Below, piece after piece: positions 1 to 64,000 of a DNA stretch of 64,000 nucleotides (positions within the stretch are counted from its first letter, which is position 1; every line of letters begins with the position of its first letter). Both the position numbers and the translations under genes were made by a program. Under the pieces are notes generated by a model. It ran no database searches and was not told the DNA's origin. It saw nothing but the letters and a program-made list of their open reading frames with translations. The stretch comes from a virus, in IMG/VR virus record IMGVR_UViG_3300020057_000029, positions 62,001 to 126,000 of that record. One strand, written 5' to 3'.

Positions 1-37
1 CCATTTTGAACAGATAGCTGAACAGATTTATAATGAA

Positions 38-253
38 TTAGCTAAGATCTCGTTCTTTGAGCTCTAGCCTGAGATCTTCAATAGTCTGTTTAAGATGTTC
101 TATCTCGATCTTTAGAGCCCTAGTATCCTTGGTATAGCTGCTTTTCCACTCTAAGGCAAGCTCTTCAAAGTCTTTTACGTTCTTCTCAGACTCTTCTAAT
201 TTGATCTTGAGCTCTTCGTTTTCATTGTGAAGACTGTTTGTCATCGAATCCAT
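38..253 (-). CDS. small coiled-coil protein, function unknown
   Basis: This 71-residue, highly charged protein is predicted to be almost entirely helical, with heptad-like spacing of L, I and V (for example around IEHLKQTIEDLRLEL). It has no signal peptide or cysteines. Its start overlaps the stop of the upstream aminotransferase gene (TAATG), so translation is probably coupled. The function is not recognised. Another minus-strand ATG lies at position 4, at the very edge of the window, so the operon probably continues to the left. Confidence 0.6.
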   Translation of the reverse strand: MDSMTNSLHNENEELKIKLEESEKNVKDFEELALEWKSSYTKDTRALKIEIEHLKQTIEDLRLELKERDLS

Positions 254-1266
254 TATCCATCAGCTTTTAAGATATCGCTAATCATAAGCTTAGTAGCTTG
301 ATTAGAATTTGCCATGTTAATTCTGGCTGACATCCTAGGATCGCCGCAGAATTTGCCACTCATAACCTTCACAGAAGCTTTATCTAGGATCTTCAGGATC
401 TTATTGTCTACTTCGAACAGGGCAAACATACCCGTCTCAGGTATCTTTTGGCCTCCGAACAGCTTGTCTAGACGCTGCATTTCAGTGCGATTACTGTCCA
501 AAAGGGCCTTGGAAAGACTGTAAAAGGGGTCTAAATCAATGTTCTCCAGTAGTTTGGCAGCTACCATCTGTGAAGGCATGGAAACGCCGCACAGGTCATT
601 TGTGACGTAATCATAAGCCTTGTTGTAGATACCATCATCATCGGTAGCAAGCCAGCCTACGCGTAACCCATTGAGCCCAGTAAGCTTATTTAGGCTGCCA
701 GCCATAGCGTCGTGTGGCGGAATTATCTTTGGATTCTTAAGCGTTAGGTTCTTAGCAAGAATACCACAGTAGGTTGGTGAAAAATAAGCAGCATCCCAAA
801 CCCTGTTTGCCCCACCGCATTCGTTGGTTAAAGGGCAGAGCACCCCTAGGGGATTCGAGGGAGAGTCGATGATCTGAATCTCACGATCACCCGTATTGGT
901 TATTTCAGTTGGCACATGAATCAAACCAGCGTTCTCTATGATACCAGGATAGAAGCCAAAATAGAGCTTGTTGGTCAAAACGTGTGTTTTCTTGTCGTTA
1001 GACCTGTTTTTCGCGGCATATAGATAGGCGTTTAAAGCATTAGTAGCGCCATTGGTCACCAAAACATGCTTGTAGTCGTAGCCAGTAAGATTTCTAATCA
1101 GCAAGCGAAGCCGTAGGATTAGGCGATCTTCGCCCTCATGTTTAGGGTAGCCACAGTCTTTCCAAAGGCCGATCAAGGATTGATTCAATATAGCGCCAGC
1201 ATGAGCTACAAATAAATCGCGAATACCCCTTGTGTCACCAAACCCAAAGTCGTGTTTAGGAGTCAT
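253..1266 (-). CDS. PLP-dependent aminotransferase, fold type I (class I/II)
   Basis: A 337-residue fold-type I PLP enzyme. Visible signatures are the phosphate-binding segment TNGATNALNA (residues 71-80), the SNPLG motif with Asn138, Asp158 expected to contact the pyridine nitrogen, the Schiff-base lysine Lys194 in SLNKLTGLNGLRVGW, and a C-terminal Arg-rich segment (RMSARINM) where class I enzymes bind the substrate carboxylate. The length is a little short for the class (usually 380-400). The substrate cannot be told from sequence; alliinase/TAR-like and amino-acid-tailoring aminotransferases are alternatives. It overlaps its upstream neighbour by ATGA and is preceded by a strong GGGGGG-type ribosome site. 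Aminotransferases are unusual in phages; roles in base hypermodification or host metabolism are only guesses. Confidence 0.85.
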   Translation of the reverse strand: MTPKHDFGFGDTRGIRDLFVAHAGAILNQSLIGLWKDCGYPKHEGEDRLILRLRLLIRNLTGYDYKHVLVTNGATNALNAYLYAAKNRSNDKKTHVLTNKLYFGFYPGIIENAGLIHVPTEITNTGDREIQIIDSPSNPLGVLCPLTNECGGANRVWDAAYFSPTYCGILAKNLTLKNPKIIPPHDAMAGSLNKLTGLNGLRVGWLATDDDGIYNKAYDYVTNDLCGVSMPSQMVAAKLLENIDLDPFYSLSKALLDSNRTEMQRLDKLFGGQKIPETGMFALFEVDNKILKILDKASVKVMSGKFCGDPRMSARINMANSNQATKLMISDILKADG

Positions 1267-1718
1267 CTTTTCCCCCCTCGCTTCTTAGCCCGTTGCATAT
1301 CAGCCATCATAGCAGCAATAAGACCACCAGGCACAGCCTCTTGTTTATGTATCAAATCCTTGAGCTCATTGCGTAGGCTTTCGTCTGGAATCTTATCGGA
1401 AAATCCATACAGGGCAACAAAAATGTGGACAAAGGTGTTACAAAGCGCCTCGCCTTGGGCCGTCAAATTGGCCTTAACAGCGCGTGTAGCCTTGTTCTTT
1501 ACGCGAGCAGCTACTTTATAGATGCTTTCGGACTCATCTTGACCTTTTTCCCACGCGACAGCTTCGTCTTCAGTTTTTGGGATAGGCTTTTTAACTTCTT
1601 CTTCATGTTTTTCCCCAAAGTGCTTAGCGACTTCATTAGCCGACATTGTTTCGCCTTGACTGTTTTCTTCTTGGTTAAGTTTTGCTTCTTCATATGCTTT
1701 GCTCCAATTGTTGTTCAT
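1263..1718 (-). CDS. hypothetical protein
   Basis: A 151-residue acidic then basic protein with no recognised domain. The N-terminal 65 residues are Glu/Lys rich and probably disordered; residues 75-115 look helical and more conserved in character (TAQGEALCNTFVHIFVALYG). The tail KKRGGKR is encoded by the same DNA that provides the Shine-Dalgarno of the following aminotransferase. The initiation region TCCTGAAAGAACAACAAATG is nearly identical to the one used by a 19-codon ORF at 3452. Confidence 0.6.
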   Translation of the reverse strand: MNNNWSKAYEEAKLNQEENSQGETMSANEVAKHFGEKHEEEVKKPIPKTEDEAVAWEKGQDESESIYKVAARVKNKATRAVKANLTAQGEALCNTFVHIFVALYGFSDKIPDESLRNELKDLIHKQEAVPGGLIAAMMADMQRAKKRGGKR

Positions 1719-1753
1719 TTGTTGTTCTTTCAGGAATATTTAAACCGTTGCTT

Positions 1754-1960
1754 CTATTTATCATATACTTTCCAAGAAAGAATGTCTTGTCTTTTTATTT
1801 CTATTGTTTCGATAATTCCTAAAGGGAAGGACGAAACAGTACCCACGTTCCACCAAGCTACTCTTGCCTTAACCCTTTTAATATCAAAGTATTGTACTTT
1901 TAGAACTTCAATAAACACGTCAGTACAGTTTGCGTGCTTGTACTTATTATTTGCTTTCAC
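1754..1960 (-). CDS. hypothetical protein
   Basis: A 68-residue protein, basic and rich in aromatic and beta-branched residues, with no recognised motif. Its start lies inside the end of the upstream gene (14-nt overlap), as is usual in this operon. It lacks a clear coding signature other than this packing, so confidence is moderate. Confidence 0.5.
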   Translation of the reverse strand: MKANNKYKHANCTDVFIEVLKVQYFDIKRVKARVAWWNVGTVSSFPLGIIETIEIKRQDILSWKVYDK

Positions 1961-2273
1961 GTTGTTTTCCTATCATCTCTATAGCGTCCATGGCTGCGAG
2001 GCATTCGTCTGTATGGTAGCCAACCTGCTCGCTTGCCGAATCCATATATTGTGGGCAATTTTCACAAAGCTTGGATTGGGCGTCTTTTAGCGCCTCTACA
2101 AGGACTGCCTCTCTTGCTGCTGCTTCCACACTACAAAGTTCGATAGCTGCGTTGGCACCTGCTAGAAAATCGGCCCTTGCCGCCCTGTGATCTTCAAATG
2201 GATAATCTCGCTTACTCTGCTTAACATATGTATTCGCCATCTTTCCCAGCTTCATTTGCATATCGTCGTTCAT
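1947..2273 (-). CDS. hypothetical protein
   Basis: A 108-residue protein with an Ala/Glu-rich central helix (SVEAAAREAVLVEALKDAQ) and a C-terminal Cys/His group (CENCPQY, HTDEC) that could bind a metal. The segment AAAREA also appears in the protein at 2731-3309 (EAAAREAGLRVEL), so the two probably share a helical module. It is translationally coupled by ATGA to a 9-codon upstream mini-ORF. Confidence 0.55.
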   Translation of the reverse strand: MNDDMQMKLGKMANTYVKQSKRDYPFEDHRAARADFLAGANAAIELCSVEAAAREAVLVEALKDAQSKLCENCPQYMDSASEQVGYHTDECLAAMDAIEMIGKQRESK

Positions 2274-2299
2274 AGCTTCCCCCCGCGCTTGTTGCTCAT
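2270..2299 (-). CDS. micro-ORF MSNKRGGKL, translation-coupling element
   Basis: A nine-codon ORF whose ATG overlaps the stop of the preceding gene (ATGA) and whose TGA overlaps the ATG of the next gene (ATGA). Its GGGGGGAAG run is the Shine-Dalgarno for the downstream gene. A sister copy lies at 2502-2531. It is probably a ribosome-relay leader rather than a functional peptide. Confidence 0.4.
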   Translation of the reverse strand: MSNKRGGKL

Positions 2300-2505
2300 G
2301 GCTTCATTTTTTTAAGATGATCTTTTACAAAAGAATGAAACCCAATGTGCGTAAGACCTTCAGAATCAGTTTGATGGTATTCATGCCACTGATAATCATC
2401 GGGCCAATTTTGACTGATTCTTTTTAATTCTTTGGTAGAATCAGCGACATAAGCCTCAAGCCCATCGTCCTCACCCCTACCATCGTATAAAATATAAAGC
2501 CTCAT
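2296..2505 (-). CDS. hypothetical protein
   Basis: A 69-residue protein beginning MRLYILYDGRGEDDG, suggesting a small alpha/beta fold of the kind seen in many phage accessory proteins; no catalytic motif was recognised. Both ends overlap micro-ORFs by ATGA, placing it firmly in the operon. Confidence 0.55.
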   Translation of the reverse strand: MRLYILYDGRGEDDGLEAYVADSTKELKRISQNWPDDYQWHEYHQTDSEGLTHIGFHSFVKDHLKKMKP

Positions 2506-2531
2506 CTCTTCCCCTCACGCTTGTCGTTCAT
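2502..2531 (-). CDS. micro-ORF MNDKREGKR, translation-coupling element
   Basis: A nine-codon ORF with the same layout as the one at 2270-2299: it starts on the stop of the upstream membrane protein gene and ends on the start of the downstream gene. The AAGCG..GGGGAAGAG core doubles as the ribosome site. Confidence 0.4.
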   Translation of the reverse strand: MNDKREGKR

Positions 2532-2734
2532 TTGCGTCTCCAAATTTCATAAGTAAAAAACCTTTGAACCATTCGGCTCTCTGCTAAATGCATCAACGCC
2601 AAGGCCGGGCCGAACGAAAAAAAGATGGGAAAAACCAACACCATCCAAACCGCCAGAAATTTATCCTTTATAACGAGCCGAACCCAGATAATCGTGCCGG
2701 AAATTACCCAGGCTAGAATCAGCAAATAAGTCAT
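2528..2734 (-). CDS. small inner-membrane protein with two TM helices
   Basis: A 68-residue hydrophobic protein. Residues 2-21 (LILAWVISGTIIW) and about 27-50 (FLAVWMVLVFPIFFSFGPALAL) form two likely membrane helices, followed by a short basic tail (YEIWRRK). The role is unknown; superinfection exclusion or another membrane-directed function would fit its location among small accessory genes, but nothing in the sequence proves it. Confidence 0.6.
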   Translation of the reverse strand: MTYLLILAWVISGTIIWVRLVIKDKFLAVWMVLVFPIFFSFGPALALMHLAESRMVQRFFTYEIWRRK

Positions 2735-3309
2735 TTCTCCCCCTTGCGCTTGGCGTACTCGTTTTCGACTGTCATCGTCACCGAAGTTCCCCTGAATTTA
2801 ATATACCGCTCCCAATCTTTCCAATCTTTCACTAACCGCCCCCAATCTCTCTCCTTTTCCAGCTCTACGCGTAGCCCCGCCTCTCGCGCTGCTGCTTCGG
2901 CCAGGATGGCCTCGTGCTCCTCAAGAGAAATGTAGGGAATGATTTTTATATTGTAGGATTGTGAGTATTTTGGCGGCTCCAGAAAATCCCAAGCAGCGTT
3001 TCCGCCTGGATTGCTGTAAAAACATCGTTTAGGGAATATTTTCATCTCTCCCTCACTCGCAGCCAGCGCATTATACGGTTTCCACCAATCCGGCTTTGGA
3101 AATCTTTCGCTGAAAATAATTTCATCCTCTTCGGTAGCTTCGATATCCGTGGCCTCTGGCCAGAATTCCAGAATTTGCTTTTCTGAATCGGCATAAGCCA
3201 CAACAATGCTGTGATCTTCAGGATACCCCGAACACCAAAAGGGGTAAGGCGGCGGGAATTTCACTGGCCGGTAGTCTTCTGGATTTGCTTTGAATCTTGC
3301 TCTAATCAT
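2731..3309 (-). CDS. hypothetical protein
   Basis: A 192-residue protein with a Pro/aromatic-rich N-terminus (FPPPYPFWCSGYPEDHS) and a charged helical C-terminal half containing AEAAAREAGLRVELEKE, a segment shared with the 108-residue protein downstream. No enzyme motif was recognised. The tail AKRKGEK is encoded by the recurring SD module and overlaps the next start. Confidence 0.55.
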   Translation of the reverse strand: MIRARFKANPEDYRPVKFPPPYPFWCSGYPEDHSIVVAYADSEKQILEFWPEATDIEATEEDEIIFSERFPKPDWWKPYNALAASEGEMKIFPKRCFYSNPGGNAAWDFLEPPKYSQSYNIKIIPYISLEEHEAILAEAAAREAGLRVELEKERDWGRLVKDWKDWERYIKFRGTSVTMTVENEYAKRKGEK

Positions 3310-3392
3310 CTCTTCCCCTAGCGCTTGGCGTTTGTTATTTTAATGTGTCCTGTAGTTACAACTATACAGTAGTATTTGTGACAAAGATAGGC

Positions 3393-3452
3393 CTAATTGA
3401 GAAGCCATTCCAACTCCAGCGCCGCTTCAGGTTCTTTAATCTTTCTGTTCAT
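3393..3452 (-). CDS. possible 19-residue peptide ORF
   Basis: The ORF starting MNRKIKEPEAALELE has an AAGGA ribosome site and a start region almost identical to that of the gene at 1718 (TCCTGAAAGRACRACAAATG). It may be a short peptide or a decayed copy of a duplicated gene start. The flanking segment 3310-3392 contains a broken copy of the KR-G-K module and otherwise nothing recognisable. Confidence 0.35.
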   Translation of the reverse strand: MNRKIKEPEAALELEWLLN

Positions 3453-3463
3453 TTGTCGTCCTT

Positions 3464-4036
3464 TCAGGACTTTCTGTACATTTCAAACAAAGACAGGCGC
3501 TTACGCTTTTGAGCCGTAATCCCAACAGGGGCAAGCAGTTTTTCGTATTTTTGAACTATTTCCCAGGCTTTATCCTCCGTCAAGCCAATCTCTTCGGAAG
3601 CTTCGATTTCCAAGAAACTCTGGATCTTGCCAGCTTCATCCAATACTGAATAGTATACAATATTGGCGTCATCAAAGAAATAGATATCAAACATCTTATA
3701 AACTGAGAAATTGCGCTTGTATCCAAGGCCTTCACAGAATGCAGCAACAGTGTCATCGCTATTAAGATCGATACGAAGGTTTACCTCAATACGAATCATG
3801 TTGTTTTTGTCGGTGCTTTTCTTCTTAAAGGTAAGCTCTGCACGCTTATCATCAGAATTCACCATGGGCTTACGATGTCTTAGAAAGTCGTCGCCCTCTT
3901 TGATGTAGTAGATATCAAACCCTTCGCCGTACAGAAATCTGGTCGGATTAAGGGTTCCGGCTAGAGCTTTGAATTTAAGCCGGTCAATATCGTCCGCATC
4001 ATACTTGGTTTCAATCTCAAGAAATTTTTGTTCCAT
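3464..4036 (-). CDS. CYTH-domain protein (triphosphate tunnel metalloenzyme)
   Basis: A 190-residue protein with the CYTH hallmark ExExK near the N-terminus (Glu7-Ile-Glu9-Thr-Lys11) and further alternating charged strands expected to line the tunnel: AELTFKKK, IRIEVNLRI and FLEIEAS. CYTH enzymes hydrolyse or cyclise phosphoanhydrides (thiamine triphosphatase, inorganic triphosphatase, class IV adenylate cyclase) with divalent metal. Its length fits a single-domain member. It overlaps the upstream gene by 1 nt. The substrate is unknown; nucleotide or signalling-molecule hydrolysis is possible. Confidence 0.75.
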   Translation of the reverse strand: MEQKFLEIETKYDADDIDRLKFKALAGTLNPTRFLYGEGFDIYYIKEGDDFLRHRKPMVNSDDKRAELTFKKKSTDKNNMIRIEVNLRIDLNSDDTVAAFCEGLGYKRNFSVYKMFDIYFFDDANIVYYSVLDEAGKIQSFLEIEASEEIGLTEDKAWEIVQKYEKLLAPVGITAQKRKRLSLFEMYRKS

Positions 4037-4536
4037 TACATGTCCTTCTTCTTTGCTTCTTCCGATGATTCCTGAATCAGATACGCCTCAAAACGGGCGT
4101 CAAATGATCTTCCAGTCTCGTGTAGATCTATAAGCTTATTCAGATCCACTCCAGATTCGATCTCTTTTTCAAAATGACGCTTGATGTAGTGATCTTCAAT
4201 CTTAGTGAAATCAGACAAAAGCTGATTTTCAATGTTTTGTTTTTGTTCTAAAAACTCCAAATGGTCTATCATTTCTTGACTTGCCATTAGCTTTGAGCCA
4301 GCAATATAACCACAAACCCTGCACATATTTACCTGGCCTATGCTGGTTTGAAGCAAAAGAACCTTCATCCATTGGTGAGGTTGTTTGCAGAGATCTTTTT
4401 CTTTCACGGTATCCAGGCTAAGATTTGACCTATGCTTGCGAAAATCCTTAAATGTCAAATATGCATTGAACGCTACTATAGACAGGACAAGGCCAGCAAA
4501 TATACCAAACATTAGAATTTCAGTCAGCACGCTCAT
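4036..4536 (-). CDS. membrane-anchored protein with Cys motif
   Basis: A 166-residue protein. Residues 5-29 (TEILMFGIFAGLVLSIVAFNAYL) form one N-terminal membrane helix, followed by a basic stretch, so the remainder is predicted to be cytoplasmic. A possible zinc site is made by C50, H54 and MCRVC (72-76). The C-terminal half is charged and helical. The start overlaps the stop of the HNH-ClpP gene (ATGA). The function is not recognised. Confidence 0.55.
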   Translation of the reverse strand: MSVLTEILMFGIFAGLVLSIVAFNAYLTFKDFRKHRSNLSLDTVKEKDLCKQPHQWMKVLLLQTSIGQVNMCRVCGYIAGSKLMASQEMIDHLEFLEQKQNIENQLLSDFTKIEDHYIKRHFEKEIESGVDLNKLIDLHETGRSFDARFEAYLIQESSEEAKKKDM

Positions 4537-5519
4537 TCTTCTCCTAACACCTTATCTGCCAAGCCATAAGACAGAATATCTTTTTGCCACAAAACCGTAT
4601 CTTTTAAACACATAGACTGCCAGAAACTTGTTGGTTTGCCTGTGGCCTTGGAATAAATTTCATACAGTAACTGCCTCGATTTCTTAGAGGTTTCACCCCA
4701 AGCTTCAAAAGATTTGGCCTCTCCTTCGAAACCTTCAGTACCATCGTGCAATACAAATACGCAGTTTTCGGTAATCTCTCTAAGCTTGCCAGCCTGAAAA
4801 ATTGCAGTAGCGGTACTGCCCACTAGACCTGTTCCGATCATTCTGGTAGGACACGGACTGCTAGCAATTCTGTCATATATAGCAAGGCCGTCAAACCAGT
4901 TACCGCCATTGCTCATAATTTTTATGGTGATTTCGGCGTGTTTACTAATCGCTTCTAATATATCAAACGCCTTTTGTACTTGAAGAGATAGTTTTTCATT
5001 GATTTCTCCAAAAATACACACAGTCCTGGAATCAACATGGTAATTTTCTTCATGAAACTGCCCTATGGCCGACATCCTGTGTTCTTTAATTGCATGTATT
5101 GCTGTTATGGTTTCTGCTACTGTTAACTTGTCACCTCTGATAGAACTGCACGTAGCACAACAGGGCACTACGTTTTCTTTTTTATAGCCAACTGATCTAT
5201 CGTTAGAGATTCTATCCAGTCCAGCTCCGCTTATGGGCAATGATCCACCACAATAAAAACATGGCTGCGATCTGAACACAGAATACTCTTCTTTGGTCAT
5301 ATTCCACACGATTTTGCGTTCTTTGGCTTCCCCTTTTGCCGCATTAAATTGATGTGTTATAGTGCTAAGGATTTTTTGTCTGTATTGTCTAGTTTTTTCT
5401 TTAGATACGGGGTTTTCTTTTATATAGCAAGACCTACATTTAGGGCCGCTATAGTTCACGCGCAAGCCGGAGCCACAAGAAATGCATAGTTTTTCTTTAT
5501 TGACAATAGCTTTCATCAT
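4533..5519 (-). CDS. HNH endonuclease domain fused to a ClpP-like serine peptidase
   Basis: One continuous 328-residue frame with two unrelated parts. Residues 10-31 carry a Cys pair module (CISC..CRSC), and residues 87-130 an HNH-type core (CFYCGG, GLDRISND, GY, NVVPCCATC) like those of phage HNH homing endonucleases. Residues 165-326 follow the ClpP fold: FGEI strand, GNWFDGLAIYD, nucleophile Ser235 in GLVGSTATAIFQAG, His258 in VLHDG, and a likely Asp307 before the closing YGLADKV. All three triad positions are present. The HNH half shares its Y.GPKC..CY start with the free-standing HNH gene at 51050-51685, so an endonuclease ORF may have fused to a ClpP gene. An internal Met149 could initiate ClpP alone, but its ribosome site is weak. 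Confidence 0.8.
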   Translation of the reverse strand: MMKAIVNKEKLCISCGSGLRVNYSGPKCRSCYIKENPVSKEKTRQYRQKILSTITHQFNAAKGEAKERKIVWNMTKEEYSVFRSQPCFYCGGSLPISGAGLDRISNDRSVGYKKENVVPCCATCSSIRGDKLTVAETITAIHAIKEHRMSAIGQFHEENYHVDSRTVCIFGEINEKLSLQVQKAFDILEAISKHAEITIKIMSNGGNWFDGLAIYDRIASSPCPTRMIGTGLVGSTATAIFQAGKLREITENCVFVLHDGTEGFEGEAKSFEAWGETSKKSRQLLYEIYSKATGKPTSFWQSMCLKDTVLWQKDILSYGLADKVLGEE

Positions 5520-6382
5520 TTGGTAACCCTGCTGTGTACGTGATTAAAGGCGCTGGAAATTGCAGTAAGCCATTCTTTCTCTTTAAAATCTGAGTCTTCT
5601 GAATAATAACCATTCAGTATTTCTATCGTACCATCTTCTGAATAGCCTGCCAAGGCAAATTCGTAAGCAATAGCATACCACTGCCCATTACGGCCTTTTT
5701 GGGGGTCCAACCCTTCGGTTAGACGTTTAATCACCCAAGGCGCTAAGCGGTTGAAATCAAAAGTGCCGGAAGCGACCTTCTTTATACGGGGTTTGGGCTT
5801 CTGTTCTGGGTGTAGCTCAAGCCATGTTCTAAGCTCAGAGAAGGTAACAGCACCCTTGTAACGGGCCAAAACCTGTCTGGACTTGTCACGTATCGGACCT
5901 GGTATACGAATGCTCCTAGAAGGATTCTTGGTCATTTGGTCTGCTGCTGTACACACTCCTAAGATCCATTCTGACAACAAACGCCAAGTCTTTTGGTCGG
6001 GTAAGTCACGGTCTAAGGAGATAAGGAAGTGTAGTGATTTGCCGCCAGAGAATATCGCAGCAGAATAGGGCATTCTCAACCGTTCGATATAGGCTAATTG
6101 TTGGGGAAGGGGGCCTACGTCCATCTCGATCAGGAAGTTTCTGAAAGCAGTACAGTTGTTATCCTGGCGAAATCCACGGATAGGATTTAGGGCCACCAGT
6201 TGCATCTCAATAGAAGGCTTTTGAGCAATTGGCCATTTAGCATCAGTGGGAACCAGGGTAACTGTATCGGACATGGCCATTTCCAAGGGAATAGAGTGAT
6301 ACCCAAATTGATTTGGAGAGACACAGACGGTTTCGCCTGGCCTGAACATCAGCTCAAATATCCTCTTTCCAGTGGGGTCCAT
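5516..6382 (-). CDS. archaeo-eukaryotic-type primase (AEP superfamily)
   Basis: A 288-residue protein with AEP-like signatures: the metal-binding acidic pair Glu86-x-Asp88 in FLIEMDVG, the SGGKSLHFLI motif (Ser112 to His118), and a third motif region ending in NPSRSIRIPG (154-162). The remainder (200-288) is a helical C-terminal domain of the kind that follows phage primases. It would make primers for the DnaE polymerase with the DnaB-like helicase encoded 1.3 kb further on. No DnaG-type primase is seen in the window. A stop/start ATGA overlap links it to the HNH-ClpP gene. Confidence 0.75.
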   Translation of the reverse strand: MDPTGKRIFELMFRPGETVCVSPNQFGYHSIPLEMAMSDTVTLVPTDAKWPIAQKPSIEMQLVALNPIRGFRQDNNCTAFRNFLIEMDVGPLPQQLAYIERLRMPYSAAIFSGGKSLHFLISLDRDLPDQKTWRLLSEWILGVCTAADQMTKNPSRSIRIPGPIRDKSRQVLARYKGAVTFSELRTWLELHPEQKPKPRIKKVASGTFDFNRLAPWVIKRLTEGLDPQKGRNGQWYAIAYEFALAGYSEDGTIEILNGYYSEDSDFKEKEWLTAISSAFNHVHSRVTK

Positions 6383-6394
6383 TGTCAGCCTTTG

Positions 6395-6946
6395 TTACAG
6401 AGTAGAGCCACCAGCGACGTTTTGCACTTGTTCGGCAAGAAGATCGGCTTCCTTTTTATCCTGGGCTTCCTTGCGTTGCTTCATCATTAGGTCAACAAAA
6501 ATGTCGTATTTTTCCTCACGGTCCTTAAGCTCTTTAATCAAAGATTCTACGGTAAAGACTTTCTTGACCAGAATATGAGACGTTTCAGACCCAAAAGCCT
6601 TGACTGGCTCTTGATGTTTGATCATCTCTTCTTCTTTTACAACCTTGTTATCACCGTCTAGCTCTGCAGGAACATATTCTATAACTTCTTCAGTAAGAGA
6701 TTCGACCAAGCCTTTGCGAAGCAGAGTCTGCCAGCGACTAGTTGTCTTAAAAAGCTTTGTAGACAAGCGAACGAGCTCGTCACGCTGTTCTGCAGAAGGT
6801 TCAAGGCTTCCTTCTGAAACCTTAATTGCAGCATTGTGAGCCAAGGCCGCTTCTTTCTTGCTTTGTCTCTTGCTTTGTTTTGAGTTCAGGTCAGAATATT
6901 TAGTGTCCATGTTATCTCCGGTTTTAGTGAAATCTTTCAGATTCAT
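6395..6946 (-). CDS. hypothetical protein between primase and helicase genes
   Basis: A 183-residue, Lys/Glu-rich, largely helical protein with a basic N-terminus (SKQSKRQSKKEAA) and no recognised motif. It sits between the primase and helicase genes and overlaps its upstream neighbour by ATGA, so a replication-related role is possible but unproven. Confidence 0.55.
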   Translation of the reverse strand: MNLKDFTKTGDNMDTKYSDLNSKQSKRQSKKEAALAHNAAIKVSEGSLEPSAEQRDELVRLSTKLFKTTSRWQTLLRKGLVESLTEEVIEYVPAELDGDNKVVKEEEMIKHQEPVKAFGSETSHILVKKVFTVESLIKELKDREEKYDIFVDLMMKQRKEAQDKKEADLLAEQVQNVAGGSTL

Positions 6947-7290
6947 AGCTCATCCTCGGGAGGATATTGACTCTCAATATGTTCAATAGCCTCTTCTTGT
7001 GTCAAGATTTGCTTTGCAAGCGATTTCTTCCCACAGCTACAATCTGCACAATACGATCCAGTATTACACGATTTCTTTTCCGACACAACTTCAAAATTCA
7101 TATCATGTCCATCAGGAAGGCTAAAAAGCAGTACTTTGACTGGATTGTTCTTGAAGGCCTCTTTGAAATGATCCTGTAAGCTCTGCATAGTCTCTGGAAA
7201 AAAGCTGTCGCCTTTGAGCTTGATAATCAAAGTGTCATCTGGCTTTAGATTAAGCTTTGCCACCTCTACTTCTACAAACTTGAGTTCCAT
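6943..7290 (-). CDS. hypothetical protein with Cys cluster
   Basis: A 115-residue protein with an N-terminal mixed alpha/beta part (DDTLIIKLKGD, VKVLLFSLPDG) and a compact Cys cluster CNTGSYCADCSC at about residues 75-86, likely to bind zinc or an Fe-S cluster. The function is not recognised. It is in the replication operon, coupled by ATGA to the 183-residue gene. Confidence 0.55.
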   Translation of the reverse strand: MELKFVEVEVAKLNLKPDDTLIIKLKGDSFFPETMQSLQDHFKEAFKNNPVKVLLFSLPDGHDMNFEVVSEKKSCNTGSYCADCSCGKKSLAKQILTQEEAIEHIESQYPPEDEL

Positions 7291-7291
7291 A

Positions 7292-7459
7292 TTATTCCTT
7301 TGATGAGCTTTTTAAGCCCAAGATTGCCAAGAAAAGGATTTCGACACGTTTCTCTAAACTTGCAACAGTTTGGCGAGCGTCAACTCTTCGTTCGAAAACC
7401 AACAGTTTGTTGAGTTGAGAAATGAGTTCTTGCAGTTCTTGTACGGTTACTTTTTCCAT
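7292..7459 (-). CDS. small coiled-coil protein
   Basis: A 55-residue ORF reading MEKVTVQELQELISQLNKL and onward, with leucine-rich heptads and a hydrophobic stretch near the end (LFLAILGL). It overlaps the end of the upstream gene by 13 nt and ends directly before the next gene, which fits the packing of this operon. The function is unknown. Confidence 0.5.
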   Translation of the reverse strand: MEKVTVQELQELISQLNKLLVFERRVDARQTVASLEKRVEILFLAILGLKSSSKE

Positions 7460-7740
7460 ATTTTTCCTCTAAAAAATTCTTCGTTAATAGTATATCTAGT
7501 TTCTACACGAGCATTTGGATATTGAGAGTGCCCTTTAAGTATCGAACTGTTATGATAACAGATCGCCCTGTCTCCGTCAACTACCGTGGACATTCTTTTC
7601 ATGTTGTTCAATTTCCAGGCGATTCCCAATATGAATCGGGCCAAGATCATAGGGAGCTTTAGGTCTTCTGCTACAAGGTAGCCCTGAGATAAGTATTTGG
7701 CATCAACCATATTGAACCAGTTATTAAAGGGGCGTTTCAT
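7447..7740 (-). CDS. hypothetical protein
   Basis: A 97-residue basic protein with a possible amphipathic or hydrophobic helix in the middle (LPMILARFILGIAWKL) and no recognised motif. It overlaps the helicase gene end by 17 nt, so it is translationally linked to it. Confidence 0.5.
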   Translation of the reverse strand: MKRPFNNWFNMVDAKYLSQGYLVAEDLKLPMILARFILGIAWKLNNMKRMSTVVDGDRAICYHNSSILKGHSQYPNARVETRYTINEEFFRGKIWKK

Positions 7741-8890
7741 TTTCGTCCTTTTCGTCTTTTAAAGGGATCGATGGCCTGCCGGACTCCTGCTCCGCAAAGG
7801 AGCGAGCATATAGACGGTCAATCTTGTTCTTGTGAACCTCATCGATAAACGCCTGGTTATATTCTACAAAAGCCCCCTTTCTATAGCCAGTAAAAAATGA
7901 AGATCCTACGGCTTCGTTGAAGCGAGACTTATGGATTATCCATTCAGTTCGTAGATTTGCGCGGTCAGCGACCATTTCCATGATCATCGTAGAAGGATCT
8001 GTAATGATCTTGCGCCCTTTAATACGGTGTTCCACTGGAACCTTTTTATCCTTATCTGGCGGCAAGACTTGGGCAAAAATCACGATTGGGGCTGGATATT
8101 CATTCTTATAACGGTCCAAAGAATTAGCCAAACGAGCTTGAACTTCATATTCAGTCATGTGTGGATTGAGCTTGGAGTGCTTAATATTCTGATAGTAATC
8201 AATAATAACCACATCATAATACTCTTTGTTTTGAATCAGGCTATCGAAAATACCCTCTATCCCCTCGATTGTAGTTGTAACCCCATGGTTTCCACTGTAA
8301 TTATTATCGATCACATTCATGCGCCCATTTTCTGCTAAGAGCGGAATCCATTTATCAAAAGTGTGCTTCTGCTCATCGGTAAATTTGTCGTGATTTACGT
8401 AGGCCCATCCCTTGCTTAAACAGGTGATCCTGTTGTAAACGTCTTCTGCACGTTCCTCATTCGTAATAACCAAAACCCTACGACCCTTTTTGGTCTGAGG
8501 GTTGATCTGTCGTAAGGTTTCACGAACAATATTGGCAGCAGTAGTAGATTTTCCATCACCAGTCTTGGCAAGCATCAACAAAAGATTTTTGCGGAAATAC
8601 GGCACAATACCAGAAAAAGATGGGCCGATAAACTTCATACCATTACGGGCAGCATCGATATACTCTAGATTTTGTCTACGGAGCTCTGTAATAGCCCCCT
8701 CAGACATTTTGCCGTAATCAGTATTCTTGGATTTAGCAAGCTCTTCTTCAACGCGAGTTATACGGTCAATTTCGAGAGTGGCTTTTCGATCACGCAACAC
8801 AAGCTCTTTGGAATTGAGCTCCTTGCGTTTCTTCGCTTCTTCGGCTTCTTTTTCTATATTTGCTTGGAAGTCTTTGATTTCATCACTCAT
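7724..8890 (-). CDS. DnaB-like replicative helicase (RecA-fold ATPase)
   Basis: A 388-residue protein: an N-terminal charged coiled coil (residues 5-55) and a SF4-type RecA-fold core. Walker A is AKTGDGKST (108-116, Lys114), Walker B is VVIIDYYQ, and IVIFAQV plus a later basic segment correspond to the DnaB H3/H4 region. It is shorter than cellular DnaB (about 450-470) and seems to lack the usual globular N-terminal domain, as in other phage replicative helicases. It would unwind DNA ahead of the DnaE polymerase and pair with the AEP primase encoded downstream. Confidence 0.85.
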   Translation of the reverse strand: MSDEIKDFQANIEKEAEEAKKRKELNSKELVLRDRKATLEIDRITRVEEELAKSKNTDYGKMSEGAITELRRQNLEYIDAARNGMKFIGPSFSGIVPYFRKNLLLMLAKTGDGKSTTAANIVRETLRQINPQTKKGRRVLVITNEERAEDVYNRITCLSKGWAYVNHDKFTDEQKHTFDKWIPLLAENGRMNVIDNNYSGNHGVTTTIEGIEGIFDSLIQNKEYYDVVIIDYYQNIKHSKLNPHMTEYEVQARLANSLDRYKNEYPAPIVIFAQVLPPDKDKKVPVEHRIKGRKIITDPSTMIMEMVADRANLRTEWIIHKSRFNEAVGSSFFTGYRKGAFVEYNQAFIDEVHKNKIDRLYARSFAEQESGRPSIPLKDEKDENETPL

Positions 8891-9365
8891 CGGAATCGAA
8901 TCCTAACATTTGTGAAAGCTCACTGTCAATCTCAGTCACTGGCAATGGATCTTTAAAAATAGAACGGTCAAGCTCCTTGCCAAAACGCGGCACTTCTTCC
9001 TCTTCCTCTTCTGTCTTATCAGGCTTTGGCGCTTGTGGCGTGATTTTTAATTTTTCGGGTTTTGTTTCCTCGTCAGTTAGCTTAGAAAACTCCTTATCGG
9101 CCCAAATCCGCGAAGTTGCCGTATTGAAAAGTCCTTCTAGGATATTTTTCCAGATTTTAAGCTTTCTCCTGTCATGTCTTGGGTTGGTGCAACGGATAAG
9201 CACCTTGGATCTAACCAAGGTCACGCTTTCTTTCTTGCCACCGCGATCTTTAAGTGTTTTCAACAGGATCATAAACGCTTCAATGCGTTCATCCTGGCCC
9301 TTGGGCAAGATGTTGTTGTCAAGTCTGTCCAGCCATGCTTCAATGGTCAGGTCCAAATCTTCCAC
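8883..9365 (-). CDS. hypothetical protein upstream of the helicase gene
   Basis: A 160-residue protein with a helical N-terminal half and an acidic tail including a run of Glu residues (TEEEEEEVPRFGKEL). The acidic tail and its position just before the helicase gene (8-nt overlap) would suit a helicase loader or SSB-interacting protein. This is inference from context only; no motif was recognised. Confidence 0.55.
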   Translation of the reverse strand: MEDLDLTIEAWLDRLDNNILPKGQDERIEAFMILLKTLKDRGGKKESVTLVRSKVLIRCTNPRHDRRKLKIWKNILEGLFNTATSRIWADKEFSKLTDEETKPEKLKITPQAPKPDKTEEEEEEVPRFGKELDRSIFKDPLPVTEIDSELSQMLGFDSDE

Positions 9366-10283
9366 TCAAATCTCCAATTTCGTTAGCCATTTCCGAGCAG
9401 TCTTGATTTCATCGGAATAATATGGCCTATCTTCATATTTTGCTATAAACGAGCGCAGCTGTCTAGCTTTTTCTGACATAGACTGATTGTTAAATCTGCG
9501 CTTCTTAACTCTCCAGTACTTTTCTTCTTCCTGGGTAGAGAAGTAGATTTGCTCTGGCGTATGATTGTGAGCGTTGTCATAGGGGTCTAAATCAGCCCCA
9601 GTCAGGTCAATAGGGTCCAAGCTACGTTGCTCTATTGGAACAGATATGTACCACATATCGCCAAACATGAACGAGCGTTCGTTCTTCGATACTTGAGCCT
9701 TCTTGCGTATAGACTTGAATACGGCCAGGTCTATCTTGCGATACCCATAATTCTCATAGCCCTTAATTAGATTCCTAAGGATTTTTGGAGGTGCGGCCTT
9801 GCCATGATAAAGATGGAATTCTTCAGCAGGAAAACCTTTGATGTTACGAGCTTTTTGACGGCAAACACGAACAAGATCTTCCATTCGCTGTCTTAAGAAA
9901 ATTGTGAAATTAGCCTTGTTCTTATTTAAAAATTCCCACGCCTCTGGAATATGGTTCTTTGTACGCTCGATTATTTTGATAAACTCGTCATACTTGGCAG
10001 GCATTTTTTCCATTGAAAACAGACCAAGATAAGAAACGAGATGGCACTGACCTACGCTGTCAATATCCTCTACAGAAAACCCTACAGCATGGAACAGGCC
10101 ATGATAGGTGTAAAAAGTCTTTTTAGAGACCCTTTTGATAATGTGCATATAAGGCCCCATTTCTATTTTAGTTGGATTGGCCCTGGACTTGCGAAAATAT
10201 TGATGTCTTAAATAGCAGAGTTCAAATTCGTTTTTTGAATGAATCTTCTTTTTATTTGCCTTTGGTCTCATTATTTCATTCAT
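9366..10283 (-). CDS. DNA-transaction protein of unknown function, weakly sigma-region-2-like
   Basis: A 305-residue basic protein. Residues 45-95 include FSVEDIDSVGQCHLVSYLGLFS, which has the spacing of a sigma-70 region 2 segment (eDi..vG...Lv..l..F), but the match is weak and region 4 is not visible. The C-terminus is charged and helical. It is expressed from behind a structured 190-nt leader. A role in transcription or replication initiation is only a suggestion. Confidence 0.5.
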   Translation of the reverse strand: MNEIMRPKANKKKIHSKNEFELCYLRHQYFRKSRANPTKIEMGPYMHIIKRVSKKTFYTYHGLFHAVGFSVEDIDSVGQCHLVSYLGLFSMEKMPAKYDEFIKIIERTKNHIPEAWEFLNKNKANFTIFLRQRMEDLVRVCRQKARNIKGFPAEEFHLYHGKAAPPKILRNLIKGYENYGYRKIDLAVFKSIRKKAQVSKNERSFMFGDMWYISVPIEQRSLDPIDLTGADLDPYDNAHNHTPEQIYFSTQEEEKYWRVKKRRFNNQSMSEKARQLRSFIAKYEDRPYYSDEIKTARKWLTKLEI

Positions 10284-10335
10284 ATATCTCCAAAAAATGG
10301 GTCAGGCAAGACGCTACCTTGCTAGCCCTGGTCAT
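10276..10335 (-). CDS. possible 19-residue leader peptide
   Basis: The ORF MTRASKVASCLTHFLEIYE begins directly after a GGGAAG/CTTCCC hairpin that buries its AAGGA ribosome site, and ends 8 nt into the next gene. This layout resembles a translational leader. No protein evidence is possible, so confidence is low. Confidence 0.35.
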   Translation of the reverse strand: MTRASKVASCLTHFLEIYE

Positions 10336-10416
10336 GGGAAGTATCCTTCCCAGCAGCGGCTTCGACGTTGCAATCGCCAACGTGTCTCCAGTGGCGTGAA
10401 CCGCTTTGTTCAAGCG
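10306..10416 (-). promoter_or_regulatory. structured leader with four tandem hairpins
   Basis: In the 190-nt gap between the recA-like gene and the 305-residue gene, four perfect stems occur: CGCTT/AAGCG at 10402-10416, ACGTTG/CAACGT at 10365-10383, GGGAAG/CTTCCC at 10336-10351 and GCAAG/CTTGC at 10306-10322. No known riboswitch or ribozyme was recognised. The third stem hides a Shine-Dalgarno. It is probably a 5-prime regulatory RNA or translational attenuator. Confidence 0.45.
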
Positions 10417-10472
10417 TTATTAAGTTCACACGTCCACAGCTTTCCACGTAGCTAACCCAAAATGTTAAATCG

Positions 10473-11543
10473 TTAAACAGAGTCCTTGGCAATTACCGCA
10501 GTGATCACCTGAGCATATAGCTCAGCATCGTCCCGTAGAGCAAAAGCACATTCTTTTTTACCATTAAACTTGCGGTCACCAATTTTGTAGGTTTTCGTAC
10601 CTTCCCTGGTAATTGCACCGACATTGTAACCTAGAAAAAAGAGTTCTTCATGCTGATTAGACATGCCTTTTTTGTAATCCAAAAAGAACACTCCAGCACG
10701 GCCTGACTGACCGATTGAGCTTTGTTCCATTTTGACATAGATCTTATGTCCGGTAACAAGCTCTTGCCCACGGGCGTCTTTAGTCTCTTCCTCAGTAAAG
10801 GTCTTTCCTTCGATATCGGTCTTATCTTCAGAGGCACCAGCCTTCTTGAAAGAGATGAAATACTCGAATCCGTGCTTCGTAGCCCAGCTTTCGGCCATTT
10901 TTTCTTTTGGCGCGTACTTATTCACTGCGTCCACGTTACCGCGCATCTGAGAAGTAGCGATTAAAGGAATCTTATTGCGCTTACAGAAAGGCACGAGTTT
11001 CATTAGACCAATAGATACCGTTAGAGCGTGATCGCCAACCAAGTGATTGGATACGGAGTCAGTAGCATCACGCTTAACACCCATAACGTTCGTTAGGGAG
11101 TCGATTGCAATCAATCCGAGAGGCATACCGTCTTGAACCATTGGCTTGATGTCTTTTTCGATACGGTCAAACACTTCTTCAGCGCTGTTGGTATCATAAA
11201 TGGTCATATAGTCTTTGTCGATCTCAGGAAAAGCATCGTGTTGAAGCTGTCCACGCATCTCGGTATTGAAGATCAAACAGTGACGCTTTTCATCCTCAGT
11301 CTTGTCTTTGTCTTCACGCTGGATCTGTAGAACCATTGCGTAAACAGCAAGAGATTTACCTGCTTTGGGCTCAGAGAATAGAAGGATGGAAGCATTCTTA
11401 GGGCATCCATGGGACTTATTTGCGAAAATCCAGTTAAAATAGGGACTTGGAGTACTGATTACATTCTCTTTTGCGTAAGAATCGTATTCGTAATTTACAG
11501 TGTCTTCATAAGCACGAAGTTGCTTTAGGTATTTGTTTGCCAT
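10473..11543 (-). CDS. RecA/UvsX-like recombinase
   Basis: A 356-residue RecA-fold ATPase: Walker A SEPKAGKS (57-64, Lys63), Walker B LIAIDSL, and a following segment IPLIATSQMRGN in the place of the RecA L1 region. Its length matches RecA/UvsX (350-390). It should form filaments on ssDNA and drive strand exchange and recombination-dependent replication, with the SSB encoded just upstream and the gp46/gp47 pair further upstream. No intein is present. Confidence 0.85.
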   Translation of the reverse strand: MANKYLKQLRAYEDTVNYEYDSYAKENVISTPSPYFNWIFANKSHGCPKNASILLFSEPKAGKSLAVYAMVLQIQREDKDKTEDEKRHCLIFNTEMRGQLQHDAFPEIDKDYMTIYDTNSAEEVFDRIEKDIKPMVQDGMPLGLIAIDSLTNVMGVKRDATDSVSNHLVGDHALTVSIGLMKLVPFCKRNKIPLIATSQMRGNVDAVNKYAPKEKMAESWATKHGFEYFISFKKAGASEDKTDIEGKTFTEEETKDARGQELVTGHKIYVKMEQSSIGQSGRAGVFFLDYKKGMSNQHEELFFLGYNVGAITREGTKTYKIGDRKFNGKKECAFALRDDAELYAQVITAVIAKDSV

Positions 11544-11556
11544 TTTATTTCCTTTT

Positions 11557-12075
11557 TTATTTCTTGCCAGAGGTAACGTACATTTGGTCTGCAGTTAGAC
11601 CTGATCTGATAATCAAGTCCATGCGTTTTCGCATATATCTGCAGACGTTCTCTAAAACCTTGATTCGACCATCCACAAAACTTTCTATCGCTTTGAGCAT
11701 AGCAATCCTGTCCAGGGCCTCAACGTAGTCAGCGTCTTGGATAAGATAGGCCTTACGCATATCAGCGTTGTCTTGCGACTTAGGCCTATCCTTCATGAAA
11801 TCAGGGTATTTATCGATAAGCACTGTAGCTTTTGCTTGCTCCAGTGCTTTATCTGCCATTGCTAATTGATAAGTAACAGTAGCGTGGTGACGCTTGAGTT
11901 CTCGATAGGATTCATTGTAAGAGTGTTCCAAATCGGTATAAGTGATTGGGTTGACATCTTTAGCTTCGATGAAACGGAGTTCCGCTTCCTTCGTTGCGTT
12001 GAGATCCAGCTCAATCTTTGGCGTACCCTTAAAAGGGGGTATCACCATTTTCTTATTATCGATTTGGTCAGACAT
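11557..12075 (-). CDS. hypothetical protein between SSB and recombinase
   Basis: A 172-residue, mostly helical, charged protein with no recognised motif. It lies between the SSB and RecA-like genes with gaps of 3 and 13 nt, so a recombination-mediator (UvsY-like) or accessory role is attractive, but only position supports it. Confidence 0.55.
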   Translation of the reverse strand: MSDQIDNKKMVIPPFKGTPKIELDLNATKEAELRFIEAKDVNPITYTDLEHSYNESYRELKRHHATVTYQLAMADKALEQAKATVLIDKYPDFMKDRPKSQDNADMRKAYLIQDADYVEALDRIAMLKAIESFVDGRIKVLENVCRYMRKRMDLIIRSGLTADQMYVTSGKK

Positions 12076-12078
12076 TTA

Positions 12079-13092
12079 CTATAACCCCACTGACTTTAAA
12101 AATTCAGCATCTTCCTGTTCAGCTATCTTTTGAGCGGTAGTTAGAGCTGGCGCAGCTACTGGCGCAGCTACTGGCGCAGCTACTGGCGCAGCTACTGGCG
12201 CAGCTACTGGCGCAGCTACTGGCGCAGCTACTGGCGCAGCTACTGGCGCAGCTACTGGCGCAGCTACATCTTCGTCTTCATATCCAGTATCATCGGCAAC
12301 AAACTTGGAACCACCATTTGCCGCTCTGCCATATTTACCATCAAGAATCTCGTCTACAGCAGTAGCGCCTTCATTTACGATACGCTGAACTTCTTCCGAA
12401 GTAGGCTTAGTGATCATCTTATCGAGCTCACGGGTTTCAAACTCAAGTCGATCTTGGATTTCTGGAGTAAGAACATGAACCATATCACGTTCTACCTTGC
12501 CAACACCTTGAACATCAAGAACCTGTTTATACACTGACACTTGAACCAAAGTATCAAGGCCCATTCCAGAGCGGTCAAAGTTGAAGAAACGCCCATCATT
12601 TGCAGAAAGAGGGTCTTTGCCTTCAGTGCGTAATTGTTTGATAACTGAGTCTAAAGCTAGTTTTGCCCTATGACGAATTTTCAGCACACCAATGTTACCT
12701 TGAAGGTCCATTGCATTCACGTAATGGTGACTGTCCATGTTATACAAAGGCTTTTGACCACCAAAAAACTTGAACAGGGCGGCTTCTTGTTCTTTGTTGC
12801 CGCTAGCCTTAGCGGCTTCAAGCATAGCTTTTCCTGTAGCTATGCGATTCTTAGCAGCATCTGGGCTATCGATCATTTTGGTTTTATGATTCCTGATCTC
12901 AGAGCTCTGGAAAGTACGCATTTTACCTTCAGAATTCTTATATCCATAATGGATGGACATGAACACAGACCAACGACCATCGTCGGCCAGATCACCGAGA
13001 GGGGGAAGGATACGAAACGTAGAACGTCCGTCCTTGAGTTTAAAATAGTTTTTCTTAGATTCGCCGCCGTAACGTGCATTGCCGATTTTCAT
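12079..13092 (-). CDS. gp32-like single-stranded DNA-binding protein
   Basis: A 337-residue protein. The N-terminal part has the phage SSB pattern YFKLKDGRSTFRILPPLGD followed by W and aromatic residues expected in an OB fold, and a long helical middle. The C-terminus contains an acidic patch (DDTGYEDEDV), then ten VAAP tetrapeptides, then EQEDAEFLKSVGL. The VAAP linker is encoded by a perfect 12-bp tandem repeat. In other SSBs an acidic C-terminal tip recruits partners; here the repeat would act as a flexible spacer. It coats ssDNA for the polymerase, helicase and recombinase. Confidence 0.75.
   Translation of the reverse strand: MKIGNARYGGESKKNYFKLKDGRSTFRILPPLGDLADDGRWSVFMSIHYGYKNSEGKMRTFQSSEIRNHKTKMIDSPDAAKNRIATGKAMLEAAKASGNKEQEAALFKFFGGQKPLYNMDSHHYVNAMDLQGNIGVLKIRHRAKLALDSVIKQLRTEGKDPLSANDGRFFNFDRSGMGLDTLVQVSVYKQVLDVQGVGKVERDMVHVLTPEIQDRLEFETRELDKMITKPTSEEVQRIVNEGATAVDEILDGKYGRAANGGSKFVADDTGYEDEDVAAPVAAPVAAPVAAPVAAPVAAPVAAPVAAPVAAPVAAPALTTAQKIAEQEDAEFLKSVGL
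12149..12267 (-). repeat. 12-bp tandem repeat, 10 copies, in SSB gene
   Basis: Ten copies of GGCGCAGCTACT (plus-strand reading) run head to tail; the period is exactly 12 bp, each coding V-A-A-P. The array is in frame and essentially free of substitutions, suggesting recent slippage or recombination. Confidence 0.95.
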
Positions 13093-13106
13093 TGATTACT
13101 CCTTGG

Positions 13107-13412
13107 TTATTTGATTCGTTTTCCGTTGATTGTAGCGTAAGCGCCTTTGATACGTGTTTTGATTACGATGGTTTTAGAGTTGATCTCAAAAGTACCATCT
13201 TTCCGTTCCAAGAATGAGCCCATGCGAGTGTTTTTCTTGGAACGTATCACTCTAGCAATTGTCTCGCCCTTTTCAGTTTGAGTTTCGCCCAAAAGCATGA
13301 GTTCAGTAATCCCAGTCTTAGTGTCGAATGAAAGAACGCCAAGAATATTGGCACCGTGCATATCGAAGACTTTTACTTTCTTTTTGTGTGTATTTTTTAT
13401 CGTAAGTTTCAT
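13107..13412 (-). CDS. hypothetical protein
   Basis: A 101-residue, Lys/Thr-rich protein predicted to be mostly beta (KTGITELMLLGE, IVIKTRIKGAYATI). No motif was recognised. It lies just upstream of the SSB gene in the same operon with an SD-like AGGAG before the neighbouring starts. Confidence 0.5.
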   Translation of the reverse strand: MKLTIKNTHKKKVKVFDMHGANILGVLSFDTKTGITELMLLGETQTEKGETIARVIRSKKNTRMGSFLERKDGTFEINSKTIVIKTRIKGAYATINGKRIK

Positions 13413-13447
13413 AGCTCTCCTTTGATTAGTAGTCAGATCAATCCCAG

Positions 13448-14026
13448 TTATTCGGTCAAAATAGTATCAGTCAGGTCAGCCTTGGCCAGGATAGCCTCAG
13501 TCAGGTTTGCCCCAGACAGGTTTGCCACGAAAAGGTTTGCCCCAGACAGGTCAGCCCCGAATAGGTTTGCCCCAGTCAGGAAAGCCCCAGACAGGTTTGC
13601 CCCGAACAGGTTTGCCCTAGTCAGGTCAGCCTTAGTCAGGTTTGCCCCGAACAGGTTTGCCCTAGTCAGGTCAGCCTCAGTCAGGTTTGCCCCAGACAGG
13701 TTTGCCCCAGTCAGGTCAGCCCTAGTCAGGTTTGCCCCAGACAGGTTTGCCCCAGTCAGGTTTGCCCCAGTCAGGTTTGCCCAAGCCAGGTTTGCCTCAG
13801 ACAGGTTTGCCCCAGTCAGGTTTGCCCCAGACAGGTTTGCTAAAGCCAGGTCAGCCCCAGTCAGGTTTGCCCTGGTCAGGTCAGCCCCAGACAGGTTTGC
13901 TAAAGCCAGGTTTGCTAAAGTCAGGTCAACCCCAGTCAGGTTTGCCTTTTCCCCACCTTCTTCACCTTTTAAAAACATAGCATGTAGCTTAAGGATGTTA
14001 TCTAAAATTTGCTTTTCCATATTCAT
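13448..14026 (-). CDS. pentapeptide-repeat protein 1
   Basis: A 192-residue protein: a short helical head ([19 protein letters not shown]) and then about 30 A(D/N)LxX pentapeptides to the end. Such repeats fold into a square right-handed beta-helix. In Qnr and MfpA the helix mimics DNA and binds gyrase; other members have unrelated roles. It is one of five closely related genes between 13.4 and 16.8 kb. The centre phenylalanine/leucine pattern is regular with no large loops, unlike Qnr, so gyrase binding is unproven. Confidence 0.85.
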
Positions 14027-14039
14027 CTCTTAAATTTTT

Positions 14040-14417
14040 TTATCGGCCAAAAATAGTATCAGTCAGGTTTGCCCCAGTCAGGTCAGCCTTGGCCAGGATA
14101 GCCCCGTAAAGGTCAACCCCAGTCAGGTCAGCCCCAGACAGGTCAGCCTTGAACAGGAAAGCCCCAGACAGGTCAGCCTTGAACAGGTTTGCCCCGGTCA
14201 GGTTTGCCTGAGACAGGTCAGCCCCAGTCAGGTCAGTCCAAGACATATTTACCCCAGACAGGTTTGCCCCAGTCAGGTTTGCTAAAGTCAGGTCAACCCC
14301 AGTCAGGTCAGCCCCGCGTAGGTCAACCCCAGACAGGTTTGCCCTTTCCCCACCTTTTTCACCTTTTAAAAACATAGCATGTAGCTTAAGGATGTTATCT
14401 AAAATTTGTTTTTTCAT
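14040..14417 (-). CDS. pentapeptide-repeat protein 2 (short)
   Basis: A 125-residue paralogue with the same head ([19 protein letters not shown]) and about 18 pentapeptides, ending DTIFGR. Its shorter length relative to the neighbours suggests repeat loss or gain by recombination between the 15-nt DNA repeats. A separate start and ribosome site are present (GAGGTAAAT before ATG). Confidence 0.85.
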   Translation of the reverse strand: MKKQILDNILKLHAMFLKGEKGGERANLSGVDLRGADLTGVDLTLANLTGANLSGVNMSWTDLTGADLSQANLTGANLFKADLSGAFLFKADLSGADLTGVDLYGAILAKADLTGANLTDTIFGR

Positions 14418-14419
14418 AT

Positions 14420-15193
14420 TTACCTCGTGATAATCTTGTTTTTAATTAAATTGAGCGTGTACTCCACGTTCTCAGCATTAGTGTTTTTCAAAGTATTGAT
14501 ACTGCGCTCTTTGAAACCTTTAGGTGCCTTACCAACAGTAACCATTGCTACGTTTGGTGTCAAGCGTTTAAGTGTGTCTAGCAAAGAAATTGCCAAATTA
14601 GGATCTTGCATACTAAGTACAATTGGAGTTACTTTCTCAGCATGGCCTTTTGCGATTGCAGTATCAGTAACAGCTTGTACTGCATTGATACCAACAATTT
14701 CCGAACCCATCTGATCATTGATAGCTTCTTTTACCAATTCACGAAAGTCAGATTCATTATTAAGCATACGGCGATAGCTTGCCTTGAAAATTAGCTGAGG
14801 ATAGCCGATAATACCAAGCTTTAGAGCAATATCTTCTAAATGGCTGGAAAGAGTCCCAAGCATACTGGAGGTAGACTCACGGCCTTTGTAAAGCTGTGGA
14901 TTTACACGAGCAGCCAAATCGGTATAGAAAGTTTCTGGGTCAGCTTTTAATACACCGTAGTCTTTTTCTAGAGCATCGGCGAGCTGATCGCTTTCCGAAC
15001 CAACAGCGAGGATGAACACTACAGAGCGCATGAGCTCTTGAGCATATTCTGTACGGAGAAGCTTTAGCTGTTCAACAGCCTGGCGTTGACGACCGCGACG
15101 AGCGTTTAGAGTGGTTACTTCACCAGTTTCCACGTCTTCTTCGGCAAGTGCCTTGTTTGTCTTAATTTTTTCTACTAGTTGTTGCAATGACAT
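14420..15193 (-). CDS. hypothetical protein within the pentapeptide cluster
   Basis: A 257-residue, mostly helical protein with no recognised motif. It interrupts the series of pentapeptide-repeat genes and is not itself repetitive; its codon use and composition resemble the replication genes. Segments such as FILAVGSESDQLADALEKDYG and IIGYPQLIFKASYRRML look like a folded domain. Its relation to the repeat proteins is unknown. Confidence 0.55.
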   Translation of the reverse strand: MSLQQLVEKIKTNKALAEEDVETGEVTTLNARRGRQRQAVEQLKLLRTEYAQELMRSVVFILAVGSESDQLADALEKDYGVLKADPETFYTDLAARVNPQLYKGRESTSSMLGTLSSHLEDIALKLGIIGYPQLIFKASYRRMLNNESDFRELVKEAINDQMGSEIVGINAVQAVTDTAIAKGHAEKVTPIVLSMQDPNLAISLLDTLKRLTPNVAMVTVGKAPKGFKERSINTLKNTNAENVEYTLNLIKNKIITR

Positions 15194-15195
15194 AT

Positions 15196-15552
15196 TTACT
15201 CCTTATTTGTTTTCTTATCGGCCAAAATAGTACCAGTCAAAACAGTACCAGAAAGGTTTGCCCCAGCAAGGTTTGCCTTAGACAGGTCAGCCCCAGACAG
15301 GATTGCCCCAGTCAGGTCAGCCCCAGTCAGGTCAGCCCCGGTCAGGTTTGCCTTAGACAGGTTTGCTTTAGTCAGGAAAGCCCTAGAAAGGTTTGCCCCA
15401 GACAGGTCAACCACAGACAGGTCAGCCTTAGACAGGTTTGCCTTAGACAGGAAAGCCCCAGACAGGTTTGCCCTTTCGCCACTTTCTCCATCTTTTAAAA
15501 ACATAGCATGTAGTTTAAGGATGTTATCTAAAATTTGCTTTTCCATATTCAC
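15196..15552 (-). CDS. pentapeptide-repeat protein 3 (short)
   Basis: A 118-residue paralogue with the conserved head and about 15 pentapeptides, ending in a Lys-rich tail (LADKKTNKE) that is also found at the end of pentapeptide protein 5. The shared tail and head show that these genes arose by duplication, with the repeat body changing in length. Confidence 0.85.
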   Translation of the reverse strand: MNMEKQILDNILKLHAMFLKDGESGERANLSGAFLSKANLSKADLSVVDLSGANLSRAFLTKANLSKANLTGADLTGADLTGAILSGADLSKANLAGANLSGTVLTGTILADKKTNKE

Positions 15553-15555
15553 CTC

Positions 15556-16182
15556 TTAAATTTTCTTATCGGCTAAAATAGTATCAGTCAGGTTTGCCTT
15601 AGACAGGTTTGCCCCGAACAGGAAAGCCCCAGCCAGGAAAGCCCCAGACAGGTTTGCCCCAGACAGGTTTGCCTCGAACAGGTCAGTATCTGCCAGGAAA
15701 GCCCCAGACAGGTTTGCCCCGCGTAGGTTTGCCTTAGTCAGGTCAGCCCCAGTCAGGTCAGCCCCAGTCAGGTTTGCCCCAGACAGGTTTGCCCAAGCCA
15801 GGTTTGCCTTAGACAGGTTTGCCCCGCGAAGGTCAACCCCAGACAGGTCAACCCCAGACAGGTTTGCCTCAGTCAGGTTTGCCTTAGACAGGTTTGCCCC
15901 AGACAGGTCAACCCAAGTCAGGTCAGCCCTAGTCAGGTCAGACCCAGTCAGGATTGCCTCAGTCAGGTCAACCCCAGACAAGTCAGCCCCGTAAAGGTTT
16001 GCCCCAGACAGGTTTGCCTTAGACAGGTTTGTCTCAGACAGGTCAACCCCGCGAAGGTCAGCCCCAGACAGGTCAACCCCGAACAGGTCAGCCCCAGACA
16101 GGCTTGCCCTTTCGCCACTTTCTTCACCTTTTAAAAATATAGCATGTAGTTTAAGAATATTATCTAAAATTTGCTTTTCCAT
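15556..16182 (-). CDS. pentapeptide-repeat protein 4
   Basis: A 208-residue paralogue with the head [19 protein letters not shown] and about 36 pentapeptides (mostly A(D/N)LSG and ADLTG types). It is the longest of the five. It ends LADKKI, a shortened form of the LADKKTNKE tail. A beta-helical DNA-mimic or scaffold function is possible. Confidence 0.85.
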   Translation of the reverse strand: MEKQILDNILKLHAIFLKGEESGERASLSGADLFGVDLSGADLRGVDLSETNLSKANLSGANLYGADLSGVDLTEAILTGSDLTRADLTWVDLSGANLSKANLTEANLSGVDLSGVDLRGANLSKANLAWANLSGANLTGADLTGADLTKANLRGANLSGAFLADTDLFEANLSGANLSGAFLAGAFLFGANLSKANLTDTILADKKI

Positions 16183-16184
16183 AT

Positions 16185-16790
16185 TTACTCCTTATTTGTT
16201 TTCTTATCGGCTAAAATAGTATCAGTCAAAACAGTACCAGTCAGGTCAGCCCCAGACAGGTCAGCCCCAGACAGGTTTGCCCCAGTCAGGTTTGCCTCAG
16301 ACAGGTCAGTATCAGCCAGGAAAGCCCTAGTCAGGTTTGCCCCAGTCAGGTCAGCCTCAGACAGGTTTGCCCCAGACAGGTTTGCCCCAGTCAGGTTTGC
16401 CCTAATCAGGTTTGCCCCGCGAAGGTTTGCCCTAATCAGGCCAGCCTGAGACAGGTTTGCCCCAGACAGGTCAGCCTTGGCCAGGATAGCCCCGAACAGG
16501 TTTGCCCCAGTCAGGTTTGCCCCAGACAGGTCAGCCCCAGACAGGATTGCCACGAAAAGGTCAGCCTCAGACAGGTTTGCCCCAGACAGGTTTGCCCCAG
16601 CAAGGTAGGCCCAAGCCAGGTCAGCCATAATCAGGTTTGCCCCAGCCAGGAAAGCCCCAGAAAGGTTTGCCTCAGACAGGTCAGCCACAAACAGGTTTGC
16701 CCCAGACAGGTTTGCCCTTTCCCCGCCTTTTTCATTGTTCAAAAACATAGCATGTAGTTTAAGGATATTGTCTAAAATTTGCTTTTCCAT
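16185..16790 (-). CDS. pentapeptide-repeat protein 5
   Basis: A 201-residue paralogue with the common head ([19 protein letters not shown]) and about 34 pentapeptides, ending LADKKTNKE. It is the first of the five to be transcribed. The leader ATTCGCTCTTTTC differs from those of its sisters, so expression may differ. Confidence 0.85.
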   Translation of the reverse strand: MEKQILDNILKLHAMFLNNEKGGERANLSGANLFVADLSEANLSGAFLAGANLIMADLAWAYLAGANLSGANLSEADLFVAILSGADLSGANLTGANLFGAILAKADLSGANLSQAGLIRANLRGANLIRANLTGANLSGANLSEADLTGANLTRAFLADTDLSEANLTGANLSGADLSGADLTGTVLTDTILADKKTNKE

Positions 16791-16802
16791 ATTCGCTCTT
16801 TT

Positions 16803-17075
16803 CTATTTAAATTTTAGATACGTTTTTAAGTCTGTTAGGGATTTGAACTTGACCTTGAAGATGTCTGCCTGTATCTGTCCGGCAAAACTATCTGGATAGC
16901 TTCGCTGTACTACAAGCTTACCATCCGAAGAAGAGAATTCAACAAAAATTCTTTCAGATGCTTTGTTTATCGTTACCTTAAGCAAAAGGCCGCCCTCAAG
17001 ATCTTCCTGCTTCAAAATCTTGTCATCTAGCAGTGTTCCTGGTTTTCTAATTTTTTGATTGTCCAAAACGTTCAT
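16803..17075 (-). CDS. hypothetical protein
   Basis: A 90-residue protein with a beta-rich centre (GGLLLKVTINKASERIFVEF) and no known motif. Its start lies within the end of the subtilase gene (29-nt overlap), so the two are cotranslated. It could be a partner or inhibitor of the protease, but nothing but position supports this. Confidence 0.5.
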   Translation of the reverse strand: MNVLDNQKIRKPGTLLDDKILKQEDLEGGLLLKVTINKASERIFVEFSSSDGKLVVQRSYPDSFAGQIQADIFKVKFKSLTDLKTYLKFK

Positions 17076-17769
17076 TTAGTACCTTTCCTGTAGCCACAGC
17101 TGTAGCCTGACTAGTGCCTGTTAATCTGATATTACACCCTTTTACGTTTTCCCCTATCTCCCATCGAGTTACTGGTGTGCCGTAGTTAGAAGTAAACATC
17201 TTTTTGCCGTTGAGCCCAAGAGCGCCGACCACAATAATCCTTTTGTCGTAGCTCGCTGGAAAAACGTCACTCAGAGTCAAATCGACACCTGAATTCCCAG
17301 CCGCAGATACTATTGTAACACCATTGCCTAAAAGCCGTGCAATTATTTTTTGTTCTTTGTAGTTTGTTTGAGCGCCTTCGCTAGAATAATTGATCATATC
17401 TAATTTCAAGTTCAAGGCGTGCCGTAGCGCAGCATTAGAGGAATCGATTGATTCATTGTTTTTAAGATTCTTGCTATAATATTTAATGATCACCAGGCAG
17501 TAGTCGCCCTTGCCAGCAAATTTGGTTATAATGCCAGCAATATTAGTCCCATGACCATTGCTGTCTGATGGGACCGGGACTACTGTGCCAAATCTCATAG
17601 AGTATTCGTTATCACCAGAAAAGTCTTTGTGTCCGTAATTGCAGAGCTTTGCGCCCTTTGTCACACCGTGCCAACCAAAGCCAGTGTCGATGACCCCAAC
17701 TCTAACAGTCTTTCCGTAAGCTGGGAAAGCGGTTAAAAGTAGGGATAAAAGAAGAAATACGTGCTTCAT
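17047..17769 (-). CDS. exported subtilisin-like serine protease (S8 family)
   Basis: The ATG at 17769 gives a 240-residue protein that starts with a signal peptide (MKHVFLLLSLLLTAFPAYG). A GTG at 17817, overlapping the polymerase stop, is an alternative start but would bury the signal. The S8 triad is clear: Asp28 in GVIDTG, His73 in NGHGTNIAG, Ser220 in GTSQATAVA, with oxyanion Asn159 in AAGNSG. No pro-domain is evident and the protein is shorter than most subtilases (270 or more). It should act in the periplasm or outside the cell. The target is unknown; exported subtilases are rare in phages. Confidence 0.85.
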   Translation of the reverse strand: MKHVFLLLSLLLTAFPAYGKTVRVGVIDTGFGWHGVTKGAKLCNYGHKDFSGDNEYSMRFGTVVPVPSDSNGHGTNIAGIITKFAGKGDYCLVIIKYYSKNLKNNESIDSSNAALRHALNLKLDMINYSSEGAQTNYKEQKIIARLLGNGVTIVSAAGNSGVDLTLSDVFPASYDKRIIVVGALGLNGKKMFTSNYGTPVTRWEIGENVKGCNIRLTGTSQATAVATGKVLNERFGQSKN

Positions 17770-17813
17770 ATTGAAAGTATAACCAAGACGGAATGTTAAA
17801 TCAATGATAAAAA

Positions 17814-20800
17814 TCACCCTTCAACCGTAACACTCATAATTGACATGTCTTTTTTAGCTACTCGCTTTTTGAAGAAAAAAGTTGCTATTGCGCCTTTTTT
17901 GAGCTCTGGTGGATAAATAAGAATACCGCTGTCGTATTGCGGCCAAAGAACTTTCTCCGAGATGTAGCCATCGCAGTCCAAGATCAATTTAAGGGCTGAC
18001 TTTGTATTTTTAGAAAAGTCAAACTTTTTTGCATCAATTACATAGCAGGTAGCGGCTACGTAAATATCTTTGGTTACCTTGCAGGGGTCAATAAGATCCA
18101 GGCGTTCTAGCTCCGCGCCGCTTACAAGAGAGGTTTCATGTCCATTTGCGCTCATAACAACAATTTCTCTGCCATGTGAAACCAAGACTTTAGAAAATCT
18201 CGCTCCTAAAGACGTAGTGTCAATAGGCATACTTGGAAGTACGCTCTTGCGCATAGCAGCATCTTGCAGGGGATGAAGATTCATGTATTTCTCAGGCAAT
18301 GTGGCACCTGTTGGGGCCAATCCTCTGAATTTACGACCTTCAGACTCTGCCTTTGCGACCTTGTCACGATAAATTTTATTTTGGACCGCATTTTCATATG
18401 CCAATAGCTTTTCTGCCAAATTAGCAGTAGGTGGAAACAGACTGTCTAAAACGTTTACATGGATAAGCTTGTGAGTAAGCGAAGGTCCAGCAACTTCTTT
18501 GTTGACATAATCTGCAATATCCTTATAGGGCCTGCCAGAAACAATAGGGTCGATAGTAGCATCACCTAGCCCACGGATAATGCCGAGCTTAGAGCGAATT
18601 TTACCAAGACTATGATCCACCACCATTGTGTCCGTTGACAGATTGATATCAGGCGGCATCATCAGGTCTTTTACGTAAGACCAAAACTCACCAGTAATTT
18701 CTTTTTCATCAGCATTCGTTAGAACTGCTGCCCACCACTCTAGTGGGTAGTAATGCTTCAAGAACACTCCGGCGTAGGAAATCATAGCATAGGCAACTGA
18801 GTGGGACTTGTTAAAAGAGTAGCGAGAGCTCGTCTCCATCATATCCCAAATCTTATCAGCCTTCTCTTGGCCAATCTTAGGTACAGCAGTGCTCATAAAC
18901 ACGGGTTTCATGTTCAAAGCTTCCACTTTTAATTTCTTAGAGAACAGACGGCGTAATTTCTCAGCATCTGACGGGGTCATACCGCCAAGCTCTTTCGAGA
19001 TCTTAAGAGACTGCTCTTGGAACACGATGATGCCGTAGCTTTCTGGAATTAGGGCGGCTAGCTCTGGCAGGTCAGGGGTAGATCTGCCTTGACGACGCCA
19101 GTAGTATTCTTCGGCCATTGAGCGACCAGTTTTAGGGTCGATGTAATCCAATGGACCTGGGCGTACCAGGGCCAGAATGGTAGAAATGTCTTCAACTGAC
19201 TCAGGCTTGATCTCTTTGACGAAAGGAATCATTGCCTTGGTGCTGATCTGGAAGATAGTCTCAGTAGAACCAGTCCAGATGGATCGGTGAGCTTCCAGGT
19301 CTTCTGGCAAATCCCAAACGTAAGTTTCAGTGCCCTTGTGAGTAAAATATCCAGTCTTAGGCTTCTTGCCGTGTTTTTTGTTGATCAGATTTAGGCAAAC
19401 TTCAATATCTTTTAAGTTCTTAACTACGAGAAAGTCGTACTTGATAAGACCAGCTTGTTCACAGGCCTTTGCTTCATACTGCGTAATATTACCCTCTTTG
19501 GTAGGGACTATATCTCGAATCGGAATGTCAGATAGAACGAATGCAGAGGCGTGCTTAGAAAACGCCCTGGTAATACCCATCGCCCTGGATACGATAGCCC
19601 ACTCTTCAGGGCGCTCAGTAACGTACTTTTTAAGTTCATCGGAAATCTCAATAAGACCAGGGACGTGAGCGCCATCGTTCTCATAACCAAATACGAATTG
19701 GGAGTCTGTAACGCCCTGTGGAGGATCTGGAAGGCCGTCAGTAAGGCTTTCGATTGCTGGCTCTACCTTGCCTTTAAAGTACCTGTTTGTGTCCTTAATG
19801 GTCGATTTTAGGCGCAGAGTGTGGCGCGTAGAGATCTGAGCGGCTCGATTGCCGTATTTACCATAAAGATAGCCTGATTTAGCATCTTTTCCTACCAACA
19901 GTTCTCTATCCGCAAAATCAGAATCCACGTCAGGATAATCCCCATTGGCCAAACGATCATTGGACAGAAACCTAGGGAAAGAAAGTCCGTATTTTATCGG
20001 ATTTACCTGTGTAATTCCCAATAGATAGCAGAAAAGCGAACCTCCTGCAGAATTATGAACAGCGTAGTTGGAGGTTGTATAGCTATGGTCATCTTCTACT
20101 GTTATGTCAAAAACTCTATTTTCAGAAGTCTCTGAAACAGAAGTGATCTTGGCCATATACCCATCTTCATTTTCGAGCAATGTTTTGGATTTTGGGGTTT
20201 TTAATCCTTCAAATGTTATCTTATAAGACTCTCGGCAAATTTTGCCGCAGTTCACGTATCTGTAAGATTTTCTAGTATTCACAGAGCTTGGTATCTTTAA
20301 ATATAGAAGCGCTAGTTTTAACTCTCCAATCATCGTATCACTAGTAGAACGCATATGTTCTCTAGCAATGCCTCTTTTGAAATTTCTTGACATGTGACTG
20401 TCAGCGTCGAAAAGTCCGATCAAAAGGTTTTTCAATAAGCTGTCATTTAAATCTAGAAATTGACCCAAATACTTTGCATGTGATTTATATTTGTACTCAG
20501 GAAACAGATGTTTGAACAGGCCCGACAGTGTTTCTCCATACACAAGGGCTTGAACCAGTTTTTTAGTTTTGTGTTTTACAAAAGAAACGCTTAATCCGAG
20601 ACTTTTTGCCCATTCAGACAGCTCGTTAATTCCGTCTAGATCGTCGGAGTGATAAGCAATACCCCAACAAGCATGGTTTTTTTCCTGCTTGATCCAGCCA
20701 TTGCCTATCCATCTTCCTATGATTTTTGCGGTGATTTCGTCAAATTCAAACCATCTTTTGCATTCAAATATGTTTAAACTGTCCTTTGACATACTGTAAA

Positions 20801-22574
20801 AGAAACTGTTTTCTTCTAATTTTACTATTTTGCTTTTGCAAAATTTGGACAAATCAATCCTGTCCAGCGTTTTGATAACTCTTTTGGGCCAGGGAACAAA
20901 AAGCATGTCATTTTTTTTAAAATTATCAGCAATGCCCCAAGCTCTTGAGTCGATATCCGCTGATTCAAGTCTTCTGATTTTACTCTTATGTGAAGAGCTA
21001 TTTTTATAGAGCTCAGTCTCATGTCTTTTTATTCCTAAAAGTTTGTGATCTTTTGTTAATTTTATAGTTCCCCAACTGAACTCTGATTTGATTTCTAGAA
21101 GTTTTTCCTGTACGTCATAAGCCATTGTGTTTGTCACATGCTTTAAATTTCCAGAATGTCCAATTACCATGTCATTGACTGTAATATCTTCAAGATTTTT
21201 AAGACCCTTGTTCGTAAAAACTTTAGTATCACCGGCAAGGCATCCACGGGCGGGTCCAGTAAGCTGACCGTTGTCAGAGTAGTGCGTCATAATGTCGCAA
21301 ATAGGCAAGAAATAACCAGTCAAATCTTTGTTTGGGTTCTTTACAATAACCTGTATTTCTTCTTTTAAGCGATCAACCCAAACTGGATCATCCCATTTCA
21401 TTCGACCATTCTCTCGGATGATCTCCATAGCCCTTTTGATCTGATTTGGAGTGGAATCCACCAAGCGCCAATCGTACTTAAGAGTTAGGCCATTGAATTG
21501 TTCTGCCCAGCGACCATTCATGGCCAAAAGACCGTCCACGGATGCTGGGTTAAAACCCATTACGTTTGTGAGATAATTGCTAACCTCTTGAGCTGTTTTC
21601 ATATAGAAGCTAGAGTGAATATTATCATTGCCTTCTAAGCGCATGGTTTGTACGATTTTGTCGCCAGCGCTAGCATAATATGCATAGTCGGACACCATCA
21701 AATTGGCACCGTGCTTCCAAGAAAGGGCTTTTAAGAATTTATTCACCGTCAAGATAGCATCGCCGCCTGGAAGAGGCAGAAATCCCTTGTGAATCTTTAC
21801 GGAAGAGATCTTCTTGTTGACCTCGTTAAGCATTTTGTTGGAATAGCTGTTGATCAAAACAAAATGTCCAGATCTTTCTAGATCCTTAGCTTTCATCATC
21901 CTGGCCTTATTGGTCGTAACCATATCAGCCGCAAGCATAGACGTAGATGTTCCGTCATCAAACTTAACTTCAACTACGTTCTGCCACTTCTTTGACATTG
22001 GCTCTACAACAAGGGCACTCCAGACGCGATTGCCAAATATTTCCTTAATCTTTAAAAATACCTGCTCACCCTGAGCAGGCTTTCCCGCTAGAAGAACCTT
22101 CCCAACGATGCAATGCGGGCCACCAAGGACGACAGAAGTATTGAATTGAGCCATGTGCGCAAGATCCGCCCAGGCCCAGAGTTGTTGTTTTTCTTCGCGG
22201 ATTTGCGTGGTCGGGAAATGTTCTTTTGATACATGTTTAGATAACTCCTGATATGCAGTTTGGTCATGGCAATATAGCGAGATTGTGAAATACTTACACC
22301 GATCAGCATCTGAGCCGGTTACGATAGGACATTTAGAATCTTTGAAATAGACTTCGATACCAGGAATAAACTGGATATTGCGTTTTTGAGATTCCGTTGC
22401 TGATTTTGACTTGTCAGGCTTACAAAAACCCATTGCTTTCAGGGAAGATGACAAGTGACCATGGTCAGTATAGGCAAAGTAATCTCTGCCAAGTTCTTTG
22501 GCCTTATCGACAAGTGCTTTTACTGTAGATCCGGTAAGGGGGGATTCTGCATGGCAATGTGGGGAGGCTCGCAT
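17814..22574 (-). CDS. dnaE: DNA polymerase III alpha subunit (DnaE type) with in-frame intein
   Basis: A 1586-residue precursor. Residues 1-440 include a PHP domain start (PHCHAESPLTG, YTDHGHLSSS). An intein occupies residues 445-841. The flanking exteins join as GPARG-SAGGSLFCYLLGIT, the conserved DnaE motif. The polymerase aspartates follow in PDVDSDFADR (about 882-886). After splicing the protein would be 1189 residues, close to cellular DnaE. It is the replicative polymerase of the phage, working with the DnaQ-like exonuclease, DnaB-like helicase and SSB genes of this arm. No sliding clamp or loader is seen in the window. Its ATG overlaps the stop of a 34-residue ORF. Confidence 0.92.
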   Translation of the reverse strand: MRASPHCHAESPLTGSTVKALVDKAKELGRDYFAYTDHGHLSSSLKAMGFCKPDKSKSATESQKRNIQFIPGIEVYFKDSKCPIVTGSDADRCKYFTISLYCHDQTAYQELSKHVSKEHFPTTQIREEKQQLWAWADLAHMAQFNTSVVLGGPHCIVGKVLLAGKPAQGEQVFLKIKEIFGNRVWSALVVEPMSKKWQNVVEVKFDDGTSTSMLAADMVTTNKARMMKAKDLERSGHFVLINSYSNKMLNEVNKKISSVKIHKGFLPLPGGDAILTVNKFLKALSWKHGANLMVSDYAYYASAGDKIVQTMRLEGNDNIHSSFYMKTAQEVSNYLTNVMGFNPASVDGLLAMNGRWAEQFNGLTLKYDWRLVDSTPNQIKRAMEIIRENGRMKWDDPVWVDRLKEEIQVIVKNPNKDLTGYFLPICDIMTHYSDNGQLTGPARGCLAGDTKVFTNKGLKNLEDITVNDMVIGHSGNLKHVTNTMAYDVQEKLLEIKSEFSWGTIKLTKDHKLLGIKRHETELYKNSSSHKSKIRRLESADIDSRAWGIADNFKKNDMLFVPWPKRVIKTLDRIDLSKFCKSKIVKLEENSFFYSMSKDSLNIFECKRWFEFDEITAKIIGRWIGNGWIKQEKNHACWGIAYHSDDLDGINELSEWAKSLGLSVSFVKHKTKKLVQALVYGETLSGLFKHLFPEYKYKSHAKYLGQFLDLNDSLLKNLLIGLFDADSHMSRNFKRGIAREHMRSTSDTMIGELKLALLYLKIPSSVNTRKSYRYVNCGKICRESYKITFEGLKTPKSKTLLENEDGYMAKITSVSETSENRVFDITVEDDHSYTTSNYAVHNSAGGSLFCYLLGITQVNPIKYGLSFPRFLSNDRLANGDYPDVDSDFADRELLVGKDAKSGYLYGKYGNRAAQISTRHTLRLKSTIKDTNRYFKGKVEPAIESLTDGLPDPPQGVTDSQFVFGYENDGAHVPGLIEISDELKKYVTERPEEWAIVSRAMGITRAFSKHASAFVLSDIPIRDIVPTKEGNITQYEAKACEQAGLIKYDFLVVKNLKDIEVCLNLINKKHGKKPKTGYFTHKGTETYVWDLPEDLEAHRSIWTGSTETIFQISTKAMIPFVKEIKPESVEDISTILALVRPGPLDYIDPKTGRSMAEEYYWRRQGRSTPDLPELAALIPESYGIIVFQEQSLKISKELGGMTPSDAEKLRRLFSKKLKVEALNMKPVFMSTAVPKIGQEKADKIWDMMETSSRYSFNKSHSVAYAMISYAGVFLKHYYPLEWWAAVLTNADEKEITGEFWSYVKDLMMPPDINLSTDTMVVDHSLGKIRSKLGIIRGLGDATIDPIVSGRPYKDIADYVNKEVAGPSLTHKLIHVNVLDSLFPPTANLAEKLLAYENAVQNKIYRDKVAKAESEGRKFRGLAPTGATLPEKYMNLHPLQDAAMRKSVLPSMPIDTTSLGARFSKVLVSHGREIVVMSANGHETSLVSGAELERLDLIDPCKVTKDIYVAATCYVIDAKKFDFSKNTKSALKLILDCDGYISEKVLWPQYDSGILIYPPELKKGAIATFFFKKRVAKKDMSIMSVTVEG
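20052..21242 (-). mobile_element. DnaE intein with LAGLIDADG endonuclease domain
   Basis: A 397-residue intein. It starts with Cys1 (CLAGDTKVFT), has block B GTIKLTKDHKLL with the T-x-x-H motif, and ends with VHN followed by extein Ser, so all splicing residues are present. The middle holds two dodecapeptide-like motifs, KIIGRWIGNGW and LLIGLFDADSH, the latter with the catalytic Asp of the DOD/LAGLIDADG family. It is inserted in the highly conserved polymerase motif before Ser of SAGGSL. Confidence 0.93.
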
Positions 22575-22678
22575 TAAAAATACCTCTCAACATACTCAAC
22601 AAGATTGTGAACCAGTTCTTTAGTGATATCTGTTTTTAAGAACCCCAAGGTTCTATTACGTCTAGGACGGCTTTTCAT
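22574..22678 (-). CDS. 34-residue hypothetical peptide
   Basis: A short basic ORF (MKSRPRRNRTLGFLKTDITK...) that starts on the stop of the Cys protein (ATGA) and ends on the ATG of the polymerase gene (TAATG). It probably couples translation of the polymerase to the small-gene cassette upstream. No function was recognised. Confidence 0.45.
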   Translation of the reverse strand: MKSRPRRNRTLGFLKTDITKELVHNLVEYVERYF

Positions 22679-22932
22679 TTCTTCAATTCTCCAGCGTAGT
22701 CTATGAAGGCTTTTATCACAGCTTCACGCGCTTTTCCTTCATATTCTGGCTCAGAATAGTGCCAACCAAAGGTTAGAACACTGCTTCTGTCGCCACTTAA
22801 ATCTAAAATCAATTCGTGACACCCATAGCTGTGGCTGTAGAAGTAATGGTTATCAGGACATTTCTCACTACCATCCTCGCTTAAGTCGCCAGATTTAATC
22901 AGCTCTTTCTTGCAGAAAGGACATGTGTTCAT
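22675..22932 (-). CDS. small zinc-ribbon-like protein
   Basis: An 85-residue protein from the ATG at 22932, which follows an AGGA site and overlaps the stop of the small membrane protein (ATGA). A longer frame reaches 23130 but would run across two overlapping genes, so the short start is preferred. CPFC near the N-terminus, a further Cys at EKCPDNH and a His/Cys pair (SHSYGCH) suggest metal binding. The function is unknown. Confidence 0.55.
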   Translation of the reverse strand: MNTCPFCKKELIKSGDLSEDGSEKCPDNHYFYSHSYGCHELILDLSGDRSSVLTFGWHYSEPEYEGKAREAVIKAFIDYAGELKK

Positions 22933-23063
22933 AACATCCTGCTGGAAATGAACAGTAAAGCGCAGATTGCCGATACCGCTATACAGTGGTGACCTGTATA
23001 GTGCTGTACCCCAGCATATACTCCAGCCAACAATAGAATGTCCACGAGCATCGCGGTGTTCAT
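22929..23063 (-). CDS. tiny membrane protein with two hydrophobic segments
   Basis: A 44-residue ORF beginning MNTAMLVDILLLAGVYAGVQ and ending with AVSAICALLFISS before a short basic tail. Both ends overlap neighbours by ATGA. The size and two hydrophobic stretches fit a pinholin-like or regulatory membrane peptide. It follows a lipoprotein gene, which is what prompts the lysis-cassette hypothesis. Confidence 0.5.
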   Translation of the reverse strand: MNTAMLVDILLLAGVYAGVQHYTGHHCIAVSAICALLFISSRML

Positions 23064-23257
23064 TTTTTATCCATACAGTCTTTGCGGGCATATCTTTGAC
23101 ACACATCTTGCCCAGTATCGCTGTCCTCATAGCATACCATGATAGCTTGACGCCTACAACGCTCTTCCTTGTTTATCTCTGGGGTCAAAGGAACTGGCTT
23201 GACAATCTCAACAGGTGAGCATGATGTAAAAAGCAGGATTGTGAGCAAGTATTTCAT
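23060..23257 (-). CDS. small lipoprotein (possible o-spanin)
   Basis: A 65-residue protein with a signal peptide and lipobox: MKYLLTILLFTSC, lipidated on Cys13, then a Pro-containing SPVEIVKPVPLTPEIN stretch and a charged Cys-rich tail. Size, lipobox and prolines resemble Rz1-type outer-membrane spanin subunits, though a partner with a periplasmic coiled coil was not found next to it. It could also be an entry-exclusion lipoprotein. Confidence 0.6.
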   Translation of the reverse strand: MKYLLTILLFTSCSPVEIVKPVPLTPEINKEERCRRQAIMVCYEDSDTGQDVCQRYARKDCMDKK

Positions 23258-23439
23258 TTTATTTTCCAGATTTCATAATGCTTTTTCCAACGCATTTTCA
23301 TAATATTAGAAAATTTTCGTTTAGAAGACCTACCTTTATACTTATGGATAGCATGAGCCACAGTGTCATTAAACGTAACAACCTTCATCGTAACACCTAA
23401 ATCTTCTACAGTCAATAGACTGCCGCTTTCCAAGCTCAT
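23254..23439 (-). CDS. hypothetical basic protein
   Basis: A 61-residue protein with a basic C-terminal half (YKGRSSKRKFSNIMKMRWKKH), which may bind nucleic acid or a membrane surface. It is coupled by ATGA on both sides, between the exonuclease gene and the lipoprotein gene. Confidence 0.5.
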   Translation of the reverse strand: MSLESGSLLTVEDLGVTMKVVTFNDTVAHAIHKYKGRSSKRKFSNIMKMRWKKHYEIWKIK

Positions 23440-24068
23440 TCAGCCTCTAAAAGAGCAATAATATCTTGCCCACTAGAGTTTTGTTTCTTAGATTTCATTA
23501 GGTCAAGCACGGCCTTATATACGTCCAAACACATTAGGGTATCTTCTTTAGCATTGTGAGCTTCGCGCTTAGGCAGTCCAAGATAGTCCACGATAGGGCC
23601 AAGGGAAGCTGCCGTTGAAGGCCACCATCCTGAAGAGATGAAGAGCTCTGCCCAGTGCATTGTGTCTTTGCCTTTATGATGTACCAGGGCGGACCACTCG
23701 TCTTTTGGTATCAAATATTCCCAAATAAAATTAAGGTCAAATTGATAGTTTTGACCCAAAACCTTGAGATTGGACCAGCGACCGTTCTTCTTGAGGTATT
23801 TTTTGAGCAAATGTAAGATCAACACCTTAGCCTCTGCATACGTAACAAGGTCTGGACGTGCAAGATGGTCCTGTAAGTTAATACCATTCACCCTCAGGGC
23901 ACCCGCTTCAGCAACAGGGATGCGCCCGTCATTTGGCTTGAGAGCCAAGTTAAGCTCATCTACGATCTTCATGTCCTCATCTACAACGCACATATAGAAT
24001 GTGAGCATGTCGGCCTTCTTTTCGTCTAAGCCGCCTGTTTCTGAGTCTAGTGGTATCAAATAATTCAT
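23436..24068 (-). CDS. DnaQ-like 3-prime to 5-prime exonuclease (DEDDh)
   Basis: A 210-residue protein with the exonuclease motifs in order: Asp8-x-Glu10 in LDSETGG, Asp111 in GQNYQFDLNF, and His171/Asp176 in AHNAKEDT, the DEDDh arrangement of the epsilon subunit. It would supply proofreading for the DnaE polymerase, which as an alpha subunit usually lacks it. An SD (AGAGG) precedes the ATG. Confidence 0.85.
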   Translation of the reverse strand: MNYLIPLDSETGGLDEKKADMLTFYMCVVDEDMKIVDELNLALKPNDGRIPVAEAGALRVNGINLQDHLARPDLVTYAEAKVLILHLLKKYLKKNGRWSNLKVLGQNYQFDLNFIWEYLIPKDEWSALVHHKGKDTMHWAELFISSGWWPSTAASLGPIVDYLGLPKREAHNAKEDTLMCLDVYKAVLDLMKSKKQNSSGQDIIALLEAE

Positions 24069-24099
24069 TTTATCCTCTTTTCCGTCACCCGATATAAAA

Positions 24100-24582
24100 C
24101 TATCCCTTGGGATTTGCTGGCGTTTTCAACCAGGTCTTACACCCAAGACATGTTACTTCAAAATCGTGTTCAGTTACAGGAGCATTGTAGTCACTGTTTC
24201 CACAGGGAGACGGTGCGTCAAGCCCTGGTAATACCAGGTGAACCAAAGGTCGTTGGTTTAAAATGTCCCTTAGTTGTTGATTTTCGCCCTTTGATTCCTC
24301 AAGAATTTTTGTAAAAGCAGGGTCTTTAAACAATAAGGAAATATCATCAGGCACCAAAGAAGAGGGCTCATTGGTGTCGGTTCTGCACTTGAAAACAGCT
24401 TGCTTAAGCTTGTCTTGGATTTCACTTACATCTACAATGGTCTTATCATTGGTATAGCCAGCTTTCATAAGCTGGTTTAGAATATAATTGCCAGTATTTG
24501 GACGCACCTTAAGATCTGGATAGAAAACTTCTATAGCATTGTTTATAATACTCTCAGCGTCTTTTTTGTGTTTTTGACTCAT
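24100..24582 (-). CDS. hypothetical protein with C-terminal Cys motif
   Basis: A 160-residue protein, helical in the first 115 residues, with a C-terminal small ribbon (CGNSDYN..CLGCKTWL) that may bind zinc. No function was recognised. It overlaps the RNase H stop (ATGA), so it is made with the replication proteins. Confidence 0.5.
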   Translation of the reverse strand: MSQKHKKDAESIINNAIEVFYPDLKVRPNTGNYILNQLMKAGYTNDKTIVDVSEIQDKLKQAVFKCRTDTNEPSSLVPDDISLLFKDPAFTKILEESKGENQQLRDILNQRPLVHLVLPGLDAPSPCGNSDYNAPVTEHDFEVTCLGCKTWLKTPANPKG

Positions 24583-25232
24583 CGGTGTTTATCCTCTTTG
24601 ATCTCCAAGACTGCTCCGCGAGCGCCATGAGAATCTCTATTATGGTCTTCCACCACGTTTTTGTCAAGATCTATAATTTTCAGCACACCTTTGTACCAAA
24701 CACAAAGTATACCTGTTTTCTTGGTTCCTACCAGGGTGTCACCGCGCTCTATAGCATCTGCACGGTCCAGCTTCTCCTGTTGCTGCAAACGGCCTAAATT
24801 TGCTAACTTATCGCAGCGCTCATTGTGTTCATTGCCATTGTGACCACGCACCCATTCGGTTTTACAATTAGTAAAATCTACAAGTGCCCGCAGTTCTTTG
24901 TATTTTTCGATTTTTTCTTGTTGTTTGAAGGAAAATTTGCCAGAAGTCCAGCCAAGCACAAGTTGTGAGTCTGATTTAACAGTTACTACAGGGGGTACTA
25001 TTCCTGCAACTTCAAGCAGGCCCAAGACTGGGCCGACTCTGAGGATAATCCTGTCAATAGCGGCCTTAAGCCCTTGAATAACAGCTTCCATCTCCGCATC
25101 ATTGTTGGTGGCGTTTGGCATATAGCCATTACCTTCGGAGTGTTTTACACCATCTACGATCAGCACAAACCCATATCCGCCAGGTTTGTCTGCCGTAGTA
25201 GCAGACCCGTCAGTAAATACTTCTATATGCAT
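24579..25232 (-). CDS. rnhA: ribonuclease HI
   Basis: A 217-residue protein. The catalytic carboxylates are Asp8 (FTDGSA), Glu47 (NNDAEMEA), Asp88 (VKSDSQLV) and Asp141, with the catalytic-loop His131 (VRGHNGNEHNERCDKLA). The C-terminal 60 residues after the domain are unusual and may bind partners. It removes RNA from RNA:DNA hybrids, that is Okazaki primers. A promoter-like TGATATACA lies only 8 nt before the ATG, implying an almost leaderless transcript. Confidence 0.9.
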   Translation of the reverse strand: MHIEVFTDGSATTADKPGGYGFVLIVDGVKHSEGNGYMPNATNNDAEMEAVIQGLKAAIDRIILRVGPVLGLLEVAGIVPPVVTVKSDSQLVLGWTSGKFSFKQQEKIEKYKELRALVDFTNCKTEWVRGHNGNEHNERCDKLANLGRLQQQEKLDRADAIERGDTLVGTKKTGILCVWYKGVLKIIDLDKNVVEDHNRDSHGARGAVLEIKEDKHR

Positions 25233-25240
25233 CTATAGAG

Positions 25241-25249
25241 TGTATATCA
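25241..25249 (-). promoter_or_regulatory. extended -10 promoter upstream of RNase H
   Basis: Minus-strand TGATATACA, with the -10 hexamer TATACA ending 8 nt before the ATG at 25232. No -35 was recognised. It is a member of the recurring TGATATA family. Confidence 0.55.
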
Positions 25250-25462
25250 CTATTCAGACATTTTCAAGCGTAATTGTGCGATTGATTCTTGGTATATTGC
25301 TTCGATTTCTTCTTCAGTCATGAGCAACACTCTGGCGATAACGGTGTTCTCTACACCATCTGGATTTTTAGACATAAATTTAGAAAGGGAATTGCTCATC
25401 TTAGGGCAACGGATATAGTCCTCTTCTTCGACAATCTTTTTTACAATTTCAATTTTATCCAT
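25250..25462 (-). CDS. hypothetical protein
   Basis: A 70-residue protein from the ATG at 25462; a longer reading upstream is out of character (many Arg/Thr, covering the coiled-coil gene) and was discarded. It begins MDKIEIVKKIVEEEDYIRC and is mainly helical and acidic. The function is unknown. Confidence 0.5.
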   Translation of the reverse strand: MDKIEIVKKIVEEEDYIRCPKMSNSLSKFMSKNPDGVENTVIARVLLMTEEEIEAIYQESIAQLRLKMSE

Positions 25463-25844
25463 TTTCTTGCTTTCCAAAATTAATGTACAAAATGTTGTTG
25501 TCCAATCTGTGCATGAGTTCTTTGTGGTTGTCCTGGGCCTTTTTGAGCAGATCTGTCGCCTTCTTGAATTCATGGCCAATCTTAACGCGTTCGTTGCTAA
25601 CCTGCAAGCGTTTTACTGAAACCTTTGCGAGATCTTGCTTAGTTTTTACGTATTCTTTAACCAGGGTAATAATTTTGTCCTGCTTTAAAGTGTCTATGTT
25701 GTCTTGAAGAACGTATTCGTTGAATTCTAAAGCAGCGAGCTCTTTATCCAAAGCCTCTAGCTGAATCAGATAAGTGCGCTCGCGAATCTCAAGATCCTTT
25801 ATCACTCGTTCCGATTTTTCCACTTCTTCTGTGCGACCAGCCAT
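25455..25844 (-). CDS. coiled-coil protein
   Basis: A 129-residue protein, nearly all charged helix with regular hydrophobic heptads across residues 10-110. It begins 1 nt beyond the stop of the phosphoesterase gene. It may be an oligomeric adaptor; no specific function was recognised. Confidence 0.55.
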   Translation of the reverse strand: MAGRTEEVEKSERVIKDLEIRERTYLIQLEALDKELAALEFNEYVLQDNIDTLKQDKIITLVKEYVKTKQDLAKVSVKRLQVSNERVKIGHEFKKATDLLKKAQDNHKELMHRLDNNILYINFGKQENG

Positions 25845-25845
25845 A

Positions 25846-27063
25846 TCAGTCTAACTGAATCAGAAATCGCTTGTAAAAGGAGGTCTTACGCTTAATAGAA
25901 TCAGACTTGGTACGTTCAATGTAAAAGTTAAGGGTCTGAGATGGCTCACAGTCAAATCCAAGAACTGTGCTAAACCCGTCATTTCCTGGTACATTGCCGT
26001 TGATTACAATCTTGCCAATCCCAGTTTCCATCGGCTCATGGAAATGACCGCCACGGATAAAGGTAACAGGCTTCTTGAGCTGGTTGATACGCTTGGACAT
26101 CAAAGATTCGATACCCTGAGCCTTATTGGAACCTTTTACGTTATCGTAATGCTCATAAACCACGCCTTCACCGTAGATCTCTAGATACTGATAAGGTTCA
26201 ACTGGAATGTGCCATTTAACGTTATTAAGTTTTGCTAGTTTTCCAAACTCTTCTAGGGTCTTATAGATGATCCAGGTTACGTTTTCTTCGCCTACATTGA
26301 CAAAGGTACGGTGTTCTTGGGTTCTATCGTGATTACCGGCAACTCCTACTGCGTCTACAGTAGCACCTAATTGTTTCGCTGCCAAAACAATTGGAGCGTA
26401 TAAAAGGTGGAACATTTGAGTGATAGCTTCCTGAATTTGTTTGGAATTTCCGAATTCACAACCTTGAGCACTTTCTACACCGTGCATTGTAGCGGATTCG
26501 ATCAAGTCTCCGATAAAAGCCAAAATTACCCTATCGATCTTGTAGTGTTCTGCTGCCCTTTGCATCTCTTTGATGGTTGTGTCGGCAACCTGCTTCAGGC
26601 GGCGTTTCAGGACTTCATGATTAAACGTCTTGGTGAGCTTGCCAACGTGAACGTCGGATATAAGGAGCTCAAGAGTCATGCTCTTCCTGTTCCTGCCAGG
26701 GTGAGGCAATTTGAGAGGCTTAGCGGTGATCTTAGCTACTTCTTTGGAAGCGGCCTTCACGGCGTCCAGGATGCCTTCGCGGTTTTCCCACTCTACCAGA
26801 ATCTTCTGGAGATCCTTGGAGTTTAAAGAGTTAGACTTGCGTGTTCTGGCTACATCACGGAAAATCTTAACATATTCGCCATCGTTTTCCACACGATCTC
26901 GACTACGCTGATAGCCAGATTTAACGGCCTCTAAGCTCTTGTCTTTTCTGAACTTTTTGTTAAACTTTTCTGTAATATCCGCCCAGGTCAGGCTTGGGTT
27001 TTCTTTTTGCGTAACGAGATATACAATCTCAGCGTCTGTAAACTTTTCTACTATAACCATCAT
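25846..27063 (-). CDS. calcineurin-like metallophosphoesterase with N-terminal HTH
   Basis: A 405-residue protein. Residues 1-60 look like a Myb/SANT-type three-helix domain (FTDAEIVYLVTQKE, WADITEKFNKKF, EAVKSGYQR). The catalytic part has Asp137/His139 (SDVHVGK), Asp186 (IGDLIES), Asn244/His245 (GNHDR) and GGHFHEP, the metallophosphoesterase order. Possible substrates are nucleic-acid ends or nucleotides. Two ATG codons start it; both have GGAGGC upstream. A promoter embedded in an inverted repeat lies 55-80 nt upstream. Confidence 0.8.
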   Translation of the reverse strand: MMVIVEKFTDAEIVYLVTQKENPSLTWADITEKFNKKFRKDKSLEAVKSGYQRSRDRVENDGEYVKIFRDVARTRKSNSLNSKDLQKILVEWENREGILDAVKAASKEVAKITAKPLKLPHPGRNRKSMTLELLISDVHVGKLTKTFNHEVLKRRLKQVADTTIKEMQRAAEHYKIDRVILAFIGDLIESATMHGVESAQGCEFGNSKQIQEAITQMFHLLYAPIVLAAKQLGATVDAVGVAGNHDRTQEHRTFVNVGEENVTWIIYKTLEEFGKLAKLNNVKWHIPVEPYQYLEIYGEGVVYEHYDNVKGSNKAQGIESLMSKRINQLKKPVTFIRGGHFHEPMETGIGKIVINGNVPGNDGFSTVLGFDCEPSQTLNFYIERTKSDSIKRKTSFYKRFLIQLD

Positions 27064-27103
27064 GCCTCCAACGCGTTGTCATTAAAGATTCGGACAGGAC
27101 TGT

Positions 27104-27138
27104 AGATTCCGCTAAACACAGTATATTCAGCGGAATCT
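27104..27138 (-). promoter_or_regulatory. inverted repeat around a TATACT -10
   Basis: A perfect 10-bp inverted repeat, AGATTCCGCT at 27104-27113 and AGCGGAATCT at 27129-27138, encloses a minus-strand TATACT. No T-tract follows, so a terminator is less likely than an operator or attenuator for the phosphoesterase gene. Confidence 0.4.
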
Positions 27139-27149
27139 AACGTGTTTAT

Positions 27150-27719
27150 TTACGCGTTGCTCTGAGCAGCTTCTTCAGCTTTAGGTTCAGACGGCGCTTC
27201 TGCTTCTTGGGCTGCTGGTTCTGGAGCGTTGATTTTGTAAGTTTCTAGAATTTCAAAACGAAGCTTTCCTTCTTCTACGATAACAATATCACCTGGCTTA
27301 GATGATTTGATTTTCTCTTGTGTAGTCAAAGGCATTGCCTTGAGCGTAAACTGTAGGCGGGGATTTACCACCGTACCGTCTTGGTCAATTTCTCGACCAA
27401 CAACGAAAGAGTTTTCTTGAACAACTTCTTCAGCAGTCAAAACACCGTTTTTAACTAGATTGTCAATTTTGTCTTTGAGATCTTCAATGTTGTTTTCGAT
27501 CATTACCTTTGCAATATCATCATCTTTCATGCCACCCAATTTAGCCACAGCATCAAGTTTGTTACCAAGTAGCTTAACAGCTTCTTTGATAGTCAAAACA
27601 TCGCGTGCAATGTTATCGGCAGTATGATAGAGGCTCATGAAAGCGTTTTCAAGAGATTCGATACGTTGAGCTGCAGTTTTCTTGCTTACAGCGGGGTCTT
27701 GTTGTTTGTTCGGGGTCAT
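27150..27719 (-). CDS. hypothetical protein
   Basis: A 189-residue protein: a helical first half (QRIESLENAFMSLYHTADNIA), then a beta-like segment (GDIVIVEEGKLRFEILETY) and an Ala/Glu/Pro-rich tail (about residues 165-189). No enzyme motif was recognised. It is preceded by a TGATATAAC promoter element and a good AAGGAG ribosome site. Confidence 0.55.
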   Translation of the reverse strand: MTPNKQQDPAVSKKTAAQRIESLENAFMSLYHTADNIARDVLTIKEAVKLLGNKLDAVAKLGGMKDDDIAKVMIENNIEDLKDKIDNLVKNGVLTAEEVVQENSFVVGREIDQDGTVVNPRLQFTLKAMPLTTQEKIKSSKPGDIVIVEEGKLRFEILETYKINAPEPAAQEAEAPSEPKAEEAAQSNA

Positions 27720-27737
27720 TTTGTTCTCCTTAGAATT

Positions 27738-27746
27738 GTTATATCA
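27738..27746 (-). promoter_or_regulatory. extended -10 promoter
   Basis: Minus-strand TGATATAAC 18 nt before the ATG at 27719; here a Shine-Dalgarno (AAGGAG) lies between promoter and start, so this transcript has a short normal leader. Confidence 0.5.
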
Positions 27747-27747
27747 C

Positions 27748-28704
27748 TTAACTTAGTTTTTGAGCGTTCATTAACGCCATGATTGCTGATACTGTACCTG
27801 TTTTGTCTGCTTCTGTTGCTCGTATGTTGGCCAACATTTCTTCTTGATGCGAGGTGGGCATTGGAATAGCGTTAGCAGGAGGCCTGGCCTTCAACGCGCT
27901 CTGACGTTCGTGCATACGTTGCATTCGAGCGGCTTTCTCTTCTTCTGTCATTTTTTCAACAGGCTTGCCGATAGGTTTTTCTGACTCTGGGGGTAACCCA
28001 AGAAGCTCTTCTGGACTTCGTTTAGCTGCTACTTTTCTTTTAAGTGGAGCGCTAGGGCCTTTTGCCAATGGCTGAGATTTTTGCGTTGGTCTGCTAGAAG
28101 TCATCGGTTTGATACCAGTGCGTTTAGCAGGAGCTTGAACTGGGGCCACATATTGCTCAGGCTGTTCTTCTTCTGTTTTTCCGCCCGACATCTTAGACGC
28201 TAGTTGTCTCAAAAGCATAACTTCAAGCTGATTAAACTGAGCGGCCATAGCAGAATTATGATCGGCATAGGCTTGCATAGCCTTCTCTTGTCGCATACCA
28301 AGCATGATCTCCATTCGCTCTTTGGCAAATTTCTTGATCTCGCGTTGCACGCTTTTTACGGCACGTTCATCTGCGTCGGTTTCGCCAAAGAGATCGCTGT
28401 TCATAACAAGCTCGTATAGACGACCCTGTTCTAGACGAAGTCTGGCATCTGACAACACTTCTGAGTAATCTTCTTCTTCGTCTTCTCCGTATTCTTCGTA
28501 TTCTTCAGCCACTTCTTCTACTGCTTCTTCTACTTGCCGACCCTGCTGTGCCTGTACAATGAGCTGTTCGCGAGTCATGCTTGTTTTAGGCATATACATG
28601 GGTGCAGCGCCCTGGCCCTGTACCGGATGATCTAGGCTTACTTCGTCTGGAATGTCTCGGAACTCTTCGTTCTCTTCGTCGTTCCAATTAAATTTGTTTG
28701 ACAT
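27748..28704 (-). CDS. hypothetical protein, mostly disordered
   Basis: A 318-residue protein: an acidic N-terminus with a dense Glu/Asp/Tyr block (EEYEEYGEDEEEDYSEV), a helical centre (AKERMEIMLGMRQEKAMQAYADHN), and a Pro/Lys-rich tail. Low-complexity charge separation suggests a hub or DNA/protein bridging role. Its start overlaps the resolvase gene by 17 nt. No known domain. Confidence 0.55.
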   Translation of the reverse strand: MSNKFNWNDEENEEFRDIPDEVSLDHPVQGQGAAPMYMPKTSMTREQLIVQAQQGRQVEEAVEEVAEEYEEYGEDEEEDYSEVLSDARLRLEQGRLYELVMNSDLFGETDADERAVKSVQREIKKFAKERMEIMLGMRQEKAMQAYADHNSAMAAQFNQLEVMLLRQLASKMSGGKTEEEQPEQYVAPVQAPAKRTGIKPMTSSRPTQKSQPLAKGPSAPLKRKVAAKRSPEELLGLPPESEKPIGKPVEKMTEEEKAARMQRMHERQSALKARPPANAIPMPTSHQEEMLANIRATEADKTGTVSAIMALMNAQKLS

Positions 28705-29344
28705 CTAATGCTCCTGTTTTGCGAAGATGGTAGCTGTATGCTATCAATAGCGCATCTGCCGTATCTTCGTCTTTTTTTCTTAAGGGGGTTGAGAGAAAAC
28801 TACCAAAGACTTCGTTAGCTCTTCGTATATTGATATGCTTTCTGCTTAACCTGCCTATGCGCTTGCCATTTTCATCATAGGCAATGTTAGTGCCCTTTTT
28901 CTCTTTGTATTTCTTAACATCATCGTTGTGCTTCCTTTCGCTCCTGGTCATCTTACACCCAGTCTCTCTACGCCACACCTCGGTCATGGTGTACACATTC
29001 TTAATACTAGTGTCCTTTACATATCTTGCCACAAGGAAGTGTATAAACTCAAGGATTTTTTGTGAATGTGCGCTTTTTGATCCACCAGCTGTTTCTTCAA
29101 TAATCAAAACATCTGGGTGTAGCTCTTCTATAAGAGCTTCAATTTTACCAAAACATATATAGGCCCAGTCTACAAATGAAGCAGGATAGGGTCCATCGGG
29201 TCTTTCAATCTTAGGAACTTGACCATAGCGCTCAAGATCGTATGTATCATCTTGACTGACAATGAGAGCCCAGCCGGTCTTGGTACTGATATCCAAAGAC
29301 AGGACTCGTTCTTGTCGATGGGATTGAGTTCCAGAGAGGGTCAC
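28688..29344 (-). CDS. RuvC-like Holliday junction resolvase
   Basis: A 218-residue RNase H-fold nuclease: Asp18 in LSLDISTKTGWAL, Glu83 in VLIIEETAGG, and a C-terminal acidic pair in KKDEDTADALLIA, the four-carboxylate pattern of RuvC. The basic segment between them (KMTRSERKHNDDVKKYKEKKG) would hold junction DNA. It should resolve recombination junctions before packaging, working with the RecA-like, UvsW-like and gp46/47 proteins. Confidence 0.8.
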   Translation of the reverse strand: MTLSGTQSHRQERVLSLDISTKTGWALIVSQDDTYDLERYGQVPKIERPDGPYPASFVDWAYICFGKIEALIEELHPDVLIIEETAGGSKSAHSQKILEFIHFLVARYVKDTSIKNVYTMTEVWRRETGCKMTRSERKHNDDVKKYKEKKGTNIAYDENGKRIGRLSRKHINIRRANEVFGSFLSTPLRKKDEDTADALLIAYSYHLRKTGALDVKQI

Positions 29345-29616
29345 GCGCCGCCTTTTTCCTTAACCATCTCGATCAAATACTTGATTTTAAGTTCGTTTTC
29401 CTTGATACCATCAAGATAAGGGCCTTTAAGCTCTTTCAAAAGCTCTTTAGCTTCATCGATCTTTTGGTTGTCGTCCATTGCAGTCTGGATCTCGTCGTTA
29501 TTTTTAACGAGCTTGGTCAAACGAGCGTTCATGTCCGTTACGCTCATGCCATTCGCTTCTTCAACGAAAGTTGGGTACTTCTTCTCTACTTCACGCTTTG
29601 CTTTAAAACTATCCAT
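29341..29616 (-). CDS. small helical protein
   Basis: A 91-residue charged, predicted coiled-coil protein that overlaps the resolvase start by 4 nt (ATGA). The function is unknown. Confidence 0.5.
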   Translation of the reverse strand: MDSFKAKREVEKKYPTFVEEANGMSVTDMNARLTKLVKNNDEIQTAMDDNQKIDEAKELLKELKGPYLDGIKENELKIKYLIEMVKEKGGA

Positions 29617-29812
29617 ACAGTAACTCCTCTATTGTTATATTCTTACCATAAATTTTTTGTAACCTGTCCTTGACAATACAATCCGAACAGAATTTATGCT
29701 CAACAGCATTTTCAAGGACAATCTCCGTTTGCCATCCACTATCTTTATCACGGCGATGGACTATTGTTAGGGTTTTATTTCTAACCGGAACTTTCATATA
29801 TTCAATTTTCAT
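29609..29812 (-). CDS. hypothetical protein with CxxC
   Basis: A 67-residue protein containing HKFCSDC, which may bind metal; beta-rich N-terminus (TLTIVHRRDKDSGW). Overlaps neighbours on both sides. The function is unknown. Confidence 0.45.
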   Translation of the reverse strand: MKIEYMKVPVRNKTLTIVHRRDKDSGWQTEIVLENAVEHKFCSDCIVKDRLQKIYGKNITIEELLYG

Positions 29813-30132
29813 ACACCGAAAATCTCTGGATCGGAATACTTACCATCAGTGCTTCTGAATAGCTCTGCGGTATTTGCTGAAGACACCGCAATGATATCTT
29901 GACCAACTACTACAAATTTTAAAACAGTGTTTTCAAATCCTAGCATTCCCTTAGAAGCTCTAGACGCGATCTTGTTGGTGTCAGTGCCTTTAACTTTTCC
30001 CTTGCGGAAATGGCGCGCTAATACTCTGTAATATTCTCTGCCAATCACCACATAGCTTGGATCTGCATTGTGATTTTCTACCATGGCGGTAGCCTGGCTT
30101 TCTATTTCAAGCAAGATCTCTATGGCTTTCAT
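29809..30132 (-). CDS. hypothetical protein
   Basis: A 107-residue protein, helical N-terminus then beta strands (VLKFVVVGQDIIAVSS). No motif was recognised. It is ATGA-coupled to both neighbours. Confidence 0.5.
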   Translation of the reverse strand: MKAIEILLEIESQATAMVENHNADPSYVVIGREYYRVLARHFRKGKVKGTDTNKIASRASKGMLGFENTVLKFVVVGQDIIAVSSANTAELFRSTDGKYSDPEIFGV

Positions 30133-30467
30133 TTTTTCGTATACTCCACCTTTGTCAGCTTCCGAAGAAGCTTGTTGCCTGTTAAATAGTTTAACACAGA
30201 TTCTAGCATTGCAACAGAAGATACATCCATTGATGAAATTTCTTTACCAGAAACGTTCAAGGGAAGAGACTGTCTTACCCACTGACCTTTGGCAAAACTC
30301 ATTATAGTTTGAATGTCGTAGTAATTAATCGAGTGTTCCAGTTCACTAATAGCAAAATGCTTATCAAATATTGCTTTCAAATATCTGAACTTGTCTTCCC
30401 CACGAAGATTTGACTCCTTCGTTAGGTATTCTCGCAAATCACTTTCTATATTTTTTAGATCTGACAT
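30129..30467 (-). CDS. hypothetical protein next to the gp46-like gene
   Basis: A 112-residue, mostly helical protein. It follows the recombination nuclease gene with a 10-nt gap, so a role in the same pathway is possible. No motif was recognised. Confidence 0.5.
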   Translation of the reverse strand: MSDLKNIESDLREYLTKESNLRGEDKFRYLKAIFDKHFAISELEHSINYYDIQTIMSFAKGQWVRQSLPLNVSGKEISSMDVSSVAMLESVLNYLTGNKLLRKLTKVEYTKK

Positions 30468-30477
30468 TTTACCCCCA

Positions 30478-32532
30478 TCAGGCTATGGTGCTAAAAGCCC
30501 CATCGCGAATAACTACGATTCTGTTGCTGACCATTTCCTTAACTTCTTGATTATGGTCAACGATTATAAGTTTCTTACTGGAATTGGAATTCTTCAAAAC
30601 CTCTAGCGCCATTTCGATCTCCACCGGACCCAGTCCAGTGAATGGTTCGTCTAGGATAAAAAAGTTAATTCCTTTCCCAGATACTGATTCTATCAGGTCA
30701 ATGACGGCTAGGTCAATAGCCAAATCCAGAGCAGAGCGCTCGCCGCCTGAAAAAGTTTCGATTGGGATATCTTCTTCGCCATCAGAATGGATTACTGCAG
30801 TAACCTCTTCTTTAATAGCGCCTTTGCCTGTTTCACGAGTTCCTTCCAGCTGAATTGTCGCATTGGCCATGTTTGGTATATTGCGAATAATCCTGGTAGC
30901 TTCTTTGCTGATTGTCTCTAGGGCATCGTCGAAAGAACAGGAAACAAAGATCTTAAGAGCTCGCCTACCCTCTTCTACCATCAGAATCTTTTGAGCCAAA
31001 TCACTGGTCTGAGCCGTAAGACTGAATACTTTATCAGCATATCTGGACTCTTGCGCCTCTAGGTCTTTTACTGACTGTTCATACCGCTGTTTAGCAGTAT
31101 TGAAGCCGGTCATCTTAAAATTAGCCTGGGTCCAAACAGACTTGTCTAGATCTGATTGTCCGCGTACTAGCTGTTGTTCTTTAGACTGGTTTTCTTGTAA
31201 TTCGCGTAGCTTAAGGGAAAACTGGTCAGATACAGTTTTAATCCGACTATTTTCGGCAAAATTGTGCCGCGTCTCTTTCTCTTTCTCAGATGCAATGTGA
31301 GCCAAAAGAACTTCTTCTTGATCTTTTTCTGCCTTAACATTTACGGTTCGCGCCACAGTGTCTGGCAGAATAGCGTTGATCTTAGGCTCTACTTCATTGT
31401 TAAGTTCGGTCTCGGCGACTTGCCCATTTTCGATTTGAGGACGAATTTGTTTAAGTTGCTCAAGCAGGTTAAGCTCTGAAGTCTTGGCGTTTTCTGTAAA
31501 CCAGCTCTGTTCGCAAGTAGGGCATATGGCGTCTCTGATTTTTTTAATCTGTGCAGCTATATTGACAGCATCTTTTTTTAGAGAGAGTCCGATAACGCAT
31601 TGGTGCTGTAGACTAGATTTCTTAAGATTTAGAGCCGCTAGCTCCTGCTTAGCCCTGTTCATGCGCTCAATTTCTACCATTCCGGCTTTTTGAATCACAT
31701 CGCGGATTTCTTGCAATTGTACATTATACTGCTCATAATCGGCCTTGCTGTACATTGTAATGCTCAAATCCGGCCTTATCTTGTTGAGCTCTTCTGTCTG
31801 AAGTCTTTGAGCGCTCATAAGAGTGGTCAGCGCCATCTCAGACAGGTTTGAAGCGGTCTTAAGCCTCTCCACAACGTCTGGGTGTACCTCTTGGGCTGGT
31901 GGTGTTCCTACCCCTTTTACGGCGCTCTGAGTAGCGGTTAGACCTTCTGTATTAGAAATCAAGGCCTTGTCCGCAGTTTCTTTTTCTAAAAGCAAGGTTT
32001 TAAGTTTCTTATCTATGATTTCAGCTTTAGATTTAAGATGGCTTAGATTAAGACAATCCATAAGAAATTCATTGGTTTCCTTAGGCGTGAAACTAAGAAA
32101 GAATCCGCCTTCTTTCTGGCGCTTATGACAAATTTTGCGGAATAGTTCACGCGGCATTGCCAAAATGATGTCCAGGTTTTCTTCAGCCAGTTTGCTGTTC
32201 CCAGACATGTCTAGACCGGCACCTTCTATAGAAAGACCCTTAGCCTTGCTTCTGGAGATTTTAATAGGCTTTCCGTCTAAAGAACCTTCCGCCCAAACAG
32301 AAATGCCATTCTTTGTCAAACGGGACTGTAGTTTGCCTGCAGGAATTTTATTGAAGCCAAGGAGGTAGTCCCAGGCGTGAAAAATAGTAGATTTAGCCGC
32401 TCCAGATCCGCCTCCGGTATTCTTGTTGATACCGTCAATTTGAACCAAATTACCAAGGGAGCTAAGCTCAATCGTTTGAGGTTCAACAAAGCGCCCTATG
32501 TTTTCCCAGCCAAGTCGATCTATAATAAACAT
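30478..32532 (-). CDS. SbcC/Rad50-like recombination nuclease subunit (T4 gp46 type)
   Basis: A 684-residue SMC-like ATPase. The N-terminal Walker A is GGGSGAAKST (Lys47); two coiled-coil arms flank a zinc hook CPTCEQSWF at about residue 340; the C-terminal half has the ABC signature TFSGGERSALDLA and Walker B FFILDEPFTG. The size fits phage gp46 (560-700). It forms a complex with the SbcD/gp47 protein encoded at 34289-35284 for DNA-end processing and recombination-dependent replication. Confidence 0.85.
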   Translation of the reverse strand: MFIIDRLGWENIGRFVEPQTIELSSLGNLVQIDGINKNTGGGSGAAKSTIFHAWDYLLGFNKIPAGKLQSRLTKNGISVWAEGSLDGKPIKISRSKAKGLSIEGAGLDMSGNSKLAEENLDIILAMPRELFRKICHKRQKEGGFFLSFTPKETNEFLMDCLNLSHLKSKAEIIDKKLKTLLLEKETADKALISNTEGLTATQSAVKGVGTPPAQEVHPDVVERLKTASNLSEMALTTLMSAQRLQTEELNKIRPDLSITMYSKADYEQYNVQLQEIRDVIQKAGMVEIERMNRAKQELAALNLKKSSLQHQCVIGLSLKKDAVNIAAQIKKIRDAICPTCEQSWFTENAKTSELNLLEQLKQIRPQIENGQVAETELNNEVEPKINAILPDTVARTVNVKAEKDQEEVLLAHIASEKEKETRHNFAENSRIKTVSDQFSLKLRELQENQSKEQQLVRGQSDLDKSVWTQANFKMTGFNTAKQRYEQSVKDLEAQESRYADKVFSLTAQTSDLAQKILMVEEGRRALKIFVSCSFDDALETISKEATRIIRNIPNMANATIQLEGTRETGKGAIKEEVTAVIHSDGEEDIPIETFSGGERSALDLAIDLAVIDLIESVSGKGINFFILDEPFTGLGPVEIEMALEVLKNSNSSKKLIIVDHNQEVKEMVSNRIVVIRDGAFSTIA

Positions 32533-32781
32533 CTAGTCCTCTCGATAGTCCTTGTTTGATTTCTCATGATTCAGCTCTATGATGTTAGGAACAATTTCTA
32601 CCGCCCTAGCCTGAACGCCGTTGTCTACTGTTATCTTAGACCCAGATGAAGGTGCTGACAAGATCTTTTTTGCTTCCTTTTTACAGGTCTTACAAACAAT
32701 ACAGGCAGGTGCTTGTGACACCTGCCTATGAAATTTCTTGTCAACGTGTCCTTCTGAGCATTGGTATGCAAAGATAGGCAT
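32533..32781 (-). CDS. FmdB-type zinc-ribbon protein
   Basis: An 82-residue protein starting MPIFAYQCSEGHVDKKF with a second pair CIVCKTCKKEAKK, the pattern of the FmdB-like small zinc ribbon (MPIYEYxC). The tail is charged. The role is unknown; such ribbons are often found beside nucleic-acid proteins. Its stop is adjacent to the SbcC-like start. Confidence 0.6.
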   Translation of the reverse strand: MPIFAYQCSEGHVDKKFHRQVSQAPACIVCKTCKKEAKKILSAPSSGSKITVDNGVQARAVEIVPNIIELNHEKSNKDYRED

Positions 32782-32786
32782 GTTGA

Positions 32787-33773
32787 TTAGTATCCCTTGA
32801 TAATCTTGCGTTCGGTCTTATTGCTGATGCTTTCTTTAACCTTCTGATTGATCTCGAACAATTGTTCAGAAGTCAATCTAGGCTTAACTGGTTCAGAGTT
32901 GTAATTACCAAACCAACCTTCTTTTTCAGATTTCTTCTCTTCTTTGGTATTGATATCTTTAAAGAGAGCTTCGCCATCAACCAGAACCTTGTATCTCAAA
33001 GCGTTGGTGTTAACTGGACAATTATCTTGCTCGGCAACGATTTGAACAGCCCTTCCCATATAGAAGAATTCAGCCAAAAGCTCATTGCGTGTACCTTCAA
33101 GGGATCTGTCACAAGAAGCAGTAACAACCCTATCAGCAAGACCTTGATCTACACAGTCTTGACCATCACACCAGTATTCATTCTCGATCAAATCGCGGTA
33201 CGATTTTAGGGTTAGTTTTCCACCAGAACGGCTTACAGCAACTTCGTCCATGCGAGTAACGCGTTTTAGGTAGTAATTATATCGACTGTCCAATTGACCA
33301 GGGAATTCACCAGAAAATCCACCACGGGCCTTATGACTCATGAGGGTACCGTTTTTTAGAACAAGACGATCACCAAGACCTTGAGCGGTTTGAAAGCCCA
33401 TGGAAGCGGAGAACACGTTGATACTGTGTACGGGACGGTTCATGCTCGAAAGGTTCTCGATAAGCTCAAGACCAGCATCAATTGAGCCACCTGGGCTGTT
33501 GATTACGAGGTACAGAGGGTCACCAGAAGGCAATCGGGCATCCATAGCTTTAGCGGCTAGGGTTAGCTGGGCTACAACTTCAGAGTCAAATACGTTGTTG
33601 ATAGTAATACTATTGTCCTTGGTAAGAATAATAGCGCCTGGGGATGCAGAAACAGAAGCGGAGCTTTTGGCCTCGCTTGAGCTCTGAGCAGATGTCTTGC
33701 CAGAAGATTCCGCTGCAAACGAAACATTTCCTAGCAATGCAAAAACCAATACGAGTCCAATTAGATTCTTCAT
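32787..33773 (-). CDS. exported ClpP/SppA-like serine protease
   Basis: A 328-residue protein with a signal peptide (MKNLIGLVLVFALLGNVSFA, cleavage before AESS), a Ser-rich linker (residues 21-48) and a ClpP-fold domain: VINSPGGSIDAGLEL, nucleophile region FSASMGFQTAQG (Ser124), and His147 in LMSHKARGG, ending near QGLADRVV. C-terminal residues 220-328 form an extra region rich in Lys/Glu. It should be periplasmic or membrane-associated, unlike cytosolic ClpP. The target is unknown; lysis, exclusion or cell-envelope degradation are possible. Confidence 0.8.
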   Translation of the reverse strand: MKNLIGLVLVFALLGNVSFAAESSGKTSAQSSSEAKSSASVSASPGAIILTKDNSITINNVFDSEVVAQLTLAAKAMDARLPSGDPLYLVINSPGGSIDAGLELIENLSSMNRPVHSINVFSASMGFQTAQGLGDRLVLKNGTLMSHKARGGFSGEFPGQLDSRYNYYLKRVTRMDEVAVSRSGGKLTLKSYRDLIENEYWCDGQDCVDQGLADRVVTASCDRSLEGTRNELLAEFFYMGRAVQIVAEQDNCPVNTNALRYKVLVDGEALFKDINTKEEKKSEKEGWFGNYNSEPVKPRLTSEQLFEINQKVKESISNKTERKIIKGY

Positions 33774-33790
33774 TTTCTTCCTTTTCTTCC

Positions 33791-33934
33791 TTATTTTAAA
33801 ACCAGTTTTCCTGATTTCTGTTTGTCTTGTTCGCGTCTTAGATTTACAAGATCTTTTGACACGTTTCCGATTGTTTTAGATTTTGACGCAGCATCAGTTA
33901 GCTTGCTGCGATTTTTGAAATTTTTATTTTTCAT
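33791..33934 (-). CDS. small basic protein
   Basis: A 47-residue ORF (MKNKNFKNRSKLTDAASKSK...) rich in Lys/Asn/Ser, starting within the end of the upstream gene (11-nt overlap) and ending 18 nt before the exported ClpP-like gene. It may bind nucleic acid. Coding evidence is the packing alone. Confidence 0.45.
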   Translation of the reverse strand: MKNKNFKNRSKLTDAASKSKTIGNVSKDLVNLRREQDKQKSGKLVLK

Positions 33935-34292
33935 TTTTTTTACTTTCAAACACTATCTTATCATTAAAGTAGATTTTTACAAGAACATCTTTCCAAAAAA
34001 GATTTCTTACCCATTTCTCTATTGCTTCAAGGCGCAAACCTAGAGCTTCTTGATTTCTGGATTCGTCTAGCACTAGACGGTAAGACACAAGAGGATTGTG
34101 AGTAACTGGCTCATCTTTATCGGTTTTTTCGTAAGACAGATCGTATTCGAGTTTCGCCTCCTTAATACCGTCAAATGCTATAAAAGGATAGTTCTTGAGA
34201 TTTAAAAGCTGAACATCACTGATTTTATTGCTTAAAACAGCGAGCCTAGACATCTCTTTTACTTTATCAATGCTGTCCTTTTGATCGTTCAT
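33924..34292 (-). CDS. hypothetical protein
   Basis: A 122-residue protein with a helical start and a beta-like middle and end (VSYRLVLDES, VKIYFNDKIVFES). Overlaps the SbcD-like stop by 4 nt. No function was recognised. Confidence 0.5.
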   Translation of the reverse strand: MNDQKDSIDKVKEMSRLAVLSNKISDVQLLNLKNYPFIAFDGIKEAKLEYDLSYEKTDKDEPVTHNPLVSYRLVLDESRNQEALGLRLEAIEKWVRNLFWKDVLVKIYFNDKIVFESKKNEK

Positions 34293-35284
34293 ATAATCGC
34301 CAGTTCTTTCAAAAAGTTGACCATCGCCTGTTTATCCACCCCTGCAATGGGCTCAAATTGGTCCATCAGGAACTGTTCCAGACTTTTACCGGTCTTACGA
34401 CTGGCAGGCCTAGATTTATCAGTTATCTTAGATTTTACACTAGCTTTACCCTTAAGGGAAGCTTTTTGTTTATTGACCCATTCGGATGAACCAATAAGCT
34501 CTATGGAAGCCCTGGAACCTTCTGGAATTACCGGAGAGTTGTCCCCTTCTTTCCATTGATATTCTAGGATCGGAGAACACACTTTAGAAGTGTCAACATA
34601 TTCTTCTGCCAAAATTAAACCTGTAGTGTCATCGTGGTCTACGATCCATAGGCCTTTTTCCTCGTTTGCATCTGAAGCAGTATCCCATTTGGCTGTGCCT
34701 GGATAGATCACTTGCTGACTCTTGTTGGTCACGTAACGCTGACGATTATGAATGTGACCGCTGATAAGCAGAGGATAATTCAAAAGCTCTGGATCAACCC
34801 CGCCTGGTGCGTACATGCCGCTCTCAAATCTAGACCCAGAATAAGTGGTGTGAGATACGAGGATTTTGGCTCCACAAGTCTGAAGATGATTGGCAGCCTC
34901 TACGAATTTATCATTGTCATGGATACAGGGTACGTATCCTATAAAATCGATAGCACTTGCGCTATCGATGATTCTTAAGTTCTTTTTACGAATGCGTTTA
35001 AATACGTCCAGGGAGTGGTAAGACGCCTCGTTGTTTCCAGGCATGTCGTGATTGCCAACCAGGACTACTACTTCGCAAATGTCTGCTAGATGGTCCAGCC
35101 AATGATCCCAAAAATCAAGCACCTCTAAGCGTACCACCGCATGGGTGTGAAAAAGATCGCCTAGGATTTCTATGCGGTTCACGCTATATTTCATAGCAGT
35201 ATCGACCACGAATTGCAAGAGCTTTTCGGCTTCGTCTCGATTTGAAGTTTTAATATGCGGATCGCCTAGGCGCAAAATTTTCAT
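34289..35284 (-). CDS. SbcD/Mre11-like nuclease subunit (T4 gp47 type)
   Basis: A 331-residue metallophosphoesterase-fold nuclease with Asp8/His10 (GDPHIK), GDLFHTH, GNHDMPG, SHTTYSG and SGHIHNRQ in the Mre11 order. A C-terminal charged region (about 255-331) is the likely SbcC-binding part. It forms the end-processing nuclease with the 684-residue gp46-like protein encoded 1.8 kb downstream. Confidence 0.87.
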   Translation of the reverse strand: MKILRLGDPHIKTSNRDEAEKLLQFVVDTAMKYSVNRIEILGDLFHTHAVVRLEVLDFWDHWLDHLADICEVVVLVGNHDMPGNNEASYHSLDVFKRIRKKNLRIIDSASAIDFIGYVPCIHDNDKFVEAANHLQTCGAKILVSHTTYSGSRFESGMYAPGGVDPELLNYPLLISGHIHNRQRYVTNKSQQVIYPGTAKWDTASDANEEKGLWIVDHDDTTGLILAEEYVDTSKVCSPILEYQWKEGDNSPVIPEGSRASIELIGSSEWVNKQKASLKGKASVKSKITDKSRPASRKTGKSLEQFLMDQFEPIAGVDKQAMVNFLKELAII

Positions 35285-35439
35285 TTGATTTCCCTACACT
35301 GATCTGATAGCCAAGTAATAAAAAACGGTCCTATTGTCAACATCTTACATCCACAAGGGCAATCGTTTTCAAAACTAAAATTTTTAAACGTTACAGGTCT
35401 AATCAGCCCTGCTTGAAATCTTTTGACAGTGAAATACAT
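35281..35439 (-). CDS. small Cys-rich protein
   Basis: A 52-residue ORF with DCPCGCK and a further Cys near the end, suggesting a small metal-binding protein. The stop overlaps the gp47-like start (ATGA) and the start abuts the GroES-like stop. The function is unknown. Confidence 0.5.
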   Translation of the reverse strand: MYFTVKRFQAGLIRPVTFKNFSFENDCPCGCKMLTIGPFFITWLSDQCREIK

Positions 35440-35745
35440 TTATTTTTGATCTTCCACGAATTCTATGTGAGAGGCGTCTACGATAATGAAGTCACCTTCT
35501 ACAGCAGAACTCTTTAAGGTGTTCTTAGCCCAAGGACTATTGTGCAACACTTCTTCGCGAATGTAAACAGTAGAACCCTTTTTTAGAATAACAGATACAC
35601 TGTTTATTGAAGCATCGGCATCGACTAAAAGTTTTAATCCAATTACCCGATTCTTTTGGCCAACCATTGCGATACCGTGCCTAATCTCTGACTTGAGAGC
35701 TTCTGCTTTGTAGGGTTCTAGGATCAACTTGTTGAACGATTTCAT
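35440..35745 (-). CDS. GroES-like cochaperonin
   Basis: A 101-residue protein with the layout of chaperonin 10: a beta-barrel start (KLILEPYKAEAL), a mobile-loop-like region at about residues 17-30 (SEIRHGIAMVGQKNRV), KKGSTVYIREEV, and a terminal strand FIIVDASHIEFVE. Sequence identity to GroES is low, as in T4 gp31, so the call leans on length, pattern and the phage GroEL gene 2.7 kb away on the other strand. It would cap the phage or host chaperonin during capsid protein folding. Confidence 0.6.
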   Translation of the reverse strand: MKSFNKLILEPYKAEALKSEIRHGIAMVGQKNRVIGLKLLVDADASINSVSVILKKGSTVYIREEVLHNSPWAKNTLKSSAVEGDFIIVDASHIEFVEDQK

Positions 35746-36788
35746 AGCTTAACGCCTTTCAATTTAAGAACTTTCCTGTGCATCATAGAAAGATTTTTTG
35801 CAGCCGCCAACATACGAGATGTTTCTTCCTGCTGAATGTATTGGCTTTCTATATCCTGAGTCTCATCTGCGGTATACTGATATACCCCCTGACCTTCTTC
35901 GTTCACTGTGGCGTCTGCGCTGACAGTAGAGGCGGCGCTCATAAGAGAGGATAGCTCAGAAACCGTCACGTTTTCTTTAGGGATAGTTTTGCCATCTAGC
36001 TTGTCCTGCTGAAATGCTCTGTTTACGGCGCTAGCCAGTTCGACTGGATCATTGATGCCTTGGCGACCACGAATGGTGTGAGCCTTATAGAGAACTCTCT
36101 TATCCGAAGGATAAAAATGGAGCATTGTCTCTGAATAACTATCGATCATGTTTCCTACCATCCTGCCAATGCACACCGAGCGGAACACTGGAGAGTATTT
36201 ACCAACATATTTATCGACGCCTGCTGCCAGTCCCATCGCACAGATATTGACAAAATCTATGAGAGTTAAATGGCCCCTTGGAGTCTTCCTGTAAAACAAT
36301 TTTGCCCTGTTGATTGCCAAAGGCATATTGTTCTCGATCAACCTGTTTCGAGCTACGTGTACTCTATTGTACAGCTGTTCGGCACGTTTTGGGAAGGGGC
36401 CAAGCCAACTTTTACGAATAAACTTTATAAGTTGATAATTGATATCAAACTCTTTTAGTTCTTCTATCTTACTCTCGTCTTTGCTACAGGCTTTGATTAT
36501 TGGGGTGATTTCTTTGCTGAACATGACGGCGCTTTCCCTGAAATAGGGTCTGGCAGATAGGATGTTTTTGTTGGTTACGCAAACTTTTTGTAGAAATTTT
36601 TTGTAAACCTGAGTAGACTGTCGATATTTGAGAATTGTTTCTTTAAACTTTATCTCAGCATCCATAAGCTCTTCTACCTGTTCTTGCTGAACAGTGCCAT
36701 CCTTGTTCTTTTCCAAGGCCTTGGTGATTTCTGCAGCCAGTCTAGACAGTGCTGGATCAAATTCGTGTTGTTTTTTAGGGCTTGCCAT
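35742..36788 (-). CDS. phage sigma-like transcription factor lacking region 4.2
   Basis: A 348-residue protein. Residues 143-225 match sigma-70 region 2 in pattern (ARNRLIENNMPLAINRAKLF, DFVNICAMGLAAGVDKYVGK, FRSVCIGRMVGNMIDSYSE). The C-terminus stops at ETSRMLAAAKNLSMMHRKVL, the region 4.1 helix, with no helix-turn-helix after it. A sigma without region 4.2 cannot read a -35 box and would depend on the -10 element, as T4 gp55 does. Its own ATG lies 6 nt downstream of a TGATATATA promoter. Confidence 0.65.
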   Translation of the reverse strand: MASPKKQHEFDPALSRLAAEITKALEKNKDGTVQQEQVEELMDAEIKFKETILKYRQSTQVYKKFLQKVCVTNKNILSARPYFRESAVMFSKEITPIIKACSKDESKIEELKEFDINYQLIKFIRKSWLGPFPKRAEQLYNRVHVARNRLIENNMPLAINRAKLFYRKTPRGHLTLIDFVNICAMGLAAGVDKYVGKYSPVFRSVCIGRMVGNMIDSYSETMLHFYPSDKRVLYKAHTIRGRQGINDPVELASAVNRAFQQDKLDGKTIPKENVTVSELSSLMSAASTVSADATVNEEGQGVYQYTADETQDIESQYIQQEETSRMLAAAKNLSMMHRKVLKLKGVKL

Positions 36789-36794
36789 ACCCTG

Positions 36795-36803
36795 TATATA
36801 TCA
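36795..36803 (-). promoter_or_regulatory. extended -10 promoter of the sigma-like gene
   Basis: Minus-strand TGATATATA; the hexamer ends 6 nt before the ATG at 36788, where transcription would begin, giving a leaderless mRNA. Confidence 0.55.
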
Positions 36804-36818
36804 CAAGCAGGTGAACAT

Positions 36819-38324
36819 CTACTTGATTTTGATTCTTTTTATTACAGATCGCGAATTACAATATACTTCCAGTTGCTTATCTAGATGGGCCATCATTATA
36901 GGGACATCCATTACGGCATAGCCCCAAATAGTCGAGAGTGGCTTTGGAGCACACTTATCGGCCCAAGGATTTGAGTGACCATGTCTTACGGAGCGTCCTA
37001 CGGTTCCCTGAGCAGTTTTGATCTCGGATGCGCCGCCTACCCAGTTGTGGCAGTGATGTACTGGATAAATATTAGTTCCTGTTGCGATACAGGACGTTCC
37101 GATAAGAACCTTGACCTCGTTTTTATTGAACTTTTCTACACTTTCGGATGGATCAACTTTTTCTAATCCTAACTCCAGAAGACGTTCTTTTTTGGACTCT
37201 GAGTGAGCAATTGCGTAGGGAACTTTTAAAAGCTTTGATAACATGCTTATCTGTTTTAATTCTTCAACTAGAACAAGGGTTTGCTGTCCATACGCCAACG
37301 CAACGGCATTTGACATTTTGGCCACAAAAGCACAGATGTTTCGATTGCCTAAAAAATGCTCTCTTTTCATTTCTAGGGCATCATTGGAATGGAAGTTTGG
37401 ATTAGAAGATTCGAGTTCTACTATGTTAAAAACGTGCTCTGCTACGATTTTGCGTTCTTTTGCTAACCAGGTGGGCAGGTCATAGACAATGCGACCAATA
37501 ATTGACTGAAGAAGTTTTTCAGCCCCATCGTTACGCGTCTGAGTGCCGGAAAAGAAGTGACGACAAGGTACATCTCCTAGGACACCATGGCAGATATCGT
37601 TTAAAGAATCAGCGCCCCATGTGTGACTCTCATCCACACACATCTGCTGGCGAGTGCTGAAAAACTCCCACTCAACGGTTCCCTGTTTTATATTTGCTAA
37701 AGAATCGCCAATTGCGATGGTAAACTTTTTACCTATGACCTTTTTGCCATCTCCAAAGCCACCCACTTGGGCCTTGCCAAGGTATTTCTCAAACGAATCA
37801 AGGAGTTCGTGAAAAATGCTTTTGCTGGGCACCACAATTACAGTAGAGAAACCTGTGTTGCGGCAAACATGTAATAGAATCGCAGACTTACCTGCTGACG
37901 TACAGAGTTCACAGCTTGAGTGTGGATCTGCTATCATCTCGTTTTCGGTCACAAGTTGGTGTTCCATACGATCATATGGAAATTTTACCTTCCAGCCAAC
38001 CGCCTTAGGTGTTGGATATACGATGGTATTTTCAACTGTGATATTAAAATCAGCCCTTAAGTAAGGGATAGATCCTGGTCGAATGTATTTTTTACCATCT
38101 TCTTCCCAAATAAGAGTGTGGTGAACGGCTTTTTTAAGCTCTTCAAGCTTAAACGCCCATGCAGCACGATTCTTTTCTTTTAACCATTTCATGTTGTAGT
38201 GACGCTTCACCATGTGTTGAGCAGCAGTGTTTGTATAGCTGAGAACTTCGGTCAGCTTTTCTAGTTCTGCGTCGGTAATAGATTCAATGAATGCCTTTGA
38301 AGGCATGGTAATTTTAAGATGCAT
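36819..38324 (-). CDS. SF2 helicase, UvsW-like
   Basis: A 501-residue superfamily 2 helicase: Walker A/motif I CTSAGKSAIL (Lys146), motif II CVDESHTWG, motif III FFSGTQTRN, motif VI GTVGRSVRHG. The length and the N-terminal 110-residue extra domain fit T4 UvsW. UvsW processes branched recombination intermediates and stops origin-dependent replication. It is the first gene of the left operon from the divergent promoter region; the promoter hexamer is 5 nt before the ATG. Confidence 0.8.
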   Translation of the reverse strand: MHLKITMPSKAFIESITDAELEKLTEVLSYTNTAAQHMVKRHYNMKWLKEKNRAAWAFKLEELKKAVHHTLIWEEDGKKYIRPGSIPYLRADFNITVENTIVYPTPKAVGWKVKFPYDRMEHQLVTENEMIADPHSSCELCTSAGKSAILLHVCRNTGFSTVIVVPSKSIFHELLDSFEKYLGKAQVGGFGDGKKVIGKKFTIAIGDSLANIKQGTVEWEFFSTRQQMCVDESHTWGADSLNDICHGVLGDVPCRHFFSGTQTRNDGAEKLLQSIIGRIVYDLPTWLAKERKIVAEHVFNIVELESSNPNFHSNDALEMKREHFLGNRNICAFVAKMSNAVALAYGQQTLVLVEELKQISMLSKLLKVPYAIAHSESKKERLLELGLEKVDPSESVEKFNKNEVKVLIGTSCIATGTNIYPVHHCHNWVGGASEIKTAQGTVGRSVRHGHSNPWADKCAPKPLSTIWGYAVMDVPIMMAHLDKQLEVYCNSRSVIKRIKIK

Positions 38325-38329
38325 GTCCT

Positions 38330-38338
38330 ATTATATCA
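38330..38338 (-). promoter_or_regulatory. extended -10 promoter of the left arm
   Basis: Minus-strand TGATATAAT, a perfect extended -10, ending 5 nt before the UvsW-like ATG. It is divergent from the groEL promoter only 26 nt away. Confidence 0.65.
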
Positions 38339-38357
38339 AATTAGCAAAAAATAACAA

Positions 38358-38372
38358 CACGTATGATATAGA
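38358..38372 (+). promoter_or_regulatory. extended -10 promoter of groEL
   Basis: CACGTATGATATAGA; the first 13 bases are identical to the element upstream of the terminase genes at 41621. The leader that follows contains AGGAG before the ATG at 38397. No -35 hexamer was recognised. Confidence 0.65.
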
Positions 38373-38396
38373 ATATTATCAACCAGGAGATTAACC

Positions 38397-40169
38397 ATGT
38401 CATTTCGCAAGGCAAAAAGCGCACCTAAAATTTTTGAAGTAAACCCTAGTAGGCTCAGGAATAAGGTTTTAAGCACTATGCACCGTGTTTCCGAAGCGGT
38501 TGGCTCAACTATGGGTCCAGGCGGTAGAAACGTATTGATTGAATCAGACTTTCCAGGTATTCCTAACAAAAACACCAAAGACGGAGTGACTGTTTTTAAG
38601 AGCCTTGGTGCTATTGACCCATACGAACATCTTATCATAGAACAAGCCCGTGATGTGGCTCAACGTACTGCTACTGAAGCTGGCGATGGTACTACCACGG
38701 CAACCGTGCTCGCGTACAATATCATCTCTAATTTATTCGAATTCTGTGAAAAAAACAAGAAGTACAGTCCTCAAAAAGCTGCTCGTCGCATCGCTAAAAT
38801 AACACGCGAACGCCTTGTCCCTTATATCAAAGAGCGCAGTATCCCTGTTGGAGTAGACAATCAAGAATTACTCAAAATGGTAGCCAAGGTATCCGCCAAT
38901 GGCGATGAAGACATGGCGGCTGCTGTAATTAAGGCCTTTGAAGAAATTGGATACGGAGACGCCTCTCACGTAACAATCCGAGAACTATCAGGCCCTCAAG
39001 GCTATAAAGTCGAACGTATCGACGGATTCCCCATTCCTGCTGGCTATGAAGAGTCTATTGGCAAATTTCACACTGCCTTTATTAATGACCAAGCAAATCA
39101 ACGTTGTTTTCTTGAGAACCCCCTGTTTATCCTGTTTGACGGTCAGGTAAACGATCTCATGGCGTTCCACGATCTTCTAGACGTTCTTGGTAAAAAATAC
39201 GTAGAAGACGGCGACAGTGATTATAAAAACGTTGTAATCGTAGCTCATGGTTTTTCTGAAAACGTGCTCACAAATCTTGCTTTCAACTTCTCAAACCCCT
39301 CTACCCTGAACGTTGTGCCCCTGGTTACCCCAATGGCTCAATTCATCAATAGCCAGCTTCAGTTTCTGCAGGATTTAGCCGCTTTTACCGGCTCTCGCGT
39401 ATTCGGCATGAAAGATCAGATCAATACTGCTACTATTGCCGATTTAGGCGGCAGCATGGAATCTTTTGAGTGCTATCGTTTTCGCTCCACTGTGATTGGT
39501 GATCCAGACCCAACCAATATTGAGGTTCGTGCTGAAGAGCTTAGAATCATGAAAGATCGTTCTGAAAGTCAAGCTGAGAAGATCTTCTTAGAAGAGCGTA
39601 TTGGTAAGATCACTAACGGTATTGCTAAATTAACCATTTACGGCGGATCTAACGGCGAGCTCAAAGAAGCGCACGATCGCTGCGAAGACGCGGTATGTGC
39701 GGTTCGTTCTGCAATTTCTCACGGTGCTCTACCAGGTGGATGTCGTATTGCCCTAGACATGACAATGCTGCTTATGACCGAACTAGAAGCAGGTGACCCA
39801 GCCCGTGACGTTTTAGTGCCTTCTTTGTTAAGCCTACATCACAAACTGCTCGACAATGCTGGATATACTCCAGCCGAATCTAAAGAAGTTTTGGAAATCC
39901 TTTTGAACGATCCTTCTATCGTATATGACATTGAGAATCAGGTTTACGGTGACGCAAAAGAATTAGGCCTGTTCGATGCTACAAAGGCTGTACAAGAGTC
40001 CTTGTCAAACGCAGTATCTCTTGCGAATGTGCTTGGAACAATGGGCGGCTTAGTATGTCATCCTCGTGATGATGTTTTTGAACGGACAGAGGCTAGAGCA
40101 GATGCTGACTTTGGCCGTGTAACCTCCAACCCAAATGCGTACGTTAATGAAGCTAATAATCGCCCATAA
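38397..40169 (+). CDS. groEL: GroEL-like chaperonin
   Basis: A 590-residue chaperonin 60. Family signatures: TMGPGGRNVLIE near residue 40, TKDGVTV, and GDGTTTATVLA (ATP binding), with the equatorial end ALPGGCRIALD. The length is slightly above bacterial GroEL (about 545), and the C-terminal GGM tail is missing, the last residues being NPNAYVNEANNRP. It probably folds phage capsid proteins; a GroES-like gene lies in the opposite arm. It opens the right-arm transcript with a normal SD (AGGAG). Confidence 0.92.
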   Translation: MSFRKAKSAPKIFEVNPSRLRNKVLSTMHRVSEAVGSTMGPGGRNVLIESDFPGIPNKNTKDGVTVFKSLGAIDPYEHLIIEQARDVAQRTATEAGDGTTTATVLAYNIISNLFEFCEKNKKYSPQKAARRIAKITRERLVPYIKERSIPVGVDNQELLKMVAKVSANGDEDMAAAVIKAFEEIGYGDASHVTIRELSGPQGYKVERIDGFPIPAGYEESIGKFHTAFINDQANQRCFLENPLFILFDGQVNDLMAFHDLLDVLGKKYVEDGDSDYKNVVIVAHGFSENVLTNLAFNFSNPSTLNVVPLVTPMAQFINSQLQFLQDLAAFTGSRVFGMKDQINTATIADLGGSMESFECYRFRSTVIGDPDPTNIEVRAEELRIMKDRSESQAEKIFLEERIGKITNGIAKLTIYGGSNGELKEAHDRCEDAVCAVRSAISHGALPGGCRIALDMTMLLMTELEAGDPARDVLVPSLLSLHHKLLDNAGYTPAESKEVLEILLNDPSIVYDIENQVYGDAKELGLFDATKAVQESLSNAVSLANVLGTMGGLVCHPRDDVFERTEARADADFGRVTSNPNAYVNEANNRP

Positions 40170-40178
40170 TGATACAAT
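40170..40178 (+). promoter_or_regulatory. extended -10 promoter of homing endonuclease gene
   Basis: TGATACAAT, ending 6 nt before the ATG at 40185, in the 15-nt gap after groEL. Predicts a private leaderless transcript for the endonuclease. Confidence 0.5.
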
Positions 40179-40184
40179 TGATAA

Positions 40185-41618
40185 ATGAGCAAAAGGACAG
40201 ACATACAGATAATTAGACAGTATGTAGAGAAAAGAGGGTTTTCTCTATTGTCCAATTCTTACAAAAACAGAAAATCTGATCTTGATCTGCACTGCCCTGT
40301 TCATGGTAATTTTACCTCTACTTATAGCAACATCATACGGACCAGTATATGTCCCAAATGCGGCTATAGTTTTGGTGGTAACAAACAATCTCTGTCTCTG
40401 GAACACGTCAGGTTAGAAATAGTCAAAATGGGCTATGTCCCATTGTTTGACTCCTACAAAAGGGCCAAAGACAAACTGGAGATATCGTGTTCTTCCCATG
40501 GCAAATTCTTTGCAAGCTACGACGGCTTAAAACAAGGCAAAAGATGTCCAAAATGCAGTCTTATTTCTAAGACAAAAAACAACAGACTTGACATAGAAGA
40601 AGTAAAAAATAGAATAACAAAAGCTGGCTATTTGCCAAAATTTGAGTCTTACAGCGATTCTCAGTCGCTATTAAGCGTTGTGTGCCCTGTTCATGGCCCT
40701 TTCAAGGCGTCTTTAGAGAGATTTATGTATGGATACGGATGTCAAAAATGCTCTAAGGGAAGATCCAAATCTCAAGACGAGATGTTTGATTTTATACACA
40801 GTCTGAATGCAGACACTAAAGAAAATGTCAGAGACGTTATCGGCCCACTAGAGCTAGATGTCTATACGCCGTGCCTGAATTTGGCCATAGAATACTGTGG
40901 ACTTTATTGGCATTCCGATCTGTATAAAAATAGAAATTATCATTTCGACAAAATGACAATGACCAATACTGTAAATATTCGTCTCATAACAATTTTTGAA
41001 GATGAGTGGTTAGAACGCAAAGATCAGGTAAAAGGATTTCTTCGATCTGTATTGAAAAAGAATAATAGAAAAATCTTTGCTAGAAAAACAAACCTTAAGC
41101 AAGTAGGAAAAGCAGAAGCTTGTAAGTTTCTTGAAGAAAATCATATTCAAGGGTCTTGCGGTCTAGAAGTCGCTTTTGGCTTGTACTGTAGGGATGAGCT
41201 TGTAGGCGTAGTCACTGGCAACAGGCATCACAGGAATATTAAAGCAAATCAGCTAGTGCTCAACAGACTAGCCTTTAAATCAGGCATTAGCGTGACCGGT
41301 GGTTCTTCCAAGCTTTTGAGAGCCCTAATGGAATACTCTAAAAACAATGATTATTCCAAAATAGTTTCTTGGTCTGATAACAGATGGTCCGAAGGCAATG
41401 TTTATAAAAAGCTAGGTTTTGAGTTAGAAGAAGAGTTAGCGCCAGACTATAGCTACGTGAAAAAATCAAAAAGAGTGTCTAAGCAGTCTATGACCAAGAA
41501 CAAGTTGATTGAGCGGGGTGCCATTGGTAATACTGAAAGAGAAATGGCTATCAATCTAGGCTATGGCAGAATTTGGGATTGTGGAAAGAAAAGGTGGGCT
41601 TTAAAGTTAAAAAGATGA
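40185..41618 (+). CDS. Vsr-like homing endonuclease (EDxHD type), intact copy 1
   Basis: A 477-residue protein. The N-terminal part has three CPxHG..CPKC-type zinc repeats (about residues 37-59, 102-124, 167-189), likely DNA-reading modules. Residues 195-290 form the Vsr-like nuclease (LELDVYTP, AIEYCGLYWH, FEDEW). The C-terminal 180 residues (FLEENHIQGS to LGYGRIWDCGKKRW) are shared with the gene at 57746 and with a remnant at 42631. Free-standing endonucleases of this group are known beside split inteins. It is inserted between groEL and terminase. Confidence 0.8.
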   Translation: MSKRTDIQIIRQYVEKRGFSLLSNSYKNRKSDLDLHCPVHGNFTSTYSNIIRTSICPKCGYSFGGNKQSLSLEHVRLEIVKMGYVPLFDSYKRAKDKLEISCSSHGKFFASYDGLKQGKRCPKCSLISKTKNNRLDIEEVKNRITKAGYLPKFESYSDSQSLLSVVCPVHGPFKASLERFMYGYGCQKCSKGRSKSQDEMFDFIHSLNADTKENVRDVIGPLELDVYTPCLNLAIEYCGLYWHSDLYKNRNYHFDKMTMTNTVNIRLITIFEDEWLERKDQVKGFLRSVLKKNNRKIFARKTNLKQVGKAEACKFLEENHIQGSCGLEVAFGLYCRDELVGVVTGNRHHRNIKANQLVLNRLAFKSGISVTGGSSKLLRALMEYSKNNDYSKIVSWSDNRWSEGNVYKKLGFELEEELAPDYSYVKKSKRVSKQSMTKNKLIERGAIGNTEREMAINLGYGRIWDCGKKRWALKLKR

Positions 41619-41620
41619 AC

Positions 41621-41635
41621 CACGTATGATATAAC
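41621..41635 (+). promoter_or_regulatory. extended -10 promoter upstream of terminase
   Basis: CACGTATGATATAAC; shares a 13-base identity with the groEL promoter. The segment from here to 41779 holds only a possible short ORF, so the terminase mRNA has a long leader. Confidence 0.6.
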
Positions 41636-41679
41636 CTAGATAACATCCCTGCTTTCTTTGATCTGATTGGTAAGCTTCA

Positions 41680-41772
41680 ATGATTCATGACGAAAAACCT
41701 CTTTTAGAATATCGCAACAAATGGAGAACGCAATTCCTCCCCATGCCTAATGAGCGGGGTTTCCTTGCGTGA
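41680..41772 (+). CDS. possible 30-residue peptide upstream of terminase
   Basis: The ORF starts MIHDEKPLLEYRNKWRTQFL and ends 7 nt before the terminase start. It has no strong ribosome site. It may be a leader peptide or the remnant of a small gene. Confidence 0.3.
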   Translation: MIHDEKPLLEYRNKWRTQFLPMPNERGFLA

Positions 41773-41779
41773 AAATTAA

Positions 41780-42589
41780 ATGATCAATTTTAAAGACTTA
41801 CCTCCTGAAGAGAAAAAAGCCTTAGCGGAAGAAATGTTCAAACCTCTTGAGTCAGCTGACAAACTAAGAGAATGGATCGTATTCTTCTTTGGTCTTGACA
41901 TGCCAATTGGACATATTGATCCAGATTCGAATTCCAGTCCAATTGAGGCAATGTGGGAGATCTACTCCTGTATTAAAGAAAATAAAGGTGAAGATAATCC
42001 TGGTTACATCATGCTTTCGGCGCGGGAAGGTTATAAAACGCTTTCTGCCTCCATTCTAGAAACCCTTCTTTTGGTACATTTCAGACTAACCATCGCTCAC
42101 CTGGCAGCGATTCAGGCCCAGTCTGCTAAGGCTATTCAGTATATCAATTTCTTTTTCAACAAAATCCAACCTCTTTTGGAAGTATCGGGTTGGTCTAAAA
42201 CCAGTGAAAACAAGAGTAAGGTAAGCTTTCGTACAAAAGAAGGCGATGACGCTTACATTCGCGTAATTGTGGCCACGATGGCTGGCGCTAACTGTATAGA
42301 TCCTGCTATGGTGCTTGATACAGACAGGGGCAATATTTCCGCTCAAGAAGTATATGATTTGGTCAGAAACAATGAATGCGTAATGGTCCTGTCTTTTAAC
42401 CATAAAACAAATGAGTTGGAATATAAAGAAGTCACCCACACATTCGACTCTATCAAAACTTTAGTCACGATAGAATTAGAAAATGGGTCAATTATCAAAT
42501 GTTCTCCTGAACACAGGTTTTACATAGAAGGCAAGGGCTATATGGAGGCCAAGGATTTGACTGAAGAGGATTATTTAAGTGTCAAATAG
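41780..42589 (+). CDS. terminase large subunit, N-terminal half fused to split-intein N part
   Basis: A 269-residue protein. Residues 1-171 are the ATPase start (Walker A-like SAREGYKT, residues 80-87; RVIVATMAGAN). At Cys172 a split intein begins: CIDPAMVLDTDRG (block A) and GSIIKCSPEHRF (block B with SPEH), 98 residues ending DLTEEDYLSVK. The host sequence stops exactly before the Walker B that begins the other half. Protein trans-splicing with the product at 42762-44228 would restore TerL. Confidence 0.88.
   Translation: MINFKDLPPEEKKALAEEMFKPLESADKLREWIVFFFGLDMPIGHIDPDSNSSPIEAMWEIYSCIKENKGEDNPGYIMLSAREGYKTLSASILETLLLVHFRLTIAHLAAIQAQSAKAIQYINFFFNKIQPLLEVSGWSKTSENKSKVSFRTKEGDDAYIRVIVATMAGANCIDPAMVLDTDRGNISAQEVYDLVRNNECVMVLSFNHKTNELEYKEVTHTFDSIKTLVTIELENGSIIKCSPEHRFYIEGKGYMEAKDLTEEDYLSVK
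42293..42586 (+). mobile_element. split intein, N-terminal part (IntN)
   Basis: 98 residues from Cys1 (codon at 42293) to a stop at 42587. Blocks A and B are intact. It has no endonuclease domain; the gap to IntC contains the remnant of a Vsr-like endonuclease. Confidence 0.85.
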
Positions 42590-42630
42590 ACCGACAAGAC
42601 ATGACCTAGAGTTTGCGAGGGCGTCGGTGC

Positions 42631-42765
42631 GCAAAACAGTCTTGTAAGAAAAAGAGCTTGCTGATCAAAGGCGCTACAGGAAACACAGGGACAGAGATGG
42701 CCTTATCTTTAGGGTATGACCGCATCTGGGACTGTGGAAAAATAAGATGGGAGATTTTCTTGTGA
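42631..42765 (+). pseudogene. remnant of Vsr-like homing endonuclease between intein halves
   Basis: One frame reads KQSCKKKSLLIKGATGNTG and then MALSLGYDRIWDCGKIRWE before a stop, matching the last 45 residues of the intact endonucleases (for example KQSCTKENLLKKGAIGN and MALSLGYSRIWDCGKKRW at 57746-59449). The rest of the gene is gone. Its stop TGA overlaps the GTG start of the terminase C half (GTGA), which shows the ancestral order IntN, endonuclease, IntC. Confidence 0.88.
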
Positions 42766-42875
42766 AAAAAGTAAAGATAAAAAGTATTAAAAGGTCAAAC
42801 GTAGAGGTTCCAATGTTGGACTTTACCGTTGCTGATAACCACAACTACTTTGTGGAGCAGGCGCTTACTCACAAT
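42762..42875 (+). mobile_element. split intein, C-terminal part (IntC)
   Basis: 38 residues ending in Thr-His-Asn, followed by extein Ser at 42876. Length and motifs match known split-intein C parts such as gp41-1 and DnaE types. Confidence 0.85.
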
Positions 42876-44228
42876 TCTGAGCATACAAACATGATGTTCG
42901 TAGACGAAATCGACGTGGTGGCAAATCCTCAAGCCTATGAAGAGGCTAAGCTCATTCCTGGTTATGCTAAGGGATTACATCCGGTTACCGTGAAGCTATC
43001 TACTCGTAAATTTGCATTTGGACTCATGCAGAAGGAACTTGACCTGGCTCCAATATCAGGTGATAAGATTCTTAGGTGGAATCTTTTAGATGTTACGGAG
43101 CGTTGCCCTGATAGTCGCCATAGGCCAAATGAGCCAAAAGAAGACCGGTATGTAGCAAAAGCCTTGCCTCTAAAACAGATGAGTGTAGAAGACTACTCAG
43201 ATCTACAAGATGTGGAAAAGGACAAGTTCGACCTCATTCCGCAAGCCCATGCTGGATGCTCCAGTTGCAAACTCTTGCCGGTATGCAAGACCAGGCTAGC
43301 AGCTCGTCCAGCCAATGATGTTGGCGGCTTGTTTAAGCCCGTAGGCGCTGTGATTAACACTTTTAAGAAGACCGGCCCTGATCGCGCAGAGGCACAGCTT
43401 CTTTGCTGGAAGCCATCCACTAAAGGAATGGTGTACCCTCGCTTTGAGTCCACACTCGATACCGGCAACGTGATCAGTCTTGAAAAAGCCTGGGAAACCC
43501 TTGTTGGTGATCCTCCTCATAAAAAGAAGATTTCAGAAGCCGATCTTCTTTGGAAGATGCAGCAGCTTGGAATTGCATTCTACGCTGGAGTGGACTGGGG
43601 TTATACTCACGATTTCGTAATCGTTGTTTTTGCCATAATCCCTAATGGTGAAATATGGATTGTAGACTGTTATTCAATGGCCGGTCTAGAATTTTCTGAC
43701 ATCTTGGAAATCGCTAAAGACTATCGCGATAAGTACCGTATGGATAAATGGTGGTGTGACCAGGCTATGCCTGCGAATATCAAATCTTTTAACAAGAACC
43801 ATATGAAATCTCCTTCTTTCACCAAAGATGTTATGGGTGGAATTGAATCTTTGCGTTCTAAGATCTTAGATGGTAACAGCAGGCGTTTGCTTAAGGTTTT
43901 TAATACGGAAAACTGTGAAAAAGTAATTACAGCCTTTCAAAAACACCATTTCAAGCTAGACAGTGCGGGTAACCCTTCTCTTATCCCAGATGATACCCCT
44001 GGGGTCGCAGATAGCGCCGATGCTATGCGTTACGTTGGCCAAAACATGTTTCCTATCCGTGGACCCCAGAAACCCAGTATGGCCGCTGACGCTACTGGGA
44101 ATACTGCTGTAATGGTTCAGAATGTCGAAAATTCCGAGCTGATGAAGCAGGAGCTATTAAACAGGTTAGAGGGAACAGCTTTTAAGGGCGGGACGGGCAA
44201 AAAAGGTGGGTTTCATTTTAACTTCTGA
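42762..44228 (+). CDS. split-intein C part fused to terminase large subunit C-terminal half
   Basis: The GTG at 42762 has GGAG 8 nt upstream and overlaps the remnant stop; an ATG at 42747 is the alternative. Residues 1-38 are IntC (VPMLDFTVADNHNYFVEQALTHN split over block F and G, with terminal His-Asn), then Ser+1. The extein has Walker B MMFVDEID at once, then the RNase H-fold nuclease (AGVDWGYTHDF, WWCDQA, DSADAMRY). With the N half it forms the packaging motor. Confidence 0.88.
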   Translation: MKKVKIKSIKRSNVEVPMLDFTVADNHNYFVEQALTHNSEHTNMMFVDEIDVVANPQAYEEAKLIPGYAKGLHPVTVKLSTRKFAFGLMQKELDLAPISGDKILRWNLLDVTERCPDSRHRPNEPKEDRYVAKALPLKQMSVEDYSDLQDVEKDKFDLIPQAHAGCSSCKLLPVCKTRLAARPANDVGGLFKPVGAVINTFKKTGPDRAEAQLLCWKPSTKGMVYPRFESTLDTGNVISLEKAWETLVGDPPHKKKISEADLLWKMQQLGIAFYAGVDWGYTHDFVIVVFAIIPNGEIWIVDCYSMAGLEFSDILEIAKDYRDKYRMDKWWCDQAMPANIKSFNKNHMKSPSFTKDVMGGIESLRSKILDGNSRRLLKVFNTENCEKVITAFQKHHFKLDSAGNPSLIPDDTPGVADSADAMRYVGQNMFPIRGPQKPSMAADATGNTAVMVQNVENSELMKQELLNRLEGTAFKGGTGKKGGFHFNF

Positions 44229-44266
44229 CGCAATCTTAACTGTAATAGCTTATAGGAGGCTTTCGA

Positions 44267-45211
44267 GTGTCTAAATTTAATTTATTATTCTTTCTCAATG
44301 CTTACAAAGACGCTGCCTCTACAAACCAGCCAAATTTCCAGAACTTCAAATGGAGTAGGGAAATCAATGGCCTATCAGCATCAAAGCCTTTAAGTCAAGA
44401 ATTAAGCCTAGCTCCAGGTGAGTCTAAGACCGTCTTTGATGGCACCAGAGCTTTGTCCCAGGACGGCAGCACTGTCTACTCTTTGGCCTTAAAAGTCGGC
44501 GCATCCTCTATTTATGTTCTTAAGCACATTTCTGGCACTGCACCTGCTTTTCGTACAGCTCGCAGCTCAGCAGCTGACGCTACAACTCAAATAACAGTGA
44601 CTCAAAACGGTCCACTATTGATTTTTACATCGACTGGTGGCACAGCCCTTAGCCTGATCGCTGGCGGCGCTGTGGTTGGCGACTACGTTCGTCTAGGCAG
44701 CCTTTTTGATGTCAACAACCAAGGCGAATGGAAAATATTAGCCTTAACAGCCACCAGTCTTACTGTAAAAAATGATATTGGTGTTGCTCAGGGGCCAATC
44801 ACTCTTGCTGCTGGTTTTGATGATCAGCTTCGTGTTTACGGGGCCTTGGGCGTACAGGTAGATGACACCCTCAATATCACTGGTGGATTTTCAATTATAA
44901 GCCGCGATGCTTATAAGATCACTGCCGTTTCTGACAATCTTGTAGAATTTTCCAGTCTTGAGGTCTTGCCAACAGAAGCAAGTGTGACCACCAATGCTCT
45001 AGCTATTTACTCCGCTGCTAAGCAATTTGTATATTTAGAAACATCTGAAAAGGTTTCTCTAATTATCAACGGGATAGCAACAGGAGATGTTGAACCTTTC
45101 TTGGTAGGTAATAAGCCTGGTATTTTTGTTAAAACCGCAACAATGTGGTCTTTGGCTATCACAAATCAAAGCACTGATCCAGCATCTGTTTACGTTGCTG
45201 CAATTGAATAG
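44267..45211 (+). CDS. probable virion structural protein
   Basis: A 314-residue protein started by GTG after a perfect AGGAGG. It is rich in Ser, Thr, Ala, Gly and beta-branched residues with regular beta-like periods (ATTQITVTQNGPLLIFTSTG), typical of head decoration or tail-associated proteins. Between terminase and portal genes, a head-related role is likely, but no family was recognised. Confidence 0.5.
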   Translation: MSKFNLLFFLNAYKDAASTNQPNFQNFKWSREINGLSASKPLSQELSLAPGESKTVFDGTRALSQDGSTVYSLALKVGASSIYVLKHISGTAPAFRTARSSAADATTQITVTQNGPLLIFTSTGGTALSLIAGGAVVGDYVRLGSLFDVNNQGEWKILALTATSLTVKNDIGVAQGPITLAAGFDDQLRVYGALGVQVDDTLNITGGFSIISRDAYKITAVSDNLVEFSSLEVLPTEASVTTNALAIYSAAKQFVYLETSEKVSLIINGIATGDVEPFLVGNKPGIFVKTATMWSLAITNQSTDPASVYVAAIE

Positions 45212-45234
45212 TTTGGTCAAAAGCGACATGATTA

Positions 45235-45243
45235 CGATATAAG
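45235..45243 (+). promoter_or_regulatory. extended -10-like promoter of the portal gene
   Basis: CGATATAAG, ending 7 nt before the ATG at 45251, with AAGG overlapping. The TG is CG here, so it is a weaker member of the family. Confidence 0.45.
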
Positions 45244-45250
45244 GTAGAAT

Positions 45251-47122
45251 ATGGACAATGACAACAAAACTCCAGACCAAATAGAAGCTGCAATTGTTGC
45301 TTTGCAATCTGCTGTAGCCTCAGTCGATTCTAAAAAGAAGATGTTGTTTACCGTTTCTGATACAGAAGAGGCTACCCTTGCCAAGGGTGGCTATGAAAGC
45401 TCTAGCCCCATATCGCCCTTGCTTGCTGCTATTAAAAGTGCTTCTGGTTCTGCAAGCAGGAAAGCCCCTCGTTTAGCTTTTACTGAAAACCCAGCACCTT
45501 CTGACAATTATCTTGGTCTGTTCAAATCCAAGCGCAGGCTGGTGCCTGATGAGATTTTAAAACAAATTCGCGTAACCGATCACTTGATCGCTGCTATCCT
45601 ACGTGCTCGCGGCAACATGATGAGCCTATTTGGCCATCCTCGTAAAAACAGATTTGATATAGGAATGGAAATCGCTATTAAACAGGAGTTTGAAAAAGTC
45701 TTTACTCCAGAGCAATTGGCCAAAGTACGAATGCGTATCAAGAATCTTGAGGCAGTACTCGTCAACTGTGGACACACAGAAGGTCTTGAACAACAAGATA
45801 GGACCACATTAGCTGATTTTATAGATATTCAAGCTCGCAATGGATTGACATTTGGTCGTTTTGCTACTGAGATTATTTATGATCGCGGAGAAGAACCAGG
45901 CTCTGATGGTCGTTTTCCATTTTTCCGGTTTCGCGCTCTAGACGTTGCTACTATTTATCGCGCTGTTCGCAAGGGTGAAATGCTAGGAAACACACTGCGC
46001 CTAACCGCAATCAAAGCTCTTCAGTCCTTGACTGGTGAGAACTTTAAGATTGACTTTGACAGGCTTCAAGAAGACGAATATGCTTGGCTACAGGTAATTG
46101 AGGGAACCCCTCGTCAAGCCTTTACGCATGATGAGATGATTGTTTACAATCTTTACGATTCTACCGATATCGAACACAATGGCTATCCAGTATCGCCAAT
46201 GGATACTGCGATCAGTTCTATTACTACCCATATTTCTATCGATGCCTATAAAAAGCTCTATTTTCAAAACGGTCGTGCCTCTAAGGGTATGCTTGTGATC
46301 AAATCTGATGAAGTAGATCAGGCTACACTTGACAACATGAAGCTTCAGTTCAACGCTTCTATTAATAGCGTAAGTAATTCTTTCCGTACTCCTATTTTTG
46401 GTATTGGAAAAGAAGACCAAGTTGACTGGTTGGCGATGAATGAGGGCGCTCGTGACGACGACTTCCAGTTCATGTACGATCAGATTGCTCGTAACATTCT
46501 TTCTGCTTTCAATATGTCTCCTGACGAGCTTCCTGGCTACTCACACCTTTCTCGTGGTACTAACTCGCAGACCCTATCTGAATCAAATAACGAATTCAAG
46601 CTTACCGCTGCTCGTGATACTGGTCTACGTCCTTTAATCTTGAAGTTCCAGACCTTCTTTAACGAAAAGCTTCTTCCTTTGATTGACCCTTTGCTTGCAA
46701 AAATTGCAGAGGTTAGGTTCGCTGGCATTGATGCTCAGTCCAAAGAGCAAGAGTCTACTCGATTACAGCAAGACATGGCTGTACACATGAATTACGACCA
46801 GACCTTAAAAGAAGTAGATAAAGAGCCTATCGGACACACTCTTGGTGGCGAATTCCCTTTTAATGAGCGTTGGCAGATTATTATAGACAAGTACATGAAC
46901 GTTTCTGAGCTTAGGGCTCAGTTCTTCAAAGATCCTACTGCTTACGTAGATCCCTTGCTACAATATAAAAGAGATCCCTTTTTTCTACAGAATCTACAAT
47001 TGTTAGCCCAAGTAAACCCACTTGCCCTAAAAGCTTTTTATGCGACTAAGCCTTTTGCCCTAGAATTCTTAAAAATGAACATCGAAGACGCCTTAGAAGA
47101 AGACGAAAACGTAGGAACCTAA
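45251..47122 (+). CDS. portal protein
   Basis: A 623-residue protein with the portal layout: a disordered N-terminus, a wing/clip region, and a helical C-terminus. The segment FDDFQ-like region (EGARDDDFQFMYDQIARNILSAF), followed by PDELPGYSHLSRGTNSQTLSES and the NEFKLTAARDTGL helix, is typical of phage portals. It forms the dodecameric DNA channel to which the terminase docks. Located right after terminase, the usual order. Confidence 0.8.
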   Translation: MDNDNKTPDQIEAAIVALQSAVASVDSKKKMLFTVSDTEEATLAKGGYESSSPISPLLAAIKSASGSASRKAPRLAFTENPAPSDNYLGLFKSKRRLVPDEILKQIRVTDHLIAAILRARGNMMSLFGHPRKNRFDIGMEIAIKQEFEKVFTPEQLAKVRMRIKNLEAVLVNCGHTEGLEQQDRTTLADFIDIQARNGLTFGRFATEIIYDRGEEPGSDGRFPFFRFRALDVATIYRAVRKGEMLGNTLRLTAIKALQSLTGENFKIDFDRLQEDEYAWLQVIEGTPRQAFTHDEMIVYNLYDSTDIEHNGYPVSPMDTAISSITTHISIDAYKKLYFQNGRASKGMLVIKSDEVDQATLDNMKLQFNASINSVSNSFRTPIFGIGKEDQVDWLAMNEGARDDDFQFMYDQIARNILSAFNMSPDELPGYSHLSRGTNSQTLSESNNEFKLTAARDTGLRPLILKFQTFFNEKLLPLIDPLLAKIAEVRFAGIDAQSKEQESTRLQQDMAVHMNYDQTLKEVDKEPIGHTLGGEFPFNERWQIIIDKYMNVSELRAQFFKDPTAYVDPLLQYKRDPFFLQNLQLLAQVNPLALKAFYATKPFALEFLKMNIEDALEEDENVGT

Positions 47123-47123
47123 T

Positions 47124-47903
47124 ATGAGTGAAATCAATTACAAAGTAAAATACGAACAGATTAAGCTTAAGTTCATGAGCTCCGTAGATATGGCCTTCCG
47201 TCTTGGTTATGAAAATGGCCAAAAAGATTCTCAGACGGAAATGGCTGCTGGACAACAGCAAGCCGCTGAACAACAGGCTCAACAACAATCTAACGCTGAG
47301 GCAAATGGTTTTGGTGGCGGCGAGGGCGATGATTCCGATTCCGATGGAGATGGAATGGGCGATGCTCTTCCTGGTCAATCTGGGATGCCTGGTGAAGGCG
47401 ACAGTGAAGACCCTAACCAAGACCCCAATATGGGCGGTGCTGGACAGCCTGGACAGCCTGGACTAGATGGTTCTGAAGCTGATCCTGAAGCTGCTCCAGT
47501 TGATGGTTCTGAGCTGGATTCTCACATTTCTCAACTCGAACAGATGACTATGGGAAAATCTGAAGTATCCGTAGAACAGCTCAAGAAATCTTTGATTGGA
47601 ATCAAACGTTTCAAAGAGGCTCGCGACCTTCACAAGTCTATGAATGCCATCAAACAGATCGGCAATACCATGAAAAAATCTACAAAAAAACATGCTAAGA
47701 AAATGAGCGGTTTAAAACCCACATTTAACGTAAACGCTAACAAACAAGCGGCTGCAAATCTTACCGACAAAGATAAAGCGGCAATCAATGGTCAAGAAAA
47801 AATCGTAGCAGATATCATGAAATCTTGGGATGAACAAGACAAGAAATCTACCAAGAAGATCACTGACATCCTCAATATCGAAGGTTTGACAAAAAAAGAA
47901 TAA
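47124..47903 (+). CDS. head-region protein with acidic Gly-rich middle
   Basis: A 259-residue protein: Gln/Ala-rich and Gly/Asp/Pro-rich low-complexity middle (residues 40-130) between helical ends. It carries MGKSEVSVEQL, a KSE site like those of the scaffold and protease proteins, which suggests processing. Between portal and MuF genes; a scaffold or core component is plausible. Confidence 0.5.
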   Translation: MSEINYKVKYEQIKLKFMSSVDMAFRLGYENGQKDSQTEMAAGQQQAAEQQAQQQSNAEANGFGGGEGDDSDSDGDGMGDALPGQSGMPGEGDSEDPNQDPNMGGAGQPGQPGLDGSEADPEAAPVDGSELDSHISQLEQMTMGKSEVSVEQLKKSLIGIKRFKEARDLHKSMNAIKQIGNTMKKSTKKHAKKMSGLKPTFNVNANKQAAANLTDKDKAAINGQEKIVADIMKSWDEQDKKSTKKITDILNIEGLTKKE

Positions 47904-47952
47904 AACCTGCAAATATCTGGATCAAAGAAAACAGGTCTAAAGGCAATAGGAT

Positions 47953-48711
47953 ATGTTAGGAATAAGCAGTTCTGGTAGAGAACAGATCAATTCAGTTGTA
48001 GAGGATCATTTTGATACAATAGCTCTACATTTAATTGGTGACATTCCTCATCTCAAATACAAAAAACTACTTCTCATTAGCTCGACTAAAAATTACGGGC
48101 TTCCTAATCTATTTGTCCAGGCAATGGCCAACAGAACTCCTAATCCTATTGAACAGGATGTTCTTAAGAATCTTCTTGTCACTGTGCATGGTTATATCGA
48201 AGCGCTCAAAGAAAAGACCAAGAATAAAGTGGCTGAGCGTGTGGATGAAATTGTCAAGCGCTCTAAGATCAACAGAGAAAAGGCTCGCAAAGAAGACATT
48301 GAAGATGCTGTCCAAGAGGAGCTTAACAGTGCAAAAGCCCAGCTCAAAGCGATTGTGGAGTCCGAATCTACCAAGCTTCGCAATCTAGGCTCCCTAATGG
48401 ACATCTCTCACGTAGCAGCATCTCGTGGTGAGAGTGACCCTTTAGTATTCTTTGTAATAGTAAGAGACGGTAAAACCTGCAAGGAATGTTTACGGCTTCA
48501 TTTGAACCCAGATGGTAACCCTAGAGTTTGGAAGCTTTCTGAGCTCAAGCAGGGTTATCACAAACGTGGTGAAGACAACCCATCTGCTTTTGGAGCACAT
48601 CCACATTGTCGTTGCACCCTGACCTATATAACCCAAGGCTTTGGGTTCAAAGAGGGTAAAATTGCTTGGATCGGCGAAAAACATGATGAATTCAATAAGC
48701 AAAGAAAATAG
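47953..48711 (+). CDS. MuF-like head morphogenesis protein
   Basis: A 252-residue protein whose C-terminal 90 residues carry the MuF/SPP1-gp7 pattern: DGKTCKECLRLHLNPDG, then FGAHPHCRCTLTYI. The N-terminal half is helical. Such minor head proteins ride with the portal and are injected or needed for head assembly. Confidence 0.8.
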   Translation: MLGISSSGREQINSVVEDHFDTIALHLIGDIPHLKYKKLLLISSTKNYGLPNLFVQAMANRTPNPIEQDVLKNLLVTVHGYIEALKEKTKNKVAERVDEIVKRSKINREKARKEDIEDAVQEELNSAKAQLKAIVESESTKLRNLGSLMDISHVAASRGESDPLVFFVIVRDGKTCKECLRLHLNPDGNPRVWKLSELKQGYHKRGEDNPSAFGAHPHCRCTLTYITQGFGFKEGKIAWIGEKHDEFNKQRK

Positions 48712-48891
48712 TTGGCCAATTATCGTAGGACCGCACGTAACGGGATCATGATTGTGTTTGCGTTGAAAGCTGTACATACTTTCGCAAAAAGCTTACTTAT
48801 CCGTTCTTTTACCGTGGGCAGCAATCCCGCGATGCTCAATTCGTTAAATATCTCTCTTTTAAATCTGAATTAAAAAATCCCTAAAAATTTT

Positions 48892-48916
48892 TTGCGAACC
48901 ATACAGTGTTTCGCAA
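48892..48916. other. hairpin in the convergent intergenic region
   Basis: TTGCGAA and TTCGCAA form a perfect 7-bp stem around an 11-nt loop, with an A/T-rich flank. It may end one or both of the converging transcripts. The rest of the 288-nt gap (48712-48999) shows no gene, tRNA or clear element. Confidence 0.4.
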
Positions 48917-48999
48917 CATAGTCTAGCGGTTTTTAGCTCTCCACCAATAAATAGCCATTTCAGGGCAACTTGTAGGTTAAGTCTATAGTTATTGCCTTT

Positions 49000-49842
49000 T
49001 CATTTCTTTAGCCCAATTTCTTTCAGTCTTTGTTCTAGATATTCGCCTGCAGTATAGCGTTCTGACAAGCGTACTTCAGGCCTGGCGTGCATAAATAGTG
49101 GTGAAGAATACCTAGACTTGTTCGCTTCTTTGCCAGAAGGGTTTACCACTCTGTGTGTTGTAGATCTTAATTTACCAGCAGTAATTTCCTGTAACTGATC
49201 ACCAACATTCACCACCACAGTGCCTGGGTCTATGTCCAACAGATGCCATTTGCCATCCAAGTCTTTGACTGCAAGGCCTGGAGCAGATGCTGCAGGTAGA
49301 ATGGTGATCAGATTAATATCCTCATGAGGAGCCGCTCTTACTGCACCTTTTTCTGCGTCAGAAGGCAGAGGTGGGTAATGTAGCACGCGAAAAAGGGTGT
49401 TTGGAGACTCCGTAATCATGCTGGGCAGCATCAGGTTCTTGCCGGTACGCATTAGGTGTTCTACGTTGATTTGGGAAAGAAGGGTGGAGCCTAGGAGCTC
49501 AAGATCTTCAGCCAAATACATTGTGGACTTGTCGATTCCATTTGGTACGTTCTTGTCGAAGCCTGGACCAAAAAGGTGATAGAATTCTTTCAAATCCTTC
49601 ACGCTGTAGCCTTTAGCGTTCTCGCTCTTCATTGGGAAATAGCCAGAAGCCCCGCCATGCTCTGCTTTGAGATCGTGCTTCGTTTCACTGCCGAAAAATT
49701 TCTCCCACTGACCATACACTTCGCTTAAGCGTGAGCCTGAGATTCCATGATTGGTCAGAACGGCAAAGCCAGTCTGTTCGAGGGAGTTATAAAGCTCTTT
49801 ACGGAAGGTAGGGCTTGCTTTGCTGATTTTAGCGACTTTCAT
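49000..49842 (-). CDS. 2-oxoglutarate/Fe(II)-dependent dioxygenase (isopenicillin N synthase-like)
   Basis: A 280-residue double-stranded beta-helix enzyme. Iron ligands His173 and Asp175 (APHEDINLIT) and His230 (STTHRVVNP) and the 2OG-binding Arg244-x-Ser246 (SRYSSP) are all present, with the DIOX_N pattern FAVLTNHGIS at residues 26-35. The family hydroxylates small molecules, and some phage homologues modify DNA bases, though those usually belong to other clades. Its position among minus-strand genes in the late region is unusual. Confidence 0.85.
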   Translation of the reverse strand: MKVAKISKASPTFRKELYNSLEQTGFAVLTNHGISGSRLSEVYGQWEKFFGSETKHDLKAEHGGASGYFPMKSENAKGYSVKDLKEFYHLFGPGFDKNVPNGIDKSTMYLAEDLELLGSTLLSQINVEHLMRTGKNLMLPSMITESPNTLFRVLHYPPLPSDAEKGAVRAAPHEDINLITILPAASAPGLAVKDLDGKWHLLDIDPGTVVVNVGDQLQEITAGKLRSTTHRVVNPSGKEANKSRYSSPLFMHARPEVRLSERYTAGEYLEQRLKEIGLKK

Positions 49843-49850
49843 ATTGCTCC

Positions 49851-51053
49851 TTATTCGTAATCACGGATTGCTTTAGCTACAGGAAATCTTGGGCGGCGAT
49901 TGATTCCGAAGCCCTGGTACACTACAGTCATCTGCTTACCTTGCCACAGTGAATGGTTTTCAAAACATTGTTTCAAAAAGCCAGTATCACCTTCTAGCTT
50001 AGCTTTAAAGTCCACACCTTCTTTGGTTAGGCAATTAAAAGCACCTACATGCCCATTGAGCTTGCCGCTGCCTTCTTCGATGCCAATGATCTTGAATTCG
50101 TCTTCATTGAATTCTTTGAGTTTTTGAAGATCCATGGAACGCTTTGGTACGTACAAAGCGTTCATGTTACGAATCATAGCTCCTTCGTAGCCTTGTTTAC
50201 GCATAGTATAGAAGAATTCCAGATCAGCTTCAACGCCGTCTGCCACTGTAAAAGTTTGTACAGGTACCAATGGAACCTGGAATGGGACTGTCGAGGCTAA
50301 AGTCGCAATGCGCTGGTTTGCTGGCTGATCGTTGATGATATCGTACACATGATAGTGAACCAACTTCGACTCTTCGCTAGGTTCATCTTTGCGAACAGCG
50401 CTTACGATTTTCTCGAAATCATTCTTGTACATGTGATTGTAAAGCTCGCCATCTAAAACAATGTCGCTTTTCACGTTAGCTTCGATTGTAGCAACGATAT
50501 GAGGAACAGACTTGATAGGTTTACGAGTACGCGACCACAGGGTACATTTGCCGTCCTTAACGATAGCAATGCAGCGAATACCGTCAAACTTTGGCTGCAT
50601 GAGAGCAGGAAACTTGATCTTTTTCGACTCTTTAGTGCGAGTGATAATTGGAGGATCGTTTTCATGACCTGGGCGCATGTCATATAAAACATCCAGATAG
50701 CTTTGGGCCAACATAGGAAGAGCGCCACCTTCAATAAGCTCATCTAGTTCGCCAGCCTGAGCTGCTTCCAAGGATTCAACGTAGCCTTTTTTGCGTTGTT
50801 TTTCATGTTTTGCTTGAGCTTCAGCTTCAGCTTGCTGTACAGCAGTGGTTTCATTCTTTTTACCTATATTTTTACCCTCTTTTACATAATCTACAGTTTT
50901 CTGTGGACTGTCAGTATTCAGTTGGCCATATTCAGTTAAAATTTCACCTACAGAGTCTTTATTTCTATCGTGCCATTCCTCTGTCACCTTGATCTTCCAG
51001 TACTGAATCGCACCAGTGTTTGTTTTCTTATAAAGAGTGGTAAAAGTTTTCAT
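49851..51053 (-). CDS. ATP-dependent DNA ligase
   Basis: A 400-residue ligase. The nucleotidyl-transfer motif I is MQPKFDGIRC (Lys155), with WSRTRKPIKS, VLDGELYN (III), GYEGAMIRN (IV) and LQKLKEF (V), followed by an OB-like end. Residues 1-55 (IQYWKIKVTEE..GEILTEYGQ) look like a WGR-type domain followed by a charged linker. It seals Okazaki fragments and repair nicks, completing the replication set of the left arm. Confidence 0.85.
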   Translation of the reverse strand: MKTFTTLYKKTNTGAIQYWKIKVTEEWHDRNKDSVGEILTEYGQLNTDSPQKTVDYVKEGKNIGKKNETTAVQQAEAEAQAKHEKQRKKGYVESLEAAQAGELDELIEGGALPMLAQSYLDVLYDMRPGHENDPPIITRTKESKKIKFPALMQPKFDGIRCIAIVKDGKCTLWSRTRKPIKSVPHIVATIEANVKSDIVLDGELYNHMYKNDFEKIVSAVRKDEPSEESKLVHYHVYDIINDQPANQRIATLASTVPFQVPLVPVQTFTVADGVEADLEFFYTMRKQGYEGAMIRNMNALYVPKRSMDLQKLKEFNEDEFKIIGIEEGSGKLNGHVGAFNCLTKEGVDFKAKLEGDTGFLKQCFENHSLWQGKQMTVVYQGFGINRRPRFPVAKAIRDYE

Positions 51054-51685
51054 TTCTTGCTTCTATCCCTTTGTGTTTTCTTATAATGATCTTCTTTCCA
51101 TAATGGCTGAATATTTGTAAAATTGCAAGCTATTTTCAAATCTTCTTCTTTTGTCAAATCAAAATTCAATAATGCTATTCTATGGTCTAGCTCCCATTCT
51201 TTTCCGTAGTTATCCCAGGTCATCTCTGGTTGAAACTGATTGTAAATATAATTCTTGAATTCTTCTATTGAGCACCCTAGATATTTAATACCAACACCGG
51301 TCTTGTAATTACCCCTCATAGCCATTTTAAACCTAGACCTAACTCGTGTTTTAAGCAAAAAACCAATATCAGTCCTGATTCTTATAGCGTCTCTGGCTAC
51401 TTGATTTTTTATAATTTCTCTCTTATTTTTTTCATAATAATCTTTTCTTATCAATAGGATAGACTCTTTATTAGTCTGATAATACTTTTTAGCATTTTCC
51501 AGTATTTCTTTTTTCTTATTTTTGTAGCGTAAGCGAGCATTACTTCTCTTTTTCTCAGGGTTTTGAGAAGCCAATATCAAGTTTTTGTTTTTGACATACC
51601 TATCTGATGCATAGCACTTGGTACATTTAGGACCGGAGTACCATTTTGGGGCTTCTGTGACTTTGCAAATTATACATTGTTTCAT
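51050..51685 (-). CDS. HNH homing endonuclease, free-standing
   Basis: A 211-residue protein from the ATG at 51685; the upstream extension runs through the next gene and was discarded. It begins with a zinc module (CIIC..GPKCTKCY), continues with a basic helix, and ends with the HNH core (WELDHRIALLNFDLTKEEDL, then NIQPLWKEDH). It overlaps the ligase start, where HNH elements often lodge. The Cys module is shared with the HNH-ClpP fusion at 4533-5519. Confidence 0.8.
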   Translation of the reverse strand: MKQCIICKVTEAPKWYSGPKCTKCYASDRYVKNKNLILASQNPEKKRSNARLRYKNKKKEILENAKKYYQTNKESILLIRKDYYEKNKREIIKNQVARDAIRIRTDIGFLLKTRVRSRFKMAMRGNYKTGVGIKYLGCSIEEFKNYIYNQFQPEMTWDNYGKEWELDHRIALLNFDLTKEEDLKIACNFTNIQPLWKEDHYKKTQRDRSKK

Positions 51686-51737
51686 ACAGTATAGATTACC
51701 ATTCTTCTGCTTTTCCCTCAATATAAAAAGCAAAAAG

Positions 51738-52061
51738 TCAATCTCTAGGTTTGTACATTCTACAGAAAAACATGTGAAGATCAGGTGCGCTTGTATGTTT
51801 AGCTCCACATTGGCATCCGTAGAAGCTGTTGTTATTCAGTAGAACGTCCAAGTCAACCGGGCTTTCCCATGGAAAAGCTGATCCTTTACCCTGTTCTACG
51901 AAGTGAACCTCGTAATTAATCATGTATTCGTCACTTTTTTCATAGGCCATCTGTTTGTAAACGCGGTTAAGCATACGAATTAACTTGGGAAATTCCCGAA
52001 TGGTTTTTGGCCATTCAACTAGGCTTTCCCCTGCATGTTGGAAAATAAGGCGAATTCTCAT
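51738..52061 (-). CDS. hypothetical protein with Cys cluster
   Basis: A 107-residue protein with CQCGAKH and a later Cys, possibly zinc-binding. It is the first minus-strand gene of this pocket; the -10-like TATACAAT (minus) is 12 nt before the ATG and is divergent from the endolysin promoter. The function is unknown. Confidence 0.5.
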   Translation of the reverse strand: MRIRLIFQHAGESLVEWPKTIREFPKLIRMLNRVYKQMAYEKSDEYMINYEVHFVEQGKGSAFPWESPVDLDVLLNNNSFYGCQCGAKHTSAPDLHMFFCRMYKPRD

Positions 52062-52073
52062 AGCGTAATCTTA

Positions 52074-52090
52074 ATTGTATACGATATAGA
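52074..52090. promoter_or_regulatory. divergent promoter pair for minus pocket and endolysin
   Basis: Plus-strand CGATATAGA at 52082-52090 precedes the endolysin gene, and minus-strand TACAAT at 52074-52079 faces the other way. The two share the palindromic core TGTATACGATATA region. Confidence 0.45.
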
Positions 52091-52111
52091 TAGTATATAC
52101 AAGAGGGCCTT

Positions 52112-52741
52112 ATGAAAATAGACCAGAAAATGATTGAAAAAGCTATTGAAGCGGTATTGAAGTTTTTCAACAAAGAGATTGCTAAGCCAGTACAGCCAAT
52201 CGTAGCGACCCCAGTTCCAAAGGTTGAAGTGGTAAGCGTGACACTTGATGATCTGGGTCCACTTTTGCACCAAGTTGACTGGGCTAATCCGCAATCTAAG
52301 ATTTCTAAGTATTTTACCGTAAACGAGGCTATCCAGTTACGTGAATGGAAGCGTTTGGCCAATGAATCAGATGGTTTAGACGACAAGGTTAAAGAGAATC
52401 TATACAGTATTTTTCAAAAGATGGATACAATCCGCGAATTCCTAGGAAAACCTGTGTACATTCGTTCCGCTTATCGCCCAGGTGAATACAACGTAGCAAT
52501 TGGTGGGGCTAAACGCTCTGCTCATATTGCTGATGCTGAATATGCTGCGGTTGACTTCTGGTGCGATATGGATAGTGATGGCGACAAGGATGGTGAGGAT
52601 TGTGATCTCATCAAGGTAGCCCTAATGAACAAGCTTGAGGGATGGGGTCTTCGTATGGAGGATAACGGCAAAGGTGCTAGATGGGTTCATCTAGACAACA
52701 AACCTGTGCCTCCAGGTGGCAACAGATTTTTTAAACCTTAA
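52112..52741 (+). CDS. M15-type peptidoglycan peptidase (endolysin)
   Basis: A 209-residue protein of the D-alanyl-D-alanine/VanY-like M15A group. Zinc ligands His138 (SAHIADAEY), Asp148 (AAVDFWCD) and His193 (WVHLDNK) are present with YRPGEYNVAIGGAKRSAH before them. An N-terminal helix (2-20) is followed by a Pro/Val linker. No signal peptide is seen, so release would need a holin. It cuts peptide bonds in the cell wall at lysis. Confidence 0.82.
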   Translation: MKIDQKMIEKAIEAVLKFFNKEIAKPVQPIVATPVPKVEVVSVTLDDLGPLLHQVDWANPQSKISKYFTVNEAIQLREWKRLANESDGLDDKVKENLYSIFQKMDTIREFLGKPVYIRSAYRPGEYNVAIGGAKRSAHIADAEYAAVDFWCDMDSDGDKDGEDCDLIKVALMNKLEGWGLRMEDNGKGARWVHLDNKPVPPGGNRFFKP

Positions 52742-52765
52742 GCGATTGTAAAGAATAAGACCCAA

Positions 52766-54784
52766 TTATTTTTTTTCAGACTTTTCCATGGTTTTAGGCC
52801 TATCGAACTCTTTTAGTTCGTGAACGTGTCTTGGGTGTAATACGGCATCATCGTGTTCATTAATACCAAACTTAACATGTTTTCCAGAAAGGATTTTTCC
52901 ATGTTGTTTGTTTGGCAAATGATGCATTTCGCCGGTTGGTTTTTTGGCAAAATATTCACCACCACGAGAGATCACCTTGCCCGTATGAGGGTGCTCGGAA
53001 TCGATTTTTTCAGACTTTTCCATGGTTTTAGGCTTTTTGTAACATTCCTTATCTTCGCCAGTCATCATTGCATCAGAAAATTTCTTGAGCTCTTTTTCGG
53101 CTTCAACGCTTTTTTTCAAAATCATAGTTTTGCCAAAAGAGTCTATTTCGCTTTTGGTCATGTTGGGCATTCGCTTCTTCATAAATTCTTGAAACTGTTC
53201 ACGCTTGTCCCATTTAGAATATTCTTCTTCTGCGCGAATTAACCACTCGGACTTTGTTAGGTTGGGCTTCATTTGTCTGATGCGCTTCAAATTCTTATGA
53301 GCAATTTCTTTGGCTGTATAAACGGTCTCGGAAGCAGCGCCATGACGAACCTTCTGGCCCATGTGGGACATTCCCATGCCAGCTTTTAGGCCAGGGCTCA
53401 TTTTATTACCAGCTACCTTGTCGGATAGAGGTTTGTTAACATTATCCGTTTTCTTCATACTGCCCTTGCCGAACGGCGAACCGATTGCAGCATTAATTGT
53501 CGAAGTGCCGTTCGAGGTAGCGGTATTGCCTAGGCTCTGAGGAGGAGGAGGAGGCGGTGGTGGTGGCGCATCTACTTTGTGCATTTTTTTGTCGAGATGC
53601 TCTTTGGCGAGCGCAGCGCCGTCTGTTAACGCACCAGGCGAGCTCATTCCAGAACCTGCGGTCATCGCTTTTTCCATCTTTTGTTCGCCAGAATCATTTT
53701 TTGGCTGTTTTTGCACATTAGCAGATGGGTTCATTGCTTTACCCAATAGCTTTTTGCGCTTATCAGCCATTCCGGCCTCAAAACGATCATCTTTACGAGC
53801 AGATGTATGAGCGGCTTGTAAGTGAAGCTTCATGCGGTCAAGATGATGAGCTCCAGCTTTATGATCTTTGGTACCCTGAGAATGCTCAAAATGCATTTTA
53901 GCAGCTTCTTCATGATCTTTGGTAGAAAAACCACGATATTCGTGGATGCGCTGATGACTCATCACGTCTTTGCCTGAGCTAGTGCGACCCATGGTGTGAC
54001 CAGGATCTCTAAAAGGTGTTTTGCCAAAGGTCTTTGCGCTGGCCTTTGGGGTGCCAATTGAAGCATTGGGTTTCTCGATACCTGCAGCAGATTTGTCAAC
54101 TGAAGCTGGAGCTTGTGATGTCATTTCTTTTTTCATGGGGGTGATTCCTAGCTTATTAGCATGATGATTCGGGTCTTCTGCCTTTTTTACATCGGCGAAA
54201 ACATCGGACTTAAGAAGTTCAATTTCTGCGTAAGGTACTGTTTTAAAAGACTGTTCTGATTTAAAAAAATCGGCGATATTATCGACTTTTTTAGTTTTTT
54301 CGGGCATTTCGGGCATTTTTTCAGCTATAGCCATTTTGTTACAATGGGACTCTGTTATGGTACATTTACGAGCAATAGATCTTGTAATTGTCATACCTTT
54401 TTTATCAAGCTTTGCGCCTTCAATAGAGAAACCAACTACATTGTGTTCGTTAATACCTCTTTTCTCAGCATCGTATTGAAAAAGACCGGCTACGTGCAGA
54501 CCAGACTCTGTATGGGTAAAGAGCTCACCCATAACGTAAACGTAGGGAACCTTGCATTTGTTCCAAAAATAGCGGTGTCTTTCGTTATCACAGTCTTCTA
54601 ACTTAAAGATTTTCTTAGCTTTTAAGATCTTTCCAATAATTTGCATTGGGTAGTCTTTTTTATGCTCCCAATTGAAATTTCCGGTTTTGTCTAACGAGGA
54701 GATATCCATTCCTGCTACGGAAATGATTTCGCCAGAAGAGTCTATGTTTTCAGAAGCTGCTATTCCGTCAATTAGGGTGGACAT
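52766..54784 (-). CDS. prohead protease with long C-terminal scaffold-like region
   Basis: A 672-residue protein. Residues 1-150 match the S78/U9-type prohead protease pattern: GIAASENIDSSGEIISVAG, His41 in NWEHKK, and Ser120 in VVGFSIEGAKL. The rest is low-complexity Lys/Gly/Met-rich with a run of nine prolines near residue 410 and several KSE/KSD motifs, so it probably acts as internal scaffold and is self-cleaved. It is on the opposite strand to the other head genes. Confidence 0.72.
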   Translation of the reverse strand: MSTLIDGIAASENIDSSGEIISVAGMDISSLDKTGNFNWEHKKDYPMQIIGKILKAKKIFKLEDCDNERHRYFWNKCKVPYVYVMGELFTHTESGLHVAGLFQYDAEKRGINEHNVVGFSIEGAKLDKKGMTITRSIARKCTITESHCNKMAIAEKMPEMPEKTKKVDNIADFFKSEQSFKTVPYAEIELLKSDVFADVKKAEDPNHHANKLGITPMKKEMTSQAPASVDKSAAGIEKPNASIGTPKASAKTFGKTPFRDPGHTMGRTSSGKDVMSHQRIHEYRGFSTKDHEEAAKMHFEHSQGTKDHKAGAHHLDRMKLHLQAAHTSARKDDRFEAGMADKRKKLLGKAMNPSANVQKQPKNDSGEQKMEKAMTAGSGMSSPGALTDGAALAKEHLDKKMHKVDAPPPPPPPPPQSLGNTATSNGTSTINAAIGSPFGKGSMKKTDNVNKPLSDKVAGNKMSPGLKAGMGMSHMGQKVRHGAASETVYTAKEIAHKNLKRIRQMKPNLTKSEWLIRAEEEYSKWDKREQFQEFMKKRMPNMTKSEIDSFGKTMILKKSVEAEKELKKFSDAMMTGEDKECYKKPKTMEKSEKIDSEHPHTGKVISRGGEYFAKKPTGEMHHLPNKQHGKILSGKHVKFGINEHDDAVLHPRHVHELKEFDRPKTMEKSEKK

Positions 54785-54902
54785 ATGATTAAGATTACCT
54801 TAGACATGTCTTATCATGGATATCATTAGTTTATTTCAATTGATTTGGCAAGATTTTTCAATTCAACTGCTCGATTTTATACAGTAAAAGTGTTCCGTCT
54901 TA

Positions 54903-54920
54903 ATCCTTTTTGTATACAAT
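54903..54920 (+). promoter_or_regulatory. possible -10 element upstream of head genes
   Basis: TATACAAT in TTTTTGTATACAATGAG lies about 40 nt before the ATG of the 152-residue gene and precedes a good AAAGGAG. It is a non-TG variant of the -10 family. Confidence 0.4.
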
Positions 54921-54958
54921 GAGTTATCTCATTCCACAAACCCTTAAAGGAGAATAAT

Positions 54959-55417
54959 ATGAAATCGACCAGTAAAGCAGAAGCTCTATTGCGCGACGTA
55001 GCTGATCATCTCAGAAAACGTTACGCTGGTAGTGCAAGCATTGACACTGTTCGTGAAGCCCGTGATTCCAATGGCTGGCCCATGCTGTTTCTTTCCGATG
55101 CCGGAAATGAAGCTGCTGGACAACCTGTGATCGCCCTTCGCATTAAAGCAGTTGACGCAGTTTCTAAAGATGTGTTCGGCAACGACCTGATCGCATTTGC
55201 CCCTCACAGTCTAGAGATCGCCTATGAATTGGATGGTACTGAACCAGAAGCAAGTCAAGCGGATCTTCTAAAAGCCCAATTTGAAGCCATTAAAACCGGT
55301 GTAAAAATTCAACAAAAGGCAATCGCAGATGGTACCGCAGTAACCGCAGCTAATATGGACGCTGCTGCAGTAGCAGTTGAGATCGAAGATCTTTATTGGC
55401 CAACCAAAGGCGTTTAA
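54959..55417 (+). CDS. head-associated protein
   Basis: A 152-residue protein with a helical start (KAEALLRDVADHLRKRYAG) and a beta segment (WPMLFLSDAGNEAAGQPVIALRI). It precedes the scaffold and capsid genes with a strong SD. A decoration or head-vertex role is likely; no family was recognised. Confidence 0.5.
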   Translation: MKSTSKAEALLRDVADHLRKRYAGSASIDTVREARDSNGWPMLFLSDAGNEAAGQPVIALRIKAVDAVSKDVFGNDLIAFAPHSLEIAYELDGTEPEASQADLLKAQFEAIKTGVKIQQKAIADGTAVTAANMDAAAVAVEIEDLYWPTKGV

Positions 55418-55440
55418 TCGCTTAATACGGAGGCTAATAT

Positions 55441-56169
55441 ATGTATACAGAACAAGATCTTTCAAAAATGTTAGCGGAAGTGGAAAAAGAATTTGCTGGT
55501 GCTCTTGCTAAAGCTGAAGAAGAAAAATCTTCTCTAGCTAAGTCAGAAACTGCAAATGCCGATGCCGCTACCGAAGAGACTGCCAAAGTTGAAGAGAAAT
55601 CTGCAACGGCGGAAATCGCTCTCGCTAAAAACGAAGACGAAGACGAAGATAAAGACGATTGCGATTACGACGACGAGGATCATGAAGAAATAGAGAAAAT
55701 CTATAAGTCCATGTCCAAATCTGAACGTAAAGCACACTTGAATGCGCTCGGGAAATGTGGAGAAATGTCAATGAAAAAGTCCGAAAAAGACACTTTAGTT
55801 GAAATTGAAACCCCTATTGCTGACGCTGGTAAAGAAATCGAACTTCTTAAGTCCGAATTTTCGACTAAACTTGCCGCTTCTGAAGCAAAAAGCGAAGAGT
55901 TAAAAAAGAATCTAGATGCCGTGTCAGAATTTTTGACCAGATTGGTTAAGAAAACTGCACCCCAAGGTAAGGGTATCACTAATCTCGACAGTATCGCCAA
56001 AAGCGATGTTGGCGCTGATGAAGAGAAGCCTTTGTCGAAGAGTGAAATTAGCACTCGTCTAGCTAAAAAAGCCGCTGAACCTACTTTGGCCAAGTCGGAT
56101 AGAGAGGCTATCAATGCTTTCTACCTACAAGGCGCAAATATTAACACTGTAAACCACTTACTCAAGTAA
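55441..56169 (+). CDS. scaffold / prohead core-like protein
   Basis: A 242-residue, Lys/Glu/Ala-rich, mostly helical protein with an acidic centre (NEDEDEDKDDCDYDDED). It contains LAKSE, MSKSE, MKKSE, LLKSE, LSKSE and LAKSD, spaced throughout, which look like protease processing sites. Directly upstream of the capsid gene, as scaffolds usually are. Confidence 0.6.
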   Translation: MYTEQDLSKMLAEVEKEFAGALAKAEEEKSSLAKSETANADAATEETAKVEEKSATAEIALAKNEDEDEDKDDCDYDDEDHEEIEKIYKSMSKSERKAHLNALGKCGEMSMKKSEKDTLVEIETPIADAGKEIELLKSEFSTKLAASEAKSEELKKNLDAVSEFLTRLVKKTAPQGKGITNLDSIAKSDVGADEEKPLSKSEISTRLAKKAAEPTLAKSDREAINAFYLQGANINTVNHLLK

Positions 56170-56200
56170 TTGGTAAAAAGACTTAAATAAGGAGAATAAA

Positions 56201-57586
56201 ATGATCGAACAACTTCAGTCACTTATGAAAGCTCTTGAGGCCGGTAGTTACAACGCCGCCCCAGGTCAGCTTGCGCAAGGTGCTGCTTTAATGGTGGAAG
56301 ACCTTTCCCCAGTAATGCAAAACGTAACGTTTGACGACAGCCATATCAAACTTCAAAAAATGCTAACTAGCAAAGATGTAAAAGCTACAATGCATCAATT
56401 CAACCGTCAACTTGACTATGGAATCTTCGGTGGTTCTGCTCAATTTGAAGGCGGCATTGGTGAAGAAGATACCTCGAACTACGTTCGTGCTATCGTTCCC
56501 ATGGCCTATTACAGCACGACTCGTCGTGTTTCTGTTGCTGCTAACCTCATCGGTGCTTTCGACGGCGTAAAAGCTGAAGACCGTGCTGCTGCTGACGCTG
56601 CAATGAAACTTGCTGGCGATATCGAATTCGACTGCTTCCGTGGTCAATCCGATTTCTCAAACGCTGGTGTGTTTGACGGTAACCCTCTCGCTGTAGCGAA
56701 AGTGCCCAATATGATTGGACTTGACCAACAAGTTCGTCAGTCGGACGCTCAACAAAATACGCAAGATCTTATGTTTGCTGAGTACGGCTCAGACCAAACT
56801 GTAGTACTCTCTGCTGGTGGCGCTCTAACCCAGTCCATCATCGAAGATTCCGCAGTTCGTAGCTCTATGAACATGGGTAATGCTGATAAGCTCGTTCTCG
56901 ATCCTATCAGTCTCTCTGCATATAACAAGATCGCCCACGCTAAAGAACGTATCATGCTCGCTGGCTCTGCTCAAGAAGCTTCCGGCGCTCACTTACGTAC
57001 TCAGTGGACCTCTTCGGCTATCGTATCACTTGAAGCTTCGCGCTTCTTGAGTGGTAAGACTCGTCCTGCTCGCGCTCGCGCATCAGCTCTCGCTGGTCCC
57101 GCTATCGCTGCTGCTGACGCTGGTGCCGCTGGTTCGCTCTTGGCCGCTGCTGCATACGTATACTATGCTACTGCTGTTAATGAACGTGGCGAAAGTACTC
57201 CTGGTGCATCTAGTTCTGTAACCCCTGCTCTTGCTGGTAACAAGGTCAATGTGACCATTACTGCAGTAGCTGGAGCTAAGTACTACAACTTGTATCGATC
57301 TGCCGCTGGTGGAAATGCAGCTTCTGCAAAATTCATTGGCAAGATTGCACAAGGTTCTGGCAACCCTGTATTCGCGGATCTTGGTAACCGTTCCCCTGGT
57401 TCTGTTACTGGTTTCTTGATTCAAGGTAACACCATGGGTCTTGCTCAGTTGGCTCCATATAGCAAATTGAAATTGGCTGTTAGTGACCTCTCACTTCCTG
57501 AGGCACACTTCAGATTCCTTTCTCTTGCTGTATACCAACCTCGCAAAAACGTTCTGATCGAGAACATTGATGGTCAACTTAGCTAA
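56201..57586 (+). CDS. major capsid protein with inserted Ig/Fn3-like domain
   Basis: A 461-residue protein. The N-terminal part and last 60 residues (PEAHFRFLSLAVYQPRKNVLI) fit a HK97-fold capsid protein. Residues 298-398 look like an inserted Fn3-like domain (AAYVYYATAVNERGEST, KVNVTITAVAGAKYYNLYR), with Ala/Gly-rich linkers on both sides. A strong SD (AAGGAG) and the scaffold gene immediately upstream support this call. The insertion would project from the capsid surface. Confidence 0.8.
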   Translation: MIEQLQSLMKALEAGSYNAAPGQLAQGAALMVEDLSPVMQNVTFDDSHIKLQKMLTSKDVKATMHQFNRQLDYGIFGGSAQFEGGIGEEDTSNYVRAIVPMAYYSTTRRVSVAANLIGAFDGVKAEDRAAADAAMKLAGDIEFDCFRGQSDFSNAGVFDGNPLAVAKVPNMIGLDQQVRQSDAQQNTQDLMFAEYGSDQTVVLSAGGALTQSIIEDSAVRSSMNMGNADKLVLDPISLSAYNKIAHAKERIMLAGSAQEASGAHLRTQWTSSAIVSLEASRFLSGKTRPARARASALAGPAIAAADAGAAGSLLAAAAYVYYATAVNERGESTPGASSSVTPALAGNKVNVTITAVAGAKYYNLYRSAAGGNAASAKFIGKIAQGSGNPVFADLGNRSPGSVTGFLIQGNTMGLAQLAPYSKLKLAVSDLSLPEAHFRFLSLAVYQPRKNVLIENIDGQLS

Positions 57587-57620
57587 TCAATAGCAATATT
57601 AGTTAGTTACGCAAAAAAAG

Positions 57621-57660
57621 AAAAGCCACTTGTTTAATTACAGGTGGCTTTTTCTTTTTT
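57621..57660 (+). terminator. Rho-independent terminator after capsid gene
   Basis: AAAAGCCACTTG and CAGGTGGCTTTT form a 12-bp stem (one G-T pair) around TTTAATTA, followed by a T-rich run. It ends the capsid transcript and lies 85 nt before the second endonuclease gene. Confidence 0.9.
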
Positions 57661-57733
57661 TATTTATGCTAATCTATCTTCTTGCGATTATCTGTTTTTG
57701 CTTTTTCATATTGCTTTCTGTATCTATTCATAG

Positions 57734-57739
57734 TACAAT
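57734..57739 (+). promoter_or_regulatory. -10 element of the second homing endonuclease gene
   Basis: TACAAT, ending 6 nt before the ATG at 57746, the same distance as for the first endonuclease gene. The upstream bases (TAG) do not make a TGn extension. Confidence 0.4.
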
Positions 57740-57745
57740 ACGTAT

Positions 57746-59449
57746 ATGAAGGATAAAATATCAGAACTGTATAAAAAAGGTGTGAAAACATCAGATATAG
57801 CCATGGTTCTAAGGAAAACGCCTCAAAGAATTAATCAAGTGCTGATAGAGCTTGGCTTAAAGCAAAAAACGTTTGACTATTCGCCAAAAATAACTGCTAT
57901 CATTGCTGAAAGCATTCTTGCTTTTAATAGAGATGGTCTGACCGTAACTGAAATATCAAAAAGGGTTGATCTAACAACCACTGGAATCAGAAATTTTCTT
58001 AAAAAACGTAGTATTTCAACAAACGCATCCAAAGAAGACAGGTCTAGGCCTTGTGTTGTTTGTAAATTAGTGTTCACTCCGAAACACTCAGATGGGGTGA
58101 AAAAAAACAAATACAAGACTTGCTCTGTCGAATGTCGCTCTAAGCACGCTAGTGAATACAGAACGAAATATACAAAAGATGATATCGATAAGGTTTTAGA
58201 GCTAAAAAAGGCCAATACTGCCAATGATGAGATTTGCCTGGCAACAGGGGTAAATATAAATAAGATCAAAGAGGTGATCAAAGAAAATGCCTTGTTTTTG
58301 GACCCAAAAGTGGCTCAAAAGAATGCTTATGAAGCTAAGCTAAAAAAGAATACTCGTTCTATGGAAGAGATGCGAGCTTATTACGGAAAAATAGCCGTAT
58401 CAGAAGAAAGTCTTGAAAAAACAAAAACAATTCTTTTGGAAAGGGGTTTTGAATATATAGATGGTTTTGAGGGCAAAAGCAATCCTTTTAAAATCAAATG
58501 TCTAGTCTGCAATAATATCAGAACTACACATAGGATAAACAATGTGGTCAAAAACGCCTGTATGTTCTGTTCTGGATGTAAAAAAACTTCCAAAGCCGAA
58601 ATAGAAATTGGGGCATGGGTAAACTCTTTAAAGATAAAGGCTGAAAAATTCAAGTTTGAATACCGAAAAGATGGTGGCGAAATAGATGTTTTTGTTCCCC
58701 TTGTAAAGGTGGGAATAGAATACTGTGGTCTTTATTGGCATAACGAAAATAGCCCAACCTCAAGAGGGGTGGATTATCATTTCAACAAAATGAAAAAGGC
58801 TAACAAAGAAGGTATTCGCCTAATAACCATTTTCGAAGACGAATGGCTCAATAAAAAAGATCAAATTAAAGGATTTTTACGATCTGTTCTTAATAAAAAT
58901 GAAATAAGGCTTTTTGCCAGAAAAACAGATTTGAGAGAGGTGCCTAAAAAAGAGGCCTCTCTTTTCTTAGAGGAAAATCATATCCAGGGTTCTTCTCAAA
59001 TCGAATCGGCTTTTGGCCTTTATTACAACGAAGAGCTTGTTGGTATTGTAACTGGCAACAAACATCACAGACAGGGAATGAAAAATCAATTCATACTGAA
59101 TCGATTGGCCTTTAAAACAAACGTAAGTGTGGCTGGTGGTTCGTCTCGGCTTCTTAAGGCGCTAATTGGTTATGCTAAAAAGAATGGCTATTTAAAACTA
59201 GTCTCGTGGTCAGACAATAGGTGGTCCGAAGGTAATGTTTACGAAAAACTAGGGTTTGTATTGGAAGAAACCCTTGGCCCAGACTATTCTTACGTAGTTG
59301 GCCAAAAAAGAATCTCCAAGCAATCTTGTACCAAGGAAAACTTGCTCAAAAAAGGAGCCATTGGTAACACAGAAAAAGAAATGGCCCTCAGTTTAGGATA
59401 TAGCAGAATATGGGATTGTGGCAAAAAACGCTGGACCTTCGCCTTGTAG
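57746..59449 (+). CDS. Vsr-like homing endonuclease (EDxHD type), intact copy 2
   Basis: A 567-residue protein with N-terminal helix-turn-helix segments (residues 1-40 and 60-95), a Cys zinc module (about 102-135), the Vsr-like nuclease (GGEIDVFVP, GIEYCGLYWH, FEDEWLNKK; residues 290-370), and the C-terminal 180 residues shared with copy 1. Two proteins of this size with different N-termini but a common nuclease/C-terminus suggest swapped DNA-recognition parts. It lies after a terminator, between capsid and phosphoesterase genes. Confidence 0.8.
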   Translation: MKDKISELYKKGVKTSDIAMVLRKTPQRINQVLIELGLKQKTFDYSPKITAIIAESILAFNRDGLTVTEISKRVDLTTTGIRNFLKKRSISTNASKEDRSRPCVVCKLVFTPKHSDGVKKNKYKTCSVECRSKHASEYRTKYTKDDIDKVLELKKANTANDEICLATGVNINKIKEVIKENALFLDPKVAQKNAYEAKLKKNTRSMEEMRAYYGKIAVSEESLEKTKTILLERGFEYIDGFEGKSNPFKIKCLVCNNIRTTHRINNVVKNACMFCSGCKKTSKAEIEIGAWVNSLKIKAEKFKFEYRKDGGEIDVFVPLVKVGIEYCGLYWHNENSPTSRGVDYHFNKMKKANKEGIRLITIFEDEWLNKKDQIKGFLRSVLNKNEIRLFARKTDLREVPKKEASLFLEENHIQGSSQIESAFGLYYNEELVGIVTGNKHHRQGMKNQFILNRLAFKTNVSVAGGSSRLLKALIGYAKKNGYLKLVSWSDNRWSEGNVYEKLGFVLEETLGPDYSYVVGQKRISKQSCTKENLLKKGAIGNTEKEMALSLGYSRIWDCGKKRWTFAL

Positions 59450-59452
59450 CCA

Positions 59453-59461
59453 TGATATAAT
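59453..59461 (+). promoter_or_regulatory. extended -10 promoter of the phosphoesterase gene
   Basis: Perfect TGATATAAT, ending 6 nt before the ATG at 59468, predicting a leaderless mRNA. Confidence 0.65.
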
Positions 59462-59467
59462 CCTGTT

Positions 59468-60148
59468 ATGAGAATAGACGCAATTTCAGACACACACCGC
59501 AAGCATGAACATTTTTCACTAAAAGGTGGAGATGTTTTGGTTTGTAGCGGTGACATATGTTCTCGCGGATCGCTAGATGAAGCTATAGATTTTCTTACTT
59601 GGTTCGAAGTTCAGCCATATAGGTACAAAATACTTGTTCCTGGCAATCATGACTGGGTGTTCGAGAGGAATCCTTCTTTAATGGATGCTGAGTGTGATAT
59701 TCGCAATATAATTTTACTAAATGACTCAGGAATTGTCTTAGAAGGCGTAAGATTTTGGGGTTCCCCAGTCCAACCTAGATTTTGTGATTGGGCCTTTAAC
59801 CGAGATCGTGGAGCGGATATTAAAAAACACTGGGATCTCATACCTGTAGATACCGATGTTTTGATCACTCATGGGCCTCCTGCTGGTATTTTGGACTATG
59901 TTGCTCACGGCGGGTCTGTAGGCTGTCACGATCTTTTGAATAAGATCATGAGAACTGATGTAAAACTTCATATTTTCGGCCACATACATATGGGTCGTGG
60001 TACCATGAAAGTTGGAAACAAGTTGTTTGTAAACGCAGCAAGTTTAAATGAACAATATCAGCCAGTTGAAGGCGTTCCTCACAAGATAAAGCTGCTAAAA
60101 AGTGGCGAATTTAAGGTTCTATCCCAAAGAGCAAAGCAATCTTTATAG
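59468..60148 (+). CDS. calcineurin-like metallophosphoesterase
   Basis: A 226-residue protein with Asp8/His10 (SDTHRKH), GDICSRG, GNHDWVF, THGPPAG and FGHIHMG, all five family motifs in order. It is small and lacks extra domains. The substrate (nucleotide, nucleic acid or protein phosphate) is not decidable. It has no obvious partner gene. Confidence 0.85.
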   Translation: MRIDAISDTHRKHEHFSLKGGDVLVCSGDICSRGSLDEAIDFLTWFEVQPYRYKILVPGNHDWVFERNPSLMDAECDIRNIILLNDSGIVLEGVRFWGSPVQPRFCDWAFNRDRGADIKKHWDLIPVDTDVLITHGPPAGILDYVAHGGSVGCHDLLNKIMRTDVKLHIFGHIHMGRGTMKVGNKLFVNAASLNEQYQPVEGVPHKIKLLKSGEFKVLSQRAKQSL

Positions 60149-60200
60149 AGTACATGTCACTGGCATTTTGCTAGTGTCTATTCTTTTAAGGAGAATTGTC

Positions 60201-60479
60201 ATGGCCCTAAGTAAACGAACCAAAGATATTATGATCGTAGCAATGGCTGATAAAAAAGCCGCTAACGAACTTGCCGATGCAGTAGCTGCTGGCAGTAACC
60301 CCCAGGCTACTTCTGTCGCTGCTCTCGGAGCTCTTGCTGACGTAGGCTTTGTAGACGTAGCAGATGTCGGTCCAGCGGACTTAGCATTAGCTGCTGATGT
60401 TGACGCTAGGATTAGCAGTGTTCAGGGTAAAATCGATGCCGTTATCGCTGCTCTAAAAGCAGCTGGATTGATGGCTTAA
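60201..60479 (+). CDS. small Ala-rich helical protein
   Basis: A 92-residue protein from ATG at 60201, preceded by AAGGAG; the in-frame extension upstream begins in the phosphoesterase gene and was discarded. It is Ala/Val/Asp-rich with two helical parts, and could be a head-tail or decoration protein. No motif was recognised. Confidence 0.5.
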   Translation: MALSKRTKDIMIVAMADKKAANELADAVAAGSNPQATSVAALGALADVGFVDVADVGPADLALAADVDARISSVQGKIDAVIAALKAAGLMA

Positions 60480-60567
60480 TTTAACTCATCTATCTAAAGA
60501 TTGGGAACCACTACCTCTTTTACGAGAGGCGCGAGAATTCTTGATTTTCAAAACGTATTATCGCTAG

Positions 60568-60614
60568 AGCCAGGGCAAGAAGCTTAAACAGCTGACTTCC
60601 CTGGCTAGTTTTTT
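60568..60614 (+). terminator. terminator between converging genes
   Basis: AGCCAGGG and CCCTGGCT form an 8-bp stem, with an inner AAGCT/AGCT pairing, followed by TTTTTT on the plus strand. It overlaps the stop of the thymidylate kinase gene. Confidence 0.75.
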
Positions 60615-61231
60615 GTCAATTTTTCCGCCAGATCACGAAGCTGTTCTTGAACACCTTCAACGCTACGTTCAGCGTCGATGAGCTCGACTTTCACTCCAGT
60701 TTGCTCAATATATTTCATAAAACTTTGATATACGAGCTCTTGAAAACCAGGGCCTTTTGCTTCAATGGCATCAACAAACCCATTGCGTTTGCCACGACGT
60801 GCAAGAGCAGTTTCGGGAGCCAATGACAAGAAAACCACCGCGTCAGGAAGCTTAGTGTGTTTAACAACAACATTCATGTAGAATTCTTGAGTAAACTCAG
60901 GATTTACGTTATGGTCAGTGTATGCCAAATGAGATAGCCATCCACGATCACTTACGATAAAATCATACTTATCTGCCACAGTGGCATAGAAACGCTGGTT
61001 TTCATTGCGCATTGCAGCAAATACATACTCCATCGATCTGCCGTCCATGCCAGCAGCTGGGTCCAAAATAAGCTTGCGTAGAGCTACGCATACTGGAATA
61101 TGAGGACTGCCCACTTCTCTAGTGTCCAGAACTCTATAGCCACGTTCTTTTAGCTGATCGATAAAATAGGCCCAAGCAGTAGTTTTGCCAGAACCGTCAA
61201 TTCCTTCAAATTCAATAACTCTTGCGTTCAT
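60605..61231 (-). CDS. tmk: thymidylate kinase
   Basis: A 208-residue P-loop kinase: Walker A EGIDGSGKTT (residues 9-18), the base-binding segment with the DR motif (IVSDRGWLSHLAY), and LSLAPETALARRGKRN as the lid. The length matches TMK. It phosphorylates dTMP to dTDP for phage DNA synthesis. It stands alone on the minus strand between plus-strand structural genes. Confidence 0.85.
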   Translation of the reverse strand: MNARVIEFEGIDGSGKTTAWAYFIDQLKERGYRVLDTREVGSPHIPVCVALRKLILDPAAGMDGRSMEYVFAAMRNENQRFYATVADKYDFIVSDRGWLSHLAYTDHNVNPEFTQEFYMNVVVKHTKLPDAVVFLSLAPETALARRGKRNGFVDAIEAKGPGFQELVYQSFMKYIEQTGVKVELIDAERSVEGVQEQLRDLAEKLTKN

Positions 61232-61260
61232 TTTTTTGTTCTCCTAAGTACTTGAAAATA

Positions 61261-61269
61261 TGATATAAT
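61261..61269 (+). promoter_or_regulatory. extended -10 promoter of the head-tail genes
   Basis: Perfect TGATATAAT, 60 nt before the ATG at 61330, with a GGAG ribosome site in the leader. It is divergent from the thymidylate kinase gene. Confidence 0.6.
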
Positions 61270-61329
61270 TATATTAATAAACTGGTTGTTCCAATCTTAA
61301 GAATATAGCTTACCCTATCTGGAGTCAAA

Positions 61330-61719
61330 ATGTCTAGACTTTCTGTTAAAATCATCAAAAATTATTACAACAACAATATGTTTGCATATGCGAATGAATG
61401 GATCATTCGTGCTAATGAGCCAAATCTCCTTTATTTTCAGCTAGTTGACTTAGACAATGATAGCCTGCGCTATATGCCCTCTGTCCCAACTCTGGTATAT
61501 ATGAAGCTTCTTTCGATTGATAGCGCCGATGTCATCATGGCACCTGCAAGCCTGGCTGACCCGCTAGACACCTCTATTTGGAAAATTAGCTTAGGTGCCA
61601 GCCAGATTCCCAAAAGCGGCAACGTGGCCTTCCAGATCTCTGAAAATGGCGTTATTCGCACGTTCAGCATCCTAAACGGGATCAGCGTAGAGTATCCTGG
61701 AAATGATGGGTCGTGCTAA
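61330..61719 (+). CDS. probable head-tail joining protein
   Basis: A 129-residue, beta-rich protein (TLVYMKLLSIDS, WKISLGASQIPKSGNVAFQI). It immediately precedes another structural gene with no gap. A connector or completion protein is likely by position; no family was recognised. Confidence 0.45.
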   Translation: MSRLSVKIIKNYYNNNMFAYANEWIIRANEPNLLYFQLVDLDNDSLRYMPSVPTLVYMKLLSIDSADVIMAPASLADPLDTSIWKISLGASQIPKSGNVAFQISENGVIRTFSILNGISVEYPGNDGSC

Positions 61720-62547
61720 ATGTTTTTCCCTCAAAGTAAATCTCCACAAACCGCAATATACCCAGTTCACTGCAAAGAGGCTTCTGGATTATTGCGCCGT
61801 TGCGAACCCTTTTTGACTCCAACCCAATTGAAGAATCGGTTTTTGCTGGGCATTCCCTTAAAATTCGCCAACGACGATGTCTTAACGGACGAGATCCTAA
61901 AAGACCGTATTCATTTGGCAATGAACGAAGTAGAGCTTCTTTTGAATATTACCATTACCAGAGAAGCCTTTCAAGACAAGCTTCCTTTTGACTATCAGCT
62001 CTACAAAGCGTATATTAATCTAGTGTCAGAAAAAGGACCAATTATTAGTATTGAAAGTCTTGCTATCACAAGCGCTGACTTCAATAATATTTTCACAATT
62101 CCACCTGATTGGATCGAAACTTCAAATTTTTCAAAACGTCTTGTTAACGTGATCCCTCTATTGGCTGCCTATGGCGTAAACACCGTTCAGGGTGCAGTCG
62201 GAAATGCCGGTATAGCTTTTTTGGCCGTGATGGGTGGTTTGAGCTGGGTTCCTGCTTATTGGCAAATCAATTATACCGCAGGTCTTTCTAACAAAGAAGG
62301 TCAGGTGCCAGTACCAGTAAACGAGCTTATTGGGGTAGTAGCTGCTCTAAACACCCTTAGTCTTATCGCGCCTTCAAATATCTATAATAGCCAATCGCTA
62401 TCTCAAGATGGCATCTCACAGTCTTCGTCTGGTCTTGGACCTCGTTTGTACGAACTGAGAATTTCTGAACTTGAGAGAAAAAAAGAAGAGCTAACCAGAA
62501 AGCTCAAGGCTATCTTTTTCAGCAGGATAATATTCGGGAACATATAA
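61720..62547 (+). CDS. probable neck / head-completion protein
   Basis: A 275-residue protein with helical ends and a beta centre (TIPPDWIETSNFSKRLVNVIPLLAAYG, GGLSWVPAYWQINYTAGL). The tail is a charged helix (ELERKKEELTRKLKAIF). The start is at the first base after the upstream stop. Structural by position; family not recognised. Confidence 0.45.
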   Translation: MFFPQSKSPQTAIYPVHCKEASGLLRRCEPFLTPTQLKNRFLLGIPLKFANDDVLTDEILKDRIHLAMNEVELLLNITITREAFQDKLPFDYQLYKAYINLVSEKGPIISIESLAITSADFNNIFTIPPDWIETSNFSKRLVNVIPLLAAYGVNTVQGAVGNAGIAFLAVMGGLSWVPAYWQINYTAGLSNKEGQVPVPVNELIGVVAALNTLSLIAPSNIYNSQSLSQDGISQSSSGLGPRLYELRISELERKKEELTRKLKAIFFSRIIFGNI

Positions 62548-63593
62548 TGGGTTTAAGTAAATTTTTGCTACAATCTATGTCAGAGCACAAGGATAAGGTC
62601 AAAGGGCCTCATTTCCTGTTTTCTGCAGAGAACCCTCGTTTTCCGCAAAAAACTACGCTAAGCCACGAAGACGTTGTAAAACATCTAAAAGGTGCGGGTT
62701 TTGATGCGCACGAAGTGAATGGTCATTATGGATCTCCCGAGCGCAGCATTGCTGTTTATGGCGTGAGTAAGGTTCAGGGAGAAGAGCTTCACGACATGGC
62801 TTCCCGTTTAGGTCAAGATAGCTCTATTTATTCCAATGGTAAACAGCACGAAATGCGCTTTCATCATGGAGAAAATGCTGGCAAAGCCCATTATGGAGAA
62901 GGCACTAAGTGGCATTTGCAAAAGCCAGCAGACTATTTTACCACCCTTCCTGGCGGACATCACCATTTTACCCATGATTTCAAATTTGACACCTTACACC
63001 CAGCGGGCCAGTTACACAATGTTCACGAGATGCTTGGTAAGCAAGTTTCTGCAGAGCACAAAACCGCTCAAGAAGCTGTTGCTTCGCCTTTAAACCAAAA
63101 ACTTGAGAGTGATCATGACACCAATATGAAAGGTATCAAGGATGGTCTTAAGGACGACATAAAGAAAAACGAACAAGAGCGTATAAAACTTGTTCATTTT
63201 TCCTCTCAAGGCGATCTAAAACATATTGACCCTAATTTCAAACAAACTGGGGTAGACGCTGGAAAAAAGGGCAGAGATACTTTTCATCCTCACTCATTCT
63301 ATTACGTAGAGGGCACTGAACCTGAACAGATCGTTGTGAGTCAAAGCCGTCACAAATATAAGACCAGCATAAACCCTGCTGAAAAACCTGTATACGATCT
63401 CGGTCATGATCCAAAAGGTGTGGTCGATGAAGCAATTAAGGAAAACCAGGGCGTTTTAAACATGGACATGGTTCATGAAAAATTAAAAGATGCTGGGTTT
63501 CACGGATTTAGAAACTCAAAACACCCTAGTCTATCTAATGTGGTCGGAATGTATCATCCTTTGGCAGTGGAGCATCATGAACAAATCAGATAA
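62547..63593 (+). CDS. minor virion protein with ADP-ribosyltransferase-like domain
   Basis: A 348-residue protein with two parts. Residues 38-155 match a phage domain with the pattern YGVS..QGEELHDMASRLGQDS, MRFHHGENAG, and PADYFTTLPGG..FTHDFKFD. Residues 215-320 have HFSSQGDLKHIDPNFKQTG, HSFYYVEGTEPEQIV and PVYDLGHDP, the order found in ART-type toxins carried by MuF-like phage proteins. No active-site check is possible here, so the enzyme call is tentative. Confidence 0.5.
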   Translation: MGLSKFLLQSMSEHKDKVKGPHFLFSAENPRFPQKTTLSHEDVVKHLKGAGFDAHEVNGHYGSPERSIAVYGVSKVQGEELHDMASRLGQDSSIYSNGKQHEMRFHHGENAGKAHYGEGTKWHLQKPADYFTTLPGGHHHFTHDFKFDTLHPAGQLHNVHEMLGKQVSAEHKTAQEAVASPLNQKLESDHDTNMKGIKDGLKDDIKKNEQERIKLVHFSSQGDLKHIDPNFKQTGVDAGKKGRDTFHPHSFYYVEGTEPEQIVVSQSRHKYKTSINPAEKPVYDLGHDPKGVVDEAIKENQGVLNMDMVHEKLKDAGFHGFRNSKHPSLSNVVGMYHPLAVEHHEQIR

Positions 63594-64000
63594 AACAGAA
63601 AATTTGGGTCAGGGCGTACACGAAGGGTATCAGCAACGCGCTAAACAGGGCGGCGATGTTCTGTTCCATGTAAAGCTTAAGGGTAGAACTTATCTTACGA
63701 ACGACATACCTCTTCACATGTCCTTGAAGGTGTTTTCCAACAAGGATGAAATGGACCTAGCTGAAATTAAAGCCAAGGTTAAAGAGTTTGACATCAAGGC
63801 TCCAGATCCTAAAAATCTTAAATTTAAAACAACTATTTTTACCTCAGAAAATGATGGTAAAGAATATTTCATGCTTTTGTGTGAAGGTTGTCCTGATAAT
63901 TATGAAAAATTCTACCATTCTTTTGGCAACAAAGGAACTCGTTATAAAAATTTCATGTCCCATGTGACCATTGACAAGCTATTGTACGATGCGATCAATG
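63577..64000 (+). CDS. 2H phosphoesterase-like protein (truncated by the window edge)
   Basis: The 141 residues present include LHMSLKVF and later SHVTIDKLLY, two HxS/T motifs as in 2H phosphoesterases (2-prime-5-prime ligase/cyclic phosphodiesterase fold). The gap between them is about 87 residues, right for the family. It overlaps the preceding gene by 17 nt and runs off the end of the window. Phage Acb1 proteins that destroy cyclic oligonucleotide signals belong to this superfamily; whether this is one is unknown. Confidence 0.55.
   Translation, partial: MNKSDKTENLGQGVHEGYQQRAKQGGDVLFHVKLKGRTYLTNDIPLHMSLKVFSNKDEMDLAEIKAKVKEFDIKAPDPKNLKFKTTIFTSENDGKEYFMLLCEGCPDNYEKFYHSFGNKGTRYKNFMSHVTIDKLLYDAIN

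Follow-up and report, generated by a model that had tools for sequence, protein, structure and literature searches.

We describe here a gene encoding a PacI-like HNH domain and a complete ClpP peptidase in a single reading frame, in a 64,000-nucleotide stretch of virus DNA (IMG/VR record IMGVR_UViG_3300020057_000029, positions 62,001 to 126,000; hereafter the window). The features discussed are listed in Table 1. We consider it probable, on comparative sequence grounds, that this is a composite mobile gene, in which a homing-type nuclease of the PacI-like HNH type and a ClpP are moved or inherited as a unit. This interpretation is based on the single frame, the occurrence of the same architecture in four phages, the grouping of each half of the four proteins in one clade, the four different neighbourhoods of the genes and the primase-adjacent slot filled by the window copy. 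No HNH-ClpP fusion was found in the literature searched, and the architecture is new as far as these searches reach.

Table 1. Fusion gene, neighbouring and related genes (window coordinates), and fusions found in other phages
Feature	Coordinates	Strand	Residues	Remarks
HNH-ClpP fusion ORF	4533..5519	(-)	328 aa	ATG start, no internal stop
N-terminal zinc module (CxxC...CxxC)	5427..5486	(-)	12-31	Cys12, 15, 28 and 31 in 4/4 fusions; shared with 51050 gene
PacI-like HNH domain	5076..5366	(-)	about 52-148	Cys87, 90, 121, 124; Asp102, Arg103, Asn116; PHROG matches, PacI profile, model
Codon 125 (metal-ligand position)	5145..5147	(-)	125	Ser; Asn in the family
HNH/ClpP junction	5025..5090	(-)	about 144-165	HNH end abuts ClpP start
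ClpP domain	4542..5036	(-)	162-326	PF00574; structure match
Ser235 codon (nucleophile)	4815..4817	(-)	235	Alignment with ClpP
His258 codon	4746..4748	(-)	258	Alignment with ClpP
Asp307 codon	4599..4601	(-)	307	Alignment with ClpP; Glu in G053 fusion
Primase-like gene	5516..6382	(-)		PHROG 2597 DNA primase, E 1.3e-18; overlaps fusion start by 4 bases (ATGA)
Next gene	4036..4536	(-)		4-base overlap with fusion stop; in G013, homologue comes after ClpP
Conserved downstream gene	3464..4036	(-)		Homologues adjoin ClpP in G013, G017, G021 and G003
Separate HNH-type gene with shared Cys module	51050..51808	(-)		Overlaps by 4 bases the start of a DNA-ligase-like gene (by eye), 49851-51053 (-)
L291				HNH-ClpP fusion in G051, 154,801-base record
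L292				HNH-ClpP fusion in G052, 160,612-base record
L293				HNH-ClpP fusion in G053, 13,059-base record

The N-terminal part of the fusion protein (about residues 1-148), which includes the zinc module and the HNH domain, matched two PHROG families of HNH/endonuclease VII-like proteins (PHROG 3118, residues 45-160, E 7.8e-11; PHROG 1035, residues 10-148, E 1.9e-10). The HNH domain was modelled alone from 50 sequences (pLDDT 86.7), and the structure comparison, covering residues 53-149, gave PacI as the best match (Z 9.8, 97 residues, 2.3 Å), the next row reaching only Z 5.7. A profile search with this domain also found PacI (E 1e-10), and the model has the beta-beta-alpha-metal fold of PacI-like HNH nucleases. 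All four fusions have two CxxC/CxxC zinc modules (Cys12/15/28/31 and Cys87/90/121/124). However, the catalytic metal-binding Asn following the last CxxC is replaced with Ser125 in the window and G051 proteins, and is retained in the G052 and G053 proteins. This position is occupied by Asn in at least 90% of 50 aligned HNH domains, and, among the matches listed (75 readable of 80 loci), the window's twin and the G051 fusion were alone in having Ser125. In PacI, the metal-binding Asn is N113, and the equivalent DraIII substitution, N202A, abolishes activity (PMC3996161, in excerpt); the equivalent N62D form of Endo VII is also inactive (PMC6083498, in excerpt). By analogy with these two mutants, the HNH of the window copy is probably impaired or inactive as a nuclease, and two of the four fusions may have an inactive HNH half. 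Given the replacement of the metal-binding Asn, we class the window copy by its fold only, as PacI-like, and do not file it as an active PacI-type nuclease.

The fusions do not belong to the DHHRN family, which includes Endo VII and F-CphI: they have Arg103 in all four cases and lack a His at the position of Endo VII H41, a residue kept in all 313 sequences of the DHHRN study (PMC6083498, in excerpt). The possibility of a domain degenerate due to the replacement of Asp-His with Asp-Arg was rejected: the Arg is family-wide and PacI also has an Asp-Arg pair, and Arg103 does not therefore point to decay. A search of the phage for Pfam PF02945 (Endo VII) gave no matches, and neither did the controls. 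Relatives of the HNH occur as separate genes in many phages, and homing-type HNH genes occupy several slots of the window phage genome. The original prediction tied the fusion to the HNH gene at 51050 through its Cys modules; the two do share an N-terminal Cys module, YSGPKCxxCY (BLASTP E 0.001; none of 5000 shuffles as good), but the resemblance is confined to it. With their 4-base overlap, the 51050 gene and its ligase-like neighbour themselves come close to forming a further fusion.

The C-terminal half was identified as a ClpP by Pfam PF00574 (E 4.7e-26, 92.2 bits against a cut-off of 20.2), and the ClpP profile alignment begins at residue 146. Ser235, His258 and Asp307 align with the active-site positions of the ClpPs of Myxococcus phage Mx1 and Listeria, which upholds the intact triad initially proposed. 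The Ser and His residues are kept in all four fusions and the Asp residue in three, with a Glu in G053. The full-length model, built from four sequences, had a mean pLDDT of 71 and a pTM of 0.56, with low values at the junction (below 50 for residues 147-153). Its comparison with solved structures covered the ClpP part only, and the best match was Listeria ClpP1 (Z 25.3, 165 residues, 2.1 Å). A bacterial N-terminal pattern that we defined ourselves, GERxxDI, was found in 27 of 80 genome loci and in none of 80 viral loci. A role as a ClpP-type head maturation protease was rejected, because the fusion adjoins the primase, outside the head module containing the portal and capsid genes. A separate protease-like gene (52766-54784) matches the putative prohead protease of Mx1 (36% over 191 aa). 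The window also contains a second ClpP (32787-33773 (-)), with an N-terminus resembling a signal peptide by eye, and similar long ClpPs are found in many relatives.

A scan with the HNH half (best 80 of 153 confirmed loci) recovered the window's twin and three further HNH-ClpP proteins, from G051, G052 and G053; the fusion thus recurs in other phages. No fifth fusion was found among the best 80 of 182 loci in a scan with the four aligned fusions, and only four distinct proteins had both domains in one frame over 459 loci (four large Mx1 pieces excluded). A further candidate, L393, was rejected because it consists of an HNH only. The only fusion recovered by scans with ClpP patterns was the window's twin, among the best 80 of 487 viral loci, with none in the best 80 of 216 genome loci, and none of 50,697 phage and 72,556 plasmid records covered 80% of the fusion protein. 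The four fusions align with no indels at the junction. Their pairwise identities are 44-55% in the HNH half and 35-64% in the ClpP half, and all eight zinc Cys residues, Asp102, Arg103, Asn116, Ser235 and His258 are invariant. In all six fusion pairs, codon position 3 differs the most in both halves, the pattern that purifying selection on both would produce. The capsid protein family of the window phage also occurs in G051 and G052, and was not seen in G053, a fragment. The G053 fusion (L373 4878-5963 (+)) has two tandem CxxC...CxxC modules ahead of the HNH, and the G052 fusion (L371 4704-5969 (+)) is extended at its N-terminus by a segment that matches PHROG 20046.

In the ClpP phylogeny (50 rows, several of them long), the four fusions formed one clade (98 bootstrap, 91 SH-aLRT). 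They also formed one clade in the HNH phylogeny (79 rows, few columns), with moderate support (SH-aLRT 88); their sister in this tree, a ClpP-free HNH protein (L295), is unsure (support 51). The grouping of the four fusions by both halves, strong for ClpP and moderate for HNH, suggests that the fusion most likely arose once. The original prediction was that a homing endonuclease had been captured where the local ClpP gene begins. The ClpP tree contradicts this, since the window ClpP groups with those of the three other fusions, and forcing it to group with the core primase-locus ClpPs of the relatives costs 118 log units (AU test, p 7e-8; the core clade tested was named after the tree was seen). 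Since the ClpP half is not that of the residents, an already fused gene would have replaced the resident ClpP. Taken together, the primase-locus ClpPs do not form a single clade, with seven changes on the ClpP tree, and ClpP swapping at this slot may therefore occur without any nuclease.

The window and Mx1 share a core, in largely the same order, according to a BLAST comparison of the window frames: polymerase, single-strand binding protein, RecA-like protein, terminase, portal (48%) and capsid (54%). Relatives in IMG/VR were collected by capsid (40 loci) and by portal protein (34 loci). ClpP was found in 25 of the 50 records searched from this set; of its 38 matches, 30 were examined as loci. 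A primase homologue lies beside ClpP in 11 of these 30 loci: one is the window's twin, and the ClpP is free of HNH in the other 10. The fusion is thus absent from this locus in all 10 relatives with the primase-ClpP pair, and present in three other phages, two of them with the same capsid family. In Mx1, ClpP also directly follows the primase-helicase, without an HNH. In G013, the primase, ClpP and next gene have the same 4-base overlaps at both ends, if ClpP starts at an inner Met, indicating that the fusion in the window fills exactly the slot of a resident ClpP. The product of the conserved downstream gene, presumably CYTH-like, had no Pfam family at E 1 or better.

Outside the window, the fusions have other neighbourhoods. 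The G051 gene is near the major capsid protein, with another ClpP downstream; that of G052 lies in an insertion of about 10 kb flanked by two baseplate/tail genes that are immediate neighbours in Mx1; and that of G053 is found with lysis genes (endolysin and spanin) and an acetyltransferase gene. No match to the primase was obtained in G051-G053, in a search that had no positive control, and no near-identical pair of genomes with and without the fusion gene was found. The differing positions of the fusion could also be due to rearrangement. Further stand-alone ClpPs in G051 (L458 1786-2511 (-)) and G052 (L463 8733-9380 (+)) adjoin homologues of the Mx1 genes at 23137 and 23551.

We suggest that a fusion event, most likely a single one, joined a PacI-like HNH to a cytosolic phage ClpP, and that the two have since been inherited or transferred as one unit. 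The HNH half would have provided mobility, by nicking or cutting DNA lacking the gene, with repair copying the donor, and the ClpP half would be a cargo able to replace a resident ClpP, as proposed above for the window phage. The product would probably be a single chain of about 36 kDa, translationally coupled to the primase, with the HNH domains placed at the N-terminal (axial) side of the ClpP ring. In the window phage, the replacement of Asn125 with Ser has probably deprived the HNH of much of its cutting ability, with its zinc sites kept, and the HNH may now serve chiefly as a DNA-binding appendage of the protease. The homing, DNA-tether and protease functions are all predictions from sequence.

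The main alternative, which we regard as possible but clearly less probable, is a working two-domain enzyme, in which the HNH tethers the ClpP protease to DNA and any mobility is incidental. The two halves have indeed been kept together in four divergent phages, with the zinc ligands, Asp102, Arg103 and Asn116 conserved even in the proteins with Ser125. The evidence from mutants points both ways: the inactive N62D form of Endo VII still binds DNA, whereas the Asn-to-Asp change at the same position in F-CphI, N118D, abolishes binding (PMC6083498, in excerpt). However, two of the four fusions keep the nuclease Asn, which would be needless in a pure tether, and the loci are unrelated, without a shared partner gene. 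Tethering and mobility might also be combined: the HNH would hold the ClpP ring on phage DNA, where it would destroy DNA-bound proteins, such as host defence or competing nucleases, and the same HNH would let the gene invade new phages. We consider such a DNA-anchored Clp-type protease on a mobile gene doubtful; if it were true, the gene would spread itself with a protease as its cargo.

It is unlikely that the fusion is accidental and gives rise to two independent products, through self-processing by ClpP or an internal start. The HNH domain ends naturally, and ClpP begins, within residues 144-152, and the junction, which is poorly modelled, is the least conserved stretch in five of the six fusion pairs and tied in the sixth. 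In bacteria, ClpP propeptides are self-cleaved. However, stop codons would have split a free association in some lineage. An internal start also appears unlikely: Met149 is the sole ATG close to the beginning of the ClpP and lacks a Shine-Dalgarno sequence (at -1.9 kcal/mol, its score is poorer than those of 91% of 57 gene starts and is equalled or exceeded by 60% of 409 internal ATGs), and there is no Met at this position in the other three fusions. Given this poor score and lack of conservation, a single polypeptide is the default. An assembly or frame artefact, conceivable because every sequence is metagenomic (all four fusions are from metagenome assemblies and none from isolates), is highly improbable: a second assembly, IMGVR_UViG_3300020195_000016, and the window have 11,519 bp in common, without a single mismatch, and three divergent, intact fusions in other metagenomes exclude a frameshift. 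The second assembly consists of two pieces (85,566 and 68,750 bases) with a sum close to the 155,223-base record holding the window; it is probably the same virus, and therefore excludes only an error of a single assembly.

Other genes of the window phage may also be composite or interrupted. Those at 40185-41618 (+) and 57746-59449 (+) are homing-endonuclease-like (PHROG 559/3339) with a C-terminal Mom/GNAT-like domain, and appear to be further nuclease-plus-enzyme composites. The terminase large subunit, intact in Mx1, is divided into two pieces (41780-42589 (+) and 42747-44228 (+)), apparently by a split intein: the upstream piece ends in Intein_splicing profile positions 4-94 (E 6e-8, below the family cut-off) and the downstream one begins with positions 121-155 (E 0.012). 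An Rfam search of the window gave no matches.

Homing nucleases are usually viewed as selfish genes carrying only themselves, whether within introns or inteins or free-standing. If a nuclease travels fused to a complete peptidase, and this union persists between highly divergent phages, the result would be a composite mobile gene with an enzyme cargo, which would provide phages with a route for exchanging one ClpP for another. As both Asn-bearing and Ser-bearing versions exist, the fusions also constitute a natural test of a DNA-linked ClpP.

The closest known relative of the HNH half is PacI (PDB 3ldy/3m7k), together with the PacI-like HNHs of Skunavirus phages. PacI has the same fold and the same D-R...N...CxxC-N motif as the HNH family of the fusion, and, like Hpy99I, it has an extra N-terminal CxxC/CxxC module, as does the fusion (PMC3996161, in excerpt). 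However, PacI is a free restriction enzyme, whereas the HNH is here fused to ClpP and has Ser at the PacI N113 position in the window copy. The ClpP half has the fold, triad and PF00574 domain of phage and bacterial ClpPs, with its N-terminus replaced by the HNH. Relatives occupy varied slots, as do free-standing homing endonucleases (T4 seg/mob, F-CphI), and the start of T4 mobE overlaps the upstream stop, like that of the fusion gene (PMC2988022, in excerpt). The fusion differs from these endonucleases in having a complete peptidase in the same chain, and homing is putative here. In Borg elements, a homing endonuclease is found beside ClpP as a separate gene (PMC11208441, in excerpt), whereas the two are fused in the phages described here.

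What the first reader, a model, noticed from the sequence alone, without database searches (positions are those of the whole stretch)
41780..44228. Terminase large subunit encoded as two genes joined by a split intein
TerL is cut next to Walker B. The first gene ends with a 98-residue IntN that starts with Cys (codon 42293); the second starts with a 38-residue IntC that ends in His-Asn and is followed by extein Ser. All splicing residues are visible and both halves are separate ORFs with stop and start codons between. This is the fractured-gene layout known for some phage proteins. Without trans-splicing no packaging motor would form.
Basis: partly seen in the sequence, partly recalled or inferred. 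Interest (0 to 1): 0.9.

Follow-up and report, generated by a model that had tools for sequence, protein, structure and literature searches.

The report
Phage packaging motor split by intein
In this virus of bacteria, the gene for the motor that pumps DNA into the virus shell is broken into two genes, each ending in half of a self-splicing protein element that should join the two halves after translation; this kind of arrangement is already known, but this copy is new, and the mobile DNA-cutting gene that once sat in the break is worn down to its last ~50 codons.

Summary
ORF 41780-42589 holds the N-terminal half of TerL (deviant Walker A) plus a 98-aa IntN starting with Cys (codon 42293). ORF 42747-44228 holds an IntC ending His-Asn, then extein Ser, Walker B and the nuclease domain. 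Joining the exteins rebuilds exactly the uninterrupted junction GAN|SEHT of related TerLs. Of 78 related loci with a readable site, 70 have nothing inserted and 8 have in-frame contiguous inteins; only this phage is split. No frameshift can bridge the halves and no RNA intron model matches. Searching IntN and IntC separately returns the same fractured-gene phages (KP13-7, PM2, S16, GR11A). The nearest solved structure is split intein NrdJ-1.

The likely IntC start (GTG 42762, good Shine-Dalgarno) overlaps the relic's stop codon, which may explain why the tail survived. An intact relative sits just upstream of terL.

Verdict: real, almost certainly a trans-splicing class 1 split intein; a new member of a known kind (fractured genes; split TerL inteins AceL/GOS already known), at an unusual decay stage.

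The parts
41780..42292 (+). TerL N-extein (171 aa) with deviant Walker A SAREGYKT (about 42017-42040)
   Evidence: 41-68% identical to the same part of uninterrupted TerL relatives in viral contigs and 33% to Mx1; R, K and T of the motif invariant in A1
42293..42586 (+). IntN, 98 aa, Cys1, block B C-S-P-E-H, followed by TAG 42587-42589
   Evidence: PF14890 6e-8, TIGR01445 1.8e-6 above cutoff; best phage hit is IntN of fractured NrdA in KP13-7
42607..42765 (+). Relic of a homing-endonuclease gene: its last ~50 codons, in-frame TAG at 42607, stop TGA 42763-42765
   Evidence: phrog_3339 6.9e-9; 55% to HE1, 68% to HE2, 74% to the HE tail of L101
42762..42875 (+). IntC, 38 aa from the likely GTG start (43 aa from ATG 42747), ends Thr-His-Asn
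   Evidence: Pfam intein profile 121-155; anti-SD duplex -7.3 kcal/mol at GTG; same phage set hit as with IntN
42876..44228 (+). TerL C-extein: Ser+1, Walker B MFVDEID (about 42894-42914), RNase H-like nuclease (about 43587-44033), stop codon
   Evidence: phrog_5653 8.7e-14; PF17289 2e-4; up to 66% identity to relatives
40185..41618 (+). HE1: intact homing-endonuclease gene just upstream of terL, same family as the relic; possible partner in mobility
   Evidence: phrog_559 1.1e-101, phrog_3339 1.5e-90; no match in the 16 TerL relatives compared
57746..59449 (+). HE2: second intact homing endonuclease of the family, downstream of the major head gene
   Evidence: phrog_3339 2.1e-90; 55% to HE1

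Best explanation
terL of this phage is a fractured gene carrying a naturally split class 1 intein with a canonical split site (98/38). The two chains are translated separately (the second probably from GTG 42762) and IntN and IntC associate. Cys1 attacks the Asn-Cys bond that joins it to the N-extein; the acyl group moves to Ser+1 of the C-extein; the last Asn of IntC cyclises, helped by the conserved histidines. The result is a seamless 621-aa TerL with Walker A and Walker B on one chain. The element arrived by homing with an endonuclease gene between the intein halves; most of that gene was later deleted, leaving only its 3' end, which contains the ribosome-binding site and overlaps the start of the IntC gene. 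Shown by sequence: gene structure, splice residues, exact extein register, family of the intein, endonuclease relic. Inferred: that splicing happens, that it is needed, and the history of invasion followed by deletion.
For: Intein profile matches in both ORFs; NrdJ-1 1.8e-11 and gp41-1 3.5e-5 to the joined halves. The junction GAN|SEHT equals uninterrupted TerLs with no residue gained or lost, and 70 of 78 readable related loci have no insert there. IntN and IntC searched apart hit the same fractured-gene phages. In KP13-7 and PM2 an intact ORF lies between the halves and overlaps the IntC gene start, as the relic does here. Endonuclease relic in the gap. Good SD at GTG 42762. No group I/II intron or other RNA family match at 36000-50000 apart from a weak unrelated one. 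IntN frame closes at 42589, relic frame opens at 42610, IntC frame opens only about 30 bases before 42747, so no frameshift can link them.
Against: No protein or splicing data. IntC alone scores weakly. Only one phage population has it, so selection on the intein cannot be measured. Block B has Ser instead of the usual Thr (S-x-x-H), though gp41-1 has the same.
Confidence: 0.93

Rival explanations
1. The two halves work as separate chains without splicing, as described for a phage ribonucleotide reductase split by an endonuclease insertion.
For: A genes-in-pieces reductase that functions as separate peptides is cited in PMC10448857.
Against: All intein catalytic residues and both intein halves are intact, and the exteins meet exactly at the native junction. 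Without removal, 98 and 38 extra residues would sit beside Walker B.
Confidence: 0.04
2. The intein is dead: it is a decaying relic in a defective phage, like its endonuclease.
For: The endonuclease in the gap is reduced to its tail.
Against: Both terL ORFs are full length with conserved ATPase and nuclease motifs, all splice residues are kept, the IntC start has a good ribosome-binding site, and the surrounding head module is intact.
Confidence: 0.02
3. A spliced RNA intron or programmed frameshift joins the halves before translation.
For: ICP1 terL has an RNA intron with an adjacent homing endonuclease (PMC10448857).
Against: No Rfam match at E<=1 in the region except an unrelated weak Qrr hit; the three frames do not overlap; the inserted sequence encodes intein halves.
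Confidence: 0.01

Closest known systems
Fractured genes with split inteins (Dassa et al. 2009, cited in papers); seen here in Klebsiella phage KP13-7 nrdA, Proteus PM2 uvsW, Campylobacter WX1 nrdA, Vibrio GR11A helicase
   Same: Separate genes ending in IntN and starting with IntC, canonical split, an ORF (often a homing endonuclease) between, IntC start overlapping its 3' end in KP13-7 and PM2; similar intein sequences (joined z 28 to KP13-7, 21 to GR11A)
   Different: Target is TerL; the endonuclease between the halves is reduced to ~50 codons
AceL-TerL and GOS-TerL naturally split inteins (PMC11766414)
   Same: Naturally split inteins in phage TerL from metagenomes
   Different: Those are atypically split (25/104 and 37/115), with Cys or Ser at 1 and Cys at +1; this one is 98/38 with Cys1/Ser+1. 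Their sequences were not compared here
NrdJ-1 and gp41-1 split inteins
   Same: Same split site and layout; among the best solved matches
   Different: Other host proteins; distant in sequence
Contiguous inteins at the same TerL site in related phages (L071, L079, L097; mini-intein L073/L074/L078)
   Same: Identical insertion point GAN|S before Walker B
   Different: Single in-frame inserts, 383-401 aa with an internal endonuclease-like (probably LAGLIDADG, judged by eye) region, or 201 aa without it; splicing domains barely similar to the window's (joined z 0-9)
Mycobacteriophage TerL inteins (PMC5050341)
   Same: Insertions in the TerL ATPase domain, including Walker B (TerL1-e); shown to splice
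   Different: Contiguous

Membership tests
Naturally split class 1 intein | IntN with Cys/Ser at position 1 at the C end of one gene, IntC ending His-Asn at the start of another, followed by Cys/Ser/Thr +1 | tested here: met
   Cys172 (42293); Thr-His-Asn|Ser at 42867-42878
Naturally split class 1 intein | Splicing-domain homology (blocks A, B, F, G) | tested here: met
   PF14890, TIGR01445; NrdJ-1 1.8e-11 to the joined halves. IntC alone is sub-threshold
Naturally split class 1 intein | Trans-splicing activity | not testable with these tools
   Needs co-expression
Fractured gene (Dassa type) | Host gene broken at the intein's canonical endonuclease site, exteins rebuild an uninterrupted homologue | tested here: met
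   98/38 split; exact register against relatives
Fractured gene (Dassa type) | Homing-endonuclease gene between the two parts | tested here: inconclusive
   Only the 3' ~50 codons remain. The relic's family (phrog_559/3339) is also found between the halves in GR11A (phrog_559 3.3e-9)
AceL/GOS-TerL split inteins | Atypical split with short IntN (25-37 aa) | tested here: not met
   IntN is 98 aa; published sizes in PMC11766414
Large terminase subunit | Walker A and B ATPase motifs plus RNase H-like nuclease on one chain after splicing | tested here: met

The most novel reading that the evidence does not exclude
One TerL splice site beside Walker B was colonised independently by unrelated inteins (contiguous ones in some phages, a fractured split intein here), and in this phage mobility has passed to the free-standing endonuclease HE1 just upstream of terL (collaborative homing), so that the endonuclease inside the intein could be deleted except for the tail that carries the IntC start.
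Probability: 0.25. Interest if true: 0.55.

Novelty: new member of a known kind. Interest (0 to 1): 0.4.

Why it matters
It adds a canonical 98/38 split intein in TerL to the known atypical ones, giving a new candidate tool for protein ligation. The terL locus also shows a series at one site: empty, contiguous intein, mini-intein, and split intein with a dying endonuclease. That makes the life cycle of inteins and fractured genes testable in one group of phages. The overlap of the IntC start with the endonuclease's 3' end suggests a simple reason why such genes stay split: deleting the whole endonuclease would remove the second gene's start signal.

Tried and rejected
Frameshift or readthrough (frames do not overlap). 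RNA intron (no Rfam match). Relic as a copy of HE1 (55%; it is closer to HE2 at 68% and to L101 at 74%, so it is a separate family member). Fission of the contiguous same-site intein (weak or no similarity, z 0-9, tree support 0.75-0.89 for grouping with split inteins); not excluded at this depth. A search for a second phage with the same split TerL found only the identical record. A scan of 45 loci with related endonucleases found no other IntC-like start beside them by a simple pattern, apart from the identical record. A small ORF upstream of terL (41680-41772) has no match in the relatives; the weak Shine-Dalgarno of terL itself is shared by the relatives. Dassa 2009 full text is not held. 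No structure was predicted, because the fused intein is not a sequence of the window.

Full report
The window is positions 62001-126000 of a 155,223-base virus record. The finding lies between a phage GroEL-type chaperonin gene (38397-40169) and the portal and head genes.

Observation. ORF 41780-42589 (269 aa) and ORF 42747-44228 (493 aa) exist as described. Residues 1-171 of the first match the start of TerL relatives; residues 172-269 are an intein N-part: Pfam Intein_splicing 6e-8 (a little below its curated cutoff) and NCBIfam intein_Nterm 1.8e-6 (above its cutoff). The second ORF begins with an intein C-part ending Thr-His-Asn and continues with Ser, Walker B and a terminase nuclease domain (PF17289 2e-4, phrog_5653 8.7e-14). 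The IntC match is weak alone (E 0.012 and 0.24). The two intein parts joined match the solved split intein NrdJ-1 at 1.8e-11 and gp41-1 at 3.5e-5.

Extein register. Joining residue 171 of the first ORF to the Ser after the IntC gives ...TMAGAN|SEHTNMMFVDEID..., aligned without gap at the junction to 16 uninterrupted TerLs (14 viral contigs, one MAG contig and Myxococcus phage Mx1), 35-68% identical overall. A wider scan gave, after removing repeated records and the identical record L007, 78 related loci in which the site can be read: 70 have nothing inserted at this site and 8 have an in-frame insert without stop codons (two of these, L075 and L077, are seen only from inside the intein onward). 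None of them is split. Some records are near-copies of each other, so these are not independent events. Three of the 70 carry an intein elsewhere in TerL: two at the Walker A Lys|Thr (L056, L084) and one a few residues downstream, at Walker B (L094).

The spacer. IntN ends at TAG 42587-42589. Between 42607 and 42765, in a third frame, lies the C-terminal end of a homing endonuclease: phrog_3339 6.9e-9, 55% identical to HE1 (40185-41618), 68% to HE2 (57746-59449) and 74% to an endonuclease tail in L101. It has an in-frame TAG at 42607 and no upstream part, so it is a relic. Its stop TGA (42763-42765) overlaps the GTG at 42762, the better candidate start of the IntC gene: anti-Shine-Dalgarno duplex -7.3 kcal/mol, about the strongest 1% of random positions, against -4.0 for ATG 42747. 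In Klebsiella phage KP13-7 and Proteus phage PM2 the intact ORF between the intein halves also overlaps the start of the IntC gene. I infer that the tail survives because it carries the start signals of the second gene.

Rivals by mechanism. No frameshift can link the parts: the IntN frame closes before the relic frame opens, and the IntC frame opens only about 30 bases before 42747. No RNA family matched in 36000-50000 except a weak, unrelated Qrr hit. Separate function of the halves is possible in principle, but Walker A and Walker B would then be on different chains, with intein parts left beside the active site.

Which intein family. IntN and IntC were searched apart against 50,697 phage records. 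Both return Klebsiella KP13-7, Proteus PM2, Salmonella S16-like phages, Campylobacter phages, Vibrio GR11A and Bacillus phage G; the IntC hits are weak one by one (E 0.07 to 4), and it is the agreement with the IntN list that carries weight. In KP13-7, PM2, WX1 and GR11A, the ones inspected, the gene is fractured: nrdA, uvsW or a helicase in two or more ORFs with one or two ORFs between. Those between are a GIY-YIG endonuclease in KP13-7, an endonuclease-like protein in PM2, and in GR11A a member of the HE1 family (phrog_559 3.3e-9) on the opposite strand. By shuffled-alignment scores the window intein is close to KP13-7 (z 28), NrdJ-1 (21) and GR11A (21), and hardly similar to the contiguous inteins at its own TerL site (z 0-9); a small tree agrees with moderate support (0.75-0.89). 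So the same TerL site seems to have been entered by different inteins. The sequences are short, so this is a lead rather than a proof.

Literature. Fractured genes with split inteins are known (Dassa et al. 2009; not held; cited in PMC6892783, PMC8228797, PMC7090010). Naturally split TerL inteins AceL-TerL and GOS-TerL are known but split atypically, 25/104 and 37/115 (PMC11766414). Contiguous TerL inteins next to ATPase motifs splice efficiently (PMC5050341). ICP1 terL has an RNA intron with a neighbouring endonuclease, called collaborative homing (PMC10448857); by analogy HE1, 161 bases upstream of terL and without a match in the relatives compared, could now move this intein. That is untested.

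Verdict. It is a new member of a known kind, with two details of interest: the endonuclease relic overlapping the IntC start, and the insertion site shared with apparently unrelated contiguous inteins.

Noticed in passing
window 17814-22574 (-): DnaE-type DNA polymerase ORF (1586 aa) carries a contiguous ~397-aa intein (C445 to N841, then Ser), so the phage has a second, cis-splicing intein.
   Followed up: partly
window 40185-41618 and 57746-59449; L141 4001-4096: Two intact homing endonucleases of one family; HE1 has CapR-type zinc-finger matches and a C-terminal Mom-like/GNAT-like match (PF25680 3.1e-7). In L141 a 32-codon relic of the same family lies after the major head gene, the place of HE2 here, suggesting repeated gain and loss.
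   Followed up: partly
L071, L073, L074, L075, L077, L078, L079, L097: Contiguous inteins, two sizes (383-401 aa and 201 aa mini-inteins), at exactly the TerL site that is split in the window; L073 and L071 look like without/with-endonuclease versions of one intein.
   Followed up: partly
L056, L084 (Walker A Lys|Thr) and L094 (Walker B): Other TerL insertion sites in the same phage group are also occupied by contiguous inteins.
   Followed up: no
L143 (Klebsiella phage KP13-7) 1005-6273: nrdA is broken into several ORFs with more than one split-intein pair, annotated mostly as hypothetical proteins.
   Followed up: partly
window 4533-5519 (-): ORF with an HNH/endonuclease VII-like N-terminal part fused to a ClpP-like head maturation protease (phrog_3118 and phrog_94); a second ClpP-like ORF (judged by eye) is at 32787-33773 (-).
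   Followed up: no
window 13448-16790 (-): Run of four or five neighbouring pentapeptide-repeat ORFs that share a common N-terminus.
   Followed up: no
window 38397-40169: Phage GroEL-like chaperonin next to terL, 69-76% identical in relatives and upstream of terL where visible.
   Followed up: partly
window 44267-45208: Gene directly after terL is conserved in the relatives but matches no PHROGs family.
   Followed up: no
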